A DNA stretch of 64,000 nt. Source: an uncultured Clostridia bacterium. Its GTDB lineage: Bacteria > Bacillota > Clostridia > Christensenellales > Borkfalkiaceae. Shown one piece after another: positions 1 to 64,000 of the stretch. Where the stretch lies: positions 58,251 to 122,250 of the forward strand of contig CALVWX010000001.1 of the NCBI GenBank assembly GCA_944368215.1, written 5' to 3'. Position 1 is the stretch's first letter. Each line of letters begins with the position of its first letter. A program made the translations under genes and the position numbers. The notes below the pieces were generated by a model. That model had not been told where the DNA came from and ran no database searches. It saw only the letters and a list, made by a program, of their open reading frames with translations.

Positions 1-405
1 GGAGAGGAGGTAGGCGAACACATTGGCCTAATGCACTATACTCTCGGCCAGCGCAGAGGGGTAAACCTCGGCGGCAAAAGCGGTGAAAGCGGCCGCTGGT
101 TTGTCGTCAGAAAGGACGTGAAAAACAATATTTTATACGTCTCCCACGGCGACGAAAGTCCCCTTTATTCCTCGTCGTGCGAGGTGGAAAATATCAACTG
201 GATAGGCTATATTCCCTCCTCAACCACATTTTCCTGCCGCGCAAAATTCCGTTACCGTCAGGGCGAGCAGGACGTAACCGTAATGCTCGACGAAAAAGGC
301 GGGGCTCACGTCGATTTCGCCGTGCCCCAGCGCGCCGTCACGCCCGGCCAGTACGCCGTGTTCTACGACCGGACGAGATGCCTAGGCGGCGGAATTATAT
401 TATAA
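1..405 (+). CDS. mnmA: tRNA-specific 2-thiouridylase MnmA (C-terminal part)
   Basis: Transfers sulfur to U34 of Lys, Glu and Gln tRNAs in the cytoplasm (family knowledge). The frame is open from base 1, so the start and the ATP-binding PP-loop half lie outside the window. The visible 134 residues contain GEHIGLMHYTLGQRRG near residues 6-21, the usual motif of the MnmA central domain, followed by the C-terminal beta-barrel. The chain ends CLGGGIIL, the normal MnmA tail, so the 3' end looks intact. The neighbour at 476-958 is convergent. No alternative assignment is likely. Confidence 0.93.
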   Translation, partial: GEEVGEHIGLMHYTLGQRRGVNLGGKSGESGRWFVVRKDVKNNILYVSHGDESPLYSSSCEVENINWIGYIPSSTTFSCRAKFRYRQGEQDVTVMLDEKGGAHVDFAVPQRAVTPGQYAVFYDRTRCLGGGIIL

Positions 406-415
406 ATCGGCTAAA

Positions 416-452
416 GTAAAAAAGCGCCCGCGCATTCTGAATGCGCGGGCGC
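416..452 (-). terminator. Rho-independent terminator of the membrane protein gene at 476-958
   Basis: Perfect 13-bp stem (arms 424-436 and 440-452, GCGCCCGCGCATT and its complement) with a 3-base loop. On the minus strand it is followed by a run of six T. It lies between convergent genes and may also stop mnmA, though the plus side has no clean T run. Confidence 0.85.
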
Positions 453-475
453 CCTGCATGTATTTTATAGTTTGA

Positions 476-958
476 TTAAGCCTTGAGCGCGGCATATGCT
501 CCGGCCAATCCTTCGATAACGCCGCCCACAGTCAGGAGCCATGCCCCGATTGCGGGCGCAGCGCTTGCAAAAATGGTTTCGTCCCCGCAGTAGCTGTATG
601 TGCATATAATGGTTATTATCGCGCACACGATAGCTGCCGCCGCAGCTATGACGGCTGCAAGCTTTACGGCCTTGTTTTTAAGCGCCAGCGTCGCCGCGCT
701 CGCCAGAAAGCTCACCGCCGCAACGACGACGGTTATTATCGCAAAGGCATTCATCGCGTCGAATCCCTCGGCGGCGTATTCCCCGCCGCAGTCGGCAAGC
801 GTGGCCGTTATCGTGCTATCCCCTACCAAAGGCAGGCTGATAGTCAGCGAAACCCAGTCTATGAGCAGGCCGACGATTACGAGCACCAGCCCGACAAGCG
901 CTATTGCCGCCGCTATAAGCGCGGCTGTGTTTAGTTTTTTTGTTTTACGTTTTACCAT
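476..958 (-). CDS. Hypothetical four-helix membrane protein
   Basis: Product not recognised. About 160 residues: a basic N-terminus (MVKRKTKKLN), one hydrophobic helix at about residues 10-33, a short polar segment rich in Gly and acidic residues, then three more hydrophobic helices to the C-terminus. The composition is very Ala/Ile/Val rich. I chose the ATG at 958 because GGGAGAG lies 8 bases before it on the minus strand; a frame extension to 1024 is GC-rich and has no ribosome site. It stands alone, convergent with mnmA and with its own terminator. Nothing in the sequence says what it does beyond residing in the membrane. Confidence 0.7.
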   Translation of the reverse strand: MVKRKTKKLNTAALIAAAIALVGLVLVIVGLLIDWVSLTISLPLVGDSTITATLADCGGEYAAEGFDAMNAFAIITVVVAAVSFLASAATLALKNKAVKLAAVIAAAAAIVCAIITIICTYSYCGDETIFASAAPAIGAWLLTVGGVIEGLAGAYAALKA

Positions 959-1105
959 TTTATCTCTCCCGATAAATAATTTTTGCGGCGGGCGTGCCTC
1001 GCCGGGCTCTCCCCCCGCTGTCACAATTCTACCACATTTCTTCTATGTTTGTCAACAGTGTGTTAATTTTTTTTGCCGTGGGGTTTTGTTTGATGAAGGG
1101 GGGTA

Positions 1106-1135
1106 TTGACATTGCGTGTAATTTTGTGGTATCAT
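1106..1135 (+). promoter_or_regulatory. Sigma-A-like promoter for the gene at 1229
   Basis: TTGACA (1106-1111) and TATCAT (1130-1135) separated by 18 bases, about 90 bases before the start codon. Confidence 0.65.
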
Positions 1136-1228
1136 CGACATACTAATACCAGACGCATTTTTGGTTCGGCCGGCCTTTCAAAACCGCGTTGCGCCAGAAA
1201 ATGACAAAATGTGCAAGGAGAGGGTTTT

Positions 1229-2416
1229 ATGAAAAGCAATTCCGGTTCCGCAGAGCGCGGACAGCTCGAAGAAGAGCGCAGAAAATATCAGCGACGGCTC
1301 ATTCCCGCCAACCTTGTGGCGGTAATCATCGCTCTCGTCGCGGCAATCTGTCAGGTTTTTATGCCCATGGTCAGCATGGACTTCATCGTCACGGGCGATT
1401 TGATTTCCGCCGTCTCCTCATCCGTTTCCGACTCTGCGGAGGGCGGCGGGCAGAGCGGCGAAACTACGGAAATGCTGGCGTACGTCATGCAGGACGTCAA
1501 CACACAGATTACCGTGCAGGTACAGCCGCTCGAAGTGCTCTCTCTGGGCGCTTCTCCCGAAGCGGGAGATGTGAGGGAATACCTCTCTCAAAATCTCATG
1601 GGTGGCGGCGCGTTTGTCGATGAAATACTGGCGCAGTCCATGCCTTATTTAACCTCGTATATGGTCGCGCAGGCGGCCGAAGCGCAGTTCGGCGAGTTTG
1701 AGGACGCACCCGTGGAGCAAATCCGCGCCGTCACCGACCTTATAAACCAAGGCAGTTACGACGAGGCCAAGTCGCAGTTCAGGGACGCCGCATTGCAGTA
1801 TGCGCAGTCCATAGGCCGCGAACTTACCGCCGAACAGATCGGCGACATATCGGGCACCTTCGACGAAATAGTCGACAGCGGCATCCGCGAGGACGGTTCG
1901 TTCTCTTATACCGACGCCTTTTCCTCGCTCGCAGGTTCGGGGGAGGACGGGGAGAATTCGTCGCCTTCCGTTCCCGGTATGGATTTTGCGGGCGGAATGT
2001 TCGACCAGATGACCGACGAACAAGCCGAAATGACGGGTACGGCGCTCTTCGCCGTCGTGGCGGCGCTCATCGGCCTTACTACAGCGCTGTGGCTTATCAT
2101 GGCGCTCATCGCCTTCCTTAAAATATTCATGCGCAACAAGCGCTTCACAATGTGGTATGTAAAGCTCTTCTGCTGGATACCCTGCGTATTGTTCGTGCTC
2201 GCGCCCGTGCTCGCGCTTAAGCTTGCCCCTTCGTTCGTCGGCGATATGGCGGGCGGAGCGGCCGGCTTTATAGAAGCCTTGTCTGCCGTCCCCGCAACCT
2301 TCGGCGGTTCGGGCATAGTTTCGGGCGTGTGCCTCGCGCTGTTGTGGCTTATATCCGTTTTCTGGTTCTTCCCCATAAAGCGCAAAATCCGCAAAATAAA
2401 CAAAGAAATATATTAA
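1229..2416 (+). CDS. Hypothetical membrane protein with large extracytoplasmic segment
   Basis: Product not recognised. 395 residues. One helix near residues 25-50 anchors the N-terminus. A polar, acidic segment of about 220 residues (with a Ser/Gly/Asp-rich end) probably lies outside the cell. Three closely spaced helices follow in the last 130 residues, and the tail is basic (KRKIRKINKEIY). The start is the ATG at 1229, because AAGGAGAGG precedes it by about 6 bases; an upstream in-frame ATG at 1211 lies before that site. It has its own promoter at 1106-1135 and terminator at 2442-2474, so it is monocistronic. It could be a sensor or cell-envelope protein; the sequence does not decide. Confidence 0.72.
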   Translation: MKSNSGSAERGQLEEERRKYQRRLIPANLVAVIIALVAAICQVFMPMVSMDFIVTGDLISAVSSSVSDSAEGGGQSGETTEMLAYVMQDVNTQITVQVQPLEVLSLGASPEAGDVREYLSQNLMGGGAFVDEILAQSMPYLTSYMVAQAAEAQFGEFEDAPVEQIRAVTDLINQGSYDEAKSQFRDAALQYAQSIGRELTAEQIGDISGTFDEIVDSGIREDGSFSYTDAFSSLAGSGEDGENSSPSVPGMDFAGGMFDQMTDEQAEMTGTALFAVVAALIGLTTALWLIMALIAFLKIFMRNKRFTMWYVKLFCWIPCVLFVLAPVLALKLAPSFVGDMAGGAAGFIEALSAVPATFGGSGIVSGVCLALLWLISVFWFFPIKRKIRKINKEIY

Positions 2417-2441
2417 AAGGCTCCCGCCGCAAAAAATTTGG

Positions 2442-2474
2442 GCGCGGCCCCGCATCTGCGGGGCCGCGCTCTTT
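2442..2474 (+). terminator. Rho-independent terminator
   Basis: Perfect 12-bp GC stem (arms 2442-2453 and 2458-2469) with a four-base loop, followed by TCTTTA. It ends the membrane-protein gene at 1229-2416. Confidence 0.8.
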
Positions 2475-2569
2475 ATGGTTGTATAGAGTGAAAAATGAAT
2501 AATGAATAATTGAGGGAGGGGGAAGTCTGTAAGAACAAACCAGCGCGCAAAGATAAATGCGCTATTCAG

Positions 2570-2693
2570 TGTCATACTGAGCGAAGCAAAGTAAACGCAG
2601 TAAACTTTGCGTAGTCGAATGTATCTTGCCTGATGCAAAAGCGGGCAGGGTCTTTCGACGGCGTTCGCTGCACTCACTCTGCTCAAGATGACA
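2570..2693. repeat. Interspersed repeat family A, copy 1
   Basis: Bounded by TGTCAT and ATGACA. The left half has TACTGAGCGAAGC and GTAGTCGAATGTATCTTGC; the right half has an imperfect inverted version (TCTTTCGACG, GCTCAAGATG). It can fold into one long hairpin and encodes nothing. Related copies are at 12524, 23704, 51698 and 53747. Together with the family B copy at 2716 it fills the 374-base gap 2417-2790. Confidence 0.85.
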
Positions 2694-2715
2694 ACAAGGA
2701 ATTAATTATCAGAAC

Positions 2716-2748
2716 AAACCCCTCCGTCTTGCTCCGCAATCCACCTCC
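2716..2748 (-). repeat. Interspersed repeat family B, copy 1
   Basis: These 33 bases are the exact reverse complement of 17167-17199 (begins GGAGGTGGATTGCGG when read on the minus strand). It is intergenic, next to a family A copy, and non-coding. Confidence 0.75.
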
Positions 2749-2790
2749 CCTTGGCAGGGGAGGCCATAATGCGGTGTGCCGACGCTCTTT

Positions 2791-3642
2791 TCAGTCGTGA
2801 ATTTTAAGTGTGTGTATCATCTTCACGAAGGCGGGGTCGGTGTGGTCGACAATCTCGCTCTTGCCGAGGTCGAGGGCCGATATTTCGGCCATATCTTCGG
2901 GCGTAAGTTCGAAGTCGAACACGTCGATGTTCTGCTCTATTCTGTCCTTGTGCGTCGATTTGGGAATAACCACCACGCCGCGCTGAATGTTCCAGCGCAG
3001 CGCCACCTGCGCGGCCGACTTGCCGTATTTTTGACCTACCTTCGTCAGCACGGGGTGACGGAAAATATTGTGGTTGCCCTCTGCAAAGGGACCCCATGCC
3101 TCGGGCTGAACGCCGTAAGCTTTCATGTTTTCAAGCGCCTTGTCCTGCGCGAAGAAGGGGTGAAGTTCAACCTGATCGACGGCGGGGATTATGTCTACCG
3201 TCTCGCAGAAGTCGGCAAGGATATGGGGATAGAAGTTGGAAACGCCTATGGCCTTCAGCTTGCCGGCGCGGTAAGCTTCCTCCATGGCGCGGTATGCGCC
3301 GTAGTAATCGCCCATGGGCTGGTGAATGAGGTATAAATCGAGGTAGTCGAGCCCGAGATTTTTAAGTGAACGGTCTATAGCGTCCTTTGCCTTTTCGTAG
3401 CTTGCGTCCTGCACCCAGAGCTTTGTGGTGATAAAAAGCCGGTCGCGGGGTATGCCGCTCTTTGCAATGGCCTTGCCTACGGCCTGTTCGTTCATGTAAG
3501 CCGCTGCCGTATCAATAAGGCGGTATCCTGCGTTGAGCGCGTCTGTCACTGCCTGCTCGCACACTGCGGGGTCGGGCACCTGAAACACGCCGAAGCCGAG
3601 CGCGGGTATTTTTGTTCCGTTGTTAAGCTCGAAGTAAATCAT
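2791..3642 (-). CDS. Aldo/keto reductase
   Basis: NADPH-dependent reductase of the AKR superfamily, a cytoplasmic TIM barrel (family knowledge). 283 residues, the usual length. The catalytic tetrad is visible: Asp44 (in RLIDTA), Tyr49, Lys74 (TTKLW) and His107 (YLIHQP). GVSNF and a C-terminal IPKSTHKDRIEQN cofactor-binding segment are also present. AGGAGG stands about 8 bases before the ATG. It is divergent from the LysR regulator at 3849, with face-to-face promoters in the 206-base gap, so the regulator may control it. The substrate cannot be read from the sequence; 2,5-diketogluconate or methylglyoxal reductase-like enzymes are nearest in type. Confidence 0.92.
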   Translation of the reverse strand: MIYFELNNGTKIPALGFGVFQVPDPAVCEQAVTDALNAGYRLIDTAAAYMNEQAVGKAIAKSGIPRDRLFITTKLWVQDASYEKAKDAIDRSLKNLGLDYLDLYLIHQPMGDYYGAYRAMEEAYRAGKLKAIGVSNFYPHILADFCETVDIIPAVDQVELHPFFAQDKALENMKAYGVQPEAWGPFAEGNHNIFRHPVLTKVGQKYGKSAAQVALRWNIQRGVVVIPKSTHKDRIEQNIDVFDFELTPEDMAEISALDLGKSEIVDHTDPAFVKMIHTLKIHD

Positions 3643-3680
3643 TTATCTGTCCTCCTGTTTTCATCTTTATTTTCGTTTTT

Positions 3681-3709
3681 ATTATAACCGCGGGCGGGGC
3701 AAAAGTAAA
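3681..3709 (-). promoter_or_regulatory. Promoter of the aldo/keto reductase
   Basis: On the minus strand, TTTACT (3704-3709) and TATAAT (3681-3686) with a 17-base spacer, about 40 bases before the start codon. Confidence 0.7.
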
Positions 3710-3749
3710 ATGCCGTTTTTGCATTGCACTATAACTTGCGCGCATACTG

Positions 3750-3778
3750 TTGACAGTTTGCCTGCGGCGGTGTATAAT
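3750..3778 (+). promoter_or_regulatory. Promoter of lysR-yhaO/N-like operon
   Basis: Consensus TTGACA (3750-3755) and TATAAT (3773-3778) with a 17-base spacer. It is divergent from the reductase promoter, 40 bases away. Confidence 0.85.
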
Positions 3779-3848
3779 GCTCATAGTCGGCGGCGCGGCA
3801 ATGCCGCGCCGCCCGCGCGCAATTTATTATAAGCGAAAGGGCGGATAA

Positions 3849-4700
3849 ATGATTGAGCTTAAGGACTTGCAACAACTTATAAAAATTGCCGAGTGCGGAA
3901 CCATCTCGCGCGCGGCCGAAGAGCTTTTCCTCTCCCAGCCCGCTTTAAGCCGTTCCATGCAGCGGCTCGAAGACGAGCTCGGGGTAAAGCTTTTTTCGCG
4001 CGCCAAAAACAAAGTCGAGCTCAACGAAAACGGCCTTTTCTTCGTGAGGACTGCCTGTTCGATACTCGAAAACTGTGACGAGGGCGTAAGGCGCCTGCGC
4101 GAATTCGACAGGGAGCGCAACTCCTTCTCCGTAGGTTCGTGCGCACCCGCGCCCATGTGGGAACTTGTAAAGGGATTGGGTGCAGAGCTCGAAGGCAGGC
4201 GGCTTTCTGCCGAAATAAAGGGCGTGGACGAGCTTGTGCGCGGGCTGAAAAGCGGCGCCTACAAAATTGTGATAATAAACCGCCCTGTCGACGAAGAGGG
4301 TATAGTATGCCGCGAATATTGCCGCGAAAAGCTGCTGTTGTGTCTGCCCGCCGAGCACAGGCTTGCGAGTAGAAAAAGCCTTACATTTTCTGACATAGAC
4401 GGCATAACCATGCTTTTGTACGAGGGTATAGGCGTCTGGCACGACGTAAGCGCCCGCCTTCCGCACACCCGTTTTATTGTGCAGAGCGGGTTCGACGACT
4501 TCGCCGACCTCGTCCGCCAATCCTCGCTTCCCTCTTTTGCCACCGATTTTTCTCTGGATAAAACCGACGTCAGCAACAGGGTGGTCATTCCCGTGGAGGA
4601 CGACGGCGCCGAACAAACCTTCTACGTCTGCGCATTGCAGGCTTATAAAAACTTGCTGCCCGCGGCGCGCGCCGCAGGTCAAGGAGAAAAAAATGTATAA
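3849..4700 (+). CDS. LysR-family transcriptional regulator
   Basis: DNA-binding regulator, 283 residues. An N-terminal winged helix-turn-helix is typical of LysR (LQQLIKIAECGTISRAAEE then LSQPALSRSMQRLEDELG, residues about 6-45), followed by a ligand-binding domain of the periplasmic-binding fold. Its 3' end overlaps the next gene by 8 bases, so translation of the nuclease-like pair is coupled to it, which is unusual for LysR. The likely target is the divergent aldo/keto reductase promoter, by the usual LysR arrangement (inference). The effector is unknown. Confidence 0.9.
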   Translation: MIELKDLQQLIKIAECGTISRAAEELFLSQPALSRSMQRLEDELGVKLFSRAKNKVELNENGLFFVRTACSILENCDEGVRRLREFDRERNSFSVGSCAPAPMWELVKGLGAELEGRRLSAEIKGVDELVRGLKSGAYKIVIINRPVDEEGIVCREYCREKLLLCLPAEHRLASRKSLTFSDIDGITMLLYEGIGVWHDVSARLPHTRFIVQSGFDDFADLVRQSSLPSFATDFSLDKTDVSNRVVIPVEDDGAEQTFYVCALQAYKNLLPAARAAGQGEKNV

Positions 4701-5757
4701 ATTCATTCATTGCGCCGACATTCACCTCGGCTCGGCCATGAACACGCGCCTTCCGTCCGAAAAGAGCGAAGAGCGCAAAAGGGAAATCCGCGCCACGTTC
4801 GGGCGCATAGCCGATTACGCCTCGTCCGGCGGGTTCAGGGCAATTCTTTTGTGCGGCGACGTATTCGACGCCGACAGACCGCTCAAAAAGGACAAGGAAT
4901 ATTTTTACAACGTCATAAAGAGCCACCCGGGCGTAGACTTTTTATACCTCCGCGGCAACCACGACGGCGGGCAGAGCTATACCGAGGATATTCCCAATTT
5001 AAAGACCTTTTCGCGCGAGTGGACTTACTATAATTACGGCGAAGTCACCGTCGCGGGCATAGAACTCTGCCGCGAAAACTCGCTTTCGCTCTATTCCACG
5101 TTGAAGCTCGACCCCTCGCGCACAAATATCGTCATGCTCCACGGGCAAATTTCGCAAAGCGACGGCGACGGCAACATAAACCTCTCCCGCCTGCGCGGCA
5201 GGGGCATAGACTACCTCGCCCTCGGCCACGTCCACACCTTTAAAAGCGGACGGCTGGACGAGCGCGGCGTGTACGCCTACTGCGGCTGCCCAGAAGGCAG
5301 GGGGTTCGACGAACCCGGTCCCAAGGGCTTTGTTGCCATGCAGGTCGGGCGGCAGGTATACAGCACCTTTGTGCCCTTCGCCGCACGCACGGTGGACGAA
5401 ATCCCCTGCGATATCTCTTCCTGCGCCGACTGGACGGCTGCAATCCGCGCCGTAAAGTCAGCGGTGCCGCGTTCGCCGGGGGATATGTGCAGGGTAATTC
5501 TCACGGGCGAGGTTAAATTCGATTGTTCGTCCATCGCCGCCGACGTCGAAGCCGAGCTCAAACCCATGTTCTACTGCGTGTCCGTAAAGGACGAAACCCG
5601 CCCTTCGGCGGATATTTCTTCGCTTATGAAGGACAAAACTCTCAAAGGTGCGTTCGTCCGCGCCGTCGCTGCGGCGGACGGTTATACCGACGAACAGAAA
5701 TCGCGCGTGCTCGCCGCGGGACTCAAGGCCCTTTCGGGCAGGGGGGAGGAATTATGA
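4693..5757 (+). CDS. Metallophosphoesterase of the SbcD/YhaO family
   Basis: Probable DNA-repair exonuclease subunit with a two-metal active site. 354 residues. Calcineurin-type motifs are in order: Asp9-x-His11 (CADIH), GDVFD at 55-59, GNHD at 88-91, LHGQ and GHVH. A C-terminal region of about 130 residues follows, as in YhaO-type proteins. The start is the ATG at 4693, inside the end of lysR and preceded by AAGGAG; translations beginning upstream would run through lysR in another frame. The stop codon overlaps the next start (ATGA), as expected for a two-subunit complex. YhaO-like is preferred over true SbcD because the partner protein is short. Confidence 0.88.
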   Translation: MYKFIHCADIHLGSAMNTRLPSEKSEERKREIRATFGRIADYASSGGFRAILLCGDVFDADRPLKKDKEYFYNVIKSHPGVDFLYLRGNHDGGQSYTEDIPNLKTFSREWTYYNYGEVTVAGIELCRENSLSLYSTLKLDPSRTNIVMLHGQISQSDGDGNINLSRLRGRGIDYLALGHVHTFKSGRLDERGVYAYCGCPEGRGFDEPGPKGFVAMQVGRQVYSTFVPFAARTVDEIPCDISSCADWTAAIRAVKSAVPRSPGDMCRVILTGEVKFDCSSIAADVEAELKPMFYCVSVKDETRPSADISSLMKDKTLKGAFVRAVAAADGYTDEQKSRVLAAGLKALSGRGEEL

Positions 5758-7598
5758 AGCTTATAAGCTGTCATATCGAAAATTTCGGCGCCCTGCACAA
5801 TTACGACCTGACGTTCGACGGCGGTCTCACGTCGCTGTACTCGCCCAACGGCGGCGGCAAGTCTACTCTGGCCGCCTTTATCAAGGCCATGTTTTACGGC
5901 CTGCCCGCCGATTCGTCCCGCGCAAAATTCAACGAGCGCAGGCACTACTTCCCCTTTAACGGCGGCAAATTCGGCGGCAACATAACCTTTGAAAAGGAGG
6001 GCAGCGTCTACCGCATAGAGCGGTTTTTCGACCGTACCTCGGGCGACGATTTCAAAGTCTACCGCGACGGTTCGCCCTGCAAGGCCTTTGCCGACGGTCA
6101 GGCCGGCCGCGCCCTCTTCGGACTGGACGAAGATTCCTTCGCCCGCACGCTCTATTTCAATGCGGGCAATCAGAAGCTGTCCTCAACCGGCAGCATAAAC
6201 GCAAGGCTCGGCGATTATATCCCCGAAGGCGAGGACGACGCGCGCACCGCGCTGGACGCGCTCGACAAAGCCTGCAAAAAACTGCAGTCGCGCGGCGGCA
6301 AGGGCAGGATAGCCGAACTTGAAGGCACCATAAGGCGCTGCCGTTCGGATATAGCCAACATAAACGCCGTGTCCGCGCGGCTCGAATCGAAGTACGCCGA
6401 ATGTTCTGCGCTCAATGCAAAGCTCAATGACCTCATGCGTGCGCGCGCCGACGAGGCAAAGCGCGCCGATAAGATTCGCATGTGGGCCACGTACGACGAC
6501 ATGTCGGCGGCAATTACAAACAACCGCCGCAGGCTGGCAGAAATCGAAAGCAAGTACCCTGGCGGCATGCCCGGCGATGAAGAAATCGCCGCGCTCAACC
6601 TCGCGGCGGGGGTGGAAAAGGCATACCGCGGCAAAAAGCTGAAATCCAATACGCGCATGGCGTGGCCGACGGCCGCTTCATTTTTGCTGTCCCTTTTAAT
6701 GATAGTCGCCGGGTGCGCGCTCATAAACTTCAACCTGCTCGCCGGCATCGCCGCGCTGGCCGCGGGCGCAATGTTTTCAATAGCCACGTTCTGCGTGCTC
6801 TTTCTCGGAAAAAAAGGTTCGCGCCGCAAGGACCAATTAGACCCGCGTGCGGCGGCGGACGCCATACTCAAAAAATACAACCTCGCAGATAAAGATTATG
6901 CGCAGGCGGCGGCCCAGCTTTCGGCCGATTTGATAAGCTGGCGCGCAATCTCGCAGGAAATCTCCCTCGCCGAAGGCCGCGCAAACGCATTTGCTCAGGA
7001 CAACAATTTAACCGCGCGCCCGGTGCAGGGCGGGGATAGCGGCGGGGAAGAGGAGGAAGAACTCCGCCGCCGTCTCGCCGCAGTCGACCGCGACATATCC
7101 GACGACGAAAGCATTGTCGAAGGCCTCGGCAACGTTCAGTCGGCATTGGCCGCCGCGGAGGAAGAGCTCGCTTCCTGCAAGCTCAAGCTGCAAACTTACA
7201 CGGCCGCCGCGCAGTTCATACGTGAGGCCGAGCGTTCGCTCAGCGCGGGATTTTCCGCGCCCGTCGGGCGCAGCTTTTCACGCTATTCGCGCATTCTCGG
7301 CAACGCCCTCGGCGACAGCGTGTACGTCGATAAAAACCTCTCCGTCGCGCTCGAGGGCGGGGGAGAACTGCGCCACGACGGTCACCTTTCAAGCGGCCAG
7401 CGCGCGCTGGTATCGCTGTGCTACCGCCTCGCCCTTACCGACCATCTCTTTTCGGACGACGGCGTCTTCGTCATACTCGACGACCCCTTCGCCGACCTCG
7501 ATGAAGAGCACATGACAAAAGCGGCGCAGCTTTTAAGGGAGCTTTCCGGCTCGAGGCAGATAATTTATCTTTACTGCCACAAGAGCAGGCAGATATAG
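5754..7598 (+). CDS. SMC-like ATPase of the SbcC/YhaN family
   Basis: Partner ATPase of the metallophosphoesterase before it, with which it overlaps by 4 bases. 614 residues. Walker A is SPNGGGKST (residues 30-38) at the N-terminus. The ABC signature LSSGQRALVS and Walker B VFVILDDPFADLDEEH lie near the C-terminus, so the two halves form one nucleotide site. In the middle there is a short coiled-coil-like region and a pair of hydrophobic helices (about residues 305-350), as in membrane-associated YhaN proteins and unlike soluble SbcC, which is about 1000 residues. It probably tethers end-processing activity to the membrane (inference). GGGAGG precedes the start. Confidence 0.87.
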   Translation: MKLISCHIENFGALHNYDLTFDGGLTSLYSPNGGGKSTLAAFIKAMFYGLPADSSRAKFNERRHYFPFNGGKFGGNITFEKEGSVYRIERFFDRTSGDDFKVYRDGSPCKAFADGQAGRALFGLDEDSFARTLYFNAGNQKLSSTGSINARLGDYIPEGEDDARTALDALDKACKKLQSRGGKGRIAELEGTIRRCRSDIANINAVSARLESKYAECSALNAKLNDLMRARADEAKRADKIRMWATYDDMSAAITNNRRRLAEIESKYPGGMPGDEEIAALNLAAGVEKAYRGKKLKSNTRMAWPTAASFLLSLLMIVAGCALINFNLLAGIAALAAGAMFSIATFCVLFLGKKGSRRKDQLDPRAAADAILKKYNLADKDYAQAAAQLSADLISWRAISQEISLAEGRANAFAQDNNLTARPVQGGDSGGEEEEELRRRLAAVDRDISDDESIVEGLGNVQSALAAAEEELASCKLKLQTYTAAAQFIREAERSLSAGFSAPVGRSFSRYSRILGNALGDSVYVDKNLSVALEGGGELRHDGHLSSGQRALVSLCYRLALTDHLFSDDGVFVILDDPFADLDEEHMTKAAQLLRELSGSRQIIYLYCHKSRQI

Positions 7599-7623
7599 CG
7601 CATGCCTTATCGTTCAAAACATA

Positions 7624-7669
7624 AACGGCGGCGCGCAGGGAATACCTGCGCGCCGCCGTTATTTTTAAT
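7624..7669. terminator. Bidirectional terminator between the yhaN-like gene and rarA
   Basis: Perfect 16-bp stem (arms 7624-7639 and 7645-7660) with a 5-base loop, followed on the plus strand by ATTTTTAAT. The genes on either side converge on it. Confidence 0.85.
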
Positions 7670-7680
7670 ATATATGGCGG

Positions 7681-9015
7681 TCAATTGCCTTTTTTGTGCC
7701 GCTTTTTCCACTCTAAAATGCGCTCCAGCCTCTCTTTCAGTTCGCCCTCTTCGCCCTTGCCGTCGGGGCGGTAATATCTTGTGCCTTCCAGACTGTCGGG
7801 CAGGCACTGCATGTTTGTCAGCTTTTCGGCCGTGTCGTGGGCGTACTGATACCCCTTGCCGTAATCCAGCTCCTTCATCAGTTTTGTCGGCGCGTTGCGA
7901 ATTACCAGCGGCACGGGCTCGGAAAGCATGGTCAGCGCGTCCTTTTTGGCGCTCTCGTAAGCCGTGTACAGCGCGTTGGATTTGGGCGCCAGCGACATGT
8001 AAACCACAGCCTCTGTCAGGTGTACGGAGCACTCGGGCATGCCTATGAGGCGGCAGGCTTCAAACGCGTCTATGGCTACGGAAAGCGCTCTCGGGTCGGC
8101 AAGGCCTATGTCCTCGCTGGCAAACCTCGTAACGCGCCGCGCAACGTAAATGGGGTCTTCGCCCGCCTCTAACATGCGCGCCAGCCAGTACACGGCGGCG
8201 TCGGGGTCTGAATTGCGCATGGACTTGTGCAGGGCGGATATAAGGTTATAGTGCTCTTCGCCGTTTTTGTCGTACAAAAGCGACTTGCGCGATGTGCATT
8301 GTTCCACCGTCTCTTTTGTCACGGTCACACTGCCGTCGTCCGCCGTTTGGCCGTTTAAAACGGCCATCTCAAGGGTGGAAAGCGCGCCGCGCGCGTCGCC
8401 GTTTGCAAAGTTCGCTATCGTCTCCAAAAGGTCGTCGTCAATGGTTACGCTCTGCCCGCCGAATCCCCGCACGTCGGTTAAGGCGCGCTTTAAAAGCTTT
8501 ACTATATCCTCCGTTTTAAGGGCTTGCAGCACAAACACTTTGCAGCGCGAAAGCAGCGCCCCGTTTACCTCGAACGAAGGATTTTCCGTGGTCGCGCCGA
8601 TGAGTATTATGCTGCCCTTTTCAACATAGGGGAGGAATGCGTCCTGCTGTGACTTGTTGAAGCGGTGAATTTCGTCCACGAAAACTATTGTCTTTTGCCC
8701 GTATCTGCGCGCGCTCTCGGCGCTCTCCATAACGGCTTTAATTTCCTTTATGCCGCTCGTCACGGCCGAAAAATCGACAAACTTCGCCTTCGTCCTGTGC
8801 GCTATTATACGTGCGAGCGTCGTCTTGCCGACGCCCGGCGGGCCCCAGAAAATCATAGAGCCCACGGCGTCGCTCTCTATAATGCGGCGCAGTATTTTGC
8901 CATCGCCCAAAAGATGCTCCTGACCGCAGAATTCGTCCAAATCCTTCGGGCGCATTCTCTCGGCCAGCGGCTGGGGGACGTTCCCTTCAAACAATGTCGG
9001 TTGATAGTCGCTCAT
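7681..9015 (-). CDS. rarA: Replication-associated recombination protein RarA (MgsA)
   Basis: Clamp-loader-like AAA+ ATPase acting at stalled replication forks (family knowledge). 444 residues, normal length. It starts with the substrate-contact-like segment PLAERMRPKDLDEFCGQEHL. Walker A is GPPGVGKTT, Walker B is IVFVDEIHRF (with FNKSQQDAFLP after it), sensor 1 is GATTENPSFE, and the C-terminal tetramerisation region is helical. It lies 47 bases downstream of the asparaginase gene on the same strand without an intervening terminator, so the two may share the promoter at 10118-10146. GGGGA before the start is a modest ribosome site. Confidence 0.95.
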   Translation of the reverse strand: MSDYQPTLFEGNVPQPLAERMRPKDLDEFCGQEHLLGDGKILRRIIESDAVGSMIFWGPPGVGKTTLARIIAHRTKAKFVDFSAVTSGIKEIKAVMESAESARRYGQKTIVFVDEIHRFNKSQQDAFLPYVEKGSIILIGATTENPSFEVNGALLSRCKVFVLQALKTEDIVKLLKRALTDVRGFGGQSVTIDDDLLETIANFANGDARGALSTLEMAVLNGQTADDGSVTVTKETVEQCTSRKSLLYDKNGEEHYNLISALHKSMRNSDPDAAVYWLARMLEAGEDPIYVARRVTRFASEDIGLADPRALSVAIDAFEACRLIGMPECSVHLTEAVVYMSLAPKSNALYTAYESAKKDALTMLSEPVPLVIRNAPTKLMKELDYGKGYQYAHDTAEKLTNMQCLPDSLEGTRYYRPDGKGEEGELKERLERILEWKKRHKKGN

Positions 9016-9062
9016 AAATTTTCCCCGATGATAATTTTACTGTCCCTTGCGCGTTGAGAGTT

Positions 9063-10082
9063 TTACCTGTGCAGTTTCTCAAAAAATATGTTGTCTTTAA
9101 GGTACGCGGAGGCGGAAAGTCCCGCGCCCAGCGCGCACATAACCTTGGTCAGCGCGCTCTCCGTGCACTCGTCAAAGGCGCAGATTACGCTCTGCGGCAG
9201 GCCGACGGCGCTGGCGTATACGTTGGCGCGGCTGTCCACCGAAGCTATAACCACTTCGACTCCGCGCTCGCGGCAGTATTCGGCGAACTTGGTGAAGTTG
9301 AGGTTGCGCCCGGAAGTGCATACGGTGTCGCTGTGGTAGGGTTCTAAAACTACCGCGCGCGGCGCGCGGCGGTCAAAGTCGTACAGCGAAAAATTGAGGA
9401 GCGAGCGTGCGGTTATAAGCATTACGTCGCGGCATATGTCGGGTGCAACGGCCTTTTTGCCGCCGCGCGAAAGCTCCTCGCGCGCGGGCAGGGACGCGCC
9501 GTTCAAAAACCTGACTTCGCCCCCTTCAACCACGGCCAGACTTTCGCCCAGCACGCTGCGGTACCAGCCGGTTATCTGGTCGCAGAACATCAGCCTGCTC
9601 GCAAGGTGAATTTCCGCGGGCGATTTGCCGTTGGCAAAGGATACGAAAACGCCCTTCGCGCCGCCCTTTAAAATGAAGTCGACGGCGGCCGTAAAGTTTT
9701 TAAGGCCGTTCTGTCTGCAATCTTCCAGAGGATAGAGTGAGGAGACGAGTACGATGGGCAGGCCGACGTCGCACAGCGTAAGCGAAAAATAGTGCGCGTT
9801 TATGCACAGCGAATCTGTGCCGTGCGTAATTACAATTCCGTCGTAAAGTTCGGGATTTGCGGCTTTGACCGCGGTATATATGGCGTGCAACTGCTCTTCG
9901 TGCACGTTTTCGGAGAGCATGGATACGGGTTCTTCGCAGTCGAACTGCACTTCTTCGCCCCGCTCCGCGCGGTACATTTCTATAAGCCTTCTGTTGGCGT
10001 TGCCGTCGAGGTCGACGGTGCCGTTTCTGGCCGCGCTGCCTATCGTTCCGCCCGTAAAAATTACTTTTATTGCCTTTTTCAT
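9063..10082 (-). CDS. L-asparaginase (type I-like)
   Basis: Hydrolyses asparagine to aspartate and ammonia in the cytoplasm. 339 residues. The first catalytic threonine sits in FTGGTIGS near the N-terminus; the second is in VITHGTDSL, with the Asp/Lys pair partly recognisable. There is no signal peptide, consistent with the cytoplasmic type I. The ATG at 10082 is chosen because GGGAG lies about 10 bases upstream; an in-frame TTG at 10115 falls in the -10 region of the promoter (attata, 10118) and cannot be the start. Divergent from the iron alcohol dehydrogenase and possibly co-transcribed with rarA. Confidence 0.9.
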   Translation of the reverse strand: MKKAIKVIFTGGTIGSAARNGTVDLDGNANRRLIEMYRAERGEEVQFDCEEPVSMLSENVHEEQLHAIYTAVKAANPELYDGIVITHGTDSLCINAHYFSLTLCDVGLPIVLVSSLYPLEDCRQNGLKNFTAAVDFILKGGAKGVFVSFANGKSPAEIHLASRLMFCDQITGWYRSVLGESLAVVEGGEVRFLNGASLPAREELSRGGKKAVAPDICRDVMLITARSLLNFSLYDFDRRAPRAVVLEPYHSDTVCTSGRNLNFTKFAEYCRERGVEVVIASVDSRANVYASAVGLPQSVICAFDECTESALTKVMCALGAGLSASAYLKDNIFFEKLHR

Positions 10083-10117
10083 GCGTAAGTTTCTCCCGCC
10101 CGAAGTTTTACGCAAAT

Positions 10118-10146
10118 ATTATACTTTTCCCTCCGCCGTCTGTCAA
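10118..10146 (-). promoter_or_regulatory. Promoter of the asparaginase (and probably rarA)
   Basis: On the minus strand, TTGACA (10141-10146) and TATAAT (10118-10123) with exactly 17 bases between, a perfect sigma-A consensus. Confidence 0.88.
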
Positions 10147-10153
10147 CTTTCTG

Positions 10154-10182
10154 TTGATTATCGCCAGAGTTTAATGTATAAT
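10154..10182 (+). promoter_or_regulatory. Promoter of the iron alcohol dehydrogenase
   Basis: TTGATT (10154-10159) and TATAAT (10177-10182) with a 17-base spacer. The -35 box starts 8 bases from the -35 box of the divergent asparaginase promoter. Confidence 0.8.
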
Positions 10183-10217
10183 TGATCTGTAAAATATTTA
10201 CACGGGGGAAAATGACA

Positions 10218-11402
10218 ATGTTTGATTTCGAATATTTTGCGCCCACAAAAGCGGCGTTCGGCAAAAACAGCTTAAGCCGCCTTGCGGGCTTGATAAGCGA
10301 GCAGGGCTGCAAAAAGGTGCTGTTGCACTACGGCGGCGGCAGCGCCGAAAAAAGCGGCCTTTTAGCCATAGTCCGCTCGGCCCTCAAAGAGGCGGGCGTG
10401 CCGTGGGCCGAGCTCGGCGGCGTTAAGCCCAATCCCCGCCTGTCGCTCGTGTATGAGGGCATAGAGCTGTGCAAAAGGGAGGGGGTTGACTTTCTTTTAG
10501 CCGTCGGCGGCGGGTCGGTAATCGACAGCGCAAAGGCCATCGGCTACGGCCTTGCAAACGACGGCGACGTGTGGGACTTTTACGAGGGAACGCGCAAACC
10601 TTCGGCCTGCGTGCCCGTCGGCGTTGTGCTCACCATAGCCGCGGCCGGCAGCGAGATGAGCAATTCGTCCGTCATCACCAGAGAGGCGGAGGGCGGCGGC
10701 CTCAAGCGCGGCTGCAATTCAAATTACTGCCGTCCGCGCTTCGCCGTCATGAATCCCGAGCTGACTTATACCCTGCCCGATTATCAGACGGCCTGCGGCT
10801 GCACGGACATTTTAATGCACACCATGGAGCGCTATTTCACCAACGGCGGCAACATGGCCATAACCGACGCCGTGGCCGAAGGGCTCATGCGCACGGTCAT
10901 TGCAAACGCGCGCCTTTTAAAGCATAATCCCGTCGATTACGACGCCCGCGCCGAAGTTATGTGGGCGGGTGCGCTCTCACACAACGGCCTGACGGGTTGC
11001 GGAAACGACGGCGGCGACTGGGCCGTTCACGGCATAGAGCACGAACTCGGCGGACAGTACGACGTAGCCCACGGCGCAGGTCTCGCGGCGGTATGGCCCG
11101 CATGGGCAAAGTATGTGTATAAGGATTGCTTAATCCGCTTTTATCTGTTTGCCGTGCACGTAATGGGCGTGCGCCCCAGCGGCACGCGCGAAAGCATCGC
11201 GCGCGAGGGCATAGAGGCGTTTGCCGCCTTTTTAAGGGAAATAGGCATGCCCACTTCCTTAACCGAACTGGGCGTAGACCCCACGGATAAAGAATATAAA
11301 GTAATGGCCGAACGGTGCGCCGCCGCGGGCGGCGGCAAAAAGGGCAGCGCGAAGGTGCTGTACGTTCAGGACATTGAAAATATTTTAAGAAACGCAAAGT
11401 GA
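10218..11402 (+). CDS. Iron-containing alcohol dehydrogenase (YqhD/BDH-like)
   Basis: Group III NAD(P)-dependent dehydrogenase, probably reducing aldehydes such as butyraldehyde in fermentation. 394 residues. GGGSVIDSAKAIG is the nucleotide-binding motif. Metal ligands follow the family order: Asp and His in the middle (CGCTDILMHTMERYF), then the HGIEHELGG and VAHGAGLA histidines. The start is set at the second of two close ATGs (10218), 9 bases after GGGGG; the first (10212) is only 3 bases from it. Single gene between a divergent promoter and the terminator at 11415. The exact substrate is not readable. Confidence 0.9.
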   Translation: MFDFEYFAPTKAAFGKNSLSRLAGLISEQGCKKVLLHYGGGSAEKSGLLAIVRSALKEAGVPWAELGGVKPNPRLSLVYEGIELCKREGVDFLLAVGGGSVIDSAKAIGYGLANDGDVWDFYEGTRKPSACVPVGVVLTIAAAGSEMSNSSVITREAEGGGLKRGCNSNYCRPRFAVMNPELTYTLPDYQTACGCTDILMHTMERYFTNGGNMAITDAVAEGLMRTVIANARLLKHNPVDYDARAEVMWAGALSHNGLTGCGNDGGDWAVHGIEHELGGQYDVAHGAGLAAVWPAWAKYVYKDCLIRFYLFAVHVMGVRPSGTRESIAREGIEAFAAFLREIGMPTSLTELGVDPTDKEYKVMAERCAAAGGGKKGSAKVLYVQDIENILRNAK

Positions 11403-11414
11403 TTGAAATTACGG

Positions 11415-11445
11415 AAAAAAGGGGCGCGGCCGAATGCCGCGCCCC
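11415..11445 (-). terminator. Terminator between ADH and the YitT gene
   Basis: Perfect 10-bp stem GGGGCGCGGC (11421-11430) with its complement (11436-11445). On the minus strand six T follow, so it best serves the YitT gene; it may also help end the ADH transcript. Confidence 0.75.
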
Positions 11446-11501
11446 TCAAATTAACGGAGCATCGATGTGTATCTTCTTATGCGCAATGCGCGTCAACTGT
11501 C

Positions 11502-12428
11502 TTATATTTCTTCTTTGTCGGGTGGCAGATATCCTTCGCCGTAAATTTCCCTTGCCGAAGATACTATCATAAACGCCTTTTTGTCCTCCTCGCGCACAAT
11601 ATCTCTCAGGCGGGGGTATACTATGGGCTTTACCACGCACAACAACATTTTTTTGTCCTCGCCGGTGTATGCGCCGCGCGCGTCTATATACGTCGCGCCC
11701 GCGTCCAGTTCTTTCAGCACTCTCGCGCAAATCCTCGCGGCGGGCTCCTCCTCGGAAATGATAAAGACCATCTTTGCCGAGTTTCCGCCGTATAACACCC
11801 AGTCGAACACCAGCGTGAACACAACTACCGAAAGCACGGTGAAGAACATAACTTCGAGCGTGTCCGTTTTGTATGCAAATGCCGAGCACGCCACTATTAT
11901 TATGTCCGTGGTCATGGTTATCATGCCCGTGCTTATGTGGCGGAACTTCTTTTTAAGCACCTTTACGGGAATATCCGTGCCGCCCGAGGACGAGCCGCAC
12001 CTGAATATCAGCCCCATGCCGAACCCGAATATTGCGCCGCCCGTCACGGCGTTTATCAGCCTGTCGTCGGTAAACGGCAGAAGGTTGAGGCCGTAGCTTT
12101 GCGGCAGCCACGTAAAGAATATATACTCCACCAGCCACATGAGCAGGGAGGAGAGGCCTATTACGTACAGTGTCGAAAGGAAAAATTCCCGCCCGAACAC
12201 CTTCCAGCCCCATATCAGCAGGGGAACGTTTATTATAAAGGCTATAAGACCGGTGCTCACGCCCGTGGCTTCGTTTATTATCAGCGCGATGCCTGTGGCG
12301 CCGCCGCCCGCAAGGCCGCCCGCCTGCAAAAACATTACGACGCCTATGGGGTACAGCACGCAGCCCAGCGTTATAAGCGCATACCTTTTGGCATAACTTT
12401 TTAAAATTTTCTTTTTATCGGCTTCCAT
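11502..12428 (-). CDS. YitT family membrane protein (DUF161 + DUF2179)
   Basis: Membrane protein of unknown physiological role; YitT proteins are common in Firmicutes in several copies. 308 residues. Five to six hydrophobic helices fill residues about 15-200, with the family motifs LQAGGLAGGGATGIALI and FRCGSSSGGTDI. A cytoplasmic DUF2179 domain follows (about 215-300; KMVFIISEE, GATYIDARGAYTGE). The ATG at 12428 is chosen over an in-frame TTG at 12449, because the TTG lies inside the promoter spacer. The ATG itself stands only 8 bases behind the -10 box and has no Shine-Dalgarno sequence, so the message may be leaderless. Own terminator at 11415. Confidence 0.9.
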   Translation of the reverse strand: MEADKKKILKSYAKRYALITLGCVLYPIGVVMFLQAGGLAGGGATGIALIINEATGVSTGLIAFIINVPLLIWGWKVFGREFFLSTLYVIGLSSLLMWLVEYIFFTWLPQSYGLNLLPFTDDRLINAVTGGAIFGFGMGLIFRCGSSSGGTDIPVKVLKKKFRHISTGMITMTTDIIIVACSAFAYKTDTLEVMFFTVLSVVVFTLVFDWVLYGGNSAKMVFIISEEEPAARICARVLKELDAGATYIDARGAYTGEDKKMLLCVVKPIVYPRLRDIVREEDKKAFMIVSSAREIYGEGYLPPDKEEI

Positions 12429-12436
12429 ACACTTAT

Positions 12437-12465
12437 ATTTTATAGCCAAAACGCTTTCAAGTCAA
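12437..12465 (-). promoter_or_regulatory. Promoter of the YitT gene, abutting its start codon
   Basis: On the minus strand, TTGACT (12460-12465) and TAAAAT (12437-12442), 17-base spacer. The ATG is 8 bases past the -10 box, where transcription itself should begin. Confidence 0.72.
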
Positions 12466-12523
12466 TGCCTTTTTAAAGTAAGGTGTTCCCGAAAGATGTG
12501 TAATCTAAATATCAGCACCGCAG

Positions 12524-12648
12524 TGTCGTACTGAGCGAAGCAGGGTAAAACCCTGCGTAGTCGAACGTATCTTGCTTGGGTATAATCAAACAAGATCTTT
12601 CGACTGCGCACGTCGGACAGGCCCCTCCGTGCTCCGCTCAAGATGACA
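12524..12648. repeat. Interspersed repeat family A, copy 2
   Basis: Starts TGTCGT (one change from the usual TGTCAT) and ends ATGACA. Carries CTGAGCGAAGC, GTAGTCGAACGTATCTTGC, AAGATCTTTCGACTGCG and GCTCAAGATGACA. It occupies most of the 328-base gap between the YitT and AraC genes. Confidence 0.85.
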
Positions 12649-12756
12649 AGGGGGAAAATTCAAGCACCGTTCGTCAACTCCCTCTTAAGTATGCGCATGC
12701 GGCCGCCCTTTACAAAGTGCGGATAAAATGTTATAATGCGTGCGGGGGCGGGCAGG

Positions 12757-13593
12757 TCATTTCCTGTACGCCCGCGGCGTTACGCCGTATTTCTTTTTGA
12801 ACGCGTCCTTGAAATAGTTGCCGTCTGAAAAACCGCACCTCAGCGCGATTTCGGTTATGGAATGGTCTGTGGAGACGAGCTCCAATGCGGCGCGCTGAAG
12901 CCGCGTGAATACCAGGTATTCGTGCACGCCTATGCCCGCCGCCTCCCTGAATTTGCGGCTTAAATAGTTGGGCGTGTAGCCGGCCGCCGCGGCGATGTCG
13001 GCCATGCATATGTCTTCGGCGTAGTGGTCGGTTATGAATTTCGCCGCCCGCACTATGGGTATGTCCGTAGTGTGGATTTCCGCGGGCATGACGCTTAAAA
13101 AACTGCACTCCCTGCAGCACAGCAAAAAAAGCTCCTGCAGCAAAAGGCGTAGCATTGCGTCCGACTGGCCGTCGTCAATCTTTTCCTCCCTGCGCATGCG
13201 CGCGAACAGCGCGGCCATCTGGGCGCGGTAAGCTTCCGGCACCTGAAATATGCGCGTGCGCTCAAAAAACTGCCTGCCCTGCGGCAACATGGCGGCAACT
13301 TCTTCGTCTATGTCCTCCGCCCTGAAGAACAGGTTGTTCCTCTTGCACGGCCCGTATTCGTAGCGCGTGTAATGGAATACCTGCGGAGGTATGAGCATAA
13401 AATCGCCTTCGTGCAGATCGTACACGTCGTTGCCCGTAAAAAAACTGCACGAGCCGCTCTCTGCATAAAACAGCTCAAAATAGGGGTGGCAGTGCGGCGC
13501 GGCCATTACGAATCCCTTCTGGTTCAGCCGGCTTGCGGTATATATTCTGTCGATAATGCGGTCTGAAAATCTTTCGTTTCTGTCTCCCGGCAT
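12757..13593 (-). CDS. AraC-family transcriptional regulator with cupin domain
   Basis: 278 residues. An N-terminal cupin sensor (HCHPYFELFYAESGSCSFF, then HEGDFMLIPPQVFHYT) is followed by the C-terminal double helix-turn-helix of the AraC type (ICMADIAAAAGYTPNYLSRKF, then SITEIALRCGFSDGNYFKDA, ending YGVTPRAYRK). Many such proteins sense sugars. The ATG at 13593 has GGAGG 8 bases before it; a longer frame upstream is AT-rich and overlaps the promoter. Divergent from the MATE exporter and deacetylase genes, which are its likely targets (inference from position). Confidence 0.9.
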   Translation of the reverse strand: MPGDRNERFSDRIIDRIYTASRLNQKGFVMAAPHCHPYFELFYAESGSCSFFTGNDVYDLHEGDFMLIPPQVFHYTRYEYGPCKRNNLFFRAEDIDEEVAAMLPQGRQFFERTRIFQVPEAYRAQMAALFARMRREEKIDDGQSDAMLRLLLQELFLLCCRECSFLSVMPAEIHTTDIPIVRAAKFITDHYAEDICMADIAAAAGYTPNYLSRKFREAAGIGVHEYLVFTRLQRAALELVSTDHSITEIALRCGFSDGNYFKDAFKKKYGVTPRAYRK

Positions 13594-13638
13594 TGTATAC
13601 GCCTCCGAATAGTGTTGAAAAATCTGTATTTCACAATT

Positions 13639-13667
13639 ATTATAGTATATAAACAGTAGAAAATCAA
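13639..13667 (-). promoter_or_regulatory. Promoter of the AraC-type regulator
   Basis: On the minus strand, TTGATT (13662-13667) and TATAAT (13639-13644) with a 17-base spacer, about 45 bases before the start codon. Confidence 0.72.
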
Positions 13668-13737
13668 GATAATTTGTTGTAAAATGTTTAAGCTTCAAGC
13701 GGGACGGCTCGTTCCCCCTCGGAGCGGAGGTGAAAGC

Positions 13738-15231
13738 GTGCAGACGGCACAGAAGATTAAAAAACGTTATACGCTGTTTACGGGCAAGCAGCTTTTGTGG
13801 CTCATTCTGCCCATAGTCATAGAGCAGATTTTTTCCACATCGCTGGGCATGTTCGACTCCATGATGGTCTCGTCAATAGACGAGTTCGGCCACGCCAGCA
13901 ACGCGGTCGGCAACGTCGACTACATGAACAACCTCGTCATACAGCTTTTTTCGGCCTTTGCCACGGGCGGCGCTATTATAACTTCGCAGTATCTCGGCGC
14001 AAAGGACGTCGAAAACGCGCAGAAGAGCGCAAAGCACATGCTCGTGCTCGTGCTCATTTTCTCGTGCATAATCGCAGGACTCTGCCTTGCGATAAATCCC
14101 TATCTTCTTCAGCTCTTCTACGGCGACGTCAGCGACGACGTCATGGAAATGCAGCGCACCTACTTTTACATAACGGCGGCGTCCTTTCCGCTGATAGGCA
14201 TATTCAACGGCAGCGCGGCGCTTCTGCGCGTCCAGCGCAAAAGCATGTCCACCATGGTCAGCGCCGGCGCGAGCTGCGTAATAAACATAGGCCTCAACGC
14301 CCTGTTTATCTGGGTGTTCAACATGGGCGTAGCGGGCGCGGCTTTGGCCACGCTCATCGCCCGCGCAATCCCCGCGGTATACATGCGCGCGCTGCTCATG
14401 AGCGATAAAAACGAGCTTACGGTAAAACTCTTCACAAAATTCCGCTTCGACGGCGCAATGGTAAAGCACATTCTGTTCATCGCCATACCCAGCGGCGTGG
14501 AGAGCTGCCTCTTCCAGCTCGGCAAACTCATGACGAACACCTTCGTCAATTCGGGCTGCTACAAAATTTATGATGCCGCACTCGGCAAAGAGGTAAACAT
14601 TCAGGCCAACGCCAACACCATCGCAAACAACCTCAATAACATAGCTTCGGTCGTGGGCAGCGGCGTGGGCACTTCCTGCCTTACCGTAATAGGCCAGGCC
14701 GTCGGCACGGGCGACGTAAATTGCGTAAAATATTACATAAAGAAGATGTTTATAATCTCCTTTATCGCCAACGCTATATCGGTCGGCATAATAATGGCCA
14801 CCAGCCAGTGGCTGATTTATCTGTGGCAACAGCCCGCCGACGCATACCCCATAGCGCTCAACTGCCTGTATTTCTGCCTCTCTTTCCAGTTCGTAACATA
14901 CCCCTTGTCTTTCACGACGCCCGCGATACTCAAGGCCACGTCGGACGTAAAATACGTAATGTGGTCGGCCATATCTTCGATGATAATCCTTCGCGTCGGT
15001 CTGTGCTTCTTGCTCACCAGCGACGTTTTCCCCTTCCGGCTCGGCGCCATGGGCTACTGGATAGGCATGTGCTCAGACTGGTGCGGCCGCTCCGTACTCT
15101 TCGTCGCCCGTCTCCTAACGGGCAGGTGGAAGAAGGCTTCGGGCCTCATCAGGGAGGATGCCGTGGCCGATGGAACTGTCGAGGGTCAGCCGCAGGTAGG
15201 GACGGAAGGCCAGTCGGCCGACGGGCAATAA
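13738..15231 (+). CDS. MATE family efflux transporter
   Basis: Twelve-helix cation-coupled exporter of the MOP superfamily. About 497 residues. Typical features are GKQLLWLILPIVIEQIFSTSLGMFDSMMVS at the N-terminus (helix 1), a second homologous half beginning near residue 235 (ILFIAIPSGVESCLFQLGKL), and a polar tail. I prefer the GTG at 13738, which has GCGGAGGTG directly upstream; an in-frame ATG at 13684 has no ribosome site and is possible but less likely. The deacetylase gene follows after 26 bases. The substrate (drug or metabolite) is not readable. Confidence 0.87.
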   Translation: MQTAQKIKKRYTLFTGKQLLWLILPIVIEQIFSTSLGMFDSMMVSSIDEFGHASNAVGNVDYMNNLVIQLFSAFATGGAIITSQYLGAKDVENAQKSAKHMLVLVLIFSCIIAGLCLAINPYLLQLFYGDVSDDVMEMQRTYFYITAASFPLIGIFNGSAALLRVQRKSMSTMVSAGASCVINIGLNALFIWVFNMGVAGAALATLIARAIPAVYMRALLMSDKNELTVKLFTKFRFDGAMVKHILFIAIPSGVESCLFQLGKLMTNTFVNSGCYKIYDAALGKEVNIQANANTIANNLNNIASVVGSGVGTSCLTVIGQAVGTGDVNCVKYYIKKMFIISFIANAISVGIIMATSQWLIYLWQQPADAYPIALNCLYFCLSFQFVTYPLSFTTPAILKATSDVKYVMWSAISSMIILRVGLCFLLTSDVFPFRLGAMGYWIGMCSDWCGRSVLFVARLLTGRWKKASGLIREDAVADGTVEGQPQVGTEGQSADGQ

Positions 15232-15257
15232 TATAAAACAATTCAAGGAGGCATATC

Positions 15258-16124
15258 ATGCCGTCAACAGTTTTCAGACAGATGTTCGAAGAAAAATACA
15301 TGCGCTTTCCCGGTGGAAAAACAAAGGCCCTCACCTTCAGCTACGACGACGGAGTCGCCGCGGACGAGCGCCTTATAGGAATTTTTGAAAAGTACGGCTT
15401 AAAGGGAACCTTCAATCTCAACTCCATGCTTTTCGACTGCATAAACTGGCACAACCGCATGGACGAGGAGCAGACATATAACGCCTTTAAGGACACCGCT
15501 CACGAAATCGCCCTGCACGGCGCGCGGCATATATATTTAAACAAAGTGCCCCTGCCCGAGGCGATAAGGGAGGTGGCCTCAAACCGCGACTGGCTGGAGC
15601 ATAAGTTCGGTCGAATCGTCGACGGCATGGCGTACGCTTACAACGGCTACAACGGCGACGTAAAGCGCGTGCTCGCCGACCTCGGCGTAAAGTACGCCCG
15701 CACCACCATATCCACATATGCCTTCGATATTCCGCGTGACTTCCTCGAATGGAATCCCACCGTCCACCATAACGATCCCCGCCTCGGCGAACTTATAGAA
15801 AAATTCGTAAGCGGCTCGCCCGAAGACGAGTTCAAGCACCGCGAACCCTGGTTGTTCTATATCTGGGGTCACAGCTACGAATACGACGACGAGGACAACT
15901 GGAACGTGATAGAGGATGCGGCAAAAACTCTTTCGGGCAGGGACGATACTTGGTACGCAACCAACAGCGAGATATGCGACTACATAAACGCATACCGTTC
16001 GCTCGTATTTTCGCTCGACGGCGAAAGGGTTTATAACCCTTCGTGCATGTCCGTCTGGCTGGAGATAAGGGGGGAGGTTTACGTCATTCCCTCGGGCGGT
16101 ACGGTGCTATTCAAACAGGATTGA
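15258..16124 (+). CDS. Polysaccharide deacetylase family protein
   Basis: NodB-type carbohydrate esterase, 288 residues. The metal-binding Asp pair is in TFSYDDGV (residues about 27-34); a HGARH segment supplies histidines (normal NodB motif HSxxH, here degenerate). WNPTVHHND and WGHSYEYDDEDNW are in the second half. No signal peptide, so it is probably cytoplasmic and may act on small acetylated sugars rather than cell wall. AAGGAGG lies 8 bases before the ATG. Likely co-transcribed with the MATE gene. Deacetylation of imported pectic oligosaccharides is a possible role given the locus, but this is inference. Confidence 0.83.
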   Translation: MPSTVFRQMFEEKYMRFPGGKTKALTFSYDDGVAADERLIGIFEKYGLKGTFNLNSMLFDCINWHNRMDEEQTYNAFKDTAHEIALHGARHIYLNKVPLPEAIREVASNRDWLEHKFGRIVDGMAYAYNGYNGDVKRVLADLGVKYARTTISTYAFDIPRDFLEWNPTVHHNDPRLGELIEKFVSGSPEDEFKHREPWLFYIWGHSYEYDDEDNWNVIEDAAKTLSGRDDTWYATNSEICDYINAYRSLVFSLDGERVYNPSCMSVWLEIRGEVYVIPSGGTVLFKQD

Positions 16125-16164
16125 GGGGCTGTACCCGCGCAGTGTGCCGCGGGTATATACAAAG

Positions 16165-16200
16165 GCGGAGGCGTTTTGCCTCCGCTTTAAAATATATTTT
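16165..16200 (+). terminator. Rho-independent terminator after the deacetylase gene
   Basis: 8-bp stem GCGGAGGC (16165-16172) with its complement (16178-16185), followed by TTTAAAATATATTTT. Confidence 0.7.
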
Positions 16201-16212
16201 TTTGCTTCCCCC

Positions 16213-16241
16213 TTGATTTATTTTTTTTTATGTTGTAAAAT
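16213..16241 (+). promoter_or_regulatory. Promoter of kduD
   Basis: TTGATT (16213-16218) and TAAAAT (16236-16241), 17-base spacer. GTTGT (16232-16236) and ACAAC (16246-16250) form an inverted repeat across the -10 box that could be an operator. Confidence 0.68.
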
Positions 16242-16289
16242 AATGACAACGACATAATTTATAAGTCTATAAGGGAGGGAATACATACA

Positions 16290-17045
16290 ATGATTTTAGA
16301 CCAATTCAGCTTAAAGGGCAAAGTCGCCATAGTCACGGGCTCCAATACGGGGCTAGGGCAGGGCATTTCGCGCGCGTTTGTCGAAGCGGGTGCAAAGGTG
16401 GCGGGCGTTTCGCGCAGGCCGTCAACCGAAACGGAAGAAATGCTCGGCAAGGACAATTTTTATAACATAATTGCCGACCTTTCGTCCGTGGCGGTCATAC
16501 CGGAAGTCGTCGGCAAAACCATTTCGCGCTTCGGCAGGGTGGATATCCTCGTCAACAACGCCGGCATCATCAAGCGTCAGGATTCGATAGAGTTTTCCGA
16601 AGAAAACTGGGACAGCGTAATCAACGTCAATTTAAAGACGGTATTCTTCCTCACCCAGGCCGTTGCACAACAGTTTTTAAAGCAGAACTCGGGCGGCAAA
16701 ATAATCAACATAGCCTCGATGCTTTCCTATCAGGGCGGCATAAGGGTACCTTCATACACGGCCTCCAAATCGGCCATACGCGGCATAACAATGACGCTCG
16801 CCAACGAGTGGGCAAAGTACGGCATAAACGTAAACGCAATCGCCCCGGGATATATGGTTACCAATAACACTCAGGCCCTCCGTCAGGACGAAGAGCGCAG
16901 CGCTGATATTCTCGCGCGCATCCCCGCCGGCCGCTGGGGCACCCCGGCCGACCTCGAGGGTGCGGCCGTATTCCTCGCCTCGGCTGCTTCCGACTATGTA
17001 AACGGCTTCACTCTCGCCGTCGACGGCGGCTGGTTAGGCCGTTAA
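16290..17045 (+). CDS. kduD: 2-deoxy-D-gluconate 3-dehydrogenase / 5-keto-4-deoxyuronate pathway reductase KduD
   Basis: Short-chain dehydrogenase that reduces 2,5-diketo-3-deoxygluconate to 2-keto-3-deoxygluconate (KDG) in pectin breakdown. 251 residues, the normal length. NAD-binding TGSNTGLGQG (about residues 16-25), NNAG near 89, and the catalytic Ser-Tyr-Lys triad in IINIASMLSYQGG and SYTASK are present. The closing NAIAPGYMVTNNTQALR, IPAGRWG and VDGGWLGR are near-identical in pattern to enteric KduD, which makes the call firm. Single gene with its own promoter; kduI, which makes its substrate, lies at 24015. AGGGAGG precedes the start by 11 bases. Confidence 0.96.
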   Translation: MILDQFSLKGKVAIVTGSNTGLGQGISRAFVEAGAKVAGVSRRPSTETEEMLGKDNFYNIIADLSSVAVIPEVVGKTISRFGRVDILVNNAGIIKRQDSIEFSEENWDSVINVNLKTVFFLTQAVAQQFLKQNSGGKIINIASMLSYQGGIRVPSYTASKSAIRGITMTLANEWAKYGINVNAIAPGYMVTNNTQALRQDEERSADILARIPAGRWGTPADLEGAAVFLASAASDYVNGFTLAVDGGWLGR

Positions 17046-17166
17046 CGGCCCAACCGGCCAACGTTGCGCCGCTTGCGGCGCAACTCATAACTTGCCGCCA
17101 AAGCGGCAATCATAATGCGCGCTCTGTGCGCTCATAACTGTAAGCTTATCAGCCGCCCTGACAAGC

Positions 17167-17199
17167 GGAGGTGGATTGCGGAGCAAGACGGAGGGGTTT
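17167..17199 (+). repeat. Interspersed repeat family B, copy 2
   Basis: 33 bases identical to the reverse complement of 2716-2748. It sits in the 269-base gap between kduD and the P-type ATPase, which otherwise holds only a terminator. Confidence 0.75.
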
Positions 17200-17247
17200 A
17201 TTCTTGCGGAATTCCACCGCAACTATCCATTCTTTAATCCTCACCAT

Positions 17248-17285
17248 AAAAAAGCGCGGAAAGCCAATGCTTTCCGCGCTTTTTT
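17248..17285. terminator. Bidirectional terminator between kduD and the P-type ATPase
   Basis: Perfect 16-bp stem that includes its own A and T tracts (arms 17248-17263 and 17270-17285; core GCGCGGAAAG), so it works in both directions between convergent genes. Confidence 0.9.
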
Positions 17286-17314
17286 AACGCCGTTCGCGGC
17301 GCAATATGTGGGGA

Positions 17315-19972
17315 TTAATTCTTTTTCTTTGCGGCCTTTTCGATAAGCTTTTCGATCAGCTTCTGTATCTCTACGAGGGGGATGATGGCCACGGCCACGC
17401 CTATGGCAACAAGCCATTCCTGCCACGAAAGCATGAAGCTGTTGTCCGCGCCTTCTATGAATACCGTCTTTACGCCCGGCGTCAGTACTACGAACAGGGT
17501 AAGCGCAATGCCGATGAGCGCCGAAATATTGAGATATTTGTTTGCAAAGAAGTTTTTGTTGAGCACGCTGTTGCGCTGCGAGCGCAGGTTAAACGCGTGG
17601 AAGAGCTGTATGAAGCACAGCGATATGAATGCCATGGTCATAGGCTCTGCGTGGTGCTGGAATCCGTCTGCAAGCACGTACTGGCCGAGCAGATAGGAAA
17701 GCATTACGAGCGCCGTCTGCATTATGCCCTGAATGATTATATCTTTGCCCATCTGCCCTGCGAAGAGCGACGTGTCGCTCTTTCTCGGCGGCATCTGCAT
17801 TACGTCGCGTTCGGCCTTCTCTGTTCCCAGCGACAGCGCGGGGAAGGAGTCGGTTACCAGGTTTACCCAAAGTATCATAATGGGCGAAAGGAAGGTCTGG
17901 GGCTGGCCCGAAATGAGGGATATCATCTCGACGATGAAAAGGCACAGAACTTCTGCAATGTTCGCCGAAAGCAGGAACTGTATCGCCTTGGTTATGTTGG
18001 AGAATATCTTTCTGCCTTCTTCCACGGCGCCGACTATGGTTGCGAAGTTGTCGTCGGTGAGCACCATGTCCGCGGCTTCCTTTGAAACCTGCGTGCCCGT
18101 TATGCCCATGCCTATGCCAATGTCGGCTTCCTTAATGGAAGGGGCGTCGTTTACGCCGTCGCCCGTCATGGCCGTAACCTTGCCGTTGGCGCGGAAGGCT
18201 TTAACTATTCTTACTTTGTTTTCGGGGCTGACGCGCGCGAATACCGAGAATTTATTGATGTTCTCGTACAGGTATTCGTCGGTCATCTTGTCAAGTTCGG
18301 CTCCCGTAGCGGTCAGGTCGCCGTCGCGCAGGATGTCGAGCTCCCTCGCAATCGCGCAGGCTGTATCCATGTGGTCGCCCGTAATCATAAGGGCCTTTAT
18401 GCCGGCAGTCCTGCATTCGGCCACGGCCGCCTTTACTTCGGGGCGGGGAGGGTCTATCATGCCCATCAGGCCGACGAAAATCATACCCTCTTCGGATACG
18501 TCGTCGCCCTCTTTATATGCCGCCGCAAGCACGCGCAGCGCCCTGTGCGCCATCGCGCTGTTGGCCTGTTTTATTGCTTCAATGTCGGCGTCGGTTATGG
18601 GCATAACGCCCTTTGCGGTTACTATATGCGTGCAACGCGCTATCAGCATGTCGGGCGCGCCCTTGGTGTAGCTCTGCGTCTTGCCGTCGTGCGTGTGCAC
18701 GGTGGTCATAAGCTTGCGGCCCGAATCGAAGGGCTTTTCGTTTACGCGGGGATACTCGGCCGAAAGCCCGGCATAATCGCCGCCCTGATTTATGAAGTAA
18801 TCTACAAGCGCCGTCTCGGTGGGGTCGCCCTGAAGTCCCGTCTTGGTGGCCACGGTGTCGTTGCAAAGCGCCATGATGCGCTTCAAAAGGTCGTCCTCGC
18901 CGGAAGGGCAGTAGCCGTCCTTTACGGTCATCTTGTTGAGCGTAAGCGTGCCCGTTTTATCCGAGCAGATGACTTCGCAACAGCCGAGCGTTTCAACCGA
19001 AGGCAGGTTCTTTACAATGGCGTTGCGCTTGGACATCTTCTGCACGCCCATGGCCAGCACTATGGTTACGACTGCGGGCAGGCCTTCGGGTATTGCCGCA
19101 ACGGCTATCGCCACGGCCGTCATAAAGGCTTCCATGAATATATCGACGCTCAGGCCGGTGGATATGTGCGCGCATATATTTATAATGAATATGACGACGG
19201 CTATCGCAAGCACGAGGAAGGCGAGGATTTTCGTCGTCTTTGCCAGCTGCTTGTTGAGGGGGGAGGGGTCCTCTTTTACCTCGGTCAGCATCTGGGCTAT
19301 CTTGCCCATTTCGGTGGCCATGCCGGTGGCGACTACTATGCCGCGGCCGCGGCCGTAAGTTACGGTGCTGCCCGAGAACGCCGTGTTGTGTCTGTCGCCG
19401 AGGGGCGCCTTTTCATCTACTATGGCGTTGCAGTCCTTTTCTACGGGCACCGATTCGCCCGTCAGCGCGGCTTCTTCTATCTTGAGCGAAGCCGACTGTA
19501 TAAGCCTCATGTCGGCGGGAACCACGTCGCCCGCTTCAAGAATGACAACGTCGCCCACTACCAGCTCTTCGGAAGGAATTACAACCTGTTCTCCGTCGCG
19601 TATGGCCTTTACGAAGGGTTTGTTTTTGGCTTTCAGCGCTTCGAGCGCGTTTTCGGCCTTGTTTTCCTGCACAAAACCTATGATAGCGTTGATGATGACG
19701 ATGAGAAGGATGACGCCGCTGTCTATAAGTTCAATCCATTCGGTCTGCACTATGGCCAGCACCGCCGAAACGACGGCCGCTGCGAGCAGCACGATTATCA
19801 TGGGGTCGGTAAACTGACCCAGGAACTTTAAGATTGCGGGCGTTTTCCTGGCTTCGGCCAGCGCGTTTCTGCCGTTTTCGGCAAGGCGTTTCTGGGCTTC
19901 GGCGGTGGAAAGACCCTTCTCCGAGGAATCTACCTCGCGGCAGGTTTCCTCAATGCTTTTGTTGTGAAACAT
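17315..19972 (-). CDS. P-type cation ATPase (PMCA/SERCA-like), probable Mn2+/Ca2+ exporter
   Basis: Membrane pump of the P2 class, 885 residues. It has an N-terminal actuator segment, TGES in the A-domain (EEAALTGESVPVEK), PEGLPA in helix 4, the phosphorylation site ICSDKTGTLT, the hinge MTGDGVNDAPSIKEADIG and a C-terminal helix bundle with NLVTDSFPALSLG in helix 6. The helix 4 and 6 acidic and Asn/Asp residues match Ca2+-type pumps, which in bacteria often carry Mn2+. A Mn2+ riboswitch in its leader (20168-20254) points to Mn2+ export. The ATG at 19972 follows GAGGTG by 4 bases; an in-frame TTG at 19984 is less likely. Confidence 0.93.
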   Translation of the reverse strand: MFHNKSIEETCREVDSSEKGLSTAEAQKRLAENGRNALAEARKTPAILKFLGQFTDPMIIVLLAAAVVSAVLAIVQTEWIELIDSGVILLIVIINAIIGFVQENKAENALEALKAKNKPFVKAIRDGEQVVIPSEELVVGDVVILEAGDVVPADMRLIQSASLKIEEAALTGESVPVEKDCNAIVDEKAPLGDRHNTAFSGSTVTYGRGRGIVVATGMATEMGKIAQMLTEVKEDPSPLNKQLAKTTKILAFLVLAIAVVIFIINICAHISTGLSVDIFMEAFMTAVAIAVAAIPEGLPAVVTIVLAMGVQKMSKRNAIVKNLPSVETLGCCEVICSDKTGTLTLNKMTVKDGYCPSGEDDLLKRIMALCNDTVATKTGLQGDPTETALVDYFINQGGDYAGLSAEYPRVNEKPFDSGRKLMTTVHTHDGKTQSYTKGAPDMLIARCTHIVTAKGVMPITDADIEAIKQANSAMAHRALRVLAAAYKEGDDVSEEGMIFVGLMGMIDPPRPEVKAAVAECRTAGIKALMITGDHMDTACAIARELDILRDGDLTATGAELDKMTDEYLYENINKFSVFARVSPENKVRIVKAFRANGKVTAMTGDGVNDAPSIKEADIGIGMGITGTQVSKEAADMVLTDDNFATIVGAVEEGRKIFSNITKAIQFLLSANIAEVLCLFIVEMISLISGQPQTFLSPIMILWVNLVTDSFPALSLGTEKAERDVMQMPPRKSDTSLFAGQMGKDIIIQGIMQTALVMLSYLLGQYVLADGFQHHAEPMTMAFISLCFIQLFHAFNLRSQRNSVLNKNFFANKYLNISALIGIALTLFVVLTPGVKTVFIEGADNSFMLSWQEWLVAIGVAVAIIPLVEIQKLIEKLIEKAAKKKN

Positions 19973-20130
19973 CTTACACCTCAATTATATTTTTTCCGCT
20001 TTTGCCGCCGCTTATAACAGCGGCGGCAGCGAAATCTGCAAAAATGTCAAAGCGGCGCAGCGCGCGAAAGGATACCTTATATGCCCCCGCGAACGCACAT
20101 TCGCCCCGAAAAAATCCGCGAAAAACAAGC

Positions 20131-20176
20131 CGTAAAATAAAAAAGACTTCAAGCACTGAAAAATGCTAAAAGTCTT
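20131..20176 (-). terminator. Attenuator terminator of the Mn2+ riboswitch
   Basis: On the minus strand AAGACTTTTAGCA (20164-20176) pairs with TGCTTGAAGTCTT (20143-20155), followed by a T-rich run. The first arm is also the 3' strand of aptamer helix P1, so aptamer and terminator exclude each other. Ligand binding should therefore favour read-through. Confidence 0.82.
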
Positions 20177-20254
20177 GTTACCGAAAGTTCTGCGGCGGCG
20201 CGACCGGACAGTAAGTCGTGTTGACGGCTACGCACTTATAACTACTCCCTTTTA
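20168..20254 (-). ncRNA. yybP-ykoY manganese riboswitch aptamer
   Basis: Read on the minus strand, the leader of the P-type ATPase has AAAAGGGAGTAG (20242-20253), an internal GTCAACACGAC element (20215-20225), and ends CAAGACTTTT (20168-20177), closing helix P1. The GGGAGTAG loop and the AAGAC..TTT closing strand are marks of the yybP-ykoY class, which senses Mn2+ and often controls P-type ATPases and other Mn2+ exporters. It lies just downstream of a consensus promoter and upstream of an attenuator. Helix P4 and the second loop were not aligned in detail. Confidence 0.85.
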
Positions 20255-20279
20255 TGGCGGATTCAATTTTTACGGTATA

Positions 20280-20308
20280 ATTCTATCACACAACGTTCAC
20301 ACTGTCAA
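20280..20308 (-). promoter_or_regulatory. Promoter of the riboswitch-P-type ATPase transcript
   Basis: On the minus strand, TTGACA (20303-20308) and TAGAAT (20280-20285) with a 17-base spacer. The predicted start is about 20 bases before the aptamer. Confidence 0.85.
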
Positions 20309-20585
20309 ATATTTTAAGTAAATTAAAAATAGTTTTTGTGGCAGATACAGTTCGGAAAGCGCCTGCCCGATTTATGCGCGCAAGCGCGCGAAGGTGTTAC
20401 ACCGCCGGCCGCAAGAGAAGCATGTCTTTTCGGAAAAACAAGATTGCGGAGTACAGATGCAACGGTACGTTGCCCAGATTATCCATAAATTAATCCGTTT
20501 TGTATATAGACTTGCGCGTAATTATTATATATAATAATAACGCATAACAAATAATGCGCTATAGCAGCGTCAAGTGAGGTTTTAA
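20309..20585. other. Intergenic region upstream of eda
   Basis: No gene seen. The last 80 bases are AT-rich and contain TTGTAT, 17 bases, TATTAT as a possible weak promoter for eda, and GAGGT just before its start. The first 150 bases are GC-rich with a GCGCGCAAGCGCGC palindrome. No known riboswitch was recognised on the plus strand. Confidence 0.4.
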
Positions 20586-21569
20586 ATGACTATCAAAGAA
20601 AAAATAGACGCCATCGTCGAACAGTTCAGCTGCGTGGGCATAGTGCCCGTAATCAAGCTCGACAAGGTTGAAAATGCCGAAAAGCTTGCCAAGGCTCTTC
20701 GCGACGGCGGCATCAACTGTGCGGAAGTTACTTTCCGCGCAAAGGGTGCGGACGAAGTTATCTCCCGCATGGTAAAAGCTTATCCCGACATGCTCGTCGG
20801 CGCGGGTACCGTGCTCACCTGCGAGCAGGCGGACGCGGCTTATGCGGCGGGCGCAAAATTCTGCGTCGCTCCCGGCCTCAATCCCAAGGTTGTAAAGCAT
20901 TGCCTCGATAAGGGCATACCCTTTGCTCCCGGCTTATCTTCCGCCAGCGAAATCGAACAAGCCATCGAACTCGGCCTCGACTTCGTCAAATTCTTCCCCG
21001 CAGAGCAGGCGGGCGGCCTTCCCTACATAAAGTCGGTCTGCGGCCCTTACACGTCAATGCGTTTCATGCCCACCGGCGGCGTCACCGCGGACAACCTCAA
21101 TACGTATCTGGCTTACGATAAAATAGTCTGCTGCGGCGGCAGCTGGATAGTTCCCGCAAAGCTCCTCGACGAGGAAAACTGGGCAGGCATCACTGCGCTT
21201 TGCCGCGAGGCCGTAGATAAGATGCTCGGCTTCCAGATGGTTCACGTCGGCATCAACTGCGCCAATCCCGAGGAGGCTGAAAGCGTGGCGGACATGTTCG
21301 ACAATGCCTTCGGTTTCACCAAAAAGGTGGGCAACAGCTCGGTATTCGCGTCCACTTACGTCGAGTGCATGAAAAAGCCCTTCAAGGGCAAGATGGGTCA
21401 TATAGCCGTGGCGACCAACTCGGTCAAGCGCGCAATGTACCAGCTCAAAATGCGCGGCTACACCATCGACGAAAGCTCGGTAAAATACGACGCCAAGGGC
21501 AACCCCACGGTGGCGTATTTAAACGAAGATTTCGGCGGATTTGCCGTTCATCTTGTGCTTAAGAAATAA
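20586..21569 (+). CDS. eda: KDPG aldolase fused to a C-terminal VOC (glyoxalase-like) domain
   Basis: Cleaves 2-keto-3-deoxy-6-phosphogluconate to pyruvate and glyceraldehyde-3-phosphate. 327 residues against about 210 for plain Eda. Residues 1-212 are a complete class I aldolase: Glu47 and Arg51 in CAEVTFR, the Schiff-base Lys135 in FVKFFPAEQ, and PTGGV for phosphate binding. Residues about 215-327 form an added domain with the look of a vicinal-oxygen-chelate fold (MVHVGINC at its start, GKMGHIAVAT, then FAVHLVLKK), with His at positions typical of metal ligands. Whether it is catalytic is unknown. It precedes kdgK, which makes the substrate. Good ribosome site. Confidence 0.93.
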   Translation: MTIKEKIDAIVEQFSCVGIVPVIKLDKVENAEKLAKALRDGGINCAEVTFRAKGADEVISRMVKAYPDMLVGAGTVLTCEQADAAYAAGAKFCVAPGLNPKVVKHCLDKGIPFAPGLSSASEIEQAIELGLDFVKFFPAEQAGGLPYIKSVCGPYTSMRFMPTGGVTADNLNTYLAYDKIVCCGGSWIVPAKLLDEENWAGITALCREAVDKMLGFQMVHVGINCANPEEAESVADMFDNAFGFTKKVGNSSVFASTYVECMKKPFKGKMGHIAVATNSVKRAMYQLKMRGYTIDESSVKYDAKGNPTVAYLNEDFGGFAVHLVLKK

Positions 21570-21780
21570 CGCAAGTTGTTTGCGTTCATAAGCGTCGCAA
21601 TACGGTGTCGGGCTTGCGTTCGCCCTCGGTCACTTACCTCATTGTAAGCTCCCGTCGGGTCAATCCGCGCCCTCCTTGTCTTGCTCGCTTCTGAACACAA
21701 AACCCGACGCATATTTGCGGCGGAAATTAATTTAAAATAAAAAAATTAAAATAAATATATTTTGTTTTGGAGTTATAAAA

Positions 21781-22812
21781 ATGAAAAAGATTGTAACCAT
21801 GGGCGAGATCATGCTCCGCCTTTCCACCCCCAACAACGAAAAGTTCATTCAGGCCGACGAGTTTGATATCAACTACGGCGGCGGCGAAGCAAACGTTGCC
21901 GTTTCCTGCGCCAACTACGGACACAAGGCAGAATTCGTAACCGCTCTTCCCGATAACGAACTGGGCGATTGCGCAATCGCGGCTCTCCGCAAGTACGGCG
22001 TTGAAACCGACCACATCGCAAGATGCGGCGAAAGACTGGGCATCTACTACCTCGAAACCGGGTCGTCCATGCGCCCTTCCAAAGTCGTTTACGACAGGGC
22101 TCATTCTTCCATAACCACGGCTACCGCCAAGGATTTCGACTTCGACGCAATCTTCGAAGGAGCAGACTGGTTCCACTTCACGGGTATCACTCCCGCCGTA
22201 TCCGACAGCGCCGCAGTCCTCACCGAGGAAGCGCTCAAGGCCGCTAAAAAGCACGGCGTAACCGTCTCCGTAGACCTCAACTTCCGCAAAAAGCTGTGGT
22301 CGAGCGAAAAGGCTCAGAAGGTCATGACCGGCCTCATGAAGTATGTCGACGTCTGCATCGGCAACGAAGAAGACGCTGAACTCGTTCTCGGCTTCAAGCC
22401 CGGCAAGACGGACGTAACGAGCGGCGAACTCGAACTCGCAGGTTACAAGTCCATCTTCGAACAGATGGTTGCAAAGTTCGGCTTCAAGTATGCCATCTCT
22501 TCCCTCCGCGTATCCCACTCCGCGTCGGATAACGGCTGGTCGGCATGCATCTACTCGGCCGCAACCAAGGAATTCTATCATTCCAAAACCTATTCCATCC
22601 ATCCCATCGTAGACCGCGTCGGCGGCGGCGACTCCTTCGCGGGCGGCGTCATCACCGGTTTCCTCGACGGCAAGGATTTCAAGTCCGCGCTTGAATTCGG
22701 CGTTGCCGCATCGGCGCTCAAGCACACCATCCCCGGCGACTTCAACCTCGTCTCCCGCAAGGAAGTCGAAGCTCTCGCAGGCGGCGACGGTTCCGGCCGC
22801 GTTCAGAGATAA
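21781..22812 (+). CDS. kdgK: 2-keto-3-deoxygluconate kinase
   Basis: PfkB-family kinase phosphorylating KDG to KDPG, the substrate of Eda next door. 343 residues. GEIMLRLSTPNNEKFIQAD at the N-terminus, the substrate-binding NYGGGEANVAVSCANYG, and the PfkB signature with the catalytic Asp in VDRVGGGDSFAGGV near residue 285 are present. The position between eda and kduI, and the need for a KDG kinase in this pathway, support the specific call over fructokinase or ribokinase. GGAG lies 11 bases before the ATG. The stop overlaps the next start by one base. The gap 21570-21780 upstream shows nothing but a GC-rich stretch and an AT-rich run. Confidence 0.93.
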   Translation: MKKIVTMGEIMLRLSTPNNEKFIQADEFDINYGGGEANVAVSCANYGHKAEFVTALPDNELGDCAIAALRKYGVETDHIARCGERLGIYYLETGSSMRPSKVVYDRAHSSITTATAKDFDFDAIFEGADWFHFTGITPAVSDSAAVLTEEALKAAKKHGVTVSVDLNFRKKLWSSEKAQKVMTGLMKYVDVCIGNEEDAELVLGFKPGKTDVTSGELELAGYKSIFEQMVAKFGFKYAISSLRVSHSASDNGWSACIYSAATKEFYHSKTYSIHPIVDRVGGGDSFAGGVITGFLDGKDFKSALEFGVAASALKHTIPGDFNLVSRKEVEALAGGDGSGRVQR

Positions 22813-23651
22813 TGAAAATAGCATTCCGCACGCACGATCTCGGCGCAAAGGGTATAGAGGGCGTGATATCCCGCGTTCATGCCGAAGGCATAGACGCCGT
22901 TCAGCTCGTCGTCTATAAATTTATGGAGGGCATAAAGCAGCTGCCCGGTTCGCTCACGCGCGAGACGGCGGAATACATAGGCAACTCGCTCAAGGGGGCG
23001 GAAATATCCGTCCCCCTGATAGGCGCCTATTTCAACCCCGTCCATTCCGACAAGCAAAAAGTGGCCGACTGCAAGGAGACCTTCAAAGATTATTTAAGGT
23101 ACGCAAAACTGCTCGGCTCGGACATAGTCGGCAGCGAAACGGGTTCCTTCAACGACGATAAATGGACGTACAACCCCCTCAACCGCACGGAGGAAGCTCT
23201 GCAGACGGTAATTTCCACCTTCACGGAGCTCGCCGACTACGCCGCCGAACAGGGCGTAAACATAGGCATGGAGGGTGCGGCGGGCCACTGCTGCTACTGC
23301 GTAAAGCAGTTAAAGCGCGCCATAGACGGCGTAAACAGGCCCAACGTAAAGGTAATTTTCGATCTGTACAATTACCTCGATATGTCCAATTACTCCGACT
23401 ATATGTCCATATTAAAGGAAGGACTTGCTACTTTTGCGGGAAGAATAGTCGTCTTCCACATGAAGGATTTCGTAGTGGAGGAGGGTAAAATAAAGCAGGT
23501 CGCGCCCGGCAAGGGCATGTTTGACTACAAGGCCATCCTCTCGCTCATAAAAGCTTACGATAAAGACGCCGTTCTCGTTTTAGAGGGCACCACGGGCGAG
23601 GATATAGGCCCTGCGATTGAGTTTGTAAGGCTCACGTGGGAAGGCGTTTGA
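22812..23651 (+). CDS. Sugar phosphate isomerase/epimerase family (TIM barrel)
   Basis: AP-endonuclease-2-like TIM barrel, 279 residues. Metal-site residues are recognisable: GSETG (about residue 97), IGMEGAAGH, VIFDLYNYLD and VFHMKDF, ending VLVLEGT. Translation is coupled to kdgK by a one-base overlap (TAATG), so it belongs to the KDG pathway operon. The specific reaction is not readable. Candidates are isomerisation of a uronate or deoxy-hexulosonate, or processing of a related sugar acid. No known pathway step is left unfilled by the other genes, so it may serve a side substrate of pectin. Confidence 0.82.
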   Translation: MKIAFRTHDLGAKGIEGVISRVHAEGIDAVQLVVYKFMEGIKQLPGSLTRETAEYIGNSLKGAEISVPLIGAYFNPVHSDKQKVADCKETFKDYLRYAKLLGSDIVGSETGSFNDDKWTYNPLNRTEEALQTVISTFTELADYAAEQGVNIGMEGAAGHCCYCVKQLKRAIDGVNRPNVKVIFDLYNYLDMSNYSDYMSILKEGLATFAGRIVVFHMKDFVVEEGKIKQVAPGKGMFDYKAILSLIKAYDKDAVLVLEGTTGEDIGPAIEFVRLTWEGV

Positions 23652-24014
23652 GTAAATTTGCTTCGTGATACTTTGTCGCGCTTGCAGGTGTGTTTCACAT
23701 CGGTGTCATACTGAGCGGAGCGGCCAAATGGCCGCGCAGTCGAATGTATCTTGCAGAATATGAAATCGGGCAAGATCGCCATGCAATAGCGGAAATCTAC
23801 TTGCGTGCAGTATTTTAAATAATTAACGGCGCAAGCGAAACCACGCTTTCGCGCGGCGCAACTCAATTTGCGAACCCTTTCGCCTCAGCGCGGTGAACGG
23901 GCGCAATTAATAAATAGTAGGGCGCGAAAGATTGCGCCCGGAGGGGGCCGGCCCCTCAAAATAACGGCAAATCGAAGCCGCCCCAAGGCGAGATTTGCGT
24001 TAAGAGGTATAATA
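23652..24014. other. Intergenic region before kduI
   Basis: 363 bases without a gene. It contains the truncated family A repeat at 23704, then GC-rich inverted segments, for example GCGCCCGGAGGGGGCCGGCC. No clear promoter was found; kduI may depend on read-through or an unrecognised promoter. GAGG lies 8 bases before the kduI start. Confidence 0.4.
23704..23777. repeat. Interspersed repeat family A, copy 3 (truncated)
   Basis: Starts TGTCATACTGAGCGGAGCGG and continues to GCAGTCGAATGTATCTTGC and GGGCAAGATCG, but the right end (CTCAAGATGACA) is missing. It is a decayed copy. Confidence 0.75.
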
Positions 24015-24884
24015 ATGAAATTTGATGTAAGATATGCAAATCATCCCGATGATTCAAAACATTACGACACAAAAGAGCTTCGCGAAAAGTATCTGATTGA
24101 AAAACTTTTCGCTCCCGACGATATTTTACTCACATATTCCCATCAGGACAGAATAATCGCCGGCGGCGCAATGCCCGTCAAAAAGGCTCTGTCCCTCGGC
24201 ACCTTCAAGGAGCTTGCCACCAACTACTTCCTCGAAAGAAGGGAGATGGGCGTAATCAACATCGGCGGCGCGGGCATAATCGTGCTCGACGGCAAGGATT
24301 ACGAAATAGGCTTCAAGGAAGGCATTTATATCGGCAAGGGTACCAGGGAAGTCACCTTCAAATCGGTCGACCCTTCCAATCCCGCCAAATTCTATATCAA
24401 TTCCAGCCCCGCGCACAAGGAATACCCCACGGTTAAAATCACCAAACCCGTAGAGGGCAAAGAGCCCCCTGAAGGTACAAGGTATTGCATCCAGCGCCAT
24501 CTCGGCACCGTAGAGGGTATGAATAAGCGCACCATCAACCAGTTCATCATCGGCGGCGTATGCGAAAGCTGCCAGCTCTCCATGGGCATGACCGAACTCG
24601 ACGTGGGTTCCTCGTGGAACACTCTTCCTTCGCACACCCACGAAAGAAGAATGGAAGTATATATGTACTTCGAACTTCCCGCCGATCAGGCCGTGTTCCA
24701 CCTCATGGGCACCCCTCAGGAGACCCGCCACATTGTAATGCATAACGAGCAGGCGGTCATTTCGCCTTCGTGGTCCATTCATACGGGCGTCGGCACCATG
24801 AACTACACGTTCATCTGGGGCATGTGCGGCGAAAACCAGACTTACGACGATATGGACAATATCAAGACGGAAGACCTGAGATAA
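24015..24884 (+). CDS. kduI: 5-keto-4-deoxyuronate isomerase KduI
   Basis: Zn2+ isomerase converting 4-deoxy-L-threo-5-hexosulose uronate, the product of unsaturated galacturonate, to 2,5-diketo-3-deoxygluconate, the substrate of KduD. 289 residues. Zinc ligands are visible: His207 and His209 (LPSHTHERRMEVY), Glu214 and His256 (WSIHTGVGT). FVRYANHP-type N-terminus and DQDRIIAGG are also typical. The start is the ATG at 24015, 8 bases after GAGG; the frame is open upstream but GC-rich and lacks a site. Together with GH105 and KduD it forms the unsaturated-uronate branch. Confidence 0.96.
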   Translation: MKFDVRYANHPDDSKHYDTKELREKYLIEKLFAPDDILLTYSHQDRIIAGGAMPVKKALSLGTFKELATNYFLERREMGVINIGGAGIIVLDGKDYEIGFKEGIYIGKGTREVTFKSVDPSNPAKFYINSSPAHKEYPTVKITKPVEGKEPPEGTRYCIQRHLGTVEGMNKRTINQFIIGGVCESCQLSMGMTELDVGSSWNTLPSHTHERRMEVYMYFELPADQAVFHLMGTPQETRHIVMHNEQAVISPSWSIHTGVGTMNYTFIWGMCGENQTYDDMDNIKTEDLR

Positions 24885-25323
24885 ATTTTTCGCTCGGTTC
24901 GTATCCGTTTCGCGTCTCAAACGGCGCAAGGGAAACGCCGTTTTCGGTTGCCACTCGCGCGTGGTTAGGCGCTCGCTCATCTCACAACGCTCAAACAGTG
25001 GATGTCCACTGTTTGAAGAACAGCGTTGTTCGTCGTGCGAACGCGTAGCGAGGTGTTGCGGTCGGTAGCACTTAACTGGCGGAGCCGGCCAAAACTTTCG
25101 TGAAGTAAAAATAAATAACGTCGCAAGGCGAACTCATTTCGCCGCCCGGCGGACAAAATTTGTTGCGCAAGCAACCTCAGCGAAGGGGATTTGCGCGATT
25201 AAATAAATATGAGTGCCCTTAGGCATCGCGCAAAGGGGAGCGGCGCTCCCCCAGTCACGAAAAATTGTTGCGCGTCGCCGGCGCACAATTTTCGTGAAAA
25301 AATCTATAAGGGGAAATAAAAAA
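24885..25323. other. Hairpin-rich intergenic region before the first ABC ATPase
   Basis: 439 bases without a gene. Several strong inverted repeats: AAACAGTGGA/TCCACTGTTT inside an outer ACAACGCT/AGCGTTGT pair (24983-25028), GGGGAGC/GCTCCCC (25235-25251), and CACGAAAAATTGT with GCACAATTTTCGTG (25257-25296). No U-tract follows most of them. They may be repeat remnants or RNA processing structures. No promoter is evident. Confidence 0.45.
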
Positions 25324-26433
25324 ATGGCACAACTTAAATTTGTAAACGTAAATAAAGTGTATCCCAACGGATACCATGCCGTGCACGACTTCAACATGGA
25401 AATCAAGGACGGCGAATTCATCTGTCTCGTAGGCGACTCCGGCTGCGGCAAGTCGACCACTCTCCGCATGATAGCCGGCCTCGAGGACATAACGGCGGGC
25501 GAATTCTATATCGACGGCAAGCTCGCAAACCAGATGTCGTCGAGGGAGAGGGGAATAGCCATGGTCTTCCAGTCCTACGCGCTCTATCCCCACTTAACCG
25601 TCGCCGAAAACCTCGGCTTCGGCCTCACGCTCGAAGGCATCGATATGGACGTCATCGATAAAAGGGTTGCCGCCACGGCGGAAATCCTCGGTCTTACGCC
25701 CTATCTCGACAGGTTCCCCCGCAATCTTTCGGGCGGCCAGTGCCAGCGTGTCGCCGTCGGCCGCGCTATAATCCGCAAGGTTTCCATATTCCTTATGGAC
25801 GAACCTCTTTCCAACCTCGACGCAAAGCAGCGCGTCACCATGCGTTCGGAAATCAAACAGATTCACCGCTCGGTAGGCGCAACCACAATTTACGTCACCC
25901 ACGACCAGACCGAGGCTATGACCATGTCCGACAGGATAGTCGTCATGAAATCGGGCGGCTACGTCCAGCAGATAGGCACCCCTTACGAGCTGTACTTCCA
26001 GCCTGAAAATCTCTTCGTCGCAGGCTTCATAGGCGAACCTCCCATGAACTTCCTCCGCGGCAGGGTTGAAAACGGTCACTTCGTCTGCGATGCGGCAGAG
26101 TTCGATATCTCGGGCATAGTCGACGACGTATCGTCGGTGGAGGGCAAGGAAGTCGTATTCGCATTCCGTCCCGAAGCCATCCGCCTTCCCAAGGACGGCA
26201 AGCCCGCGGCGGACGAATATCTGCTCAAATCCAAGGTTGAACTTACCGAACTTCTCGGCGATACGACCAACGTTTATGCAAACGTCGGCAACGTAAACGT
26301 CATTTTAAAGGTCAACCCTCACGACGCGCCCAAGATGGGCGACGAGTTCGACTTCGTCGTTCCCCACAAGGCGGCTTATGTGTTCGACGCCGAAACCGAA
26401 AAGGTCGTGCCTTCGAGCATAAAGAGAAATTAA
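25324..26433 (+). CDS. ABC transporter ATP-binding protein (MsmX/UgpC type)
   Basis: Energises a carbohydrate importer from the cytoplasmic face. 369 residues. Walker A is GDSGCGKST, the Q-loop is in MVFQSYALYPH, the signature is LSGGQCQRV (Cys where Arg is usual), Walker B is FLMDEPLSNLD and the switch is THDQTEAM. A C-terminal OB-fold regulatory domain begins near residue 240 (FRPEAIRLP). No permease gene adjoins it. MsmX-type ATPases serve several importers, so it may energise the importer at 33476 or one elsewhere. GC content is clearly higher than in its paralog at 39646. GGGG lies 9 bases before the ATG. Confidence 0.92.
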   Translation: MAQLKFVNVNKVYPNGYHAVHDFNMEIKDGEFICLVGDSGCGKSTTLRMIAGLEDITAGEFYIDGKLANQMSSRERGIAMVFQSYALYPHLTVAENLGFGLTLEGIDMDVIDKRVAATAEILGLTPYLDRFPRNLSGGQCQRVAVGRAIIRKVSIFLMDEPLSNLDAKQRVTMRSEIKQIHRSVGATTIYVTHDQTEAMTMSDRIVVMKSGGYVQQIGTPYELYFQPENLFVAGFIGEPPMNFLRGRVENGHFVCDAAEFDISGIVDDVSSVEGKEVVFAFRPEAIRLPKDGKPAADEYLLKSKVELTELLGDTTNVYANVGNVNVILKVNPHDAPKMGDEFDFVVPHKAAYVFDAETEKVVPSSIKRN

Positions 26434-26656
26434 ATATTCCGTGCGCGCCGCCGAGCTTTAAAAGCCCGGCGGACGTAAGCGTGTATCAGGCAAGCCCGCC
26501 TGTGGCGTTCATGAATGAGGCGCACATATGTGCCCATGAATTGAATACTGCGCATCCATTAATTCTCGGCGTAAACGCCTTCGTGAATTCTCGCGCTGCG
26601 CGCTCCATTGTGGCGTGAATTATTAAAAATATTTCTCACCTCGATTCAGGTACGCT
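26434..26656. other. Intergenic region between ABC ATPase and uxaB promoter
   Basis: No gene. A hairpin CGCCGAGCTTT/AAAGCCCGGCG near 26449-26471 may end the ATPase transcript, but no T run follows. The rest shows palindromic hexamers such as GTGCGC/GCGCAC but nothing recognisable. Confidence 0.4.
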
Positions 26657-26684
26657 TTGCAACTAATTGCCCTGCAAATATATT
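26657..26684 (+). promoter_or_regulatory. Probable promoter of uxaB-uxaA-uxaC
   Basis: TTGCAA (26657-26662) and TATATT (26679-26684) with a 16-base spacer. The predicted start is just before the palindrome at 26698. Confidence 0.5.
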
Positions 26685-26697
26685 GCTGACAACGCGC

Positions 26698-26736
26698 ACA
26701 ATACATTAATGTAACCTTAAGGTTGCAATGTATTGT
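26698..26736 (+). promoter_or_regulatory. Nested palindrome in the uxaB leader (operator or RNA hairpin)
   Basis: Outer arms ACAATACATT (26698-26707) and AATGTATTGT (26727-26736) are perfect complements. The centre AACCTTAAGGTT (26713-26724) is itself a perfect palindrome. It lies between the promoter and the ribosome site AAGGAG (26758), as a repressor operator or a translation-control hairpin would. Regulator unknown. Confidence 0.65.
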
Positions 26737-26773
26737 CATAAAAGATTTATCCGGACAAGGAGCTTTTCTTAAT

Positions 26774-28222
26774 ATGGAAACTTTAAGCAAAAAAATTCAC
26801 AACAAACCCGAAAGAAAGATTAAAATAATGCAGTTCGGCGAAGGTAACTTCCTCCGCGCGTTTGTAGACTGGATAATTCAGAACCTCAACGACAACGGCG
26901 CAATCAATTCCGACGTCGCAGTCATTCAGCCCATGCCTTTCGGTAGAGTGGCCGAACTCGCCGCTCAGGACGGGCTTTACACCGTCCGCCTCGAGGGCAT
27001 CGACAAGGGCGAAAAGGTTAAGGTAAGCCAGATAATCGACGTCATCGGCGACTGCATAAATCCCTTCACCGAATACGACCGTTACCTTTCCTACGCCGAG
27101 AGCGAGGATTTGCAGATAGTCATTTCCAATACCACCGAGGCCGGCATCGCTTACGACCCCACCGACACCGATTTTTCGCAGTGCCCCAAGTCTTATCCCG
27201 GCAAGCTGCTCGCCCTTTTAAAGCACAGGTATGATTACTTCAAGGGCGACATGTCCAAGGGTCTTGCAATCATTCCCTGCGAACTCATAGACAACAACGG
27301 CGACGAGCTCTACAAGTGCCTCACCCAGGTTGCCGAAAACGTCGGCATGGACAAGGATTTCATCAAGTGGATGCAGACGGCAAACCATTTCACGTCCACC
27401 CTCGTGGACCGCATAGTTCCCGGCTATCCCAAGAACGAAATCGATGCCATCCGCGAAGAGTGCGGCTATATCGACAACAACGTCGTCAAGGGCGAAATTT
27501 TCCACCTCTGGGTGCTCAAGAAGGAAGCGTATATCCAGAGCATATTCCCCGCCGATTCCACGGGTCTCAACGTCATCTTCGCAGACGACATCAAGCCCTA
27601 CAAACAGCGCAAGGTTAAAATCCTCAACGGTTCGCACACGGCAATGGTGCCCATCGCCTACCTCTGCGGCATAGATACCGTCGGCGAGTCCGTAAACGAC
27701 CCCACCATCGGCAAGTTTGTCCGTGATTTCGTATTCGACGAAGTCAATCCCACCATCGACCTCCCTCAGGACCAGATGGTAGCCTTCGCAACATCCGTAA
27801 TCGAGAGATATCAGAACCCCTTCATCCGTCACGAGCTCATGTCCATTGCGCTCAACTCGACGACCAAGTTCAGAACGCGCCTTCTTCCCACGCTCGAAGA
27901 TTATGTCCGCATCAAGGGCAAGCTGCCCCTTCATCTCGTGTTCGCGTTCGCCGCGCTCTGCCTCTTCCACAAGGGCAAGAGGGGCGACCAGACCATAGAG
28001 CTCAAGGACGACCCCGAGCTGCTCGCGCACTGGACCAAGATGTGGCAGGAATGCGGCACGGACTATAAAAAGTTCGCAAAGCAAGCTCTTTCGTGGAAGG
28101 AAGCATGGGAAATCGACATGAACACCATTCATCCCGCCCTCGCAGACACCGTCGCCGGATATCTCAAGGCGATGGAGGAAAAGGGCATGAGAGCCGCCGT
28201 AGAGGAATTTGTCAATGGCTAA
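26774..28222 (+). CDS. uxaB: Tagaturonate reductase (altronate oxidoreductase)
   Basis: Reduces D-tagaturonate to D-altronate with NADH, second step of galacturonate catabolism. 482 residues, the family size. N-terminal Rossmann start IMQFGEGNFLRAFVDW, then ISNTTEAGI, VDRIVPGYP and KVKILNGSHTAMVPIAYL, the conserved catalytic Lys/Asn/His region of long-chain mannitol/uronate dehydrogenases. The start is the ATG at 26774, 10 bases after AAGGAG. It is first in the coupled uxaB-uxaA-uxaC operon, overlapping uxaA by 8 bases. The chain contains LFHKGKRGDQTIELKDDPELL, typical of UxaB rather than UxuB. Confidence 0.94.
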   Translation: METLSKKIHNKPERKIKIMQFGEGNFLRAFVDWIIQNLNDNGAINSDVAVIQPMPFGRVAELAAQDGLYTVRLEGIDKGEKVKVSQIIDVIGDCINPFTEYDRYLSYAESEDLQIVISNTTEAGIAYDPTDTDFSQCPKSYPGKLLALLKHRYDYFKGDMSKGLAIIPCELIDNNGDELYKCLTQVAENVGMDKDFIKWMQTANHFTSTLVDRIVPGYPKNEIDAIREECGYIDNNVVKGEIFHLWVLKKEAYIQSIFPADSTGLNVIFADDIKPYKQRKVKILNGSHTAMVPIAYLCGIDTVGESVNDPTIGKFVRDFVFDEVNPTIDLPQDQMVAFATSVIERYQNPFIRHELMSIALNSTTKFRTRLLPTLEDYVRIKGKLPLHLVFAFAALCLFHKGKRGDQTIELKDDPELLAHWTKMWQECGTDYKKFAKQALSWKEAWEIDMNTIHPALADTVAGYLKAMEEKGMRAAVEEFVNG

Positions 28223-29687
28223 GCAGAGCATAATAATCAACCCCGCGGACAACGTCGCCGTCGCGCTCGCCGACCTTAAAAAGGGTGAAAAGCACGAGGG
28301 CGTAAGCCTCCTCGAGGATATTACCAAAGGCCATAAGTTCGCCCTCCGCGATATTAAGAACGGAGAAAATATCATCAAGTACGGTACGCCCATAGCGCAC
28401 GCTACAAGGGACATATCCGCGGGCGAACACGTGCACACGCACAACGTGGCCACCAATCTCAACGAAAATCTCGAATACACCTACTCGCCCGTCGACTGCA
28501 CGCTCCCCAAGGGCAAAATGCGTCAGGTAAACGTATACCGCCGCAAGAACGGCGAAGTGGGCATACGCAACGAACTGTGGGTAATCCCTACGGTAGGCTG
28601 TGTCAACGGCCAGGCCAAGGAAATTGTTGAAAGGTTCAAAGCGGAGTGCGGCGAGGAAGGTTTCGACGGAATATTCACCTTCGCGCACCCCTACGGCTGT
28701 TCGCAGCTGGGCGACGACCATCAGAGGACAAAGTTCATGCTCCAGAAGATGGTGCGCCACCCCAACGCGGGCGGCGTGCTCGTGCTCGGTCTGGGCTGCG
28801 AAAACAACCAGATGGACGCCTTTAAAGCCGGTCTCGGCGACATAGACGAGTCGAGGATAAAGTTCCTTGTATGTCAGGATGTCGACGACGAAATAGCGGC
28901 GGGCGTAGAGCTGTGCAGGCAGATTGCCGGAGAGATGAAGAAGGATAAAAGGCAGCTCACCGATATATCCTGCCTTAAAGTCGGCCTGAAGTGCGGCGGT
29001 TCGGACGGCCTTTCGGGCATCACCGCCAACCCCCTCGTGGGATATTTCTCCGATTATATCGTCTCCGTCGGCGGCACTTCCGTCCTTTCGGAAGTACCCG
29101 AAATGTTCGGCGCCGAACAGCAGCTCATGAACCGCTGCAAGGACAGGGCTACGTTCGAAAAGACGGTAAAACTTATCAACGACTTCAAGGATTATTTCCG
29201 CGCCAACGGCCAGCCCGTAGGCGAAAATCCTTCGCCCGGCAACAAGGCGGGCGGCATAACCACGCTTGAGGATAAGTCGTGCGGCTGCACGCAGAAGTCG
29301 GGCTCCGGCCCCATAACCGACGTCGTGTTTGACGACGGATATGTCACGGCCAAGGGGCTCAACCTTCTCAACGGTCCCGGCAACGACATGTGCGCCGTAA
29401 CCAATCTCGGCGCGGCCGGTTGCCACCTCGTTCTGTTTACCACGGGACGCGGCACGCCCTTCGGCGGCTTTATCCCCACGCTCAAAATTGCCACCAACAA
29501 CGAACTCGCAAGCAAAAAGGCCAACTGGATAGATTTCAACGCCGGCGCCGTTTTAGACAGCGATTTCGACACCCAGCTCGAAAAGCTCATCGACCTCATC
29601 GTCGAAGTTGCGGGCGGCAAAAAAACCAAAAACGAAATCAACAATACAAGGGAAATTGCAATCTTTAAAACGGGAGTTACATTATAA
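28215..29687 (+). CDS. uxaA: Altronate dehydratase
   Basis: Dehydrates D-altronate to KDG, third step of galacturonate use; an iron-dependent lyase of the UxaA/GarD family. 490 residues, so the N-terminal SAF domain (residues about 10-100, with the His-rich AGEHVHTHNV) and the large catalytic domain are one chain. Conserved segments are FAHPYGCSQLGDDH, LGLGCENNQ, LKCGGSDGLSGITANP and GAAGCHLVLFTTGRGTPFG. The ATG at 28215 follows GAGG by 9 bases; an in-frame TTG two codons earlier is not needed. Overlaps uxaB by 8 bases and uxaC by 1. Confidence 0.95.
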   Translation: MAKQSIIINPADNVAVALADLKKGEKHEGVSLLEDITKGHKFALRDIKNGENIIKYGTPIAHATRDISAGEHVHTHNVATNLNENLEYTYSPVDCTLPKGKMRQVNVYRRKNGEVGIRNELWVIPTVGCVNGQAKEIVERFKAECGEEGFDGIFTFAHPYGCSQLGDDHQRTKFMLQKMVRHPNAGGVLVLGLGCENNQMDAFKAGLGDIDESRIKFLVCQDVDDEIAAGVELCRQIAGEMKKDKRQLTDISCLKVGLKCGGSDGLSGITANPLVGYFSDYIVSVGGTSVLSEVPEMFGAEQQLMNRCKDRATFEKTVKLINDFKDYFRANGQPVGENPSPGNKAGGITTLEDKSCGCTQKSGSGPITDVVFDDGYVTAKGLNLLNGPGNDMCAVTNLGAAGCHLVLFTTGRGTPFGGFIPTLKIATNNELASKKANWIDFNAGAVLDSDFDTQLEKLIDLIVEVAGGKKTKNEINNTREIAIFKTGVTL

Positions 29688-31099
29688 TGAAAGCATTTAT
29701 GGATAAAGATTTTCTTCTTGACACCGAAACAGCTAAAAAGCTGTACCATGAGCATGCCGAAGATATGCCCATAATCGACTATCACTGCCATCTTCCTCCC
29801 AAGGAAATTTACGAGGACAAAAAGTTCCGCAATCTCACCGAAGTATGGCTGGGCGCGGGCGACAGATACGGCGACCACTACAAGTGGCGCGCCCTCCGCG
29901 CAAGGGGATACGAGGAAGATTCCATCTCCGGACCCGACGACGATTACAAAAAGTACATGCAGTTTGTAGAGAGCATGCCTTACTTCGTCGGCAACCCCTT
30001 ATATCTCTGGTCGCACCTCGAAATGCAGAGATATTTCGGCATAAACGACGTAATCTGCCCCAAGAATGCAGAAAAAATATGGAAGCAGGCCAACGAAGTG
30101 CTCGAAACGCTCACCGCGCGCAAGATGATGGAAAAATTCAACGTCAAAACGGTGTGCACAACCGACGACCCCGTCGATTCCCTCGAATGGCACAAGAAAA
30201 TGATGGAGGACAAGACCTTAAAAGTCAGCGTCCGCCCCGCGTTCAGACCCGATAAAGCCATCAACGTGGAACTTTCGTGGTTCAAGGACTGGGTTGCCCA
30301 GCTCTCCGCAGTCGTAGGCAAGCCTCTCGACACGCTGGAAGATTTCTGCAACGCGCTCGCCGCAAGAATCGACTTCTTCGATTCCATGGGCTCCAAGCTC
30401 TCCGACCACGCGCTCGACGTCGTCCATTACGCTCCCGCAACGTATGAGGAAGCAAACGCCGTCTACAAAAAGGGTCTCAAGGGCGAACCCATCTCCGAAG
30501 AAGAGCAGGATAAGTACAAGGGTTATATCCTCGTATTCCTCGGCAAGCAGTATGTAAAGCACGGCTGGGTACAGCAGTACCATATCGGCGCGCTGCGCAA
30601 CAACTCCAAGTCCATGCTCAAGAAGATCGGCCCCGATACCGGTTTCGACGCTATCGAGGACGCGGTATACATGGAAAAGCTTTCGTCGCTCCTCGGCGCG
30701 CTCGACGAACAGGACGCACTGCCCAAGACCATTTTATACTGCCTCAACCCTCGCGACAACTACGCTCTCACAGTCCTTGCGGGTTGCTTCCAGAAGGAAG
30801 GCGTAAAGGGCCGCGTTCAGGTCGGCACGGCATGGTGGTTCCTCGATCAGCTCGACGGCATGAAGCAGAATCTTGAAACGCTCATGCAGGTCGGCCTGGT
30901 CGCCCAGTCGGTCGGCATGCTTACGGACAGCCGTTCCTTCCTGTCCTATCCCCGCCATGAACTGTACCGCAGGCTCCTCTGCCAGATGCTCGGCCGCCTC
31001 GTAGAAAACGGCCAGTATCCCGTCGAAGAGCTCGACACGTTGGGCAAGATAGTCGAAGACGTCTGCTACAACAACGCGAAGGAGTACTTTGGGTTTTAA
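29687..31099 (+). CDS. uxaC: Uronate isomerase (glucuronate/galacturonate isomerase)
   Basis: Amidohydrolase-superfamily isomerase converting galacturonate to tagaturonate, the first step of the route completed by UxaB and UxaA. 470 residues. Metal-site motif DYHCHLPP (residues about 30-37), then VKTVCTTDDPVDSLEWH, RPAFRPDKA, QYHIGALRNNS and the terminal MLTDSRSFLSYPRHEYR-like segment (here RHELYRR). Translation is coupled to uxaA by TAATG. It completes the saturated-galacturonate branch. Terminator-like hairpins follow at 31287 and 31346. Confidence 0.96.
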   Translation: MKAFMDKDFLLDTETAKKLYHEHAEDMPIIDYHCHLPPKEIYEDKKFRNLTEVWLGAGDRYGDHYKWRALRARGYEEDSISGPDDDYKKYMQFVESMPYFVGNPLYLWSHLEMQRYFGINDVICPKNAEKIWKQANEVLETLTARKMMEKFNVKTVCTTDDPVDSLEWHKKMMEDKTLKVSVRPAFRPDKAINVELSWFKDWVAQLSAVVGKPLDTLEDFCNALAARIDFFDSMGSKLSDHALDVVHYAPATYEEANAVYKKGLKGEPISEEEQDKYKGYILVFLGKQYVKHGWVQQYHIGALRNNSKSMLKKIGPDTGFDAIEDAVYMEKLSSLLGALDEQDALPKTILYCLNPRDNYALTVLAGCFQKEGVKGRVQVGTAWWFLDQLDGMKQNLETLMQVGLVAQSVGMLTDSRSFLSYPRHELYRRLLCQMLGRLVENGQYPVEELDTLGKIVEDVCYNNAKEYFGF

Positions 31100-31286
31100 C
31101 GCAAGTTGTTTGCTGGAGGACGCAAACTAACTTGCCGTTAGGTTGAGCGCCACGCGCTCTTGCCGCGACCCTAAATGGCTCTCCTATTATATATTCGCGG
31201 CAATTCACTGTGGTGAGCTCGCTTACGCGACAAATTGTGTCTTGCTGCGCGAAGGCGCGACTTCGCTTGCAAACTAAGTAATTCAA

Positions 31287-31320
31287 TCGCCCGTTTTGCG
31301 TTGTTGCGCAAAACGGGCGA
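31287..31320 (+). terminator. Hairpin downstream of uxaC
   Basis: Perfect 14-bp stem TCGCCCGTTTTGCG (31287-31300) with its complement (31307-31320). No strong T run, so it may stabilise the mRNA end; the true terminator is probably the next one. The rest of the gap 31100-31452 shows only GC-rich, non-coding sequence. Confidence 0.55.
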
Positions 31321-31345
31321 AATTAATTGTTGTAAAAAATTGCAG

Positions 31346-31375
31346 AAAAAAGCATGGCAATGGCCATGCTTTTTT
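31346..31375. terminator. Bidirectional terminator between uxaC and the pectinesterase gene
   Basis: AAAAAAGCATGG (31346-31357) pairs with CCATGCTTTTTT (31364-31375). A and T tracts on both sides allow termination in both directions. Confidence 0.85.
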
Positions 31376-31452
31376 GTGTTGGTTGGCATATATGTTCGGG
31401 GCAATCAATAAAATATATCAGGCATGTCCGCGGCGTCGCGGCGTACGCGTTT

Positions 31453-32439
31453 TTATTCAATCTCTGCGCGCATCGAATCCCACATATTGCGGGCCTTATG
31501 ATAGTTTTTAATTATCTCCGTCTGCTCGTCCTCGGTCAGTTGTCTGCCCCATATTACGGGGTCAACGGGCTTTTCGCTCTTGAGGTTGCCGTGGGCGAAG
31601 CGGGCGGTATGGTCACGGTATGTGTCGTTCCATTTATCGTACAGTGCGGGGTTTATATGGTTGCCCAGCGTGCAGTTGACAAAATCGCATTTGCCGAAGT
31701 CGCGCCAGGGCCTTGCAAGGTACACGCTGCCTTCTTTTGCGCCGCCGTTGACAAAATTGCAGTTTATAAAGGCATAACCGCGCTTCTGCTTCAGGCCGTG
31801 CGCGGGCGCGGCCACGTAGCCGTAGCCCCGTTTGTCGTGTCCAGAGATGAGTTGGCAATCATCGAAGTAGGCCTCGGCGCAACCGAAAATATAGTCTACG
31901 GTGCCGTATATGCGGCACTTCTCGTATATCTGAACGGAAGCGCCCTCCATATACAGCTGCTCTTTGGGTATAAACCCGTCGTAATATGCGGGGTCGTCCG
32001 TCAGTCCTGAATATCTTACCACAAGGTCGTCGGGGAAAGGGGAAGTGAAAAGGGTGTCCTGTTCGGATTTCAGGTCAATGTTTTTTGCGTAGAAGAGGGG
32101 GGCGTTGACGGAAAGCGCCACGCACTGACCGACCTTGCGCGCATCAATGTTGGAGTTTACCACGGTAAGGTTTTCCAGCGAGCATCCGTTTCCCGTCACG
32201 CAAAGCGTGTAAGTGCGGAAAGTATTGTACTCTCCGCCGTCAGAATGCGGCTTCCGGGCAAAATCATCCCATATAATAACCGTTGTTTCACGGTTTGCGC
32301 CTATAATTTTTATGTTGTCGCCTTTAATCCACAGTTTGTTGCGGTACTCGCCTTCAGCCAAATATATTGTGGTGGGACGGGTAATTTTATCCAATATCTT
32401 CTGTACGTCATCGCGCGGCGTAAGGTGTAAAATGTCCAT
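31453..32439 (-). CDS. Cytoplasmic pectin methylesterase (CE8)
   Basis: Removes methyl groups from pectic galacturonan. 328 residues of right-handed beta-helix. Catalytic residues are in the family motifs: Asp128 in EQDTLF, Asp182 in GTVDYIFG, and Arg243 in YLARPW (usually YLGRPW); GQCVAL supplies the Gln. No signal peptide is present, so it works inside the cell on imported oligomers. The ATG at 32439 has AAAGGAG 5 bases before it; the frame extends upstream to 32538 through the promoter and is not real there. Divergent from the ABC importer locus and sharing paired operators. Contrast the surface esterase at 57600. Confidence 0.92.
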   Translation of the reverse strand: MDILHLTPRDDVQKILDKITRPTTIYLAEGEYRNKLWIKGDNIKIIGANRETTVIIWDDFARKPHSDGGEYNTFRTYTLCVTGNGCSLENLTVVNSNIDARKVGQCVALSVNAPLFYAKNIDLKSEQDTLFTSPFPDDLVVRYSGLTDDPAYYDGFIPKEQLYMEGASVQIYEKCRIYGTVDYIFGCAEAYFDDCQLISGHDKRGYGYVAAPAHGLKQKRGYAFINCNFVNGGAKEGSVYLARPWRDFGKCDFVNCTLGNHINPALYDKWNDTYRDHTARFAHGNLKSEKPVDPVIWGRQLTEDEQTEIIKNYHKARNMWDSMRAEIE

Positions 32440-32466
32440 AAAATCTCCTTTGGTTTTGATGAGTAT

Positions 32467-32479
32467 ATTGTAGCACAAT
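32467..32479. promoter_or_regulatory. Operator-like palindrome, copy 1
   Basis: ATTGT-AGC-ACAAT, a perfect inverted repeat of 13 bases overlapping the -10 box of the pectinesterase promoter. The same core recurs at 32564-32578. Confidence 0.7.
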
Positions 32480-32495
32480 TTTTTTTGTGAAACAA
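32467..32495 (-). promoter_or_regulatory. Promoter of the cytoplasmic pectinesterase
   Basis: On the minus strand, TTGTTT (32490-32495) and TACAAT (32467-32472), 17-base spacer, 28 bases before the start codon. Confidence 0.72.
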
Positions 32496-32517
32496 TAAAA
32501 AATTTGCAAAATATGTA

Positions 32518-32546
32518 TTGCATTTTTAAAAAGTGCATGTTATAAT
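32518..32546 (+). promoter_or_regulatory. Promoter of the pectin importer locus
   Basis: TTGCAT (32518-32523) and TATAAT (32541-32546), 17-base spacer, 63 bases before the ATG at 32610. Confidence 0.78.
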
Positions 32547-32561
32547 ATGTACGTTAAATGT

Positions 32562-32580
32562 GATATTGTAACACAATATC
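32562..32580. promoter_or_regulatory. Operator-like palindrome, copy 2
   Basis: GATATTGT-AAC-ACAATATC, a perfect 19-base inverted repeat starting about 16 bases after the -10 box at 32541. Its core ATTGTAACACAAT differs from copy 1 (32467) by one base in the spacer. A repressor bound to both could shut both divergent promoters. Confidence 0.72.
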
Positions 32581-32609
32581 TGAGCGAAAAGTGTACTTAA
32601 TATATTGAT

Positions 32610-33299
32610 ATGCGAAAAAACGGTTCAAGGGAAATTACATTCAGCCAGTACCGCACGACCGATTTGTTCCTGTTCGCCGTAATAGTGGCTCTCGCGGAGC
32701 TGCTGGCGTTCGCGGCCACTGTCTGGTTTCCGGACGAAGCGATATTTTCATTCTCGTTCATGCTCCCTCTGGTGCTTATAATAATGATGCGCTGGGGCTG
32801 GCCGTCGGTATTTTATTCGATAGAAAGCGCAATAATTTACTGCGCGCTCCACTCGCTTACGTGTGAGTTTTATCTTTCTTATGTGGTCGGCAACGCGGCG
32901 ATTGTGCTGACGCTTATCTATCTTCTCCCTGTGGGGAAGGAGAGGGTGTCAAAAAGCTGGTATCTGTCGGTCGTCATGGTTATAACCGGCTGGGCGCTGC
33001 AGGTTTTCGTCCGTTCGGGCATGATGGTTGCGACCGGATTGAGCAATTTTGTCACCGCGCTCGCATATCTGTGCGGCATAACATCGGACAGCGGATTGCT
33101 GTCGCTGGTTATGGGTGTCATAGCCGTTCTCGTCGTTCGCAAGTTCGACGGACTGTTCGAAGACCAGAAAGCATACCTAATCCGTATCGGCAAGATGCGC
33201 GAAGAAAAACGCAGGGTGGACACGTTCGGCGAACAGCTCGAGGAAATCGACGAAGAAAATCTTTCGATCCTCAATCAGGACAACGACGATCTGTATTAA
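32610..33299 (+). CDS. Hypothetical membrane protein, first gene of the pectin importer locus
   Basis: Not recognised. 229 residues with five or six hydrophobic helices between about residues 18 and 175, and a charged cytoplasmic tail of 50 residues (KMREEKRRVDTFGEQLEEIDEEN). Short loops and the RWGWPSVFYSIESAIIYC segment recall substrate-binding (S) components of ECF importers, but the resemblance is weak. The ATG at 32610 has no Shine-Dalgarno sequence; a stop codon lies 4 codons upstream in frame, so no earlier start exists. First gene after the divergent promoter, 176 bases before the permeases. Could be a partner of the importer or a separate vitamin-type transporter component. Confidence 0.72.
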   Translation: MRKNGSREITFSQYRTTDLFLFAVIVALAELLAFAATVWFPDEAIFSFSFMLPLVLIIMMRWGWPSVFYSIESAIIYCALHSLTCEFYLSYVVGNAAIVLTLIYLLPVGKERVSKSWYLSVVMVITGWALQVFVRSGMMVATGLSNFVTALAYLCGITSDSGLLSLVMGVIAVLVVRKFDGLFEDQKAYLIRIGKMREEKRRVDTFGEQLEEIDEENLSILNQDNDDLY

Positions 33300-33475
33300 T
33301 CGTTACATATAATATTGGTGCGGACAAACCTGCACCTGACGGAAACTCATTTTCACCTGTCCGGCGTCGGGCGGGCTTGCCGCCTCAAACGGCAAACAAT
33401 CAAAAGGGTAATAACGACGGAAAAGTCGTTTACAATCAATCTTACATTATAAAATTATGGTAATGGAGGGATATA

Positions 33476-34564
33476 ATGCAGTTGTTCAAACTCAAATGCG
33501 ACGACTTCCTTGAGTATGACGAATCGAACGGCACATATCATATGCCGGCCGAGCAGCAGGTCAGGGACGAAGCCGAAAAGACGCATTGGAAAGAAGTCGG
33601 GTTCACGCTGTTGAAAGACTGGCGCCTGTACCTCATGCTCGTTCCCATGCTCCTCGTTTATCTGTTATGGCGCTACATGCCCATGACGGAGCTTCTGTCG
33701 GCATTCAAGGATCAGTACACGCCCGGAGCTGCCGGTGATTCCAGTTTATATGACTGGTACGGACTCACAAACTTTGATGCGCTCTTTTTCGGAGCTCAAT
33801 CTTCGTTGTTCTGGTCTGCGTTCAGAAACACGTTCGTAATCGCGTTCTACGGCCTTTTGTTCGGCTTCCCGTTTCCGATTATACTTGCGCTGTTTTTTAA
33901 CGAAGTTAAGTCTAACATCACGCGAAGCATACTTCAGGTTTGCGTATACTTACCTAAGTTCATGTCGACGGTTATTATAACTACGCTCGCAATCGTTCTT
34001 TTCCGCGGACCTCTTGATCCTGCGGTAAGTGATGACGGTATAGGAATTCTTAGCCAGCTTATGCTTGCTATCTTCCCTTCGGATGAACTTTATTCGGCGG
34101 CTACCGGTTCAAGCGGCGGTTTGGTAATGTCCAACTCATACTTCAGAGCGTTATATCAGATATCGGGTATCTGGGAGCACGGCGGCTATGATTCGATTGT
34201 ATTCTTCGCGGCGGTCATCGCCGTGTCGCCTACGTCATACGAGGCGGCGCAGATTGACGGTGCGGGCAAGATGCAGCAGATGCGCTACGTCGTTCTGCCC
34301 AGCATACTTTCGACGGTCGTCATAATGCTTATTATGAAAGTGGGCACGTTGCTCTCCGTCGGTTACGAAAAGGTATACCTGATGACTTCTACTACAAACT
34401 ATGAGGCCGGACGAATCGTAGCAACTCTATCCAACGAATGGGCTACTCAGGGCAATACGTCAATGGGTATTGCGGCGGAGATGACCAACAACCTCATCGG
34501 TATGATTCTGGTCATCGGCGCGAATGCGATTGCTCGCAAAGCTACAGATGTATCGCTGTATTAA
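33476..34564 (+). CDS. Sugar ABC transporter permease, LplB/YteP type
   Basis: First of two inner-membrane permeases of an oligosaccharide importer. 362 residues, longer than the usual 290-320 because of a charged N-terminal extension of about 45 residues. Six helices follow; the ATPase-coupling EAA loop is SPTSYEAAQIDGAGKMQQMRYVVLP in the second half. This family handles aldouronate, rhamnogalacturonan and alginate oligomers in known systems. GGAGGG precedes the ATG. The 176-base gap before it contains a CGGACA/TGTCCG inverted pair (33323 and 33358 regions) but no clear promoter. Followed 15 bases later by its partner permease. Confidence 0.9.
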   Translation: MQLFKLKCDDFLEYDESNGTYHMPAEQQVRDEAEKTHWKEVGFTLLKDWRLYLMLVPMLLVYLLWRYMPMTELLSAFKDQYTPGAAGDSSLYDWYGLTNFDALFFGAQSSLFWSAFRNTFVIAFYGLLFGFPFPIILALFFNEVKSNITRSILQVCVYLPKFMSTVIITTLAIVLFRGPLDPAVSDDGIGILSQLMLAIFPSDELYSAATGSSGGLVMSNSYFRALYQISGIWEHGGYDSIVFFAAVIAVSPTSYEAAQIDGAGKMQQMRYVVLPSILSTVVIMLIMKVGTLLSVGYEKVYLMTSTTNYEAGRIVATLSNEWATQGNTSMGIAAEMTNNLIGMILVIGANAIARKATDVSLY

Positions 34565-34579
34565 GGAGGATATTTAATT

Positions 34580-35539
34580 ATGAAAAGAAAAATGGAAATA
34601 TCCGAATTAATATTCAAGATTATTTCGTACGTATTCCTGATAGTATTTGCCGTAATGTGCATTTATCCGTTTATTTATGCGATAAGCTCATCGTTCAGCA
34701 TTACTTCGGCTGTTGACGGCGGCGATGTCGTTCTCTGGCCCGTCGGCTTTCAGACTCAGGCGTACAGATATATATTTACGAATAATACATTCTGGATTTC
34801 TTATGCAAATACGCTGTTTATGGCATTCGTAGGTACCTTATGGTGCATGATTTATACCATGATGGGCGCATATGCTCTCTCCAAGAAAAGGCTAATGGGT
34901 AGAAGAGCGCTTAACTTCTTCCTCGTTTTCACGATGTGGTTCTCGGCAGGCATTGTGCCTCAGTTGCTCAACTATCAGAGAACGGGTGACATACTTGCAA
35001 GCATACTTGCTCCCGGCACCACCCATAGTCAGGCAGAATACGACCAGAAATGGTTGATCATTCTCGCTATGGGTATGAATGCTCAGAACGTCATTCTTTT
35101 AAGAAACGCCTTTGAAGGTGTTCCCGCCGAAATCGAAGAGGCGGCAAGAATAGACGGTGCTACCGAAATGCAGGTTCTATTTAAAGTTTACATCCCCATG
35201 AGCAAGGCAACGATTGCAACGGTTGCTCTGTTCTTCGGAATATCTCGTTGGAACGGTTATTTCTGGGCGATGAGGATGATGCAGAACCAAGAATATTCCT
35301 GGCCTGTTCAGGTTTACATCCGAGATTTCATTGACGCGCACTCGGGACTTATTCAAACGCCTGAAGACGGTGCAACTTGGGCTGAAATTATTCCCAACGA
35401 CTATGATATCAATCAGGTTTCGGCAATGTCTGTCGTTTATGCAATGGTCATCTGTGCAGTTATCCCCATCCTTTGCATCTATCCTTTCATTCAGAAGTAT
35501 TTCGCAAAGGGCGTCAATATGGGCGGCGTAAAGGAATAA
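34580..35539 (+). CDS. Sugar ABC transporter permease, YtcP type
   Basis: Second permease of the importer, 319 residues, six helices. The coupling loop is VPAEIEEAARIDGATEMQVLFKVYIPMSKATIATVALF (given here as the region about residues 180-220), a classic EAA motif, and the chain ends QKYFAKGVNMGGVKE, common in the YtcP/CarB family. TAAGGAGG is 9 bases before the ATG. Works as a heterodimer with the preceding gene product (family knowledge); the binding protein follows 138 bases later. Confidence 0.91.
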   Translation: MKRKMEISELIFKIISYVFLIVFAVMCIYPFIYAISSSFSITSAVDGGDVVLWPVGFQTQAYRYIFTNNTFWISYANTLFMAFVGTLWCMIYTMMGAYALSKKRLMGRRALNFFLVFTMWFSAGIVPQLLNYQRTGDILASILAPGTTHSQAEYDQKWLIILAMGMNAQNVILLRNAFEGVPAEIEEAARIDGATEMQVLFKVYIPMSKATIATVALFFGISRWNGYFWAMRMMQNQEYSWPVQVYIRDFIDAHSGLIQTPEDGATWAEIIPNDYDINQVSAMSVVYAMVICAVIPILCIYPFIQKYFAKGVNMGGVKE

Positions 35540-35677
35540 TATTTAAATTTTCAAGCAATCTGTACTTTTGTGCAGGGCAAATCTTTGTGCGGCCAAGCGT
35601 TCCCGCGGGTGCATAAAGCTATAAAGGGGCGGGAGCGAAGCAATGCAAAAATTTAAATTAAAATAAGGAGAAATATA

Positions 35678-38236
35678 ATGAACAAATCCAAGAAACTTGC
35701 CATTGCTGCCGTTTCGGTTGTTATGGCGGGAGCTATGATTCTTCCCATGGCTGCTTGCGGCGGGGATGAACAGACATATGTTCCCAATGTTGACGGTCTT
35801 GAAGAAGGATATGTTCCCAGCTTCACCGAAGACGGCAAGCTTAACTACACTGAAGGTACTCACATCAGGATGAACGTAGGTTACTATAACAAGAACAATC
35901 CTGCGAGAATGACTTTCAATGAAGACGAACTTAGACAGAATGTTACTTTGCCTGACGGCAATCAGTATTCGTCCGGTTCGCTTAAACCCGCATGGGCAGC
36001 TGCACAGGCTGAGCTCGGTGTTGTATTTGACGACGTGTTCCAGAACAAGAGCAACGATGAACAGCTCAGCAATCCTATTCAGACCGGGACGATGGGCGAT
36101 TATGACCTTATTACTTCGTCGGCTGCGGCAATGACCCAGAACACCGATAACCTTCTCAACGTAACGCCTTATTTGGACTATATGCCCAACTATAAGAACT
36201 TCCTTGAGAGCAGCCCCGCACTATATTATTCGTTGACTTCTGATACAAGTAATGGTGCTATGTATTATTTGCCTTACTTCGACGGCTTCAACGATATCGA
36301 AAAATATGCGCTTGCCGAGAAGACTTGGATAAAGGATGTTCTTAATGCGACTGATACAGAGCTTGCTACTGTAACGACGACTTTCGCGCAGCAGGGCGCG
36401 GCTAAAGGTAATCAGGTTGATGCAACAAAGGCTTCCGTAAAATCTTACATGGGTACTACGGGCAGCTGGGAAGTTGATACAACCTCTGCAGACGGTAATT
36501 CGGTTGTAAAGGCTAAGGTTGACTATAGTGCGGCTTTGGCTGCGGCGACTAGCGCATCTGCTCCTCTCGGCGCTGCTTATCAGGCTGCCGTAGGTTCAAC
36601 ATATTCCGGTACCAGCGGCAATATTGTTGATATTATGGGCGCTGCTATTGATGCAACTGATGGCGATATCACCGGCGGTGAGCTTACAAAGATGCTCCAG
36701 GCATACATCGATGTAGCTTACACGCTCAACGGACAGGCGTATGCAAATCGTGCAGATGTATTCAACAGCGTTTCCGGCGCATGGGACGTAGACCTTATGG
36801 TAGCCCTTATGCGTTGCGTTGTTTCCTCACCTGTTCTTATCGATGAAAGTGCTGATAACATCGGCAACCTCTACGGTCTTGCCGGTCGTCAGGGAACAAC
36901 CCAGCGCCGTGTCGACATTACAGCTATGGCGGGCGAGCTTTACGGCATCCGCGGTATGGAATCCCGTTATGAGTATACCTACCTCAATGAAGACGGCGAT
37001 CTTGTAGATTCCCGTGAAAATGCAGAGAGCTATGATCTTATTTCTAACTTTGCTGCTCTTACCGATGAAGGCTTGCTCTATATAGGTGAAACTAACGTGC
37101 AGGGCAATCGTGATACCTCCAAGGGTCCTTCGCCTTTGTTCATGCATGATTATTCGCAGACTCAGACAACTTCAGGCTACGGCGATGAAACTTATAATGT
37201 AGCACCCATTGTTACCCCTGTATCAAAGTGGGATACAGATGACGACGGTTCGCATGAAACTATCATGAGATTTACCGAATCCTGGCGTTCCGTTAAGAAT
37301 ACCGGTTTCTGCATCTCTAAAGCAGGCGTGGCTAATAATCCCGAAAGATTATCTGCAGTTCTCGCATTTATCGACTATCTGTTCTCAAACGACGGACAGA
37401 TCGTTATGACCTATGGTGCACAGTCGACGAACGGCAACACCGATCCCAATGGTTGGTGGTATGCGGATAAGGCGGAAGGCGTTTCCCTTGAAGACGTAGC
37501 AGTTCAGGTTTCGTCTACAACCTCCGACGGACAGACCAATTACTCCGACCAGTGGACTATCAAGCCCGAATACGAAACTCAGTACTTCGTATATAAGAAC
37601 GAAGTTTACAAAGGAATGGTAGATTATATCAGAGCTATTCCTAAGCTTACCGATGATACTCTCGCGCTTTTCGATGGCGATGAAGTAAACGGATTCAAGC
37701 TCGGTAACAGCGCTCAGACCAATCAGACCGCCGGACACTCATATACCAACTTTGCTCGTTATATCATGGGTGCAACCTTCCCCATCGGTAACAAGGATCA
37801 GGGCTTCGAATATCAGTGCACTGCGCAGTGCGCTCTCGATGGTGCAGGTATTGTTTCGCAGGCTCTTGCAAACGGTACTATCCAGCACGTAACCCTTTCG
37901 CTGTCTGAAGGACAGTCGATGTGGTACATGATTGCGCCTACGTCGCTTGCTCTTGACAGCAACCAGCAGGCTACGCTTCGTGACGATGCTCAGGTTCTTA
38001 TCTCCGGTACGTACTTCCTCAACAGCTCTTCTACCGATCAGAGATCTAACGTCTACATCGATATCGCATTCTATGGCCTTGGTTCCGGCATCCAGTACAG
38101 CGGCACGACCCAGACAATTCATTCTACTGGCGCTGAGGTTGTAACATGGCTCAACAATGCCGGCATGCAGGCTCGTGCAAACATCTTCTCCTCAGCATGG
38201 GAACAGACAGCTATTTTCTTCGACCTCTATCAGTAA
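35678..38236 (+). CDS. Very large extracellular sugar-binding lipoprotein
   Basis: Substrate-binding protein of the importer. 852 residues; LplA/YtcQ-type relatives are usually about 500-560. A signal peptide with lipobox ends at Cys27 (LPMAACGG), so it is tethered outside the membrane. The middle (about residues 220-360) has an Ala/Ser/Thr-rich stretch, suggesting an inserted domain. WWYADKAEG, a Trp/Tyr-rich surface and a long C-terminal beta-like region follow. A leader of 138 bases carries ATTTAAATTTT and AAAAATTTAAAT arms that can pair. AAGGAG precedes the ATG. A hairpin right after the stop (38270) may set the ratio to downstream genes. Likely ligand is a pectic oligosaccharide (inference). 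Confidence 0.88.
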   Translation: MNKSKKLAIAAVSVVMAGAMILPMAACGGDEQTYVPNVDGLEEGYVPSFTEDGKLNYTEGTHIRMNVGYYNKNNPARMTFNEDELRQNVTLPDGNQYSSGSLKPAWAAAQAELGVVFDDVFQNKSNDEQLSNPIQTGTMGDYDLITSSAAAMTQNTDNLLNVTPYLDYMPNYKNFLESSPALYYSLTSDTSNGAMYYLPYFDGFNDIEKYALAEKTWIKDVLNATDTELATVTTTFAQQGAAKGNQVDATKASVKSYMGTTGSWEVDTTSADGNSVVKAKVDYSAALAAATSASAPLGAAYQAAVGSTYSGTSGNIVDIMGAAIDATDGDITGGELTKMLQAYIDVAYTLNGQAYANRADVFNSVSGAWDVDLMVALMRCVVSSPVLIDESADNIGNLYGLAGRQGTTQRRVDITAMAGELYGIRGMESRYEYTYLNEDGDLVDSRENAESYDLISNFAALTDEGLLYIGETNVQGNRDTSKGPSPLFMHDYSQTQTTSGYGDETYNVAPIVTPVSKWDTDDDGSHETIMRFTESWRSVKNTGFCISKAGVANNPERLSAVLAFIDYLFSNDGQIVMTYGAQSTNGNTDPNGWWYADKAEGVSLEDVAVQVSSTTSDGQTNYSDQWTIKPEYETQYFVYKNEVYKGMVDYIRAIPKLTDDTLALFDGDEVNGFKLGNSAQTNQTAGHSYTNFARYIMGATFPIGNKDQGFEYQCTAQCALDGAGIVSQALANGTIQHVTLSLSEGQSMWYMIAPTSLALDSNQQATLRDDAQVLISGTYFLNSSSTDQRSNVYIDIAFYGLGSGIQYSGTTQTIHSTGAEVVTWLNNAGMQARANIFSSAWEQTAIFFDLYQ

Positions 38237-38269
38237 TGCAGAATGCATGACAATGCATTGAATTAACTA

Positions 38270-38315
38270 ATTTTACTCTCCGTCCCGTCATAGGGCGGGA
38301 CGGAGAAAGTAAAAT
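38270..38315 (+). terminator. Strong hairpin after the binding-protein gene
   Basis: ATTTTACT plus CTCCGTCCCG (38270-38287) pairs with CGGGACGGAG and AAGTAAAAT (38296-38315), with one unpaired A. It may act as a partial terminator or as a 3' stabiliser that raises the binding-protein message over the downstream genes. Confidence 0.7.
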
Positions 38316-38379
38316 TATCTTATCTTCCAATATTCTCCCCGTGCGAGGGGAAAGCAAAAAACGATTGGGGAATTTGATA

Positions 38380-39042
38380 ATGAAAACTCAAATTAAATTT
38401 CAAAAAAGGCTTGCTTTAATAACGTTAATCGTTGCGGCGCTGGCATTTATATTTGCTATCTGCTTTTTTAGCGGAAATCTCTCTGATGTCATGTCGTATA
38501 GGTTATCGCTCTACAGGGAGTCATACAGCTCGCGCGTCGAAGTCAACGGACAGTTGCAGGTTGTTACAGCGATAACAGCTAATATAATTGGCGATGTAAA
38601 TGATTGGATTTTGTCGGCGCAGGCTATTGATAAAGCCATGGTCACCATGACGATAATTTTCTTTGTGGTTATTGCCTTCATCTATATTACTTGCACCAAT
38701 TCAAGGCGCAATTATTATATCACAAACTATGTAATGACCGGCGTAGTCGTTGTTTATGCGGTAGCGTTGGCACTCTTCGGAATCATTTCTATGATTGTGC
38801 TTATGAACGGTTTTATGAACCTTCAGTTTACCAGCGATTCTATTGAATTTCAGGTTCTTAACAGTAGCGCAAACTTTCCAGAAGTAACATATTCGCCTCT
38901 TATGTTTATACTTGGCATTGTAGCTTTTCTTTTGGTGTTGCTTGTTGCACTTGCCTGGATATATAATTTAATATGGAAAACGAAGCTCATGAAGGGAGAG
39001 CAGGAGCTTCTCTCCAAGGGTTATGTAAAGGAGGTAGCTTAA
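38380..39042 (+). CDS. Hypothetical four-helix membrane protein A of the importer locus
   Basis: Not recognised. 220 residues. A hydrophobic helix at about 14-32 is followed by an exposed loop of about 50 residues (YRLSLYRESYSSRVEVNG), then helices at about 86-106 and 118-142, a second polar loop of about 40 residues, and a last helix near 180-205 with a basic tail. The start is the ATG at 38380 with GGGGA 9 bases before; earlier in-frame codons belong to the leader. Only 2 bases separate it from the next gene, and AAGGAGG at its 3' end is that gene's ribosome site. It sits between the binding protein and the ATPase, so a role in the transporter is likely. Confidence 0.75.
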   Translation: MKTQIKFQKRLALITLIVAALAFIFAICFFSGNLSDVMSYRLSLYRESYSSRVEVNGQLQVVTAITANIIGDVNDWILSAQAIDKAMVTMTIIFFVVIAFIYITCTNSRRNYYITNYVMTGVVVVYAVALALFGIISMIVLMNGFMNLQFTSDSIEFQVLNSSANFPEVTYSPLMFILGIVAFLLVLLVALAWIYNLIWKTKLMKGEQELLSKGYVKEVA

Positions 39043-39044
39043 TT

Positions 39045-39644
39045 ATGGATAACACTACGTTGTTACAAAGAGATACTTTCCGATATAAAAAGAATAAATT
39101 GCCTGCAAACCTTGCGTTGCTTGGTCTTGCATTTAACTGTCTTTATTTCTGCTTGTTGTATGGCATAAAGGTTTCGGCCTTTGGCGATGGAACTATAACT
39201 TGGTTTTCTAATATTCTCATTGGCGGTTCTGTCATTCTTACGCTTGTAATGTTGTTAACAAACTTCCTCGCTAGCGAGGGTATCAAGGGCTATAAAAAGA
39301 ACTATTGCATAGTTCTTCTCGTGCTTGCAGTAATCCAGATTGTCCGCATATTCATCTATCCTCTCTATGTGTTCCAGTATGAAGATTTTAACGTAACGTA
39401 TTTTTGGATACGCAACGGCGGCCACATTTTTATGGGCATCATGATGGTAATTTGGCTTTGTGCTTCGGCTGCATGCCTTATTGCATCTGCAGTTCTCGGC
39501 TACATTAATTGCAAGATGCTCGAAAATCATATGGCTGCCCTTGAAAAAGGTGAAATAAATATGGATGAGCATTTTGCTGAAGCCAAAAGAGAAATGCTTG
39601 GCGGTAGTGACGATGGTAGTTCCATTGTAAGCGAGGAGGTTTGA
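39045..39644 (+). CDS. Hypothetical four-helix membrane protein B of the importer locus
   Basis: Not recognised. 199 residues. Helices at about 20-40, 54-76, 86-107 and 127-152, short loops (one with FQYEDFNVTYFWIRNGG), and a charged C-terminal cytoplasmic tail (MLENHMAALEKGEINMDEH). It is one base upstream of the ATPase gene start and 2 bases after membrane protein A, so all three should be translated together. AAGGAGG lies 10 bases before the ATG. Function unknown; a scaffold or extra subunit of the importer is a reasonable guess. Confidence 0.75.
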   Translation: MDNTTLLQRDTFRYKKNKLPANLALLGLAFNCLYFCLLYGIKVSAFGDGTITWFSNILIGGSVILTLVMLLTNFLASEGIKGYKKNYCIVLLVLAVIQIVRIFIYPLYVFQYEDFNVTYFWIRNGGHIFMGIMMVIWLCASAACLIASAVLGYINCKMLENHMAALEKGEINMDEHFAEAKREMLGGSDDGSSIVSEEV

Positions 39645-39645
39645 T

Positions 39646-40731
39646 ATGCCCGAAGTAACTATCAGACATTTAGATAAAATCTACGACGGCGGTGTTCAAG
39701 CTGTTTGGGATTTCAACCTCGACGTTAAAGATGGTGAATTTATAGTTCTTGTCGGACCCTCCGGTTGCGGCAAGTCTACAACGCTTCGTATGATAGCCGG
39801 TCTCGAGGATATCACGAAAGGCGATCTTATCATCGATGGAAAAGATTGCACACGTCTTGCGCCCAAGGACAGAGATATCGCTATGGTTTTCCAGAACTAT
39901 GCTCTTTACGGGCATATGACCATTTACGAAAACATGGCTTTCTCCTTAACGCTTCGCAAGGAAGATAAACTTGTCATTCACCGCAAAGTTATGGCTGCAG
40001 CTGAAATCCTTGACCTCAAGACTCAGCTCAACAAAAAACCTAAGCAGTTGTCCGGTGGTCAGCGTCAGCGTGTCGCAATCGGTCGTGCTATAGTTCGTAA
40101 TCCCAAGGTCTTCCTTTTCGATGAACCTCTCTCTAACCTCGATGCAAAACTTCGCGGTTCGATGAGGCGTGAGCTTATGCTTCTCCATAAAAAGCTCAAT
40201 GCTACTATTATATACGTTACGCATGACCAAACTGAAGCCTTGACGCTTGCCGACAGAATAGTCTGCATGTCAATGGGACACATTCAGCAGATAGGTAAGC
40301 CTATTGACCTTTATGAACATCCCGCCAACACATTTGTTGCTACATTCATAGGGCTTCCTCCAATGAATTTGTTCGACGGCAAAATTGAAAACGGATATTT
40401 CGTCGGTGATCTCTTCGACTATCCGCTCAATGAAGATCAGAAGCGGGTACTTGCCGATTATGAAGGCAAGGAAGTAATTCTCGGCGTTCGACCCGAAAAT
40501 TTCACTCGCGACGGGCATATTAAGTTCAACATAACAAATAATGAAAACCTCGGTATGAACACTCTTGTTCATGGTAAAGTAGAGGGGAAGAAAATTGTTG
40601 TGTGCAAGTTTGCTGAATGGTGCAATTATAAGTACGGCGATATTATTAACCTTGGATTCCAAGAAGATAAAATGCATTTCTTCGAAAAGGATCCCGAAGG
40701 CAGACACGAATATCAGAAGGTTATCAAATAA
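39646..40731 (+). CDS. ABC transporter ATP-binding protein (MsmX/UgpC type), pectin importer
   Basis: Dedicated ATPase of the importer. 361 residues. Walker A GPSGCGKST, Q-loop MVFQNYALYGH, signature LSGGQRQRV, Walker B FLFDEPLSNLD, switch THDQTEAL. The C-terminal regulatory domain starts near residue 240 (GVRPENFTRDGH). The product aligns along its length with the protein at 25324, yet the DNA is markedly lower in G+C: one 60-base row of matching sequence has 26 G+C here and 34 there. One base separates it from membrane protein B. GAGGAGG precedes the ATG. Confidence 0.93.
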   Translation: MPEVTIRHLDKIYDGGVQAVWDFNLDVKDGEFIVLVGPSGCGKSTTLRMIAGLEDITKGDLIIDGKDCTRLAPKDRDIAMVFQNYALYGHMTIYENMAFSLTLRKEDKLVIHRKVMAAAEILDLKTQLNKKPKQLSGGQRQRVAIGRAIVRNPKVFLFDEPLSNLDAKLRGSMRRELMLLHKKLNATIIYVTHDQTEALTLADRIVCMSMGHIQQIGKPIDLYEHPANTFVATFIGLPPMNLFDGKIENGYFVGDLFDYPLNEDQKRVLADYEGKEVILGVRPENFTRDGHIKFNITNNENLGMNTLVHGKVEGKKIVVCKFAEWCNYKYGDIINLGFQEDKMHFFEKDPEGRHEYQKVIK

Positions 40732-40745
40732 GGAGGTAAGGTTTT

Positions 40746-41390
40746 ATGGCTGAAAATGAAAACATTGTTGTAAATGAAATGCCTCCCGAAGAACAACCTC
40801 AGGAAAGTAAAGGGAAACAGATTCTTCGCAAAATAGGAGCAGGGCTTAAGGAATGGGGGCGTAAGCAGATAGTTGTTTTAAAACGCTACCCTCATCGCAT
40901 ACCCTTATTAGTAACTGTATTGACATCTGTGCTTTGGTTGCTTTGGCTGTTTACGTTTTCACGTGCCGCGTACGCGCTTTCCGGTGTCAATACGCTGGGG
41001 TTGATAATTTTCATTTCAACTCTTTTGTCTATACTTATTTTGCCGCTCTTCCTTAATGCATTTCCTAAGCGCAAGAAGCCAAATGTCATATTTATTGTAA
41101 TGGTATTTGTCTTCATTGCAGCACTTATAGTATTTGATGTTTTATATTATACATTGGCATATGACTTCCTTTATGTGCAAGGCGGACAAACTGCAGCGTG
41201 GATTAATGAAAGACCTTTTATAGGTAGTTCATTTACGCTCGCAATCGTTCATATCGTTTTCCTGTGCTTAAGTGCTCTTTCTCTGGCACTTCTCCCTGTT
41301 TATACACCGTTAATCAGGAAGATAAACACCAGTAAGGAAATTAATGTTACCGATATTCATGAGACTATTGATGTTGAGGATGACGAGTAA
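40746..41390 (+). CDS. Hypothetical four-helix membrane protein C of the importer locus
   Basis: Not recognised. 214 residues. A charged cytoplasmic N-terminus of about 50 residues (acidic, then basic LKEWGRKQIVVLKRYPHR), helices at about 52-73, 80-103, 113-136 and 160-184, and an acidic tail (IHETIDVEDDE). TAAGGAGG is 8 bases before the ATG; the gap to the ATPase is 14 bases. A terminator-like hairpin follows at 41416, so later genes may be expressed at a lower level. Function unknown. Confidence 0.74.
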   Translation: MAENENIVVNEMPPEEQPQESKGKQILRKIGAGLKEWGRKQIVVLKRYPHRIPLLVTVLTSVLWLLWLFTFSRAAYALSGVNTLGLIIFISTLLSILILPLFLNAFPKRKKPNVIFIVMVFVFIAALIVFDVLYYTLAYDFLYVQGGQTAAWINERPFIGSSFTLAIVHIVFLCLSALSLALLPVYTPLIRKINTSKEINVTDIHETIDVEDDE

Positions 41391-41415
41391 AATATTAATT
41401 TAACAAAATAAAGTC

Positions 41416-41450
41416 AATAACCGACAAAATTTTATTTTGTCGGTTATTTT
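41416..41450 (+). terminator. Intra-operon hairpin terminator
   Basis: Perfect 15-bp stem AATAACCGACAAAAT (41416-41430) with its complement (41434-41448), three-base loop, followed by TTCC. It sits between membrane proteins C and D, 14 bases before the next start. Confidence 0.72.
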
Positions 41451-41464
41451 CCTAAAAGGGTAAA

Positions 41465-42178
41465 ATGTCCAAGAAAAAGAAAAAACAAGAAAAAGAAACA
41501 ACAATAGAAAACTTTTATGACCTTAAGGTAAATGAGGTAGATGAGCTTGTATCGATATTGAAAGGCGACGAAACTTCGTCGGAGAAAGAGATCACTACCG
41601 ATATAAAAGAGATTACGGGTGAAGAAGTCAAGGGTAAAAGTGAGCGTGCAAAAAATTTTGATCCCTACAAGCGCGATAAACTTGCCATGTTGCCCACGTG
41701 GCTCAAGGCAATATTTATAAAATGGTGGTTTGCCGGTTGCGTTTGCTACTTCATTATGTGGGGTCTTGGCGAGCTTTTAACTAACGAATTTGACTTCGTC
41801 CGTGCCATATTTTTAGGCCTGATAATGGGTATGGTGGTAGATCTTCTAGTCAATCCTTCTTTTCGTTATCTCGACTCAGACAGGAAAGAATACGATAACT
41901 ACATGATGTTTCCGTTTCCGTTCAAGCAGTTTTGGACTTTTTTCGCCAATATGATTTATTATGTCATTGTTGTGGTGATAGTTTATATTTCATATAGGGG
42001 ACTAAATCAGCTTATTATGCTTGCCAACGACGATTGGTTTGTGGGCGTTGAGCCGCTGCTCTTCGGTACTATCTGCGTTATAATCGATATGGCCTTTATT
42101 GGCATAAAAGACTTAATTGTTTATCTTGTGAAGAGACATAAAAATAAAAAGAGGGAGGAGGTTAATCCCGATGTTTAA
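41465..42178 (+). CDS. Hypothetical membrane protein D of the importer locus
   Basis: Not recognised. 237 residues. A very basic start (MSKKKKKQEKE), an acidic soluble segment of about 65 residues, then hydrophobic helices at about 82-104, 112-132, 160-180 and 196-220 and a basic tail. Conserved-looking internal features are WWFAGCVCYFIMWGLGEL and FPFPFKQFWTFFANM. Its 3' end overlaps the GH28 gene by 8 bases, so its translation is coupled to an enzyme that should act on imported material. The only ribosome site is AAAAGGG close to the ATG. Role unknown. Confidence 0.74.
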   Translation: MSKKKKKQEKETTIENFYDLKVNEVDELVSILKGDETSSEKEITTDIKEITGEEVKGKSERAKNFDPYKRDKLAMLPTWLKAIFIKWWFAGCVCYFIMWGLGELLTNEFDFVRAIFLGLIMGMVVDLLVNPSFRYLDSDRKEYDNYMMFPFPFKQFWTFFANMIYYVIVVVIVYISYRGLNQLIMLANDDWFVGVEPLLFGTICVIIDMAFIGIKDLIVYLVKRHKNKKREEVNPDV

Positions 42179-43709
42179 GCAATTGTTTATTTCAAGCGTG
42201 TCCGCTTGCTTCGAACTTGAAAACAAGAACCCTTATTACAGCCCCGAAAAATACACCGTCAGCTTAAACGGCGATGTCGTTGAAGAGAAGGAAAGCAATG
42301 TTTTTTCGCTCTTTAATCTCACGCCCGATACGGAATATACAGTAAAAGTTTCGTGCTGCAAAAGCGAACTCAAATTCAGAACGCTTGCGGAGAGCGGTTG
42401 CATCAATGTAAAGGATTTGGGCGCCAAGGGCGACGGCGTCTCCGACGACACATATTATGTCCAGATGGCCATCGACAGCTGCCCCAAAAACGGCCGCGTC
42501 GTTATTCCCGAAGGCTCTTTTTACGTTCGCCCCATAGTGCTTAAGAGCGACATCACGCTCGAAATCAAAAAGGGCGGCGAGCTTCTCGGCGATGTAGTCG
42601 AAGAGCATTACCCTTATGTGCCCGCAAAAATCGAACACGACGACGGCACGGAGGAAATTCTCGCTACGTGGGAGGGCAATCCCTATCCCTGCCACCAGTC
42701 CTTCGTTTCGGCATATAAGCAGAGCAATATAAAAATTGTCGGCGAAGGCGCCATAAACGGCAACGCCGATAAATCCACATGGTGGGCAACGCCCAAGGGC
42801 AGAGCTGTAGCCCGTCCCCGCCTCGTTACGCTCAACAAGTGCGAAAATGTTGTAATGCACGGCGTGACGTGCAAAAATTCGGCGGCGTGGAATCTGCACC
42901 CCTTCTTCTCGAAAAATCTCGGATTCTTCGACCTTCGCGTCAGCAACCCGTATACAGGCCCTAATACCGACGGTCTTGACCCGGAAAGCTGCGATAAGGT
43001 AGATATTATCGGCTGTATTTTCTCCGTCGGCGACGACTGTGTCGCAATCAAAGCCGGTAAGATATATATTGGCAGTAAATATAAAACGCCAGCCAGCCGC
43101 CATACACTGCGTAACAATCTCTTCCGCGACGGCCACGGTGCAATAGTGCTGGGCAGCGAAATTTCGGGCGGCGTAAAGGACTTAACCGTCTGCCAGTGCG
43201 TTTTCAGGCATACCGACAGGGGCTTGAGAATAAAATCGCGCAGGGGCAGGGGCAAGTATTCGGTCATTGACGGCGTGCTCTTTGAAAATATAAAGATGAT
43301 TAACGTCATCACGCCTCTCGTAATCAATATGTATTATTTCTGCGACCCCGACGGCCACACCGAATACGTCTGGTCGCGCGAAAAGCGCCCCGTCGGAGAC
43401 GACACCCCTTATATGGGCAGGTTTGTATTCAAGGACATTGAATGCACCGAGTGCGAGTGCATGTGTGCATATTTCGACGGCCTCGTCGAACAGCCCGTAA
43501 AGGAAATCGTGCTCGAAAACGTCTCCTTCTCCTTCAAACAGGACGCAAAGCCCTTTAAGCCCGCCATGCTTGATTTTGTCCGCGAGTATTGCAAGGAGGG
43601 CATATATATAGACAACGTTGAAAAAGTTGTGCTCAAAAACGTCACGTTCGACGGAGTCGACGGACCCACAATCATTCAGAAAAACTGCGGCAAAATCATT
43701 GTCGAATAA
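42171..43709 (+). CDS. Cytoplasmic glycoside hydrolase family 28 (polygalacturonase-like)
   Basis: Hydrolyses alpha-1,4 bonds of galacturonan oligomers. 512 residues. Residues about 1-72 look like a fibronectin-III-type beta domain (TPDTEYTVKV), followed by a right-handed beta-helix beginning INVKDLGAKGDG. Catalytic motifs are intact: NTDG (265-268), GDD (287-289), GHG (321-323) and RIK (353-355). No signal peptide, so it is intracellular, as in exo-acting GH28 enzymes of gut bacteria. GGGAGGAGG precedes the ATG, which lies within the previous gene. GH105 follows 12 bases later. G+C returns to the window's normal level here. Confidence 0.94.
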   Translation: MFKQLFISSVSACFELENKNPYYSPEKYTVSLNGDVVEEKESNVFSLFNLTPDTEYTVKVSCCKSELKFRTLAESGCINVKDLGAKGDGVSDDTYYVQMAIDSCPKNGRVVIPEGSFYVRPIVLKSDITLEIKKGGELLGDVVEEHYPYVPAKIEHDDGTEEILATWEGNPYPCHQSFVSAYKQSNIKIVGEGAINGNADKSTWWATPKGRAVARPRLVTLNKCENVVMHGVTCKNSAAWNLHPFFSKNLGFFDLRVSNPYTGPNTDGLDPESCDKVDIIGCIFSVGDDCVAIKAGKIYIGSKYKTPASRHTLRNNLFRDGHGAIVLGSEISGGVKDLTVCQCVFRHTDRGLRIKSRRGRGKYSVIDGVLFENIKMINVITPLVINMYYFCDPDGHTEYVWSREKRPVGDDTPYMGRFVFKDIECTECECMCAYFDGLVEQPVKEIVLENVSFSFKQDAKPFKPAMLDFVREYCKEGIYIDNVEKVVLKNVTFDGVDGPTIIQKNCGKIIVE

Positions 43710-43721
43710 GGGAGAGAAAAT

Positions 43722-44849
43722 ATGGATTATACGCTCATCGACAGATATATAGACAGGCTTATCGAGGATACCAAGCCCGAGGCCCCTATATGGAACATAG
43801 AAAATATCCGCCACGGCAAGCCGCCCGCATGGAACTATATTGACGGCTGCATGATGACTTCGCTCTATTCCATCTATCAGAGCACGGGCGACAAAAAATA
43901 TCTCGATTTCATCGAAAATTTTGTTGATTACTACGTCTTTGACGACGGAAGCATACGCGGATATGAGCTTGGAACGTACAACCTCGACAACATAAACGAG
44001 GGCAGAATTCTATTTGACCTCTACAAAGAGACGGGCAAGGAAAAATATAACAAAGCCATAGAGCTTCTGCACAAACAGCTCGAAGGCCAGCCCAGAATTG
44101 CAATCGGCAACTTCTGGCACAAAAAAATCTACCCCAATCAGGTCTGGCTGGACGGCCTGTATATGGCTCAGGTTTTCAGCACGCGCTACGCGGGCGAACG
44201 CGCCGACGGCGATTATTCCGACGTCGTCAACCAGTTCACCAACGTGTTCGAAAACATGTACGACAAGCAGAAGAGGCTTTACTATCACGGCTGGGATTAT
44301 TCAAAGCAGGCATTTTGGGCGGACAAGCAGACGGGTCTTTCCAAGTCCTTCTGGCTACGCGCCGACGGCTGGTACACGGTCGGTCTCGTCGATGCCATAG
44401 GCTATGTGCGCGACGATGAGGCAAAGGCAAAACTTTCAGAAATTTTCCGCACAACTATTGAGGGTCTCGAGCAGTATATAGACCCCGTCGGGCACATGTT
44501 CTATCAGGTAATCGATCAGGGCGGAAGGCAGGGCAACTACCTCGAAACTTCGGGGTCTGCCATGATTTCCTACGCAATGATGAAGGGCGCGCGACTCGGC
44601 ATACTCGATAAGCGCTTCGCAAAAGTCGGCAAGCAGGTATTTGACGGGATATGCAATAAATATCTGAGCGAGCGCGACGGCAAGCTCAACCTCGGCGGCA
44701 TATGCCTCGTTGCAGGCCTCGGTCCCGAAAACAACCGCCGCCGCGACGGTACGTTCGAATATTACATATCCGAACCCGTTGTAGAGAACGACGCGAAGGG
44801 CACGGGTCCGTTCGTCATGGCATATACAGAGGTCAAGCGTTTAATTTAA
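43722..44849 (+). CDS. Glycoside hydrolase family 105, unsaturated galacturonyl hydrolase
   Basis: Removes the unsaturated uronic acid from the non-reducing end of pectin or rhamnogalacturonan fragments in the cytoplasm, producing the KduI substrate. 375 residues of (alpha/alpha)6 barrel, normal length. The catalytic Asp144 is in VWLDGLYMA, corresponding to the reference YteR Asp143. Other family marks are WLRADGWY and ETSGSAMISYAM. No signal peptide. GGGAGAG precedes the ATG. Last gene of the importer locus, ended by the terminator at 44863. Confidence 0.94.
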   Translation: MDYTLIDRYIDRLIEDTKPEAPIWNIENIRHGKPPAWNYIDGCMMTSLYSIYQSTGDKKYLDFIENFVDYYVFDDGSIRGYELGTYNLDNINEGRILFDLYKETGKEKYNKAIELLHKQLEGQPRIAIGNFWHKKIYPNQVWLDGLYMAQVFSTRYAGERADGDYSDVVNQFTNVFENMYDKQKRLYYHGWDYSKQAFWADKQTGLSKSFWLRADGWYTVGLVDAIGYVRDDEAKAKLSEIFRTTIEGLEQYIDPVGHMFYQVIDQGGRQGNYLETSGSAMISYAMMKGARLGILDKRFAKVGKQVFDGICNKYLSERDGKLNLGGICLVAGLGPENNRRRDGTFEYYISEPVVENDAKGTGPFVMAYTEVKRLI

Positions 44850-44862
44850 TGTAAAAAAAGTA

Positions 44863-44897
44863 GAGCGGCGCCGACTTTCAGTCGGCGCCGCTCTTTT
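44863..44897 (+). terminator. Terminator of the pectin importer locus
   Basis: Perfect 14-bp stem GAGCGGCGCCGACT (44863-44876) with its complement (44880-44893), loop TTC, followed by TTTTC. Confidence 0.9.
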
Positions 44898-45047
44898 CGT
44901 TGAGGCATAGTAAGAGGGCAATAAAAGTTATGGGCGGCTGGCGCCGCGTTTAGAGTTATGAGCTGCTTCGCAACGTTATGATTGCCGCTTTGCGGCAAGC
45001 TGTGGTGGAAGACAGTTAGTTGCGGCATAGTGCGGTGGCAATTATAT

Positions 45048-45084
45048 AAAAGCCGCGGCCTGCGCTTTGCAGGCCGCGGCTTTT
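45048..45084. terminator. Bidirectional terminator upstream of the small membrane protein gene end
   Basis: 16-bp perfect stem AAAAGCCGCGGCCTGC (45048-45063) and its complement (45069-45084), with A and T tracts on both sides. Confidence 0.85.
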
Positions 45085-45112
45085 GTCCGCATATATGCGG
45101 GCGTACACAAAT

Positions 45113-45334
45113 TTATTGCAAGAAAAGCTTTTTGAACAGAAGTACCCAGATAAAGTCGAGCCAGCCGAAAATGATACCGAAAGGAACGGTAAGAATGCAG
45201 ATAATAAGTCTGATAAGTCCGCCTTTCTTGAAGAATGTGGTCCATCTTACATAAATTTCTACTATCCAGTTTACTACGGGAATGAGCAGAAGAAGGAGCT
45301 GAACCAGACGGCTCTGTCTGTTAAACCAAGTCAT
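45113..45334 (-). CDS. Small two-helix membrane protein
   Basis: Not recognised. 73 residues with two hydrophobic helices (about 9-27 and 40-66) around a short basic loop, and a hydrophobic C-terminus ending KKLFLQ. AAGGAG stands 6 bases before the ATG and a terminator follows the stop, so it is a real gene despite its size. It resembles short stress or cell-envelope peptides of the YqaE kind only in size and two-helix layout. Confidence 0.65.
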   Translation of the reverse strand: MTWFNRQSRLVQLLLLLIPVVNWIVEIYVRWTTFFKKGGLIRLIICILTVPFGIIFGWLDFIWVLLFKKLFLQ

Positions 45335-45501
45335 TTATTTTCTCCTTATTATTTATTTGCAGATCAGGGCGTCGCAATGGCGCGCCCGATGCATCACATA
45401 TCTGTATGTATATTATATCACATTTTTGCGCTATGTCAAAGAATTTGGAAAAATTCATTGCCCGCCCTGACATAAAATATGCCTGCAGGCGGCAAAAAAT
45501 G

Positions 45502-46035
45502 TCATACTTTGCGAACGTCCTTTATATTGCCGTCGAAATCTTTGAACAAAAAGGCGCGGTTTTCATAAATTATATATCCGTGCCAGCTGTCCTCCTTGGG
45601 CAGGGATACGGAGCCGGGATTGAGGTGAATATATCCCTCGCCCTCGACGGCGTTCAAGGGCACGTGCGTGTGCCCCGTCAGGTACACGTCGCCCTTGCCC
45701 ATGGGCGGAATTGCCCTGTGTCCGTGCGAAAGGTGAATGTTTATGCCGTCGGCAAACATTACTCCGTAGTCGGAGGAGCAGTTGAAAGGCAGCACCATCT
45801 GATCCACTTCGCTTTCGCAGTTGCCGCGCACGCAGGTTATGGCGCGCGCAAGTGGGGTGAGGAGTTCAACTACATCTTTGGGCGAATACTCATCGGGCAG
45901 GGGATTTCTCGGCCCGTGATAGAGAATATCGCCCAAAAGAACCAGCCTGTCCGCGCCCTCTCTTTCAAAGGCCTGAACTAGCTTTTTGCACCAGTAAGCC
46001 GAGCCGTGTATGTCGGAAGCAATCAATATTTTCAT
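45502..46035 (-). CDS. YfcE-like metallophosphoesterase
   Basis: Phosphodiesterase of the YfcE/MJ0936 group, 177 residues. The calcineurin motifs are short but complete: Asp8-x-His10 (IASDIHG), GDIL at 36-39, GNCE at 71-74, SHGH and GHTH (about 122). Substrates of this group are bis-pNPP-like or cyclic nucleotides in vitro; the natural substrate is unknown. Its start overlaps the HAD gene stop by 4 bases, so the two are coupled. No signal peptide. Confidence 0.9.
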   Translation of the reverse strand: MKILIASDIHGSAYWCKKLVQAFEREGADRLVLLGDILYHGPRNPLPDEYSPKDVVELLTPLARAITCVRGNCESEVDQMVLPFNCSSDYGVMFADGINIHLSHGHRAIPPMGKGDVYLTGHTHVPLNAVEGEGYIHLNPGSVSLPKEDSWHGYIIYENRAFLFKDFDGNIKDVRKV

Positions 46036-46826
46036 AAGCTCATTATTTCTCCTATCTTTTTTATTACGCTGTTTTCGCGGTGGGGGCCTATAATTTCGCC
46101 CACACCGCTCTCTTTAAGCTTGAAAAAGCCGTTTTCGGGTATATACGCCTTGCCCGCTTCGCGCAGCATATCGTAATCGTTCATGTGGTCGCCGAAGGCA
46201 ATGCTTTCTTCGCGGCTTATTCCGAGGTAGTTTAAAATGGCGTCGAACGCCCGCCCCTTGTTTGCCTGCGGCGCGGAGACGTCCAGCCAGTCGTAGCCAG
46301 AAATCATCGCGCGCATGCCCTTGATAAGCGGCGGAAGAATTATTCCGCCGTGCTCTGCGCAGGGCTGGCTGTCCCACACAGAAATTTTAAGCACCTGCTC
46401 GTTGTCGGCAACCTTTCTAAGGTCGTCCGCGCGCTTTGCCGAAGAATATGACTTCAAAAGGGTGGTCACAAAGGGCTGGTAGTCGCTGGCGTAATATGCG
46501 CAGTCGGCGCAGGAGAGAAGGGGATAGAGTCCCTCCTGCCCGTCTATTATGTCCAGCGCGTATTTTACGCCATCCGCGGGCGTGGGGTCGCAGAAAATAA
46601 TCTTGCCGTCCGCCCATGCCAGTCCGCCGTTTTCGGCTATTATGGCTATATCGTCCAGAACGGGCGCGAACAGCTTTTTAAGGTTGGGCAACTGCCTTCC
46701 GCTCGCGGGCGCAAAAGTCACGCCCATGGCCTTCAGCCGCCTTATATAGGGGAACGTTTCGGCGGGCATTATCTTTGTGGGCGGCAGAAGGGTACCGTCC
46801 AGATCGCTTGCTATAAGTTTTATCAT
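46032..46826 (-). CDS. Cof-type HAD-superfamily hydrolase
   Basis: Phosphatase of the HAD superfamily type IIB, 264 residues. Nucleophile motif SDLDGTLL (Asp10 and Asp12 region at the N-terminus), PASGR, a large cap domain in the middle, and the closing GDHMNDYDML motif with the acidic metal ligands. Substrate unknown; such enzymes dephosphorylate sugar phosphates or pyridoxal phosphate. The ATG has no Shine-Dalgarno sequence; TATAAT stands just before it on the minus strand, so a second initiation signal is possible. Downstream of cls by 27 bases. Confidence 0.91.
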   Translation of the reverse strand: MIKLIASDLDGTLLPPTKIMPAETFPYIRRLKAMGVTFAPASGRQLPNLKKLFAPVLDDIAIIAENGGLAWADGKIIFCDPTPADGVKYALDIIDGQEGLYPLLSCADCAYYASDYQPFVTTLLKSYSSAKRADDLRKVADNEQVLKISVWDSQPCAEHGGIILPPLIKGMRAMISGYDWLDVSAPQANKGRAFDAILNYLGISREESIAFGDHMNDYDMLREAGKAYIPENGFFKLKESGVGEIIGPHRENSVIKKIGEIMSL

Positions 46827-46853
46827 GATTATATTCTATCATAACCCCGCCAT

Positions 46854-48200
46854 TCAGGCAAGCGGATAAAACAGCCGCGCAAGCTTTCTTTTGCGTCCTT
46901 TGAAGGGCGCGGAGAGGGCAAGGCAGGCGGCAAAATCGCGGGCAACGTCATCCGTCGGCCCTCCGTCGAAAAATGCCCCGCATTCGCGGTTGAGCCATAG
47001 CGAGCGACAGTCTAAATTATAACTGCCCAAAAAGCACCTGTCGTCGCATATAACCGCCTTGGCGTGCATAAAACCGGGGGTATATGCGTAAACGCCCGCG
47101 CCGCGCGCATTGAGCCGCGCGGCACAGTCGCATGTTATGGCGTAAGCCGTTCTTTTATCGGGCACGGCGGGCACTAAAATTTTAACGTCCGCGCCACGCG
47201 CGGCCGCGTCGCACAGAGCGGCAAAAACGCGTTCGTCGGGGCATAGGTAAGGGGTAAATATCCAAACACGCTCTTTTGCGCCGTAAATTTCCCGCGCAAT
47301 ACGCCCGCTCGCCCCGCCGCATAAAGAAGGCGGACTGTCGCAGACGGGCGACATTACAATCTGGTCTTTTCGCGGCGGGGTAAGGGGAGGGAGCGCGCCG
47401 CCCGACCACGCGCATAAAAACAGCCCTTCAAAAAAGGCCGCACCGCCTTCCGTGACCTCAAACGCGCTGTCCTTCCAGTGCCCGTGCGGCCTCGTCACTC
47501 CCGCGTACTCGTCGGCTATGTTCATGCCGCCAGAAAAGGCTATTTTCCCGTCGATGACCGCGATTTTCCTGTGGTCGCGGAAATTGAGTTTCGAAAGGGG
47601 CGGGGGAACGAGGCGGTTGAAAATTTTAACCTGCGCGCCAAGTTTTTTAAGCCTTTTAAGTTGTTTTGACGGCAGTCTCAGCGCGCTGCCGAGCGCGTCG
47701 GTCATAATTTTAACCTCAACGCCGCGCAAAAGCGCGCCCTCGAGCTTTGCATAAAGACTGCTGAATACCTCGCCCTTGGCTATGATGTAAAATTCAAGGT
47801 AAACGCGCTTTTCTGCGCCTTCTATTGCCTTACCCAGCGCATCGAAAAAAGCCGCTCCGTCCTCATAATACAGGCAGCGTCCGCAGCCCGTCGGGCTGCA
47901 GGGCGGCGCGGACCGGCAGGGACTCTTTTTGCACGACGTCAAAAAATAAGCCGCCGCCCCCGCCACGGGCAGGGCGGCTATGGCAATAAGCCATGAGCAT
48001 CTGAACTCCGCGGGGTAGTCTCCCGCGGCGGCGCGCACCGCGGCCGCCGCGGTAAATACAAACGCCCCTGCAACGGCCGCGCCCAGCGAAAAAAGGGAGG
48101 GCAGCATAAGGCAGATGAACACAATGCCCGCCGCATATGCCGCAATGAACAGCAGGCACACAAACAATTTTGAAAAAATAAAATTAAAAAAGCCGCGCAT
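46854..48200 (-). CDS. cls: Cardiolipin synthase (phospholipase D family)
   Basis: Joins two phosphatidylglycerols to cardiolipin at the membrane. 448 residues. Two N-terminal helices (about 8-30 and 34-58), a third short hydrophobic stretch, then two phospholipase D catalytic motifs: HRKIAVIDG (HxK(x)4D) in the first half and HAKAVICDD in the second. The annotated start is odd: the codons ATG-CGC-GGC-TTT-TTT-AAT form the 3' arm and T run of a terminator hairpin, and no ribosome site precedes. An alternative start may lie downstream. Followed on the same strand by HAD and YfcE genes. Confidence 0.9.
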   Translation of the reverse strand: MRGFFNFIFSKLFVCLLFIAAYAAGIVFICLMLPSLFSLGAAVAGAFVFTAAAAVRAAAGDYPAEFRCSWLIAIAALPVAGAAAYFLTSCKKSPCRSAPPCSPTGCGRCLYYEDGAAFFDALGKAIEGAEKRVYLEFYIIAKGEVFSSLYAKLEGALLRGVEVKIMTDALGSALRLPSKQLKRLKKLGAQVKIFNRLVPPPLSKLNFRDHRKIAVIDGKIAFSGGMNIADEYAGVTRPHGHWKDSAFEVTEGGAAFFEGLFLCAWSGGALPPLTPPRKDQIVMSPVCDSPPSLCGGASGRIAREIYGAKERVWIFTPYLCPDERVFAALCDAAARGADVKILVPAVPDKRTAYAITCDCAARLNARGAGVYAYTPGFMHAKAVICDDRCFLGSYNLDCRSLWLNRECGAFFDGGPTDDVARDFAACLALSAPFKGRKRKLARLFYPLA

Positions 48201-48220
48201 AACAACAAGGTCTGCGCGGC
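48181..48220 (-). terminator. Terminator of the MDR gene, overlapping the cls start
   Basis: On the minus strand GCCGCGCA (48213-48220) pairs with TGCGCGGC (48192-48199), 13-base loop, followed by TTTTTTAATTT. It begins 13 bases after the MDR stop codon and includes the cls ATG at 48200. Confidence 0.8.
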
Positions 48221-48233
48221 ATTCAGGGTTTCG

Positions 48234-49250
48234 TTAAAATATCAGCTTCACTATCGTCATCTTCGAATCGTGCGAAAGGTCAGAAAGTTTTGCGTTCAAA
48301 ATGGCGGAGGGGTCATATTCCGTAATAATCTCCCTTTCGAATATGTCCAGATCTATCGCGCCGTGTAAAATCATGTTTATCGCCGATTCGGTGTATCCGA
48401 ACCCGTCGGTCACGGCGATTACGCGCGTGTTGTGTCTGAACAGGGGAATGGAGTCGAGCTTGAACCTCAGCGAAGCCATGCCCTCTAAAACGAGGGTCTT
48501 GTCCCTCGCCAGCACGCGCGAAGCGATGTCCGGGTCGATTTTGGAGCAGGAAATATATATCGCGGCGTCGCAGCCCATTCCGCTCGTCGCCTCGGCAATG
48601 TTTTTTTCCAGCTCGTCGTCGGCTGGCACGGTATAGTACACGCCCGCACGCCTGAATTTTTCAAGGGCGGCGGCGCTTTCGTCGATGACGACGGGTACAA
48701 GCTTATGGTACATGGCCACCTGCGCAACCACCAGCGCCAGAGCGTTTCCGCCCACAACAGCCACCTTGCTGCCCGCAGAAAGTTTTAATTGGTCGTAAAT
48801 ATTTTCTGCAAAGGCCACGTGTTCTATGCACAGGCCGTGAATGTCGTCCACCCCGGCGGGCAGAACGGCCACGCGGCGGTAGTCGCATGTCACAAAATCG
48901 CGCAGAAATCCGTCAAAGTCTATGCCGGCTATCTGAACGTGCTCGCAGTTGTCCGCGTCGCCGCGCCTGCAGTGCAGACATTTGCCGCAGGGGCGCGCGC
49001 CCTTTATAAAAACGCGTTCACCCTTTTCCACGCCGTAAACTTTGTCCCCGCATTCGGTTACCAGGCCTATGGCAAACCTGCCCACCGTCTTGGGGTAGGC
49101 TACGGGCAGCTCGCCCGAATAGCAAAGCGCGTCGAAATTGCTCAAAAGCACGTGCGTGACTTTTACTTTCACCTGCTCGGGCGAAAGGGTCTGCTCGCCC
49201 TGCGGTTGGTTGTTCAGGGTTCTGGGACCCATTAAAATCCAGTTATCCAT
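48234..49250 (-). CDS. Zinc-type medium-chain dehydrogenase
   Basis: MDR-superfamily alcohol/polyol dehydrogenase, 338 residues. The structural-zinc cysteines are in CGKCLHCRRGDADNC; the Rossmann start VAVVGGNALALVVAQ follows. The usual catalytic Cys/His set is degenerate at the N-terminus (LLSNFDALCYSG) and a GHE-type motif is not obvious, so activity is uncertain. The family includes sorbitol, ribitol-phosphate and threonine dehydrogenases; substrate cannot be read. The ATG lies 8 bases behind a -10 box and has no Shine-Dalgarno sequence, so translation may be leaderless. Terminator 13 bases past the stop. Confidence 0.85.
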   Translation of the reverse strand: MDNWILMGPRTLNNQPQGEQTLSPEQVKVKVTHVLLSNFDALCYSGELPVAYPKTVGRFAIGLVTECGDKVYGVEKGERVFIKGARPCGKCLHCRRGDADNCEHVQIAGIDFDGFLRDFVTCDYRRVAVLPAGVDDIHGLCIEHVAFAENIYDQLKLSAGSKVAVVGGNALALVVAQVAMYHKLVPVVIDESAAALEKFRRAGVYYTVPADDELEKNIAEATSGMGCDAAIYISCSKIDPDIASRVLARDKTLVLEGMASLRFKLDSIPLFRHNTRVIAVTDGFGYTESAINMILHGAIDLDIFEREIITEYDPSAILNAKLSDLSHDSKMTIVKLIF

Positions 49251-49258
49251 ATATGCTT

Positions 49259-49287
49259 ATTATACGACAATGCCTCATTTAAATCAA
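49259..49287 (-). promoter_or_regulatory. Promoter of the MDR gene, abutting its start codon
   Basis: On the minus strand, TTGATT (49282-49287) and TATAAT (49259-49264), 17-base spacer. Eight bases separate the -10 box from the ATG, as for the YitT gene. Confidence 0.72.
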
Positions 49288-49366
49288 CTTTATTTTTATA
49301 AAAAGCCTTAAATTTACCCAAATTATCGGGCGAATGCAAAAATTTTGTTTTGGAGCGGCAAAATAA

Positions 49367-49395
49367 TTGACTTGAAGTTTTTTTTTATATATAAT
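49367..49395 (+). promoter_or_regulatory. Promoter of rpmE
   Basis: TTGACT (49367-49372) and TATAAT (49390-49395), 17-base spacer, about 45 bases before the start. Confidence 0.82.
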
Positions 49396-49439
49396 AGTTT
49401 AGCATTATAAGAAATTTATGAAAACAGCGAGGTGATAGA

Positions 49440-49643
49440 ATGAAGCCCGAAATACATCCCGATTATCACGAGGTAACGGTAGTATGCGCGTGCGGTGCAA
49501 CCTTCAAAACGGGAACCACCAAAAAAGTGGACACCTTAAAGGTTGATATCTGCAACAAATGCCATCCCTTCTTCACAGGCAAGCAGAAGCTCGTGGATAC
49601 AGGCGGCCGCGTAGACAAGTTCAAGAAAAGATACAATATCTAA
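49440..49643 (+). CDS. rpmE: 50S ribosomal protein L31 (zinc-binding type)
   Basis: Ribosomal large-subunit protein, 67 residues, normal length. Starts [12 protein letters not shown] and has the zinc ligands Cys16-x-Cys18 (VCACG) and [13 protein letters not shown], the typical form that stores Zn2+ under repletion. Own promoter and terminator; followed by the yqhQ-prmC fusion as in many Clostridia. GAGG is 8 bases before the ATG. Confidence 0.97.
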
Positions 49644-49652
49644 AACAAAGAA

Positions 49653-49686
49653 GGCTTCAAATTTTTACGGGTTTGAAGCCCTTTTT
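49653..49686 (+). terminator. Rho-independent terminator after rpmE
   Basis: GGCTTCAAA (49653-49661) pairs with TTTGAAGCC (49672-49680), followed by CTTTTT. Confidence 0.82.
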
Positions 49687-49779
49687 ACTATTAAGGCGCG
49701 CAGGCGTAGTACATTCTCCCTGCACGCGCGCAAATTTTTTGTGCGCCGCGCATGAGGAGCCTGAATTTAAATAAAATAT

Positions 49780-51612
49780 ATGTCAAAAAAGCAAAAAGAA
49801 AAAAAAGTTAAATGCACGTCTATCGGCGGACAGGCCGTAATGGAAGGCGTTATGATGCAGGGCGCAACGGCGTACTGCACCGCCGTGCGCGACCCCGAAG
49901 GCGTCATTCAGGTCGAGCGCCTGCGTTTGAACCGCTCGCCCGCGGCGCAAAAGGCTTCTAAAATACCCTTCGTGCGCGGCGTGGTAAACATGTTTTCATC
50001 GCTCGTCCGCGGCACAAAAACGCTCATGCGCAGCGCGCAGGTCTATGGCGGCGACGACGAAGAGCCCGGCCGCGTCCAGCGCTGGCTGGCCGAAAAATTC
50101 AAAGTCGATTTAATGGAGGCGGCCACGTTCATATCCGCCCTTCTCGGCGTGGCGCTGGCGATCGCGCTGTTCATGATTCTGCCCCAGCTCGCCGTCGGCG
50201 GGCTCGTCGGCCTCTTCCCGGCGCTCGGCGGAGTGTGGGAGTCTGTCCTCCTCGGCGTGTTCAAGCTGATAATATTTCTGGCTTACCTCGGCCTCATTCT
50301 CCTTTTAAAGGATATCCAGCGGCTCTACCGCTACCATGGCGCCGAACATAAAACGATAAACTGCTACGAAAAAGGCCTGCCTTTGACCCCCGAAAACGTT
50401 GAAAGCTGTTCGCGCATACACGACCGCTGCGGCACGTCCTTTTTGTTTATCGTCCTCATCATCAACATAGTCATTCTTTCGCTCGTCTACTGGGCGGTAG
50501 GCATAACGCCCGAAAAAATCCCCAACGGCGCGCTGCGCGTGCTGGCAAGGCTGGGCATGGAAATTATCCTTCTGCCCCTCATTGCGGGCGTGAGCTACGA
50601 AATTTTAAAGCTTCTCGCAAAATTCCACGGCCCCGTATCCCTCGTGCTCAAGTCGCCCGGAATTCTCCTTCAGAAGGTGTTCACCACGCGCGAACCCGAC
50701 CGCGAAATGATTGAAGTAGCCATTGCCGCGTTCAACGCGGCGGCTGAGATGGACGCCAATCCCGCTATGCCCGAAACTCACTTCATAATAGGCGGCATAC
50801 TGTCGCCCCTTCTCGCGCAGACCAAAAAACTCTTCGCCGAAAACGGCATAGACGAAAGCGACGCCGAGTGGATATATTCCATAGTCCTCGGCATACCCCG
50901 CAGCAGTCTCGAGGAGAAGGAGAGGGTGGTTAAGCCCTCCGAGGCCAAAAAGATAGAAGAAATCGTGCAAAAGCGCCTCACAGGCAGGCCGCTGTGGTAC
51001 GTAATGGGCGACACCGAATTTTACGGCTGCAAAATAAAGGTGGACGAGCGCGTTTTAATCCCCCGCCCCGAAACCGAAATACTGGCCGAGCACGTCATAA
51101 AGACGGCCGAAGACGGCGACAAAATTCTCGACCTCTGCACGGGCAGCGGCTGCATAGCCATAGCGGTTGCCAAAAACTGCAAGGCAAAGCACGTTCAGAT
51201 TACCGCTTCCGACGTATCCGACGCGGCCATAATGCTCGCCAAGGAAAACGCCAACTACAACTCGGTCGATATCACGTTCATACAGAGCGACCTCTTTTCC
51301 AAAATACACGGCAGGTTCAACATAATTGTCTGCAACCCGCCCTATATAAAGACTTCCGAAATTCCCACCCTTCAGCGCGAAGTGCGCGAATGGGAGCCCC
51401 GCATCGCCCTCGACGGCGGCGACGACGGCCTCGATTTCTACCGCCGCCTCGCGCGCGAAATTCCCCGCTATATCGCAAAGGGCGGCATGCTCATGCTCGA
51501 AGTGGGCGAAGGTCAGGCCGAAGAGGTTTTAAAGCTCTTCGAAAAGCGCGACTACGCCATGGTCGTCAAGGACTATTCTGGCGTGGACAGAATACTCAAA
51601 ATAGCTTTCTGA
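49780..51612 (+). CDS. prmC: Fusion of YqhQ (DUF1385) membrane protein and PrmC release-factor methyltransferase
   Basis: 610 residues, two proteins in one frame. Residues 1-310: YqhQ/DUF1385, a metal-dependent-enzyme-like protein of unknown activity, with GGQAVMEGVMMQG near residues 16-28, helices at about 112-140, 150-177 and 220-240, and HGAEHKTINCYE at 186-197. Residues about 325-610: PrmC, which methylates Gln of the GGQ motif of release factors, with a helical start, IPRPETE at 427-433, the SAM loop DLCTGSGCIA at 451-460 and the catalytic NPPY at 519-522. The two genes are separate neighbours in many Clostridia; here no stop or ribosome site separates them. No clear Shine-Dalgarno sequence precedes the ATG. 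prfA follows after a family A repeat. Confidence 0.9.
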   Translation: MSKKQKEKKVKCTSIGGQAVMEGVMMQGATAYCTAVRDPEGVIQVERLRLNRSPAAQKASKIPFVRGVVNMFSSLVRGTKTLMRSAQVYGGDDEEPGRVQRWLAEKFKVDLMEAATFISALLGVALAIALFMILPQLAVGGLVGLFPALGGVWESVLLGVFKLIIFLAYLGLILLLKDIQRLYRYHGAEHKTINCYEKGLPLTPENVESCSRIHDRCGTSFLFIVLIINIVILSLVYWAVGITPEKIPNGALRVLARLGMEIILLPLIAGVSYEILKLLAKFHGPVSLVLKSPGILLQKVFTTREPDREMIEVAIAAFNAAAEMDANPAMPETHFIIGGILSPLLAQTKKLFAENGIDESDAEWIYSIVLGIPRSSLEEKERVVKPSEAKKIEEIVQKRLTGRPLWYVMGDTEFYGCKIKVDERVLIPRPETEILAEHVIKTAEDGDKILDLCTGSGCIAIAVAKNCKAKHVQITASDVSDAAIMLAKENANYNSVDITFIQSDLFSKIHGRFNIIVCNPPYIKTSEIPTLQREVREWEPRIALDGGDDGLDFYRRLAREIPRYIAKGGMLMLEVGEGQAEEVLKLFEKRDYAMVVKDYSGVDRILKIAF

Positions 51613-51697
51613 AAGATTAGCGCGGTTTCGCTTGCAAGCATAATCGATTGTAAATCGCGCAAAGCTTCAGCGTTTGCGAGAGAAATTTACTCTACAT

Positions 51698-51821
51698 TGT
51701 CATACTGAGCGGAGCGAAGTGAACGAAGCAAACGCAGCGCAGTCGAATGTATCTTGCAGGGTGCAAACTCAAACAAGATCTTTCGACGTCGTTCGCTGTG
51801 CTCACTCTGCTCAAGATGACA
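51698..51821. repeat. Interspersed repeat family A, copy 4
   Basis: TGTCAT to ATGACA with both inverted halves (CATACTGAGCGGAGCGAAG, GCAGTCGAATGTATCTTGC, CAAGATCTTTCGACG, GCTCAAGATGACA). It lies between the prmC fusion and prfA, 37 bases before the prfA start. Confidence 0.85.
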
Positions 51822-51833
51822 GGGGGAGTAATT

Positions 51834-51850
51834 CCCTAACCCCTAACCCC
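51834..51850 (+). repeat. Short CCCTAAC tandem repeat before prfA
   Basis: Two copies of CCCTAAC and a third partial one (CCC), directly followed by TATAATAT and the prfA ATG. No ribosome site is seen, so how prfA translation starts is unclear. Confidence 0.6.
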
Positions 51851-51858
51851 TATAATAT

Positions 51859-52938
51859 ATGGCAGATATAATAACCAGACTCAAAGATATTTACGATAAA
51901 TACAACGCGCTCTCCGCGCAGCTTGCGGACAGTTCGGTGATTGCCGACTCCGCGGCCTTTGCCAAGCTCGCCAAGGAACAGTCCGAGCTCGAAGAGCCCG
52001 CGCAGAAATATTCCGAATATATGGAAGTCACCCGCCGCATGGAACAGGCGGAGGAGGCGGCCAGGACCGAATCCGACCCTGAAATGCGCGAACTTTTAAA
52101 CGAGGAAATATATTCCTGCAAGGACAGGCTCGAGGCCCTGCGCGACGAAATCAAAATCATTCTTCTGCCCAAGGACAAGAATGACGAGCGCGACTGCATA
52201 ATGGAAATACGCGCGGGCGCGGGCGGGGAGGAGGCGGCCCTGTTCGCATACGAACTTTACCGCATGTACATCAATTACTGCGAGCGCCACCGTCTCAAAA
52301 TTGAAGAAGTCGACAAAAGCTCTACGGAGTTGGGCGGCATAAAGGAAGTTGTGCTCAACATCTCGGGCAAGGGCGCGTACAGACAGCTAAAGTTCGAAAG
52401 CGGCGTCCACCGCGTTCAGCGCGTGCCCGAAACCGAATCGCAGGGCCGCGTTCACACCTCAACGGCAACCGTGGCCGTTCTGCCCGAAGCCGAGGACGTC
52501 GACGTGGAAATACGCGACGAGGATATAAGGGTGGACGTATACCGCTCCTCGGGCGCGGGCGGTCAAAAGGTAAACAAGACTGAAACGGCCATCCGCATAA
52601 CCCACTTTCCCACAGGCATAGTCGTCACCTGTCAGGACGAGCGCAGCCAGCTTAAAAACAAGGACAAGGCCTTCAAGGTTCTGCGCTCCAGGCTGTACGA
52701 TTATTACAGCAGCCGCAACCAGTCGGCGCAGGACGCCCAGCGCAAGAGCCTTGTCGGCCGCGGCGACCGTTCGGAGCGTATCCGCACGTATAATTTCCCT
52801 CAGGGCAGAGTCACCGACCACCGCATAGGCCTTTCGCTCTACTCGCTCGATTCCTTTATTATGGGCGACATAGACGAAATGATAGAAGCACTCGCCGTGG
52901 CCGAGCGCGAAAACGCCCTCGCGGGAGAGAACAGTTAA
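51859..52938 (+). CDS. prfA: Peptide chain release factor 1
   Basis: Reads UAA and UAG stop codons in the ribosome A site. 359 residues, normal length. Helical domain 1 is followed by the anticodon-like PET tripeptide (190-192), which marks RF1 rather than RF2, then GGQ at 234-236 in [13 protein letters not shown], the residue methylated by the PrmC part of the preceding gene. The start is well defined by alignment in mind with the family but has no Shine-Dalgarno sequence, being preceded by the repeat region at 51698-51850. Confidence 0.96.
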
Positions 52939-53101
52939 CGCAAATTAAGCGCCGGACAATACCATATTGGAGCCTCCCTTGCCAAAGGGAGGTGCCGAAC
53001 GCAATTTATGGAGTGAGGCGGAGGGATATATACGCGCGTCAGCGCACCTTAACGCCGCATAGTGCGTAGGCAATTTGTAAAACTTATCAAGGGATAAATG
53101 A

Positions 53102-53473
53102 ATGAAACAAACAAACAACCGCTCAAGTGAAGACTATCTCGAGGCCATATTGTTGCTTTCGCGCGAGCTTGAGTTCGTGCACCGCATAGATATCGCGCGC
53201 AGGATGGGCGTGTCCCAGCCCGCCGTGCAGAAGGCCATAAAAATTCTGATAGACGGCGGATATATAACCTGCGACGGCATGCACATATACCTAACCCAAT
53301 CGGGCAAAGAATATGCCGAAAACGTTTATAACCGCCATTGCGTAATACGTTCCTTTCTGCGCCTTCACGGCGTAAACGAGGCCGATGCCAATTCGGACGC
53401 CTGCGAGCTCGAACACGTCGTTTCGGACGCTACCTTCTCCATGATGGAAGATTACGTAAAAAAGCATGAATAA
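53102..53473 (+). CDS. DtxR/MntR-family metal-dependent regulator
   Basis: Represses metal-uptake genes when its metal is abundant. 123 residues, with a winged helix-turn-helix (IDIARRMGVSQPAVQKAIKIL) and a dimerisation domain but no C-terminal SH3-like domain. Metal ligands by family comparison: EDYLEA near the N-terminus, NRH in the middle, and CELEH near the C-terminus. The Cys in the last group matches iron-sensing DtxR, where MntR has Glu, while the first group has the Asp of MntR. It lies upstream of feoA-feoA-feoB, so iron is the likely effector (inference). AAGGGA is 7 bases before the ATG. Confidence 0.85.
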   Translation: MKQTNNRSSEDYLEAILLLSRELEFVHRIDIARRMGVSQPAVQKAIKILIDGGYITCDGMHIYLTQSGKEYAENVYNRHCVIRSFLRLHGVNEADANSDACELEHVVSDATFSMMEDYVKKHE

Positions 53474-53547
53474 ACGCCGCGCAATGCGTTCGGCGGCATA
53501 TATCCGCGCCGCTTTTGCGGTAAGATTAAGGGATTTATATAATGATT

Positions 53548-53592
53548 AACCCCGCGCGGGGCAGAAAAATTTCTGCACCGCGCGGGGTTTTA
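53548..53592 (+). terminator. Rho-independent terminator after the DtxR-type regulator gene
   Basis: AACCCCGCGCGG (53548-53559) pairs with CCGCGCGGGGTT (53578-53589), with an inner GGCAGAAA/TTTCTGC helix, followed by TTTAT. Confidence 0.85.
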
Positions 53593-53746
53593 TTTACTGT
53601 ATCATAAAATTAAACTGTGATTATTTCCCGCAGGTAGCATGCTCCTGCCGCTTGCATATTTGACTGATATTCCACATAATGGAATTATAGTCAATTAAAG
53701 GTAAAATAATATTCATTTATGACATTGCGGTTTATATTTTCTCTTT

Positions 53747-53895
53747 TGTCATACTGAGCGCAGTCGAACGTATCTGGCACGGTATAACACCGTGCCGACA
53801 AAAGAGAAAATGTTGTATCGACATGTTTGTTTTTGTTGAGTTTCGGGCAAGATCCTTCGGCACCGTTCGCTGAGCTCACTTTACTCTGGATGACG
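53747..53895. repeat. Interspersed repeat family A, copy 5
   Basis: Starts TGTCATACTGAGCG and ends GGATGACG, with AGTCGAACGTATC and CAAGATCCTTCGGC inside. About 25 bases longer than other copies. It occupies part of the 692-base gap between the regulator and feoA. Confidence 0.78.
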
Positions 53896-54052
53896 CAATG
53901 AACCCGTCCGCCCGCCCAAAATTATGCGGGCGAAGCCCGCGCCGCGCAGTCGAAAGACTTTGTACGGCATTTATCCGTGCGGGATATTGCAATGCAAGTG
54001 CGTGAATGTAGTTCAAAAAATAAACCATGGTAAAAATTTTTTGATTATTTTA

Positions 54053-54066
54053 TTAACTAAGGTTAA
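54053..54066. promoter_or_regulatory. Palindrome next to the feo promoter
   Basis: TTAAC-TAAG-GTTAA, an inverted repeat a few bases before the -35 box. DtxR-type operators are TTAGG-like inverted repeats, so it is a candidate binding site for the regulator at 53102. A second inverted repeat, AATTAA/TTAATT (54099-54115), follows the -10 box. Confidence 0.5.
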
Positions 54067-54072
54067 TTTTTG

Positions 54073-54101
54073 TTGACAACGCCAATAAACTTAACTATAA
54101 T
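54073..54101 (+). promoter_or_regulatory. Promoter of the feo operon
   Basis: TTGACA (54073-54078) and TATAAT (54096-54101), 17-base spacer: a perfect sigma-A consensus. Confidence 0.9.
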
Positions 54102-54165
54102 TAATTTTGTTAATTGAAGGGACGCCTTCGCTGCGCGCCTTTCAATGGTGGAGGAGGTAGATAAA

Positions 54166-54378
54166 ATGCCTGTAACATTGGCGCCAGCAAACACGCCGGT
54201 AAGAATATTGAAGATAACCGCCGAAGAAAAGGTACGCAAGCACCTTCTCGAACTCGGAATAACCGAAGGCGGCGGCATAACCTTGATTTCTTCCACGGCG
54301 AACGGCGTAATAGTCATCGTAAAGGAAGGCCGTCTGTGCCTCGACGGAGCGCTCGCAAAGAGCATTCTCGTCGGCTGA
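54166..54378 (+). CDS. feoA: FeoA domain protein, first copy
   Basis: Small SH3-like partner of the ferrous iron transporter FeoB. 70 residues. The core VRILKITAEEKVRKHLLELGITEGGGI is typical of FeoA (basic residue, LxxLGI). The ATG at 54166 has GGAGGAGG 8 bases before it. The first of two FeoA genes; the second follows after 55 bases. Probably cytoplasmic, binding the FeoB G-domain. Confidence 0.9.
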   Translation: MPVTLAPANTPVRILKITAEEKVRKHLLELGITEGGGITLISSTANGVIVIVKEGRLCLDGALAKSILVG

Positions 54379-54433
54379 AGGCGCGGGGCATTCATATAAG
54401 TGCAAGCAAAAAAATAAAATATGGAGATATAAT

Positions 54434-54661
54434 ATGACAAAACTTTTGAGTGATTTTGCCGTGGGACAACGCGGCAGAATAACAAAGGTCAACGGCGACG
54501 GCGCAATACGCCGCAGGCTGTTCGACATGGGCGTCACGCCCGGCGCTGACGTGATGCTCCGCAAAAAAGCGCCCCTCGGCGACCCGCTCGAAGTCAATCT
54601 TCGCGGCTATGAACTTACGCTCCGCAAAGTCGAAGCGGCATGCGTGGAGGTGGAAGTATAA
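54434..54661 (+). CDS. feoA: FeoA domain protein, second copy
   Basis: 75 residues. RRRLFDMGVTPGADVMLRKKAPLGDPLEVNLRGYELTLRK is the FeoA fold with the DPLEV motif, closer to stand-alone FeoA than the first copy. AAAATATGGAGATATA precedes the ATG. The stop codon shares one base with the feoB start, so the two are coupled. Confidence 0.92.
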   Translation: MTKLLSDFAVGQRGRITKVNGDGAIRRRLFDMGVTPGADVMLRKKAPLGDPLEVNLRGYELTLRKVEAACVEVEV

Positions 54662-56949
54662 TGAAAACTTTCGCACTCGCCGGCAACCCCAACTGCGGCA
54701 AAACTACGCTGTTCAACGCCCTCACGGGCTCAACCGCCCACGTAGGCAACTGGCCGGGCGTAACTGTAGATAAGCGCGAAGGCGTGTACAAGGGCGGCGC
54801 CGAAAAGGTTGCGATAATCGACCTTCCCGGCATCTATTCGCTCTCGCCCTACACCCCGGAGGAGGTTATCTCCCGCAACTACATTCTCGACGAAAAGCCT
54901 TACGGCATAATCAATATCGTCGACGCGACCAACTTAGAGCGCAACCTCTATCTTACTACGCAGCTCCTCGAAATGGACGTCCCCGTCATAGTCGCGCTCA
55001 ACATGATGGACGAAGTCGAAAAAGTCGGCGATAAAATAGACGTCGCCGCGCTCGAACGGGCCGTAGGCGTGCCCGTGGTCGCCATCTCCGCCCTGCGCAA
55101 AAAAGGCATAAAGGAACTCATGGACAGGGCGATTGCCCTCCGCGCAGAACGCAGGGGCTCAACAGTCCTCGGCGGCGCGCTGGCGCCCAAAATAGAGCGC
55201 GCAAGGCAGTTCTTTGAAGCGGGCGGCGTAGCTTCGCCCCTCTTCCATGCGGTAAAAATGCTCGAAGGCGACGAAATAGAGCTGAAGCACGACGGCGCAA
55301 AGGAACTGTACACAGAAATCTCCGCCGGTCAGGACATGGAGGCGGCCGTCGCAGACGAAAGATATAAATATATCTCGGCGCATTTCTCCACGGCAAAGAA
55401 CAAAAAGGAAAAATCTGCGCTGACAAAGTCGGATAAGGCGGATAAGGTTTTAACCCACCGCATATGGGGTCTGCCCATCTTCGCGGTAATACTTTTCGCC
55501 ATATTCCATCTTACTTTCGCCGAAGATTTATTCTACATAAACACCATATATTCTGCGGCCAACGGCGGCAACGGACTGCCCACGTTCGCGGATATGGGCT
55601 ACGGAACGCTGGGCGACAGCGAAATTTACGAAAATTTCGGCATAGCCCTCGCGGCATGTTTTTACGACGGCGCAGTGTTCTCGCCGGGCGTGATACTCAC
55701 TAACCTGTTTAACCTGCTGCTCAATTACATAAACTACGGCATAGGCCTCGGCGTAGAGGCGGCGGGCGCCGCCGAATGGGCCGCAAGCCTCATTAACGAC
55801 GGCATAGTCGGGGGTATAACGGCGGTTTTAGGCTTCCTGCCCCAGATACTTACTCTGTTTTTGTTCTTCTCCATTCTGGAAGACACCGGCTACATGGCCC
55901 GCGTGGCGTTCATTCTCGACAGAATTTTCCGCCGCTTCGGCCTGTCCGGCAGGGCGTTCATGCCCATGATAATGGGCTTCGGCTGCTCTCTGCCCGCAAT
56001 GATAAACACCCGCACGCTCGCCGACGACAACGAAAGAACGGCAACTATCAGGGTTATACCCTTCTTCTCGTGCGGTGCAAAACTGCCCATACTCACGGCC
56101 ATAGCGGGCGGCATGTGCGAACTGTTCGGCCTGCCCAGCGTTGAGCTGATAACCTTCTGCATGTACGTGCTCGGCATAGTTACCGCAATAATCTGCGTAA
56201 TAGTCATGCGCGCAACCACCATGCGCGGCGCCGTTCCTCCCTTCATAATGGAACTGCCCGCATACCATATACCCGGCTTCAAAAACCTCATGCTCCACCT
56301 GTGGGATAAAACAAAGCACTTCGTCAAAAAGGCGTTCACTATAATCTTTGTTTCCACGGTGCTCATCTGGTTCCTTCAGTCCTTCCGCTGGAACTGGACG
56401 TATATCGGCGCTGACGACATGGGCGAATCAATTCTCGCCTCGGTCGGCCAGCTTATTCAGCCTCTGTTCACGCCCCTCGGCTTCGGTTCGCAGCTGGGCA
56501 GCTACGGCTGGGTGTTCGCGGTCGCGGCAATCACGGGTCTTATCGCCAAGGAAAACGTCATCTCCACCTTCACGGTGCTCGCCGCCATGCTCGTTGCGGG
56601 TTTTGAAGGCACCGAGGACGGCATAGGCGAAGCCGTCGTCATGATAGAAGCTACTGGCATGACCCCTGCGGCGTGCATAGCCTTTATAATGTTCAACATG
56701 ACGACCATTCCCTGCTTCGCGGCCGTTGCCACTGCCAAGGCGGAGCTGCCCGCGGGCAAGTTCGGCGGAACGCTCGTTTTCTGGCTGGTCACTTCCTACC
56801 TCGTCGGCACGGCAATATATACCGTAGGCGAATGGTGGTGGACGATTTTCATCTGGCTTGCAGTCGCCGTTGCCGCCGCTGCGGTAATAATTCTGCACAA
56901 CACGGGCAAAATCAAGCTGCCTTCGTTCAAAGCTAAAAGGAAATCATAA
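54661..56949 (+). CDS. feoB: Ferrous iron transporter FeoB
   Basis: GTP-regulated Fe2+ importer in the membrane, 762 residues. N-terminal GTPase with G1 GNPNCGKTT (8-16), G3 DLPGIYSL, G4 NMMD and G5 SALRKKG; then a helical spacer and the two Gate domains with the Cys motifs GFGCSLPA and FFSCGAKLPI. GGAGGTGG is upstream, at the end of feoA. Fe2+ uptake under anoxic conditions fits an anaerobe. Followed directly by the 51-residue partner gene. Confidence 0.97.
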   Translation: MKTFALAGNPNCGKTTLFNALTGSTAHVGNWPGVTVDKREGVYKGGAEKVAIIDLPGIYSLSPYTPEEVISRNYILDEKPYGIINIVDATNLERNLYLTTQLLEMDVPVIVALNMMDEVEKVGDKIDVAALERAVGVPVVAISALRKKGIKELMDRAIALRAERRGSTVLGGALAPKIERARQFFEAGGVASPLFHAVKMLEGDEIELKHDGAKELYTEISAGQDMEAAVADERYKYISAHFSTAKNKKEKSALTKSDKADKVLTHRIWGLPIFAVILFAIFHLTFAEDLFYINTIYSAANGGNGLPTFADMGYGTLGDSEIYENFGIALAACFYDGAVFSPGVILTNLFNLLLNYINYGIGLGVEAAGAAEWAASLINDGIVGGITAVLGFLPQILTLFLFFSILEDTGYMARVAFILDRIFRRFGLSGRAFMPMIMGFGCSLPAMINTRTLADDNERTATIRVIPFFSCGAKLPILTAIAGGMCELFGLPSVELITFCMYVLGIVTAIICVIVMRATTMRGAVPPFIMELPAYHIPGFKNLMLHLWDKTKHFVKKAFTIIFVSTVLIWFLQSFRWNWTYIGADDMGESILASVGQLIQPLFTPLGFGSQLGSYGWVFAVAAITGLIAKENVISTFTVLAAMLVAGFEGTEDGIGEAVVMIEATGMTPAACIAFIMFNMTTIPCFAAVATAKAELPAGKFGGTLVFWLVTSYLVGTAIYTVGEWWWTIFIWLAVAVAAAAVIILHNTGKIKLPSFKAKRKS

Positions 56950-57105
56950 ATGGGACCTTTGGAAATCTGTCTGATAATAATATGCGTCCTCGCCGTCTGC
57001 GGCGTTATAGGCGCGGCAATATACCGCAAGGTAAAGGGCAAACCCTCGGGCTGCGGATGCGGCTGCGAAGGCTGCCCCCACGCTTGCCATAATAAAAGGA
57101 AGTAA
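56950..57105 (+). CDS. FeoB-associated Cys-rich membrane protein
   Basis: 51 residues, starting at the base after the feoB stop. One N-terminal helix (about residues 4-25; ICLIIICVLAVCGVIGAAIY), then a basic hinge (RKVKGKP) and a Cys-rich tail with CGCGCEGC and HACH. This is the layout of the FeoB-associated family found next to FeoB in Firmicutes. It may relay or bind iron at the membrane; role not proven. Adjacent to a terminator at 57190. Confidence 0.88.
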   Translation: MGPLEICLIIICVLAVCGVIGAAIYRKVKGKPSGCGCGCEGCPHACHNKRK

Positions 57106-57151
57106 AGGCGCTTGCACTTTCTCTTCCGCATAAACGGGCGCATTGAAATTA

Positions 57152-57189
57152 CATATACAACACTCCACATGCATATACAACACTCCACA
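57152..57189 (+). repeat. 18-base direct repeat
   Basis: CATATACAACACTCCACA occurs at 57152-57169 and again at 57172-57189, just before the terminator of the feo operon. Short duplication of no obvious function. Confidence 0.8.
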
Positions 57190-57226
57190 AAGAAAGGGGC
57201 GCGGCCGTTGGCCGCGCCCCTTTCTT
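57190..57226. terminator. Terminator of the feo operon
   Basis: Perfect 17-bp stem (57190-57206 and 57210-57226) with core GGGGCGCGGCC and a 3-base loop, flanked by A-rich and T-rich bases. Confidence 0.82.
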
Positions 57227-57294
57227 ACATAATTGTCATATAGAACAAGGCGGCGCGGTTATAAAATTTTTAATAACAAACCCCGTCAAAACGC

Positions 57295-57324
57295 TTTACT
57301 TTTGTTTGTCAAATGTGATACTAT
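57295..57324 (+). promoter_or_regulatory. Possible promoter of the surface pectinesterase gene
   Basis: TTTACT (57295-57300) and TACTAT (57319-57324), 18-base spacer. TTGTCA (57306) with TTAGAT is an alternative. The leader to the start codon is about 270 bases. Confidence 0.45.
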
Positions 57325-57599
57325 ATTGTTAGATTTTTTCAAATTATTTTAGTTTTTATCACAAGCAAAATTTTGCGTGCTCTGCACGCAAAAGGGGCGG
57401 CGCAACGCGCCGCTCCCGCATATAAAAACCATTGATTGTATAAATAAAACAATTCGCAAAAACCCTGCGACGGGCATGCGCGCAAATATCGCGGAATAAT
57501 TTTTCCGCGGAAAACTTTCAGAAACTCACAGAGAGTATGATTGTTAAGTTAAACAAGCAGCTTTCGTGAAATATAAAAATATCTTTTAGGGGAAATGTA
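57325..57599 (+). other. Long leader of the surface pectinesterase gene
   Basis: No gene. Two adjacent hairpins: TTTTGCGTGC (57371-57380) with GCACGCAAAA (57384-57393), and GCGGCGC (57397-57403) with GCGCCGC (57407-57413). No T run follows, so they look like leader structures rather than terminators. The rest is AT-rich; AGGGGAAA precedes the start at 57600. Confidence 0.5.
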
Positions 57600-60500
57600 A
57601 TGAAAAAATCCAAATTACTTATTTTTCTGCTTGCGGCCGTATCGTCGGTATCGCTGATGACGGCTGCAACATTCGCAGCGGGCTGCGCGGGCGACACGCA
57701 GGATCCTTCGCAGATCGAACAGCCCGGTGACGACGACCAGACGCCTGATGGTGGCGATGAAGGCGGCGACGATCAGACCCCCGGCGGCGACGATCAGACC
57801 CCCGGCGGCGGTGAAGAAGAAACCCCCGGCGGCGGTGAAGAAGAAACCCCCGGCGGCGGTGAAGGTGAAGAAGGCGAAGGCGGTGACGAAGCGACAACTT
57901 ATACCGTAACCTTCAACAGCAACGGCGGTTCGGCTGTTGCTTCCGCAACTGTAAACGAAGGCGGAAAAGTAACAAAACCTGCCGACCCCACCAATACCAA
58001 TGGCGAAAATATAGTTTTCGGTGGCTGGTACAGCGACGCACTCCTCACCACGCCCTTCGATTTTGAAAATGCTACAATAACGGCTAATACAACCCTTTAT
58101 GCAAAGTGGCAGCAAAACGTAACCACTTCGGTTGACTTTACAAGCCTTCTTTCCCTTGGTACGCTCGGAGAAAATTATACTTATCAGGGGATTTTTACTT
58201 TCCCTTCAGGTATGCGTTTTGACGCCGGCAACAGCAGCAGAGGCGACAGTATTAACACGCAGACCAGAGATGTTACCATTGTATTGACGGGAACTTCCAA
58301 CACTATTACATATTATGGACAGGGCGCTTCAGGCGGTGGAGCTACCGTTTCCATGAGCCTTAAAGATTCCAACGGCGAGACGATTGAAAACAGCACCACC
58401 GAAGCTGTCGGAAGCGGCGTCAACTTCACAAAGAAGACGATTTCGGGCCTTCCCAAGGGAACATATACGCTCGTCTCAACGGGCGGTTCAATCCGTATAA
58501 CCGAACTTTCTGTAACACAGTTGCTCGACCTCGGCACCCCCACTGGTGTTGTCGCTGAGGGCATAAGTGCTCCCAACACCGATATACTTATCGGTCAGCA
58601 GTATGATCCCAGCGGAGTAACTGCGCAGATTCAGTACGATAACGGCACTATGCAGACTAAGTCTATCGATCCCGAAGATATCGACACGACCGAAGTAAAC
58701 GTCAATGCCGCAGGTGTATATAATGTTCCTTTCACCTATACCGAAAATGGCCAGACCGTAAAAGGTAGCTATCAGGTAAAGGTCTATGCAATCGACAGCA
58801 TAACTATTGGAGACTATATCCAGAATAAAGAAGTTACCACCAACCTTAAAAAGGTATATCTCGACGACGAGGCTCTATCCGTGGTAGGCCTCACCGTAAT
58901 TGCTACTGCTAAGACGGGCACGGGCGAAGGCGCGCTTGAAGAAGACTTCGTTCTTCCCACAAGCTACTACACCGTAGAAAAGAATACCGAAGGCACCTCT
59001 TGCGATATCGCCGTAAAGGGAGATTATTTGCTTGATTCGGCAAAGCCCGCAACGGACGCCTATACAATTTACGGCATAAAATCGGAAGATGTCATTAAGG
59101 CTATTGAAAACGGCGTGCTCAATGTTACAGTAGATTCAAATGCGACCGTTTCGGCAACTTCTTATAAGTCGCTTACTGACGCGCTTTGCGCAATCAATGG
59201 TGCTGAAGTGCCCGATTATGTAATCAAGCAGATTACCATAGCTGATGGCGAATATAAGGAAAAAGTTTATGTAGACGTTCCCAACGTTCACCTCAAGGCG
59301 CAGAATGTCGTTGAACTTGCTGACCTCGGCGCGGGTGATTCCAAGAATTCTAAGGTTGTATTCTGGTACGACGCTCTCAGCGGAACAAGCGATCCCGCAG
59401 GTAATTCACACGGCACAAACGGCAGCGCTTCGTTTACGGTTGCTTCCTCTGCAACGGGCTTCAGGGCAGAAGGTATCACCTTCAAAAACTACTACAACAC
59501 AAACGAGCTTTATCAGTATTCAAAGGAAAAAATTACAAGCAACACACAGGCTGTCGCTATGTATATAGATGCCGAACAGGTTGCATTCTATAACTGCAAG
59601 TTCACATCCTATCACGACACGTTGTACGCAAATAAGGGTTCGCACTACTTTGAAGATTGCTGGATAGAGGGTCGTACGGACTATATCTTCGGCAGCACCG
59701 CAACTTCCTATTATAAGGATTGCCAAATTTGGTCTATAGGTGCGGGCGTAACAGAAGAGAATGGCGGTTATGTATGTGCAGTTCAAAATGACGGCACTGG
59801 TGTATTCGTATTCGACGGTTGCAACTTCGACGGCGACGAAAACGTAAAAGACGGTTCTATAGCTCTTGGTCGTCCTTGGGCTGTCGGAATGAAGATGGTA
59901 GTTATGAATTCAACCATTTCCGGCAAGTTCTCTACTGACGAACATACTGAGGGTATTGATCAGGGACAGCGCTATGTCATAATGAGCGGGAATGAGCCCA
60001 ACCCTGCAAACTATATCGAATACAACAACAAGGGTGCTGGCGCGCTTATCGCGGGCACTGCGCCTACGGAAGGCGAAGTTGTAGGTAAGTACCTCGACGA
60101 GGCTCAGATTGCGGCATATGCGACGACTACCTGCACGCTTGTAACAGATGCCTCCGCTGTTGCGCAGTATCAGCTTGACGCCCTCTTCACCGATTGGGAT
60201 CCCACCGTTAAAGACCTTGTAACTGTAACGGTAAAGAGCAACAATGGCGATACAACTTATGGTTCGGTGGCTCTCTTCAAGGGCGCAACTCCCAGCACCG
60301 CTGTGCTTGGGTCTTTAATTCCTGACGAGGCTGTGCCTGAGGGTTATATGGTTGAAGGCTATGCAAGCATGCCTGACGCGGACGAAGCCGATGTGACCGT
60401 CGGAGCGATTGAATCAGATACAATTTATTATCTTGTAATCAAGGAAATTCCTGAGGGCGCCCTTAAGTTGGTTGAAACTATAGATGTTGGCGGCACCGGA

Positions 60501-60968
60501 TATGAAAGCGGCACAAGCTATATTGGCAAGAGCTTAAGAGATAATGCTATCAATACCGACTACGTAACTGTTGTTGCTGGCGGTGGTGGTGACACAAAAG
60601 GTCAGCTTGTTCAGGATAAGGATGGTACAGAACAGTACACGGTAAAGACGGAAGATGGTTTAAGAGAATTTACAACTGCCTTCCTTCCCGGCGGTAATGT
60701 GAATAGAAATGTAACTATTACAGCCAAGGCGGATGTCACTGTTTACTACTACTTCACGGTTTGTGACGGCGGTTTCGCCGGAAAGACCGGCAACGTAACC
60801 TGGACGGGCGACCTGACTGGCTCAATGAACAATAATGGTGAAAAATGGGACGGCTTGACTGCATATGTTATTGAGTTTGAACTTAAGGCAGGTCAGTCAG
60901 TAACCATTCAAACTGATGCTAACAGAGTTGCAACATTTGCTGTTGATGTATATGCCATCAGTATATAA
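57600..60968 (+). CDS. Surface-anchored multidomain pectin methylesterase lipoprotein
   Basis: Removes methyl groups from pectin outside the cell. 1122 residues. Signal peptide and lipobox ending at Cys29 (FAAGC), then an acidic Gly/Pro linker with tandem PGGGEEET units (about 40-95), a Listeria-Bacteroides-type beta repeat (VTFNSNGGSAVASA to LYAKW), an unclear beta domain (about 180-310), a bacterial Ig-like domain (about 320-400), the CE8 catalytic domain with HDTLY, GRTDYIFG and LGRPW, and a C-terminal domain of about 250 residues of unknown type. It has a homologous core to the cytoplasmic esterase at 31453. Own leader and terminator. Codon use is intermediate between the importer genes and the rest. 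Confidence 0.9.
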   Translation: MKKSKLLIFLLAAVSSVSLMTAATFAAGCAGDTQDPSQIEQPGDDDQTPDGGDEGGDDQTPGGDDQTPGGGEEETPGGGEEETPGGGEGEEGEGGDEATTYTVTFNSNGGSAVASATVNEGGKVTKPADPTNTNGENIVFGGWYSDALLTTPFDFENATITANTTLYAKWQQNVTTSVDFTSLLSLGTLGENYTYQGIFTFPSGMRFDAGNSSRGDSINTQTRDVTIVLTGTSNTITYYGQGASGGGATVSMSLKDSNGETIENSTTEAVGSGVNFTKKTISGLPKGTYTLVSTGGSIRITELSVTQLLDLGTPTGVVAEGISAPNTDILIGQQYDPSGVTAQIQYDNGTMQTKSIDPEDIDTTEVNVNAAGVYNVPFTYTENGQTVKGSYQVKVYAIDSITIGDYIQNKEVTTNLKKVYLDDEALSVVGLTVIATAKTGTGEGALEEDFVLPTSYYTVEKNTEGTSCDIAVKGDYLLDSAKPATDAYTIYGIKSEDVIKAIENGVLNVTVDSNATVSATSYKSLTDALCAINGAEVPDYVIKQITIADGEYKEKVYVDVPNVHLKAQNVVELADLGAGDSKNSKVVFWYDALSGTSDPAGNSHGTNGSASFTVASSATGFRAEGITFKNYYNTNELYQYSKEKITSNTQAVAMYIDAEQVAFYNCKFTSYHDTLYANKGSHYFEDCWIEGRTDYIFGSTATSYYKDCQIWSIGAGVTEENGGYVCAVQNDGTGVFVFDGCNFDGDENVKDGSIALGRPWAVGMKMVVMNSTISGKFSTDEHTEGIDQGQRYVIMSGNEPNPANYIEYNNKGAGALIAGTAPTEGEVVGKYLDEAQIAAYATTTCTLVTDASAVAQYQLDALFTDWDPTVKDLVTVTVKSNNGDTTYGSVALFKGATPSTAVLGSLIPDEAVPEGYMVEGYASMPDADEADVTVGAIESDTIYYLVIKEIPEGALKLVETIDVGGTGYESGTSYIGKSLRDNAINTDYVTVVAGGGGDTKGQLVQDKDGTEQYTVKTEDGLREFTTAFLPGGNVNRNVTITAKADVTVYYYFTVCDGGFAGKTGNVTWTGDLTGSMNNNGEKWDGLTAYVIEFELKAGQSVTIQTDANRVATFAVDVYAISI
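57762..57851 (+). repeat. Tandem repeats coding the acidic linker
   Basis: Two copies of a 21-base unit (57762-57782 and 57783-57803) and two of a 24-base unit (57804-57827 and 57828-57851), then a partial copy. All units are multiples of three, so copy-number change would alter linker length without frameshift. Confidence 0.85.
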
Positions 60969-61014
60969 CAGCCATTAACGCATCAAAAAAGTAATTAAAT
61001 ACATTAACCCTTTT

Positions 61015-61048
61015 GCGGCGGAGCGCAACGCGCTCCGCCGCATTAATT
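61015..61048 (+). terminator. Terminator of the surface pectinesterase gene
   Basis: GCGGCGGAGCGC (61015-61026) pairs with GCGCTCCGCCGC (61030-61041), loop AAC, followed by ATTAATTTTTT. Confidence 0.85.
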
Positions 61049-61120
61049 TTTTAATATTATTATGCCTTTTCCGCATTTTTTTGCCGAAACCAATCGGTAA
61101 AATTATATTTTTTCAATCAT

Positions 61121-61149
61121 TTGCATATTGTTGCATTATGTTGTATAAT
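61121..61149 (+). promoter_or_regulatory. Promoter of the aminotransferase gene
   Basis: TTGCAT (61121-61126) and TATAAT (61144-61149), 17-base spacer. Confidence 0.75.
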
Positions 61150-61205
61150 GAAAGAGTATAAAATTTTTGCAGCGGCAATTCTGCCGCTATACGGAGTGAT
61201 ACGCT

Positions 61206-62408
61206 ATGATTAAACTGACCAAAAGAGTAAGCCAAATTTCGCCCTCCATGACCCTTGCAATGTCCGCAAAGTCCGCGGAAATGAAGGCCGCAGGCGAAAA
61301 GGTAATCAACTTCGGCGTCGGCGAGCCCGACTTCAACACCCCCGAACACATCATTCAGGCGGCAAAGGACGCAATGGGCGCCGGCTACACCAAATACGTG
61401 GCCGCGGCAGGTCTGCCCGCCCTTAAAAAGGCCGTCTGCGAAAAATTCAAGCGCGATAACAACCTCGACTATAAGCCTTCGCAGATAGTTATCAGCAACG
61501 GCGGCAAGCACGCCATTTTAAACGCCGTGGCGGCGGTAGTGGAAGAGGGCGACGAAGTCATCATTCCTTCGCCCTACTGGCTGACATATCCCGAAATCGT
61601 CCGTTTCTTCGGCGGCGTGCCCGTTTACGTTGAAACGACGCGCGAAAGCGGATTCAAAATGACTGCAGAACAGCTTGAGGCGGCCATCACCCCCAAGACG
61701 GCAATGCTCATCTTTAACAGCCCCAACAACCCCACGGGCGCCGTTTATTCCGAAGAGGAAATCAAGGCCATCGCCGCAGTCTGCGAAAAGCACGATTTGT
61801 GCGTGCTTTCGGACGAAATGTACGAAAAACTCATCTACGACGGACTTAAGCACTATTCCATAGCCGAGGTTTCGCCCAAGATGAAGGATTTAACCATACT
61901 CGTCAACGGCGTTTCCAAGTCCTACGCCATGACGGGCTGGAGGCTGGGTTATCTCGCCGCTGCAGAACCTGTCGCAAAGGCCATAGGTTCCTTTCAGAGC
62001 CACGCAACATCCAACGTAAATACGATTACGCAGTATGCGGCAGTCGCCGCTCTTGAAGGCGATGAAAAGCCCATGCGCGACATGGTAAATGCCTTCTCCG
62101 AACGCCGCATAAAGATGATGGAAGTGCTCGACGGTTACAAATCGATAGGGCTCGACTACGTAAAGCCCGAGGGCGCGTTCTACGTAATGCTCATCGTGGA
62201 CAAGTTCTACGGCAAGAGCTACAACGGCAAAAAAATTGAGGGCAGCATGGACTTTGCGATGGAGCTGCTCGCGTCCGAAAAGGTGGCCGCAACTCCCGGC
62301 ATATGCTTCGGCGATGACAGCTGCATCAGGCTTTCCTACGCTCTTTCGATGGAAGAGATGGTCGAAGGCTTGGAGCGCATCAAGGCTTTCTGTCTCGCAT
62401 TGAAGTAA
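61206..62408 (+). CDS. Pyridoxal-phosphate aminotransferase, aspartate aminotransferase type (class I)
   Basis: Transfers amino groups between amino and keto acids, probably aspartate/2-oxoglutarate, using PLP. 400 residues. Fold-type I motifs: NFGVGEPDFNTPEH at the start, TKYVAAAGLPALKKAV, NSPNNPTGAVY, LSDEMYEKLIYD, and the PLP lysine in NGVSKSYAMTGWRLGYLAA. The end SFSMEEMVEGLERI-like helix completes the fold. GGAGTG is about 9 bases before the ATG. Own promoter. thrC follows further on, so it may supply aspartate for the threonine pathway. Confidence 0.93.
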   Translation: MIKLTKRVSQISPSMTLAMSAKSAEMKAAGEKVINFGVGEPDFNTPEHIIQAAKDAMGAGYTKYVAAAGLPALKKAVCEKFKRDNNLDYKPSQIVISNGGKHAILNAVAAVVEEGDEVIIPSPYWLTYPEIVRFFGGVPVYVETTRESGFKMTAEQLEAAITPKTAMLIFNSPNNPTGAVYSEEEIKAIAAVCEKHDLCVLSDEMYEKLIYDGLKHYSIAEVSPKMKDLTILVNGVSKSYAMTGWRLGYLAAAEPVAKAIGSFQSHATSNVNTITQYAAVAALEGDEKPMRDMVNAFSERRIKMMEVLDGYKSIGLDYVKPEGAFYVMLIVDKFYGKSYNGKKIEGSMDFAMELLASEKVAATPGICFGDDSCIRLSYALSMEEMVEGLERIKAFCLALK

Positions 62409-62621
62409 TTGGTTGCGCTACAGGAGCAATCAGACGGCGTGGGCACCCCGCTCGCTTATTGGCCGCAGGATATGCCCGAATTAATCACAATAGCTTGATT
62501 GCGGAGTGCGGTTATGGCGACACGCCGCTAAAATATTTTCAATAAATTTTCTTCGGCTATGCGGCTCGCTGTCGCTCGCCGCGCGGTTACCAAAAATTTT
62601 TTACAAATTTTTGAAAACCTA

Positions 62622-62650
62622 TTGAATTTATCCTCATTTACTGATAAAAT
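62622..62650 (+). promoter_or_regulatory. Promoter of the small P-loop protein gene
   Basis: TTGAAT (62622-62627) and TAAAAT (62645-62650), 17-base spacer. Confidence 0.62.
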
Positions 62651-62695
62651 AAAGTAAACATAGTATAAAGCTATGCACAAGGAGGAATAAATCAC

Positions 62696-63103
62696 ATGAT
62701 CAAAATTATTTGCGGCGGTAAAGGCGCGGGCAAGACTAAGCAGATTATTCAGTCGGCAAACGGCAACGTTGCGTCGGCCAAGGGCTTAAGCGTGTTCATA
62801 ACCGATACCAAACGCTATATGTACGACATAGTGCGCGACGTAAGATTCATCGACGTCAACGATTATGCAATCGCCGGCGAGGATGCATTCTGCGGCTTCG
62901 TAAAGGGCATCGTCGCGGGCAATCACGACACCGAATACGTTTACATAGACGGCATTGCGCGCATCACGGGCAAACCTCTGTCCCAGCTTGCCGCAACATT
63001 CTATATGCTCGATAAAATCTCGGCGGACAGCGGTCTGGTAATAACCATTACCTGCAGCTGCGAAAGAGAAGACCTCCCCGAGTTTATCGCAAGGTATTGC
63101 TGA
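62696..63103 (+). CDS. Small P-loop protein of unknown function
   Basis: 135 residues with an N-terminal Walker A GGKGAGKTK (7-15) and a Walker B-like YVYIDGIARI; the intervening part holds DTKRYMYDI. It looks like a short P-loop NTPase without partner domains. Proteins of this size occur in Clostridia as hypothetical ATPases. CAAGGAGG lies 8 bases before the ATG. Position between an aminotransferase and thrC gives no clear functional link. Confidence 0.72.
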   Translation: MIKIICGGKGAGKTKQIIQSANGNVASAKGLSVFITDTKRYMYDIVRDVRFIDVNDYAIAGEDAFCGFVKGIVAGNHDTEYVYIDGIARITGKPLSQLAATFYMLDKISADSGLVITITCSCEREDLPEFIARYC

Positions 63104-63121
63104 TAACAAGTTGTGTGTAAC

Positions 63122-63158
63122 GTGCGGCGCGGAAACATTCACGCCGCACTTAATTTTT
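63122..63158 (+). terminator. Terminator before thrC
   Basis: GTGCGGCG (63122-63129) pairs with CGCCGCAC (63142-63149), followed by TTAATTTTT. Confidence 0.72.
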
Positions 63159-63245
63159 ATGAAGGCGGCGTAGCCTTTAAATAACGACGCGCTGGTGCAT
63201 GGCCTCTAATGCACAACGCGCGTTAATGTAGACACAGGAGTTTTT

Positions 63246-64000
63246 ATGAATTTTATTTCGACCCGCGGAGGAAATGAGAGAGTAAGCGGAGCAAAGGCGA
63301 TAGTTCAGGGCCTTGCAAAAAACGGCGGGCTCTTCGTGCCCGAAAACTTTCCCGAAGTCACTTCGGCCGAGCTTGAGGAAATGCTCACCATGAGCTATGC
63401 CGAGCGCGCCGCTAAAGTTTTACATAAATATCTCGACGAATACGACGAGGAAGGGCTGCTCGCCGCATGCGAGGCGGCTTATTCGCGCTTCGAAGGCCCC
63501 GACCCCGCGCCCCTCGTAAAGATTGACGACGGGGTTTACATCCTCGAGCTTTTCCACGGCCCCACGTGCGCCTTCAAGGACATGGCGCTCACCCTTTTGC
63601 CCTATCTTTTAAGAAAAGGCTGCGACATCTGCGGCATAAAGGAGAAAATTTTAATCCTCGTCGCCACTTCGGGCGACACGGGCAAGGCTGCGCTCGAAGG
63701 CTTCAAGGACGCCGAGGGCGTTAAAATTATGGTCTTTTACCCCAACGACGGCGTCTCCAAGATGCAGAAGCTCCAGATGTGCACGCAGGAGGGTTCCAAC
63801 GTCAACGTCGTTGCCGTAAAGGGCAACTTCGACGATTGCCAGACGGCGGTCAAAACCATCTTCAATTCGGCCGAGTGTGCCGCCGAACTCAAAAAGAAGG
63901 GCTATCTTCTGTCCTCTGCGAACTCCATAAACTTCGGCAGACTGGCGCCGCAGATTGTCTATTATTTCTCGTCCTATCTCGACCTCGTTTCCTCCGGTCA
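63246..64000 (+). CDS. thrC: Threonine synthase (5' part, cut by window end)
   Basis: PLP enzyme forming threonine from O-phosphohomoserine. The first 251 codons are inside the window; no stop is reached. N-terminal STRGGNERVSGAKAIVQGLA, GLFVPE, the PLP lysine in PTCAFKDMALTLLPYLL, the phosphate/Gly loop LVATSGDTGKAALEGF and SANSINFGRLAPQIVYY are the long-form threonine synthase motifs. CAGGAG is 6 bases before the ATG. A hairpin around 63186-63222 (GTGCAT/ATGCAC) lies in its leader. Confidence 0.95.
   Translation, partial: MNFISTRGGNERVSGAKAIVQGLAKNGGLFVPENFPEVTSAELEEMLTMSYAERAAKVLHKYLDEYDEEGLLAACEAAYSRFEGPDPAPLVKIDDGVYILELFHGPTCAFKDMALTLLPYLLRKGCDICGIKEKILILVATSGDTGKAALEGFKDAEGVKIMVFYPNDGVSKMQKLQMCTQEGSNVNVVAVKGNFDDCQTAVKTIFNSAECAAELKKKGYLLSSANSINFGRLAPQIVYYFSSYLDLVSSG

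Follow-up and report, generated by a model that had tools for sequence, protein, structure and literature searches.

Candidate auxiliary membrane subunits in a putative pectin-oligomer importer locus of an uncultured Clostridia bacterium

Introduction

Type I sugar importers are, in textbook form, built from two permeases, two ATPases and one binding protein, and small membrane proteins of the DUF624 family (YesL/YteU) are found beside such importers. The alginate importer of Sphingomonas sp. A1, AlgM1-AlgM2/AlgS-AlgS, is described, in the part of its published account drawn on here, as four transporter subunits together with the binding protein AlgQ2 (PMC5717064). In Bacillus subtilis, growth tests show that YtcQP-YteP serves the uptake of polygalacturonan and rhamnogalacturonan, and the excerpt used (PMC5730181) gives its components as a pair of permeases, a binding protein and MsmX; an excerpt of a further paper lists the system as MsmX2-YtcQP-YteP only (PMC11466899).

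Here we analyse an importer locus in a 64,000-nucleotide stretch of DNA (the window) from an uncultured, gut-type Clostridia bacterium. It resembles the Sphingomonas system in its permeases and in its presumed acidic polysaccharide substrate class, but adds five membrane proteins, which we call A to E, and an 852-residue putative solute-binding lipoprotein (SBP) without a PDB match. With the B. subtilis system it shares permease naming and ATPase type, and A–E again come in addition; since YtcQP-YteP, as those excerpts portray it, imports both polymers without them, A–E-like subunits appear not to be needed for this chemistry. A search of open-licence PMC papers by titles and the starts of abstracts found no description of an importer with this set. 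On the basis of gene order and co-occurrence we assign A–E to the importer, and consider it probable that they serve as auxiliary membrane subunits dedicated to a putative type I ABC importer of acidic pectin oligomers, made up of LplB-YtcP-MsmX2 and a large lipoprotein. This points to an importer of more components than the textbook form; how the complex is shaped and what A–E are for we infer.

Results

Layout of the locus

Eleven genes lie on the forward strand in the order A-LplB-YtcP-SBP-B-C-MsmX-D-E-GH28-GH105, and all eleven reading frames are open at the positions originally predicted. The gaps from A to GH105 measure 176, 15, 138, 143, 2, 1, 14, 74, −8 and 12 nt. The block is bounded by a pectin methylesterase gene, divergent from the importer genes, and by one strong terminator-like stem 3′ of GH105 (44,862–44,894, +; 15 pairs, 11 of them G-C), in keeping with the single terminator that had been claimed. 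The divergent promoter of the original prediction, by comparison, proved to be a mere intergenic gap, as the region contains 29 promoter-like matches against a shuffle mean of 22.7 ± 4.8. A second hairpin, absent from that prediction, lies in the SBP-B gap (38,268–38,317, +), which folds below −15 kcal/mol in 40 of 41 loci. Because dozens of genomes share this gene order, despite a mean identity of only 39–56% for A–E even within the genus, the block is more than a chance arrangement.

Permeases, ATPase and binding lipoprotein

The LplB-type permease (33,476–34,564, +) matches AlgM1 (E = 1.7e-48) and the YtcP-type permease (34,580–35,539, +) matches AlgM2 (E = 9.4e-67), these being their nearest solved relatives. 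The two are mutually homologous members of the AlgM1M2/LplB-YtcP family, and Pfam and NCBIfam class both as binding-protein-dependent permeases. LplB has a conserved N-terminal extension, with a VRDxxE motif in 37 of 40 module LplB sequences. The MsmX/UgpC-type ATPase (39,646–40,731, +) reaches 456 bits with the NCBIfam UgpC model (cut-off 432), so that the names first given to permeases and ATPase agree with the family models. The SBP (35,678–38,236, +) is named from its lipobox and its place beside YtcP, which is constant among the loci; no Pfam or NCBIfam family above cut-off, and no PDB entry, matched it. Compared with 20 other permeases, the module's YtcP sequences (41, from 40 loci and the window) form one clade with a support of 100/100.

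Enzymes

The pectinesterase (CE8; 31,453–32,439, −) matches PF01095 with 102 bits (cut-off 27) and has no signal peptide; its longest reading frame runs to 32,538, and many relatives begin at residue 34 of that frame. A homologue without signal peptide adjoins A in 32 of 42 fetched stretches. At the other end of the block are a GH28 polygalacturonase-type enzyme (42,171–43,709, +; Pfam, NCBIfam) and an enzyme that we take to be GH105 from its match to the Pfam Glyco_hydro_88 model (GH88/105; 43,722–44,849, +). Both had been said to lack signal peptides, and inspection by eye of the N-termini of 8 GH28 and 7 GH105 relatives bears this out. In locus L046 the two enzymes are fused. Pectinesterase, UxaC, GH28 and GH105 point to the substrate, as do PL1 genes, of which one encodes a CBM77 domain; two of three pectate lyase genes encode lipoprotein-like signal peptides.

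Proteins B to E

B (38,380–39,042, +), C (39,045–39,644, +), D (40,746–41,390, +) and E (41,465–42,178, +) are four-helix membrane proteins. The starts of B (not the GTG at 38,341) and C were set by alignment; C has a conserved N-terminal RYKKNK, and D is tandemly duplicated in L079. The N-terminal motif of E occurs in 36 of 40 members, the pattern missing L121 though its N-terminus reads YYNLK. None of A–E matches a Pfam or NCBIfam family above cut-off, as their earlier description as unknown implied. D and E, folded as one joined chain, reached a predicted pTM of 0.62, where a rough model of our own gives about 0.40 for unplaced partners, which hints that they may touch each other. Foldseek matched the predicted D-E structure to generic helix bundles, with weak tetraspan matches (TARP, synaptogyrin), none at E < 0.3.

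Several kinships were tried and rejected. Pairwise hhalign comparisons (B-C, B-D, C-D, A-E, D-E) gave at most 8% probability that A–E are paralogues, and at most 5.7% that A is kin to B, C, D or E, the profiles being shallow in both cases. Nor are A–E DUF624 (YesL-like) proteins, as PF04854 matched none of the five in the window; it matched nothing in the window's whole genome. Members of B gave weak Pfam matches to TgpA_N (13 of 33, best 8.5e-4) and CD20-like (2 of 33, best 6.3e-6), and the window's D scored 17.9 bits with TgpA_N, below the cut-off of 30; these look like generic helix matches.

Co-occurrence across genomes

We searched 297 genomes of the window's order with profiles of A, B and E, and 200 of them with that of C. 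The E profile matched in 18 genomes; B matched strongly in the same 18 and weakly in four others, A in 17 of the 18, and C strongly in 10, each one of the 18. Two genomes of the genus within the sample have none of A, B and E. Reading of the surroundings in all 18 genomes, and in one outside the order, showed B–E interleaved with the importer in one gene order, and A likewise save in one case, where the locus adjoins lyase-like genes. Among 41 fetched loci, 38 encode the full set of nine importer proteins, two are truncated where their contigs stop and one, L087, is without A.

The original prediction took the extra proteins to belong to the importer, a view to be given up if they occurred mostly without sugar importers. 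This was not the case in the order sample: all strong matches to A, B, C and E sit in importer loci, and two weak B matches lie in loci without one. The weak B matches (G066, G137, G210, G249) have E values of 3e-4 to 8e-4, two with internal stops. The other two loci, L122 and L123, encode B-like four-helix proteins (rescored on a small set at 7e-6 and 1.5e-5) and have no importer in the fetched stretch. We judge these matches to be chance or very remote, like a C match in G155 (8.9e-4; internal stops). Fourteen other LplB/YtcP-type loci have no A–E at E 1e-3 across the whole fetched stretch.

A–E might nevertheless be co-transcribed with the importer and make up a membrane complex of their own, which would meet a linked need such as by-product export or ion balance while polyanions are imported, and would not touch the permeases. 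The possible D-E contact would suit such a complex, as would the lack, across the ORF table for the 41 loci, of any A–E fusion to a permease. We think it unlikely, however, given that across the loci read MsmX separates C from D and the permeases lie in the interval from A to B, that the module's permeases form a single clade, and that, as shown below, accessory divergence tracks the permeases and L087 retains B–E beside other enzymes.

Protein A

A (32,610–33,299, +) has about six helices and a C-terminal tail, and its AlphaFold2 model (pLDDT 87.3, pTM 0.80) suggests an S-component fold. This fold was not foreseen in the original prediction. The first eight PDB matches of the model in Foldseek are all ECF S-components (E 0.23–1.4, probability ≤ 1.00, TMt ≤ 0.66). 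A may resemble S-components such as RibU, ThiT, BioY and FolT in its predicted six-helix fold, but differs from them in sequence and setting. Compared with 30 PF12822 proteins it shows no detectable sequence kinship (hhalign probability 1.2%), and no ECF model is among the 14 Pfam families matched by 30 A members. The AxxxA motif of helix 1 is not conserved, occurring in 11 of 30 sequences whatever the register and in 9 of 30 in the best single register, against 19 of 30 in a PF12822 control set (first 32 residues). A is encoded inside a type I importer locus, and no EcfT or EcfA is seen among the module's named genes; EcfT is expected elsewhere in the genome, since the genome carries other (PF12822) S-components.

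These S-components, together with the fold itself, would also fit A as a free-standing vitamin S-component merely placed in the operon, or as a sensor, the fold being known from ECF transporters, receptors/sensor kinases and MreD (PMC11109136). We consider this highly improbable: of 297 genomes, 17 encode A and all 17 have the importer, and A shows neither a conserved AxxxA docking motif nor an S-component profile match. Should the fold of A be confirmed, an auxiliary importer subunit would add one more use of the S-component fold to those listed there.

Divergence and variant loci

Within the genus, mean identity is 39–56% for A–E and 42% for the SBP, against 68–69% for the permeases, so that A–E evolve fast. 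Their distances correlate with those of LplB/YtcP at r = 0.48/0.42 for A, 0.60/0.62 for B, 0.72/0.69 for C, 0.74/0.69 for D and 0.69/0.56 for E, and with those of GH28/GH105 at r = 0.03–0.33, all genes being in one operon. The comparison left out the fused GH28 of L046, the duplicated D of L079, and L048, L058, L087 and L088. As GH28/GH105 also follow the permeases poorly (r = 0.25–0.36), the contrast may reflect the enzymes more than A–E.

These values bear on a second alternative, in which A–E and the LplB N-terminal extension would be mainly a cytosolic docking platform, handing chains to pectinesterase, GH28 and GH105 as a metabolon. The conserved, would-be cytosolic motifs at the N-termini of LplB (37/40) and E (36/40), the A tail found in most genus members and the co-encoded enzymes without signal peptides are all compatible with it. 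Yet A–E divergence tracks GH28/GH105 poorly within the genus, the A tail is missing from rows outside it, and L081, L084 and L087 retain B–E with other or fewer enzymes. We therefore hold a platform of this kind to be doubtful, and favour A–E as importer subunits.

In L087, B–E are kept, A is absent and other enzymes are adjacent. Wider profiles built without L087 recognise E there at 1e-17, C at 1e-11 and B at 3e-10; D is assigned mostly by place, because it scores 0.29 with the genus profile and 0.0016 with the wider one. A divergent copy of the system beside other enzymes implies that the link of the extra subunits to pectin is not a strict one. The original prediction had not anticipated such a copy.

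Discussion

In the mechanism we propose, pectate lyase lipoproteins at the cell surface would cut pectin, the 852-residue lipoprotein would bind the (possibly methyl-esterified) oligogalacturonides, LplB/YtcP/MsmX would import them, and pectinesterase, GH28 and GH105 would complete their breakdown inside the cell. B–E would surround the permease, D perhaps pairing with E as the fold prediction hints, and most likely steady, gate or lengthen the route that long polyanionic chains take at the membrane and its cytosolic face; A would be a subunit of S-component fold. The idea of long chains gains from AlgM1/AlgM2 being the nearest solved relatives, from the oversized lipoprotein and from the pectinesterase gene, lacking a signal peptide, that accompanies 32 of 42 loci. 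A bolder and rather improbable extension is a nine-protein class of ABC importer, in which B–E form a tetraspan collar round the type I pair that lets it thread long acidic chains, and A, added by the pectin lineage, supplies a mobile part or gate taken over from ECF-type transport.

That four to five extra membrane proteins stay with one permease clade in several families, and also outside a single order, indicates that at least one branch of these importers is built differently. The A–E module offers a defined gene set to purify, and is relevant to the uptake of long acidic plant polymers by Gram-positive gut bacteria.

Other LplB/YtcP-type loci of the same genus (L147, L149, L152, L154) have one four-helix protein directly after the SBP gene, whereas the module has five extras. 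The four-helix proteins of these loci showed no kinship to A–E in hhalign comparisons of the four sequences, and the enzyme scan of L147 found GH32 enzymes.

Organisation of the importer locus

In the window's genome (1.67 Mb on 46 contigs), A, LplB, YtcP, SBP, B, C, MsmX, D, E, GH28 and GH105 follow one another as eleven plus-strand genes from 32610 to 44849, where A to E are undescribed membrane proteins and SBP is a putative binding lipoprotein of 852 residues; the original observation of an importer locus with interwoven membrane proteins was right. Gaps between the eleven successive genes are 176, 15, 138, 143, 2, 1, 14, 74, -8 and 12 nt, and a strong terminator-like stem lies 3' of GH105. 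A strong hairpin sits between SBP and B (38268-38317), a gap that in 40 of 41 loci folds with an energy below -15 kcal/mol; a stable hairpin in such a gap is common where the binding protein is produced in excess. Upstream of A, and divergent from it, is a gene for a pectinesterase that lacks a signal peptide, with a UxaC gene farther out.

LplB, YtcP and GH28 are named by both Pfam and NCBIfam, and MsmX and GH105 by one of the two each; for A to E and SBP neither database gave a family above cut-off. Members of A, E and B scanned one by one against Pfam returned scattered weak families only. The nearest PDB sequence relatives are AlgM2 for YtcP and AlgM1 for LplB, and SBP had no match among PDB sequences. 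Hydropathy predicts about six helices in A and four each in B, C, D and E, and under the positive-inside rule their charges agree with both termini of all five lying inside, least clearly for B.

Conservation of the block across genomes

A YtcP orthologue (64-76% identity, one truncated by a contig end) was found in 20 of the 24 other genus genomes of the relatives sample and was absent from four; gene order is identical in 20 fetched genus loci, as far as the contigs extend. Searching 297 order genomes with an E profile gave 18 matches, 10 of them beyond the genus (families f4, f11, f18 and f19), and the surroundings of the remaining seven genus genomes among these matches were also inspected. 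All 10 carry LplB-YtcP-SBP-B-C-MsmX-D-E, and nine carry A. The same genomes searched with B yielded 22 matches, namely the same 18, all strong, plus four at E 3e-4 to 8e-4, and with A 17, the E/B set minus G103. With C, 200 genomes gave 11: ten already in the E/B set, and an eleventh at 8.9e-4 whose sequence has internal stops.

At greater distance, E matched in 4 of 391 class genomes, two of them beyond the order: G622 has the complete block with GH28, and G574 has MsmX-D-E-GH28 on a 3 kb contig. The phylum sample gave one match in 398, the window's own genome; the order, class and phylum samples share some genomes. All nine importer proteins are present in 38 of 41 tabulated loci, the exceptions being L048 and L058, which are truncated by contig ends, and L087, the G103 locus without A, where the D match is weak and the assignment leans on gene position. 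Two further stretches encode four-helix proteins that are faintly B-like (L122 9249-9863; L123 9250-9972), with no importer within the fetched sequence.

Association with one permease clade

In a YtcP tree of 41 module and 20 other permeases, the branch parting the module from the rest has 100/100 support, with several non-module branches long and flagged by the tool. Fourteen other LplB/YtcP-type loci, chosen from many further permease matches, had no A-E at E 1e-3 throughout the fetched stretch, three of these being short (L141 8.8, L143 6.0 and L151 3.4 kb); their binding proteins, where visible, are mostly 520-605 residues. The tree and the A-E-free loci together argue that A to E belong with one permease clade rather than with such importers generally.

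Across the window and 27 loci, mean identity within the genus is 0.85 for MsmX, 0.78 for GH105, 0.74 for GH28, 0.69 for YtcP and 0.68 for LplB, and 0.56 for E, 0.45 for A and C, 0.42 for SBP, 0.41 for D and 0.39 for B. Distances of A to E correlate with those of LplB/YtcP at r 0.42-0.74 and with those of GH28/GH105 at r 0.03-0.33, all within one operon; since permease and enzyme distances are themselves weakly correlated (r 0.25-0.36) and the pairs are not independent, this is suggestive only.

Gene order, co-occurrence and the tie to one permease clade uphold that part of the original interpretation which made A to E part of the importer system, and on these sequence grounds their assignment as components is well supported. 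Contact with the permease is likely. As to what they may do, a membrane collar that handles long acidic chains seems to us more probable than a separate complex or a platform for the enzymes.

Elsewhere in the genus, a four-helix protein of 227-233 residues with no Pfam match is encoded directly after the SBP gene of a different LplB/YtcP-type importer (L147 9342-10025; L149 10590-11270; L152 10386-11084; L154 7952-8632); in L147, GH32 genes adjoin this importer. Near the module in six genomes beyond the genus is a second MsmX-like ATPase gene, at 50-57% identity (L081 6354-7430; L082 3322-4398; L083 11721-12875; L084 7838-8944; L085 5085-6251; L121 7741-8820), that of L081 having MalK-type domains.

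Substrate

A divergent pectinesterase homologue adjoins A in 32 of the 42 stretches fetched, some of these 32 coming from other families and one from G622; L084 has a 33rd that does not adjoin A, and in L048, L058 and L089 the region lies outside the stretch. The window's genome also has three PL1-type genes, two of which begin with lipoprotein-like signal peptides, one of these carrying a CBM77 domain; the start of the third lies beyond the fetched stretch. The pectinesterase without signal peptide and the PL1-type genes are consistent with import of oligogalacturonides that are unsaturated and partly methyl-esterified, and whose breakdown would be completed inside. For the divergent L087 block (1746-12724), another uronate polymer is the likely substrate, because the genes that come next encode a DUF4962/alginate-lyase-like protein, a heparinase II/III-like protein and an SDR. 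GH28 and GH105 occur as a natural fusion of 898 residues in L046 (3023-5719), and the window's genome has a second GH28 gene, likewise without signal peptide (L001 1153-2673).

Predicted structures of A, D and E

AlphaFold2 modelled A with pLDDT 87.3 and pTM 0.80 (30 rows). The first eight Foldseek hits of this model in the PDB are all ECF S-components (ThiT, RibU, BioY, FolT); their probability reaches 1.00 and their target-normalised TM 0.66, but none has E < 0.2. Aligning A with 30 PF12822 proteins by hhalign gave nothing over background, and AxxxA in any register occurs in 11 of 30 A proteins against 19 of 30 controls. Lack of sequence kinship is compatible with common origin, as S-components share only about 15% identity with one another, according to PMC11109136, which also reports their fold in sensor kinases and MreD, so that fold alone cannot separate the three. 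We call A, from its model, S-component-like in fold rather than an S-component.

D and E are in one frame in 17 loci, and the L003 genes were read as a single chain through the intervening stops, with 16 such paired rows (L088 omitted) and 30 single rows. The chain reached pLDDT 78.9 and pTM 0.62; the linker came out disordered, as did much of the N-terminal part of E. In a rough scoring model, a D-E pair left unplaced would have a pTM near 0.40, and one placed to within 5-6 Å would have about 0.62; the value reached by the chain hints at contact between D and E.

Module LplB has an N-terminal extension with VRDxxE (37 of 40), which was not seen by eye in 12 non-module LplB, and E has an N-terminal motif that a loose expression, which misses L121, picks up in 36 of 40. 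L080, L086 and L087 lack both; because these loci branch earliest in the module clade (YtcP tree, moderate support), extension and motif may reflect a single gain. L079 carries two tandem copies of D within a single ORF of eight predicted helices (10536-11570).
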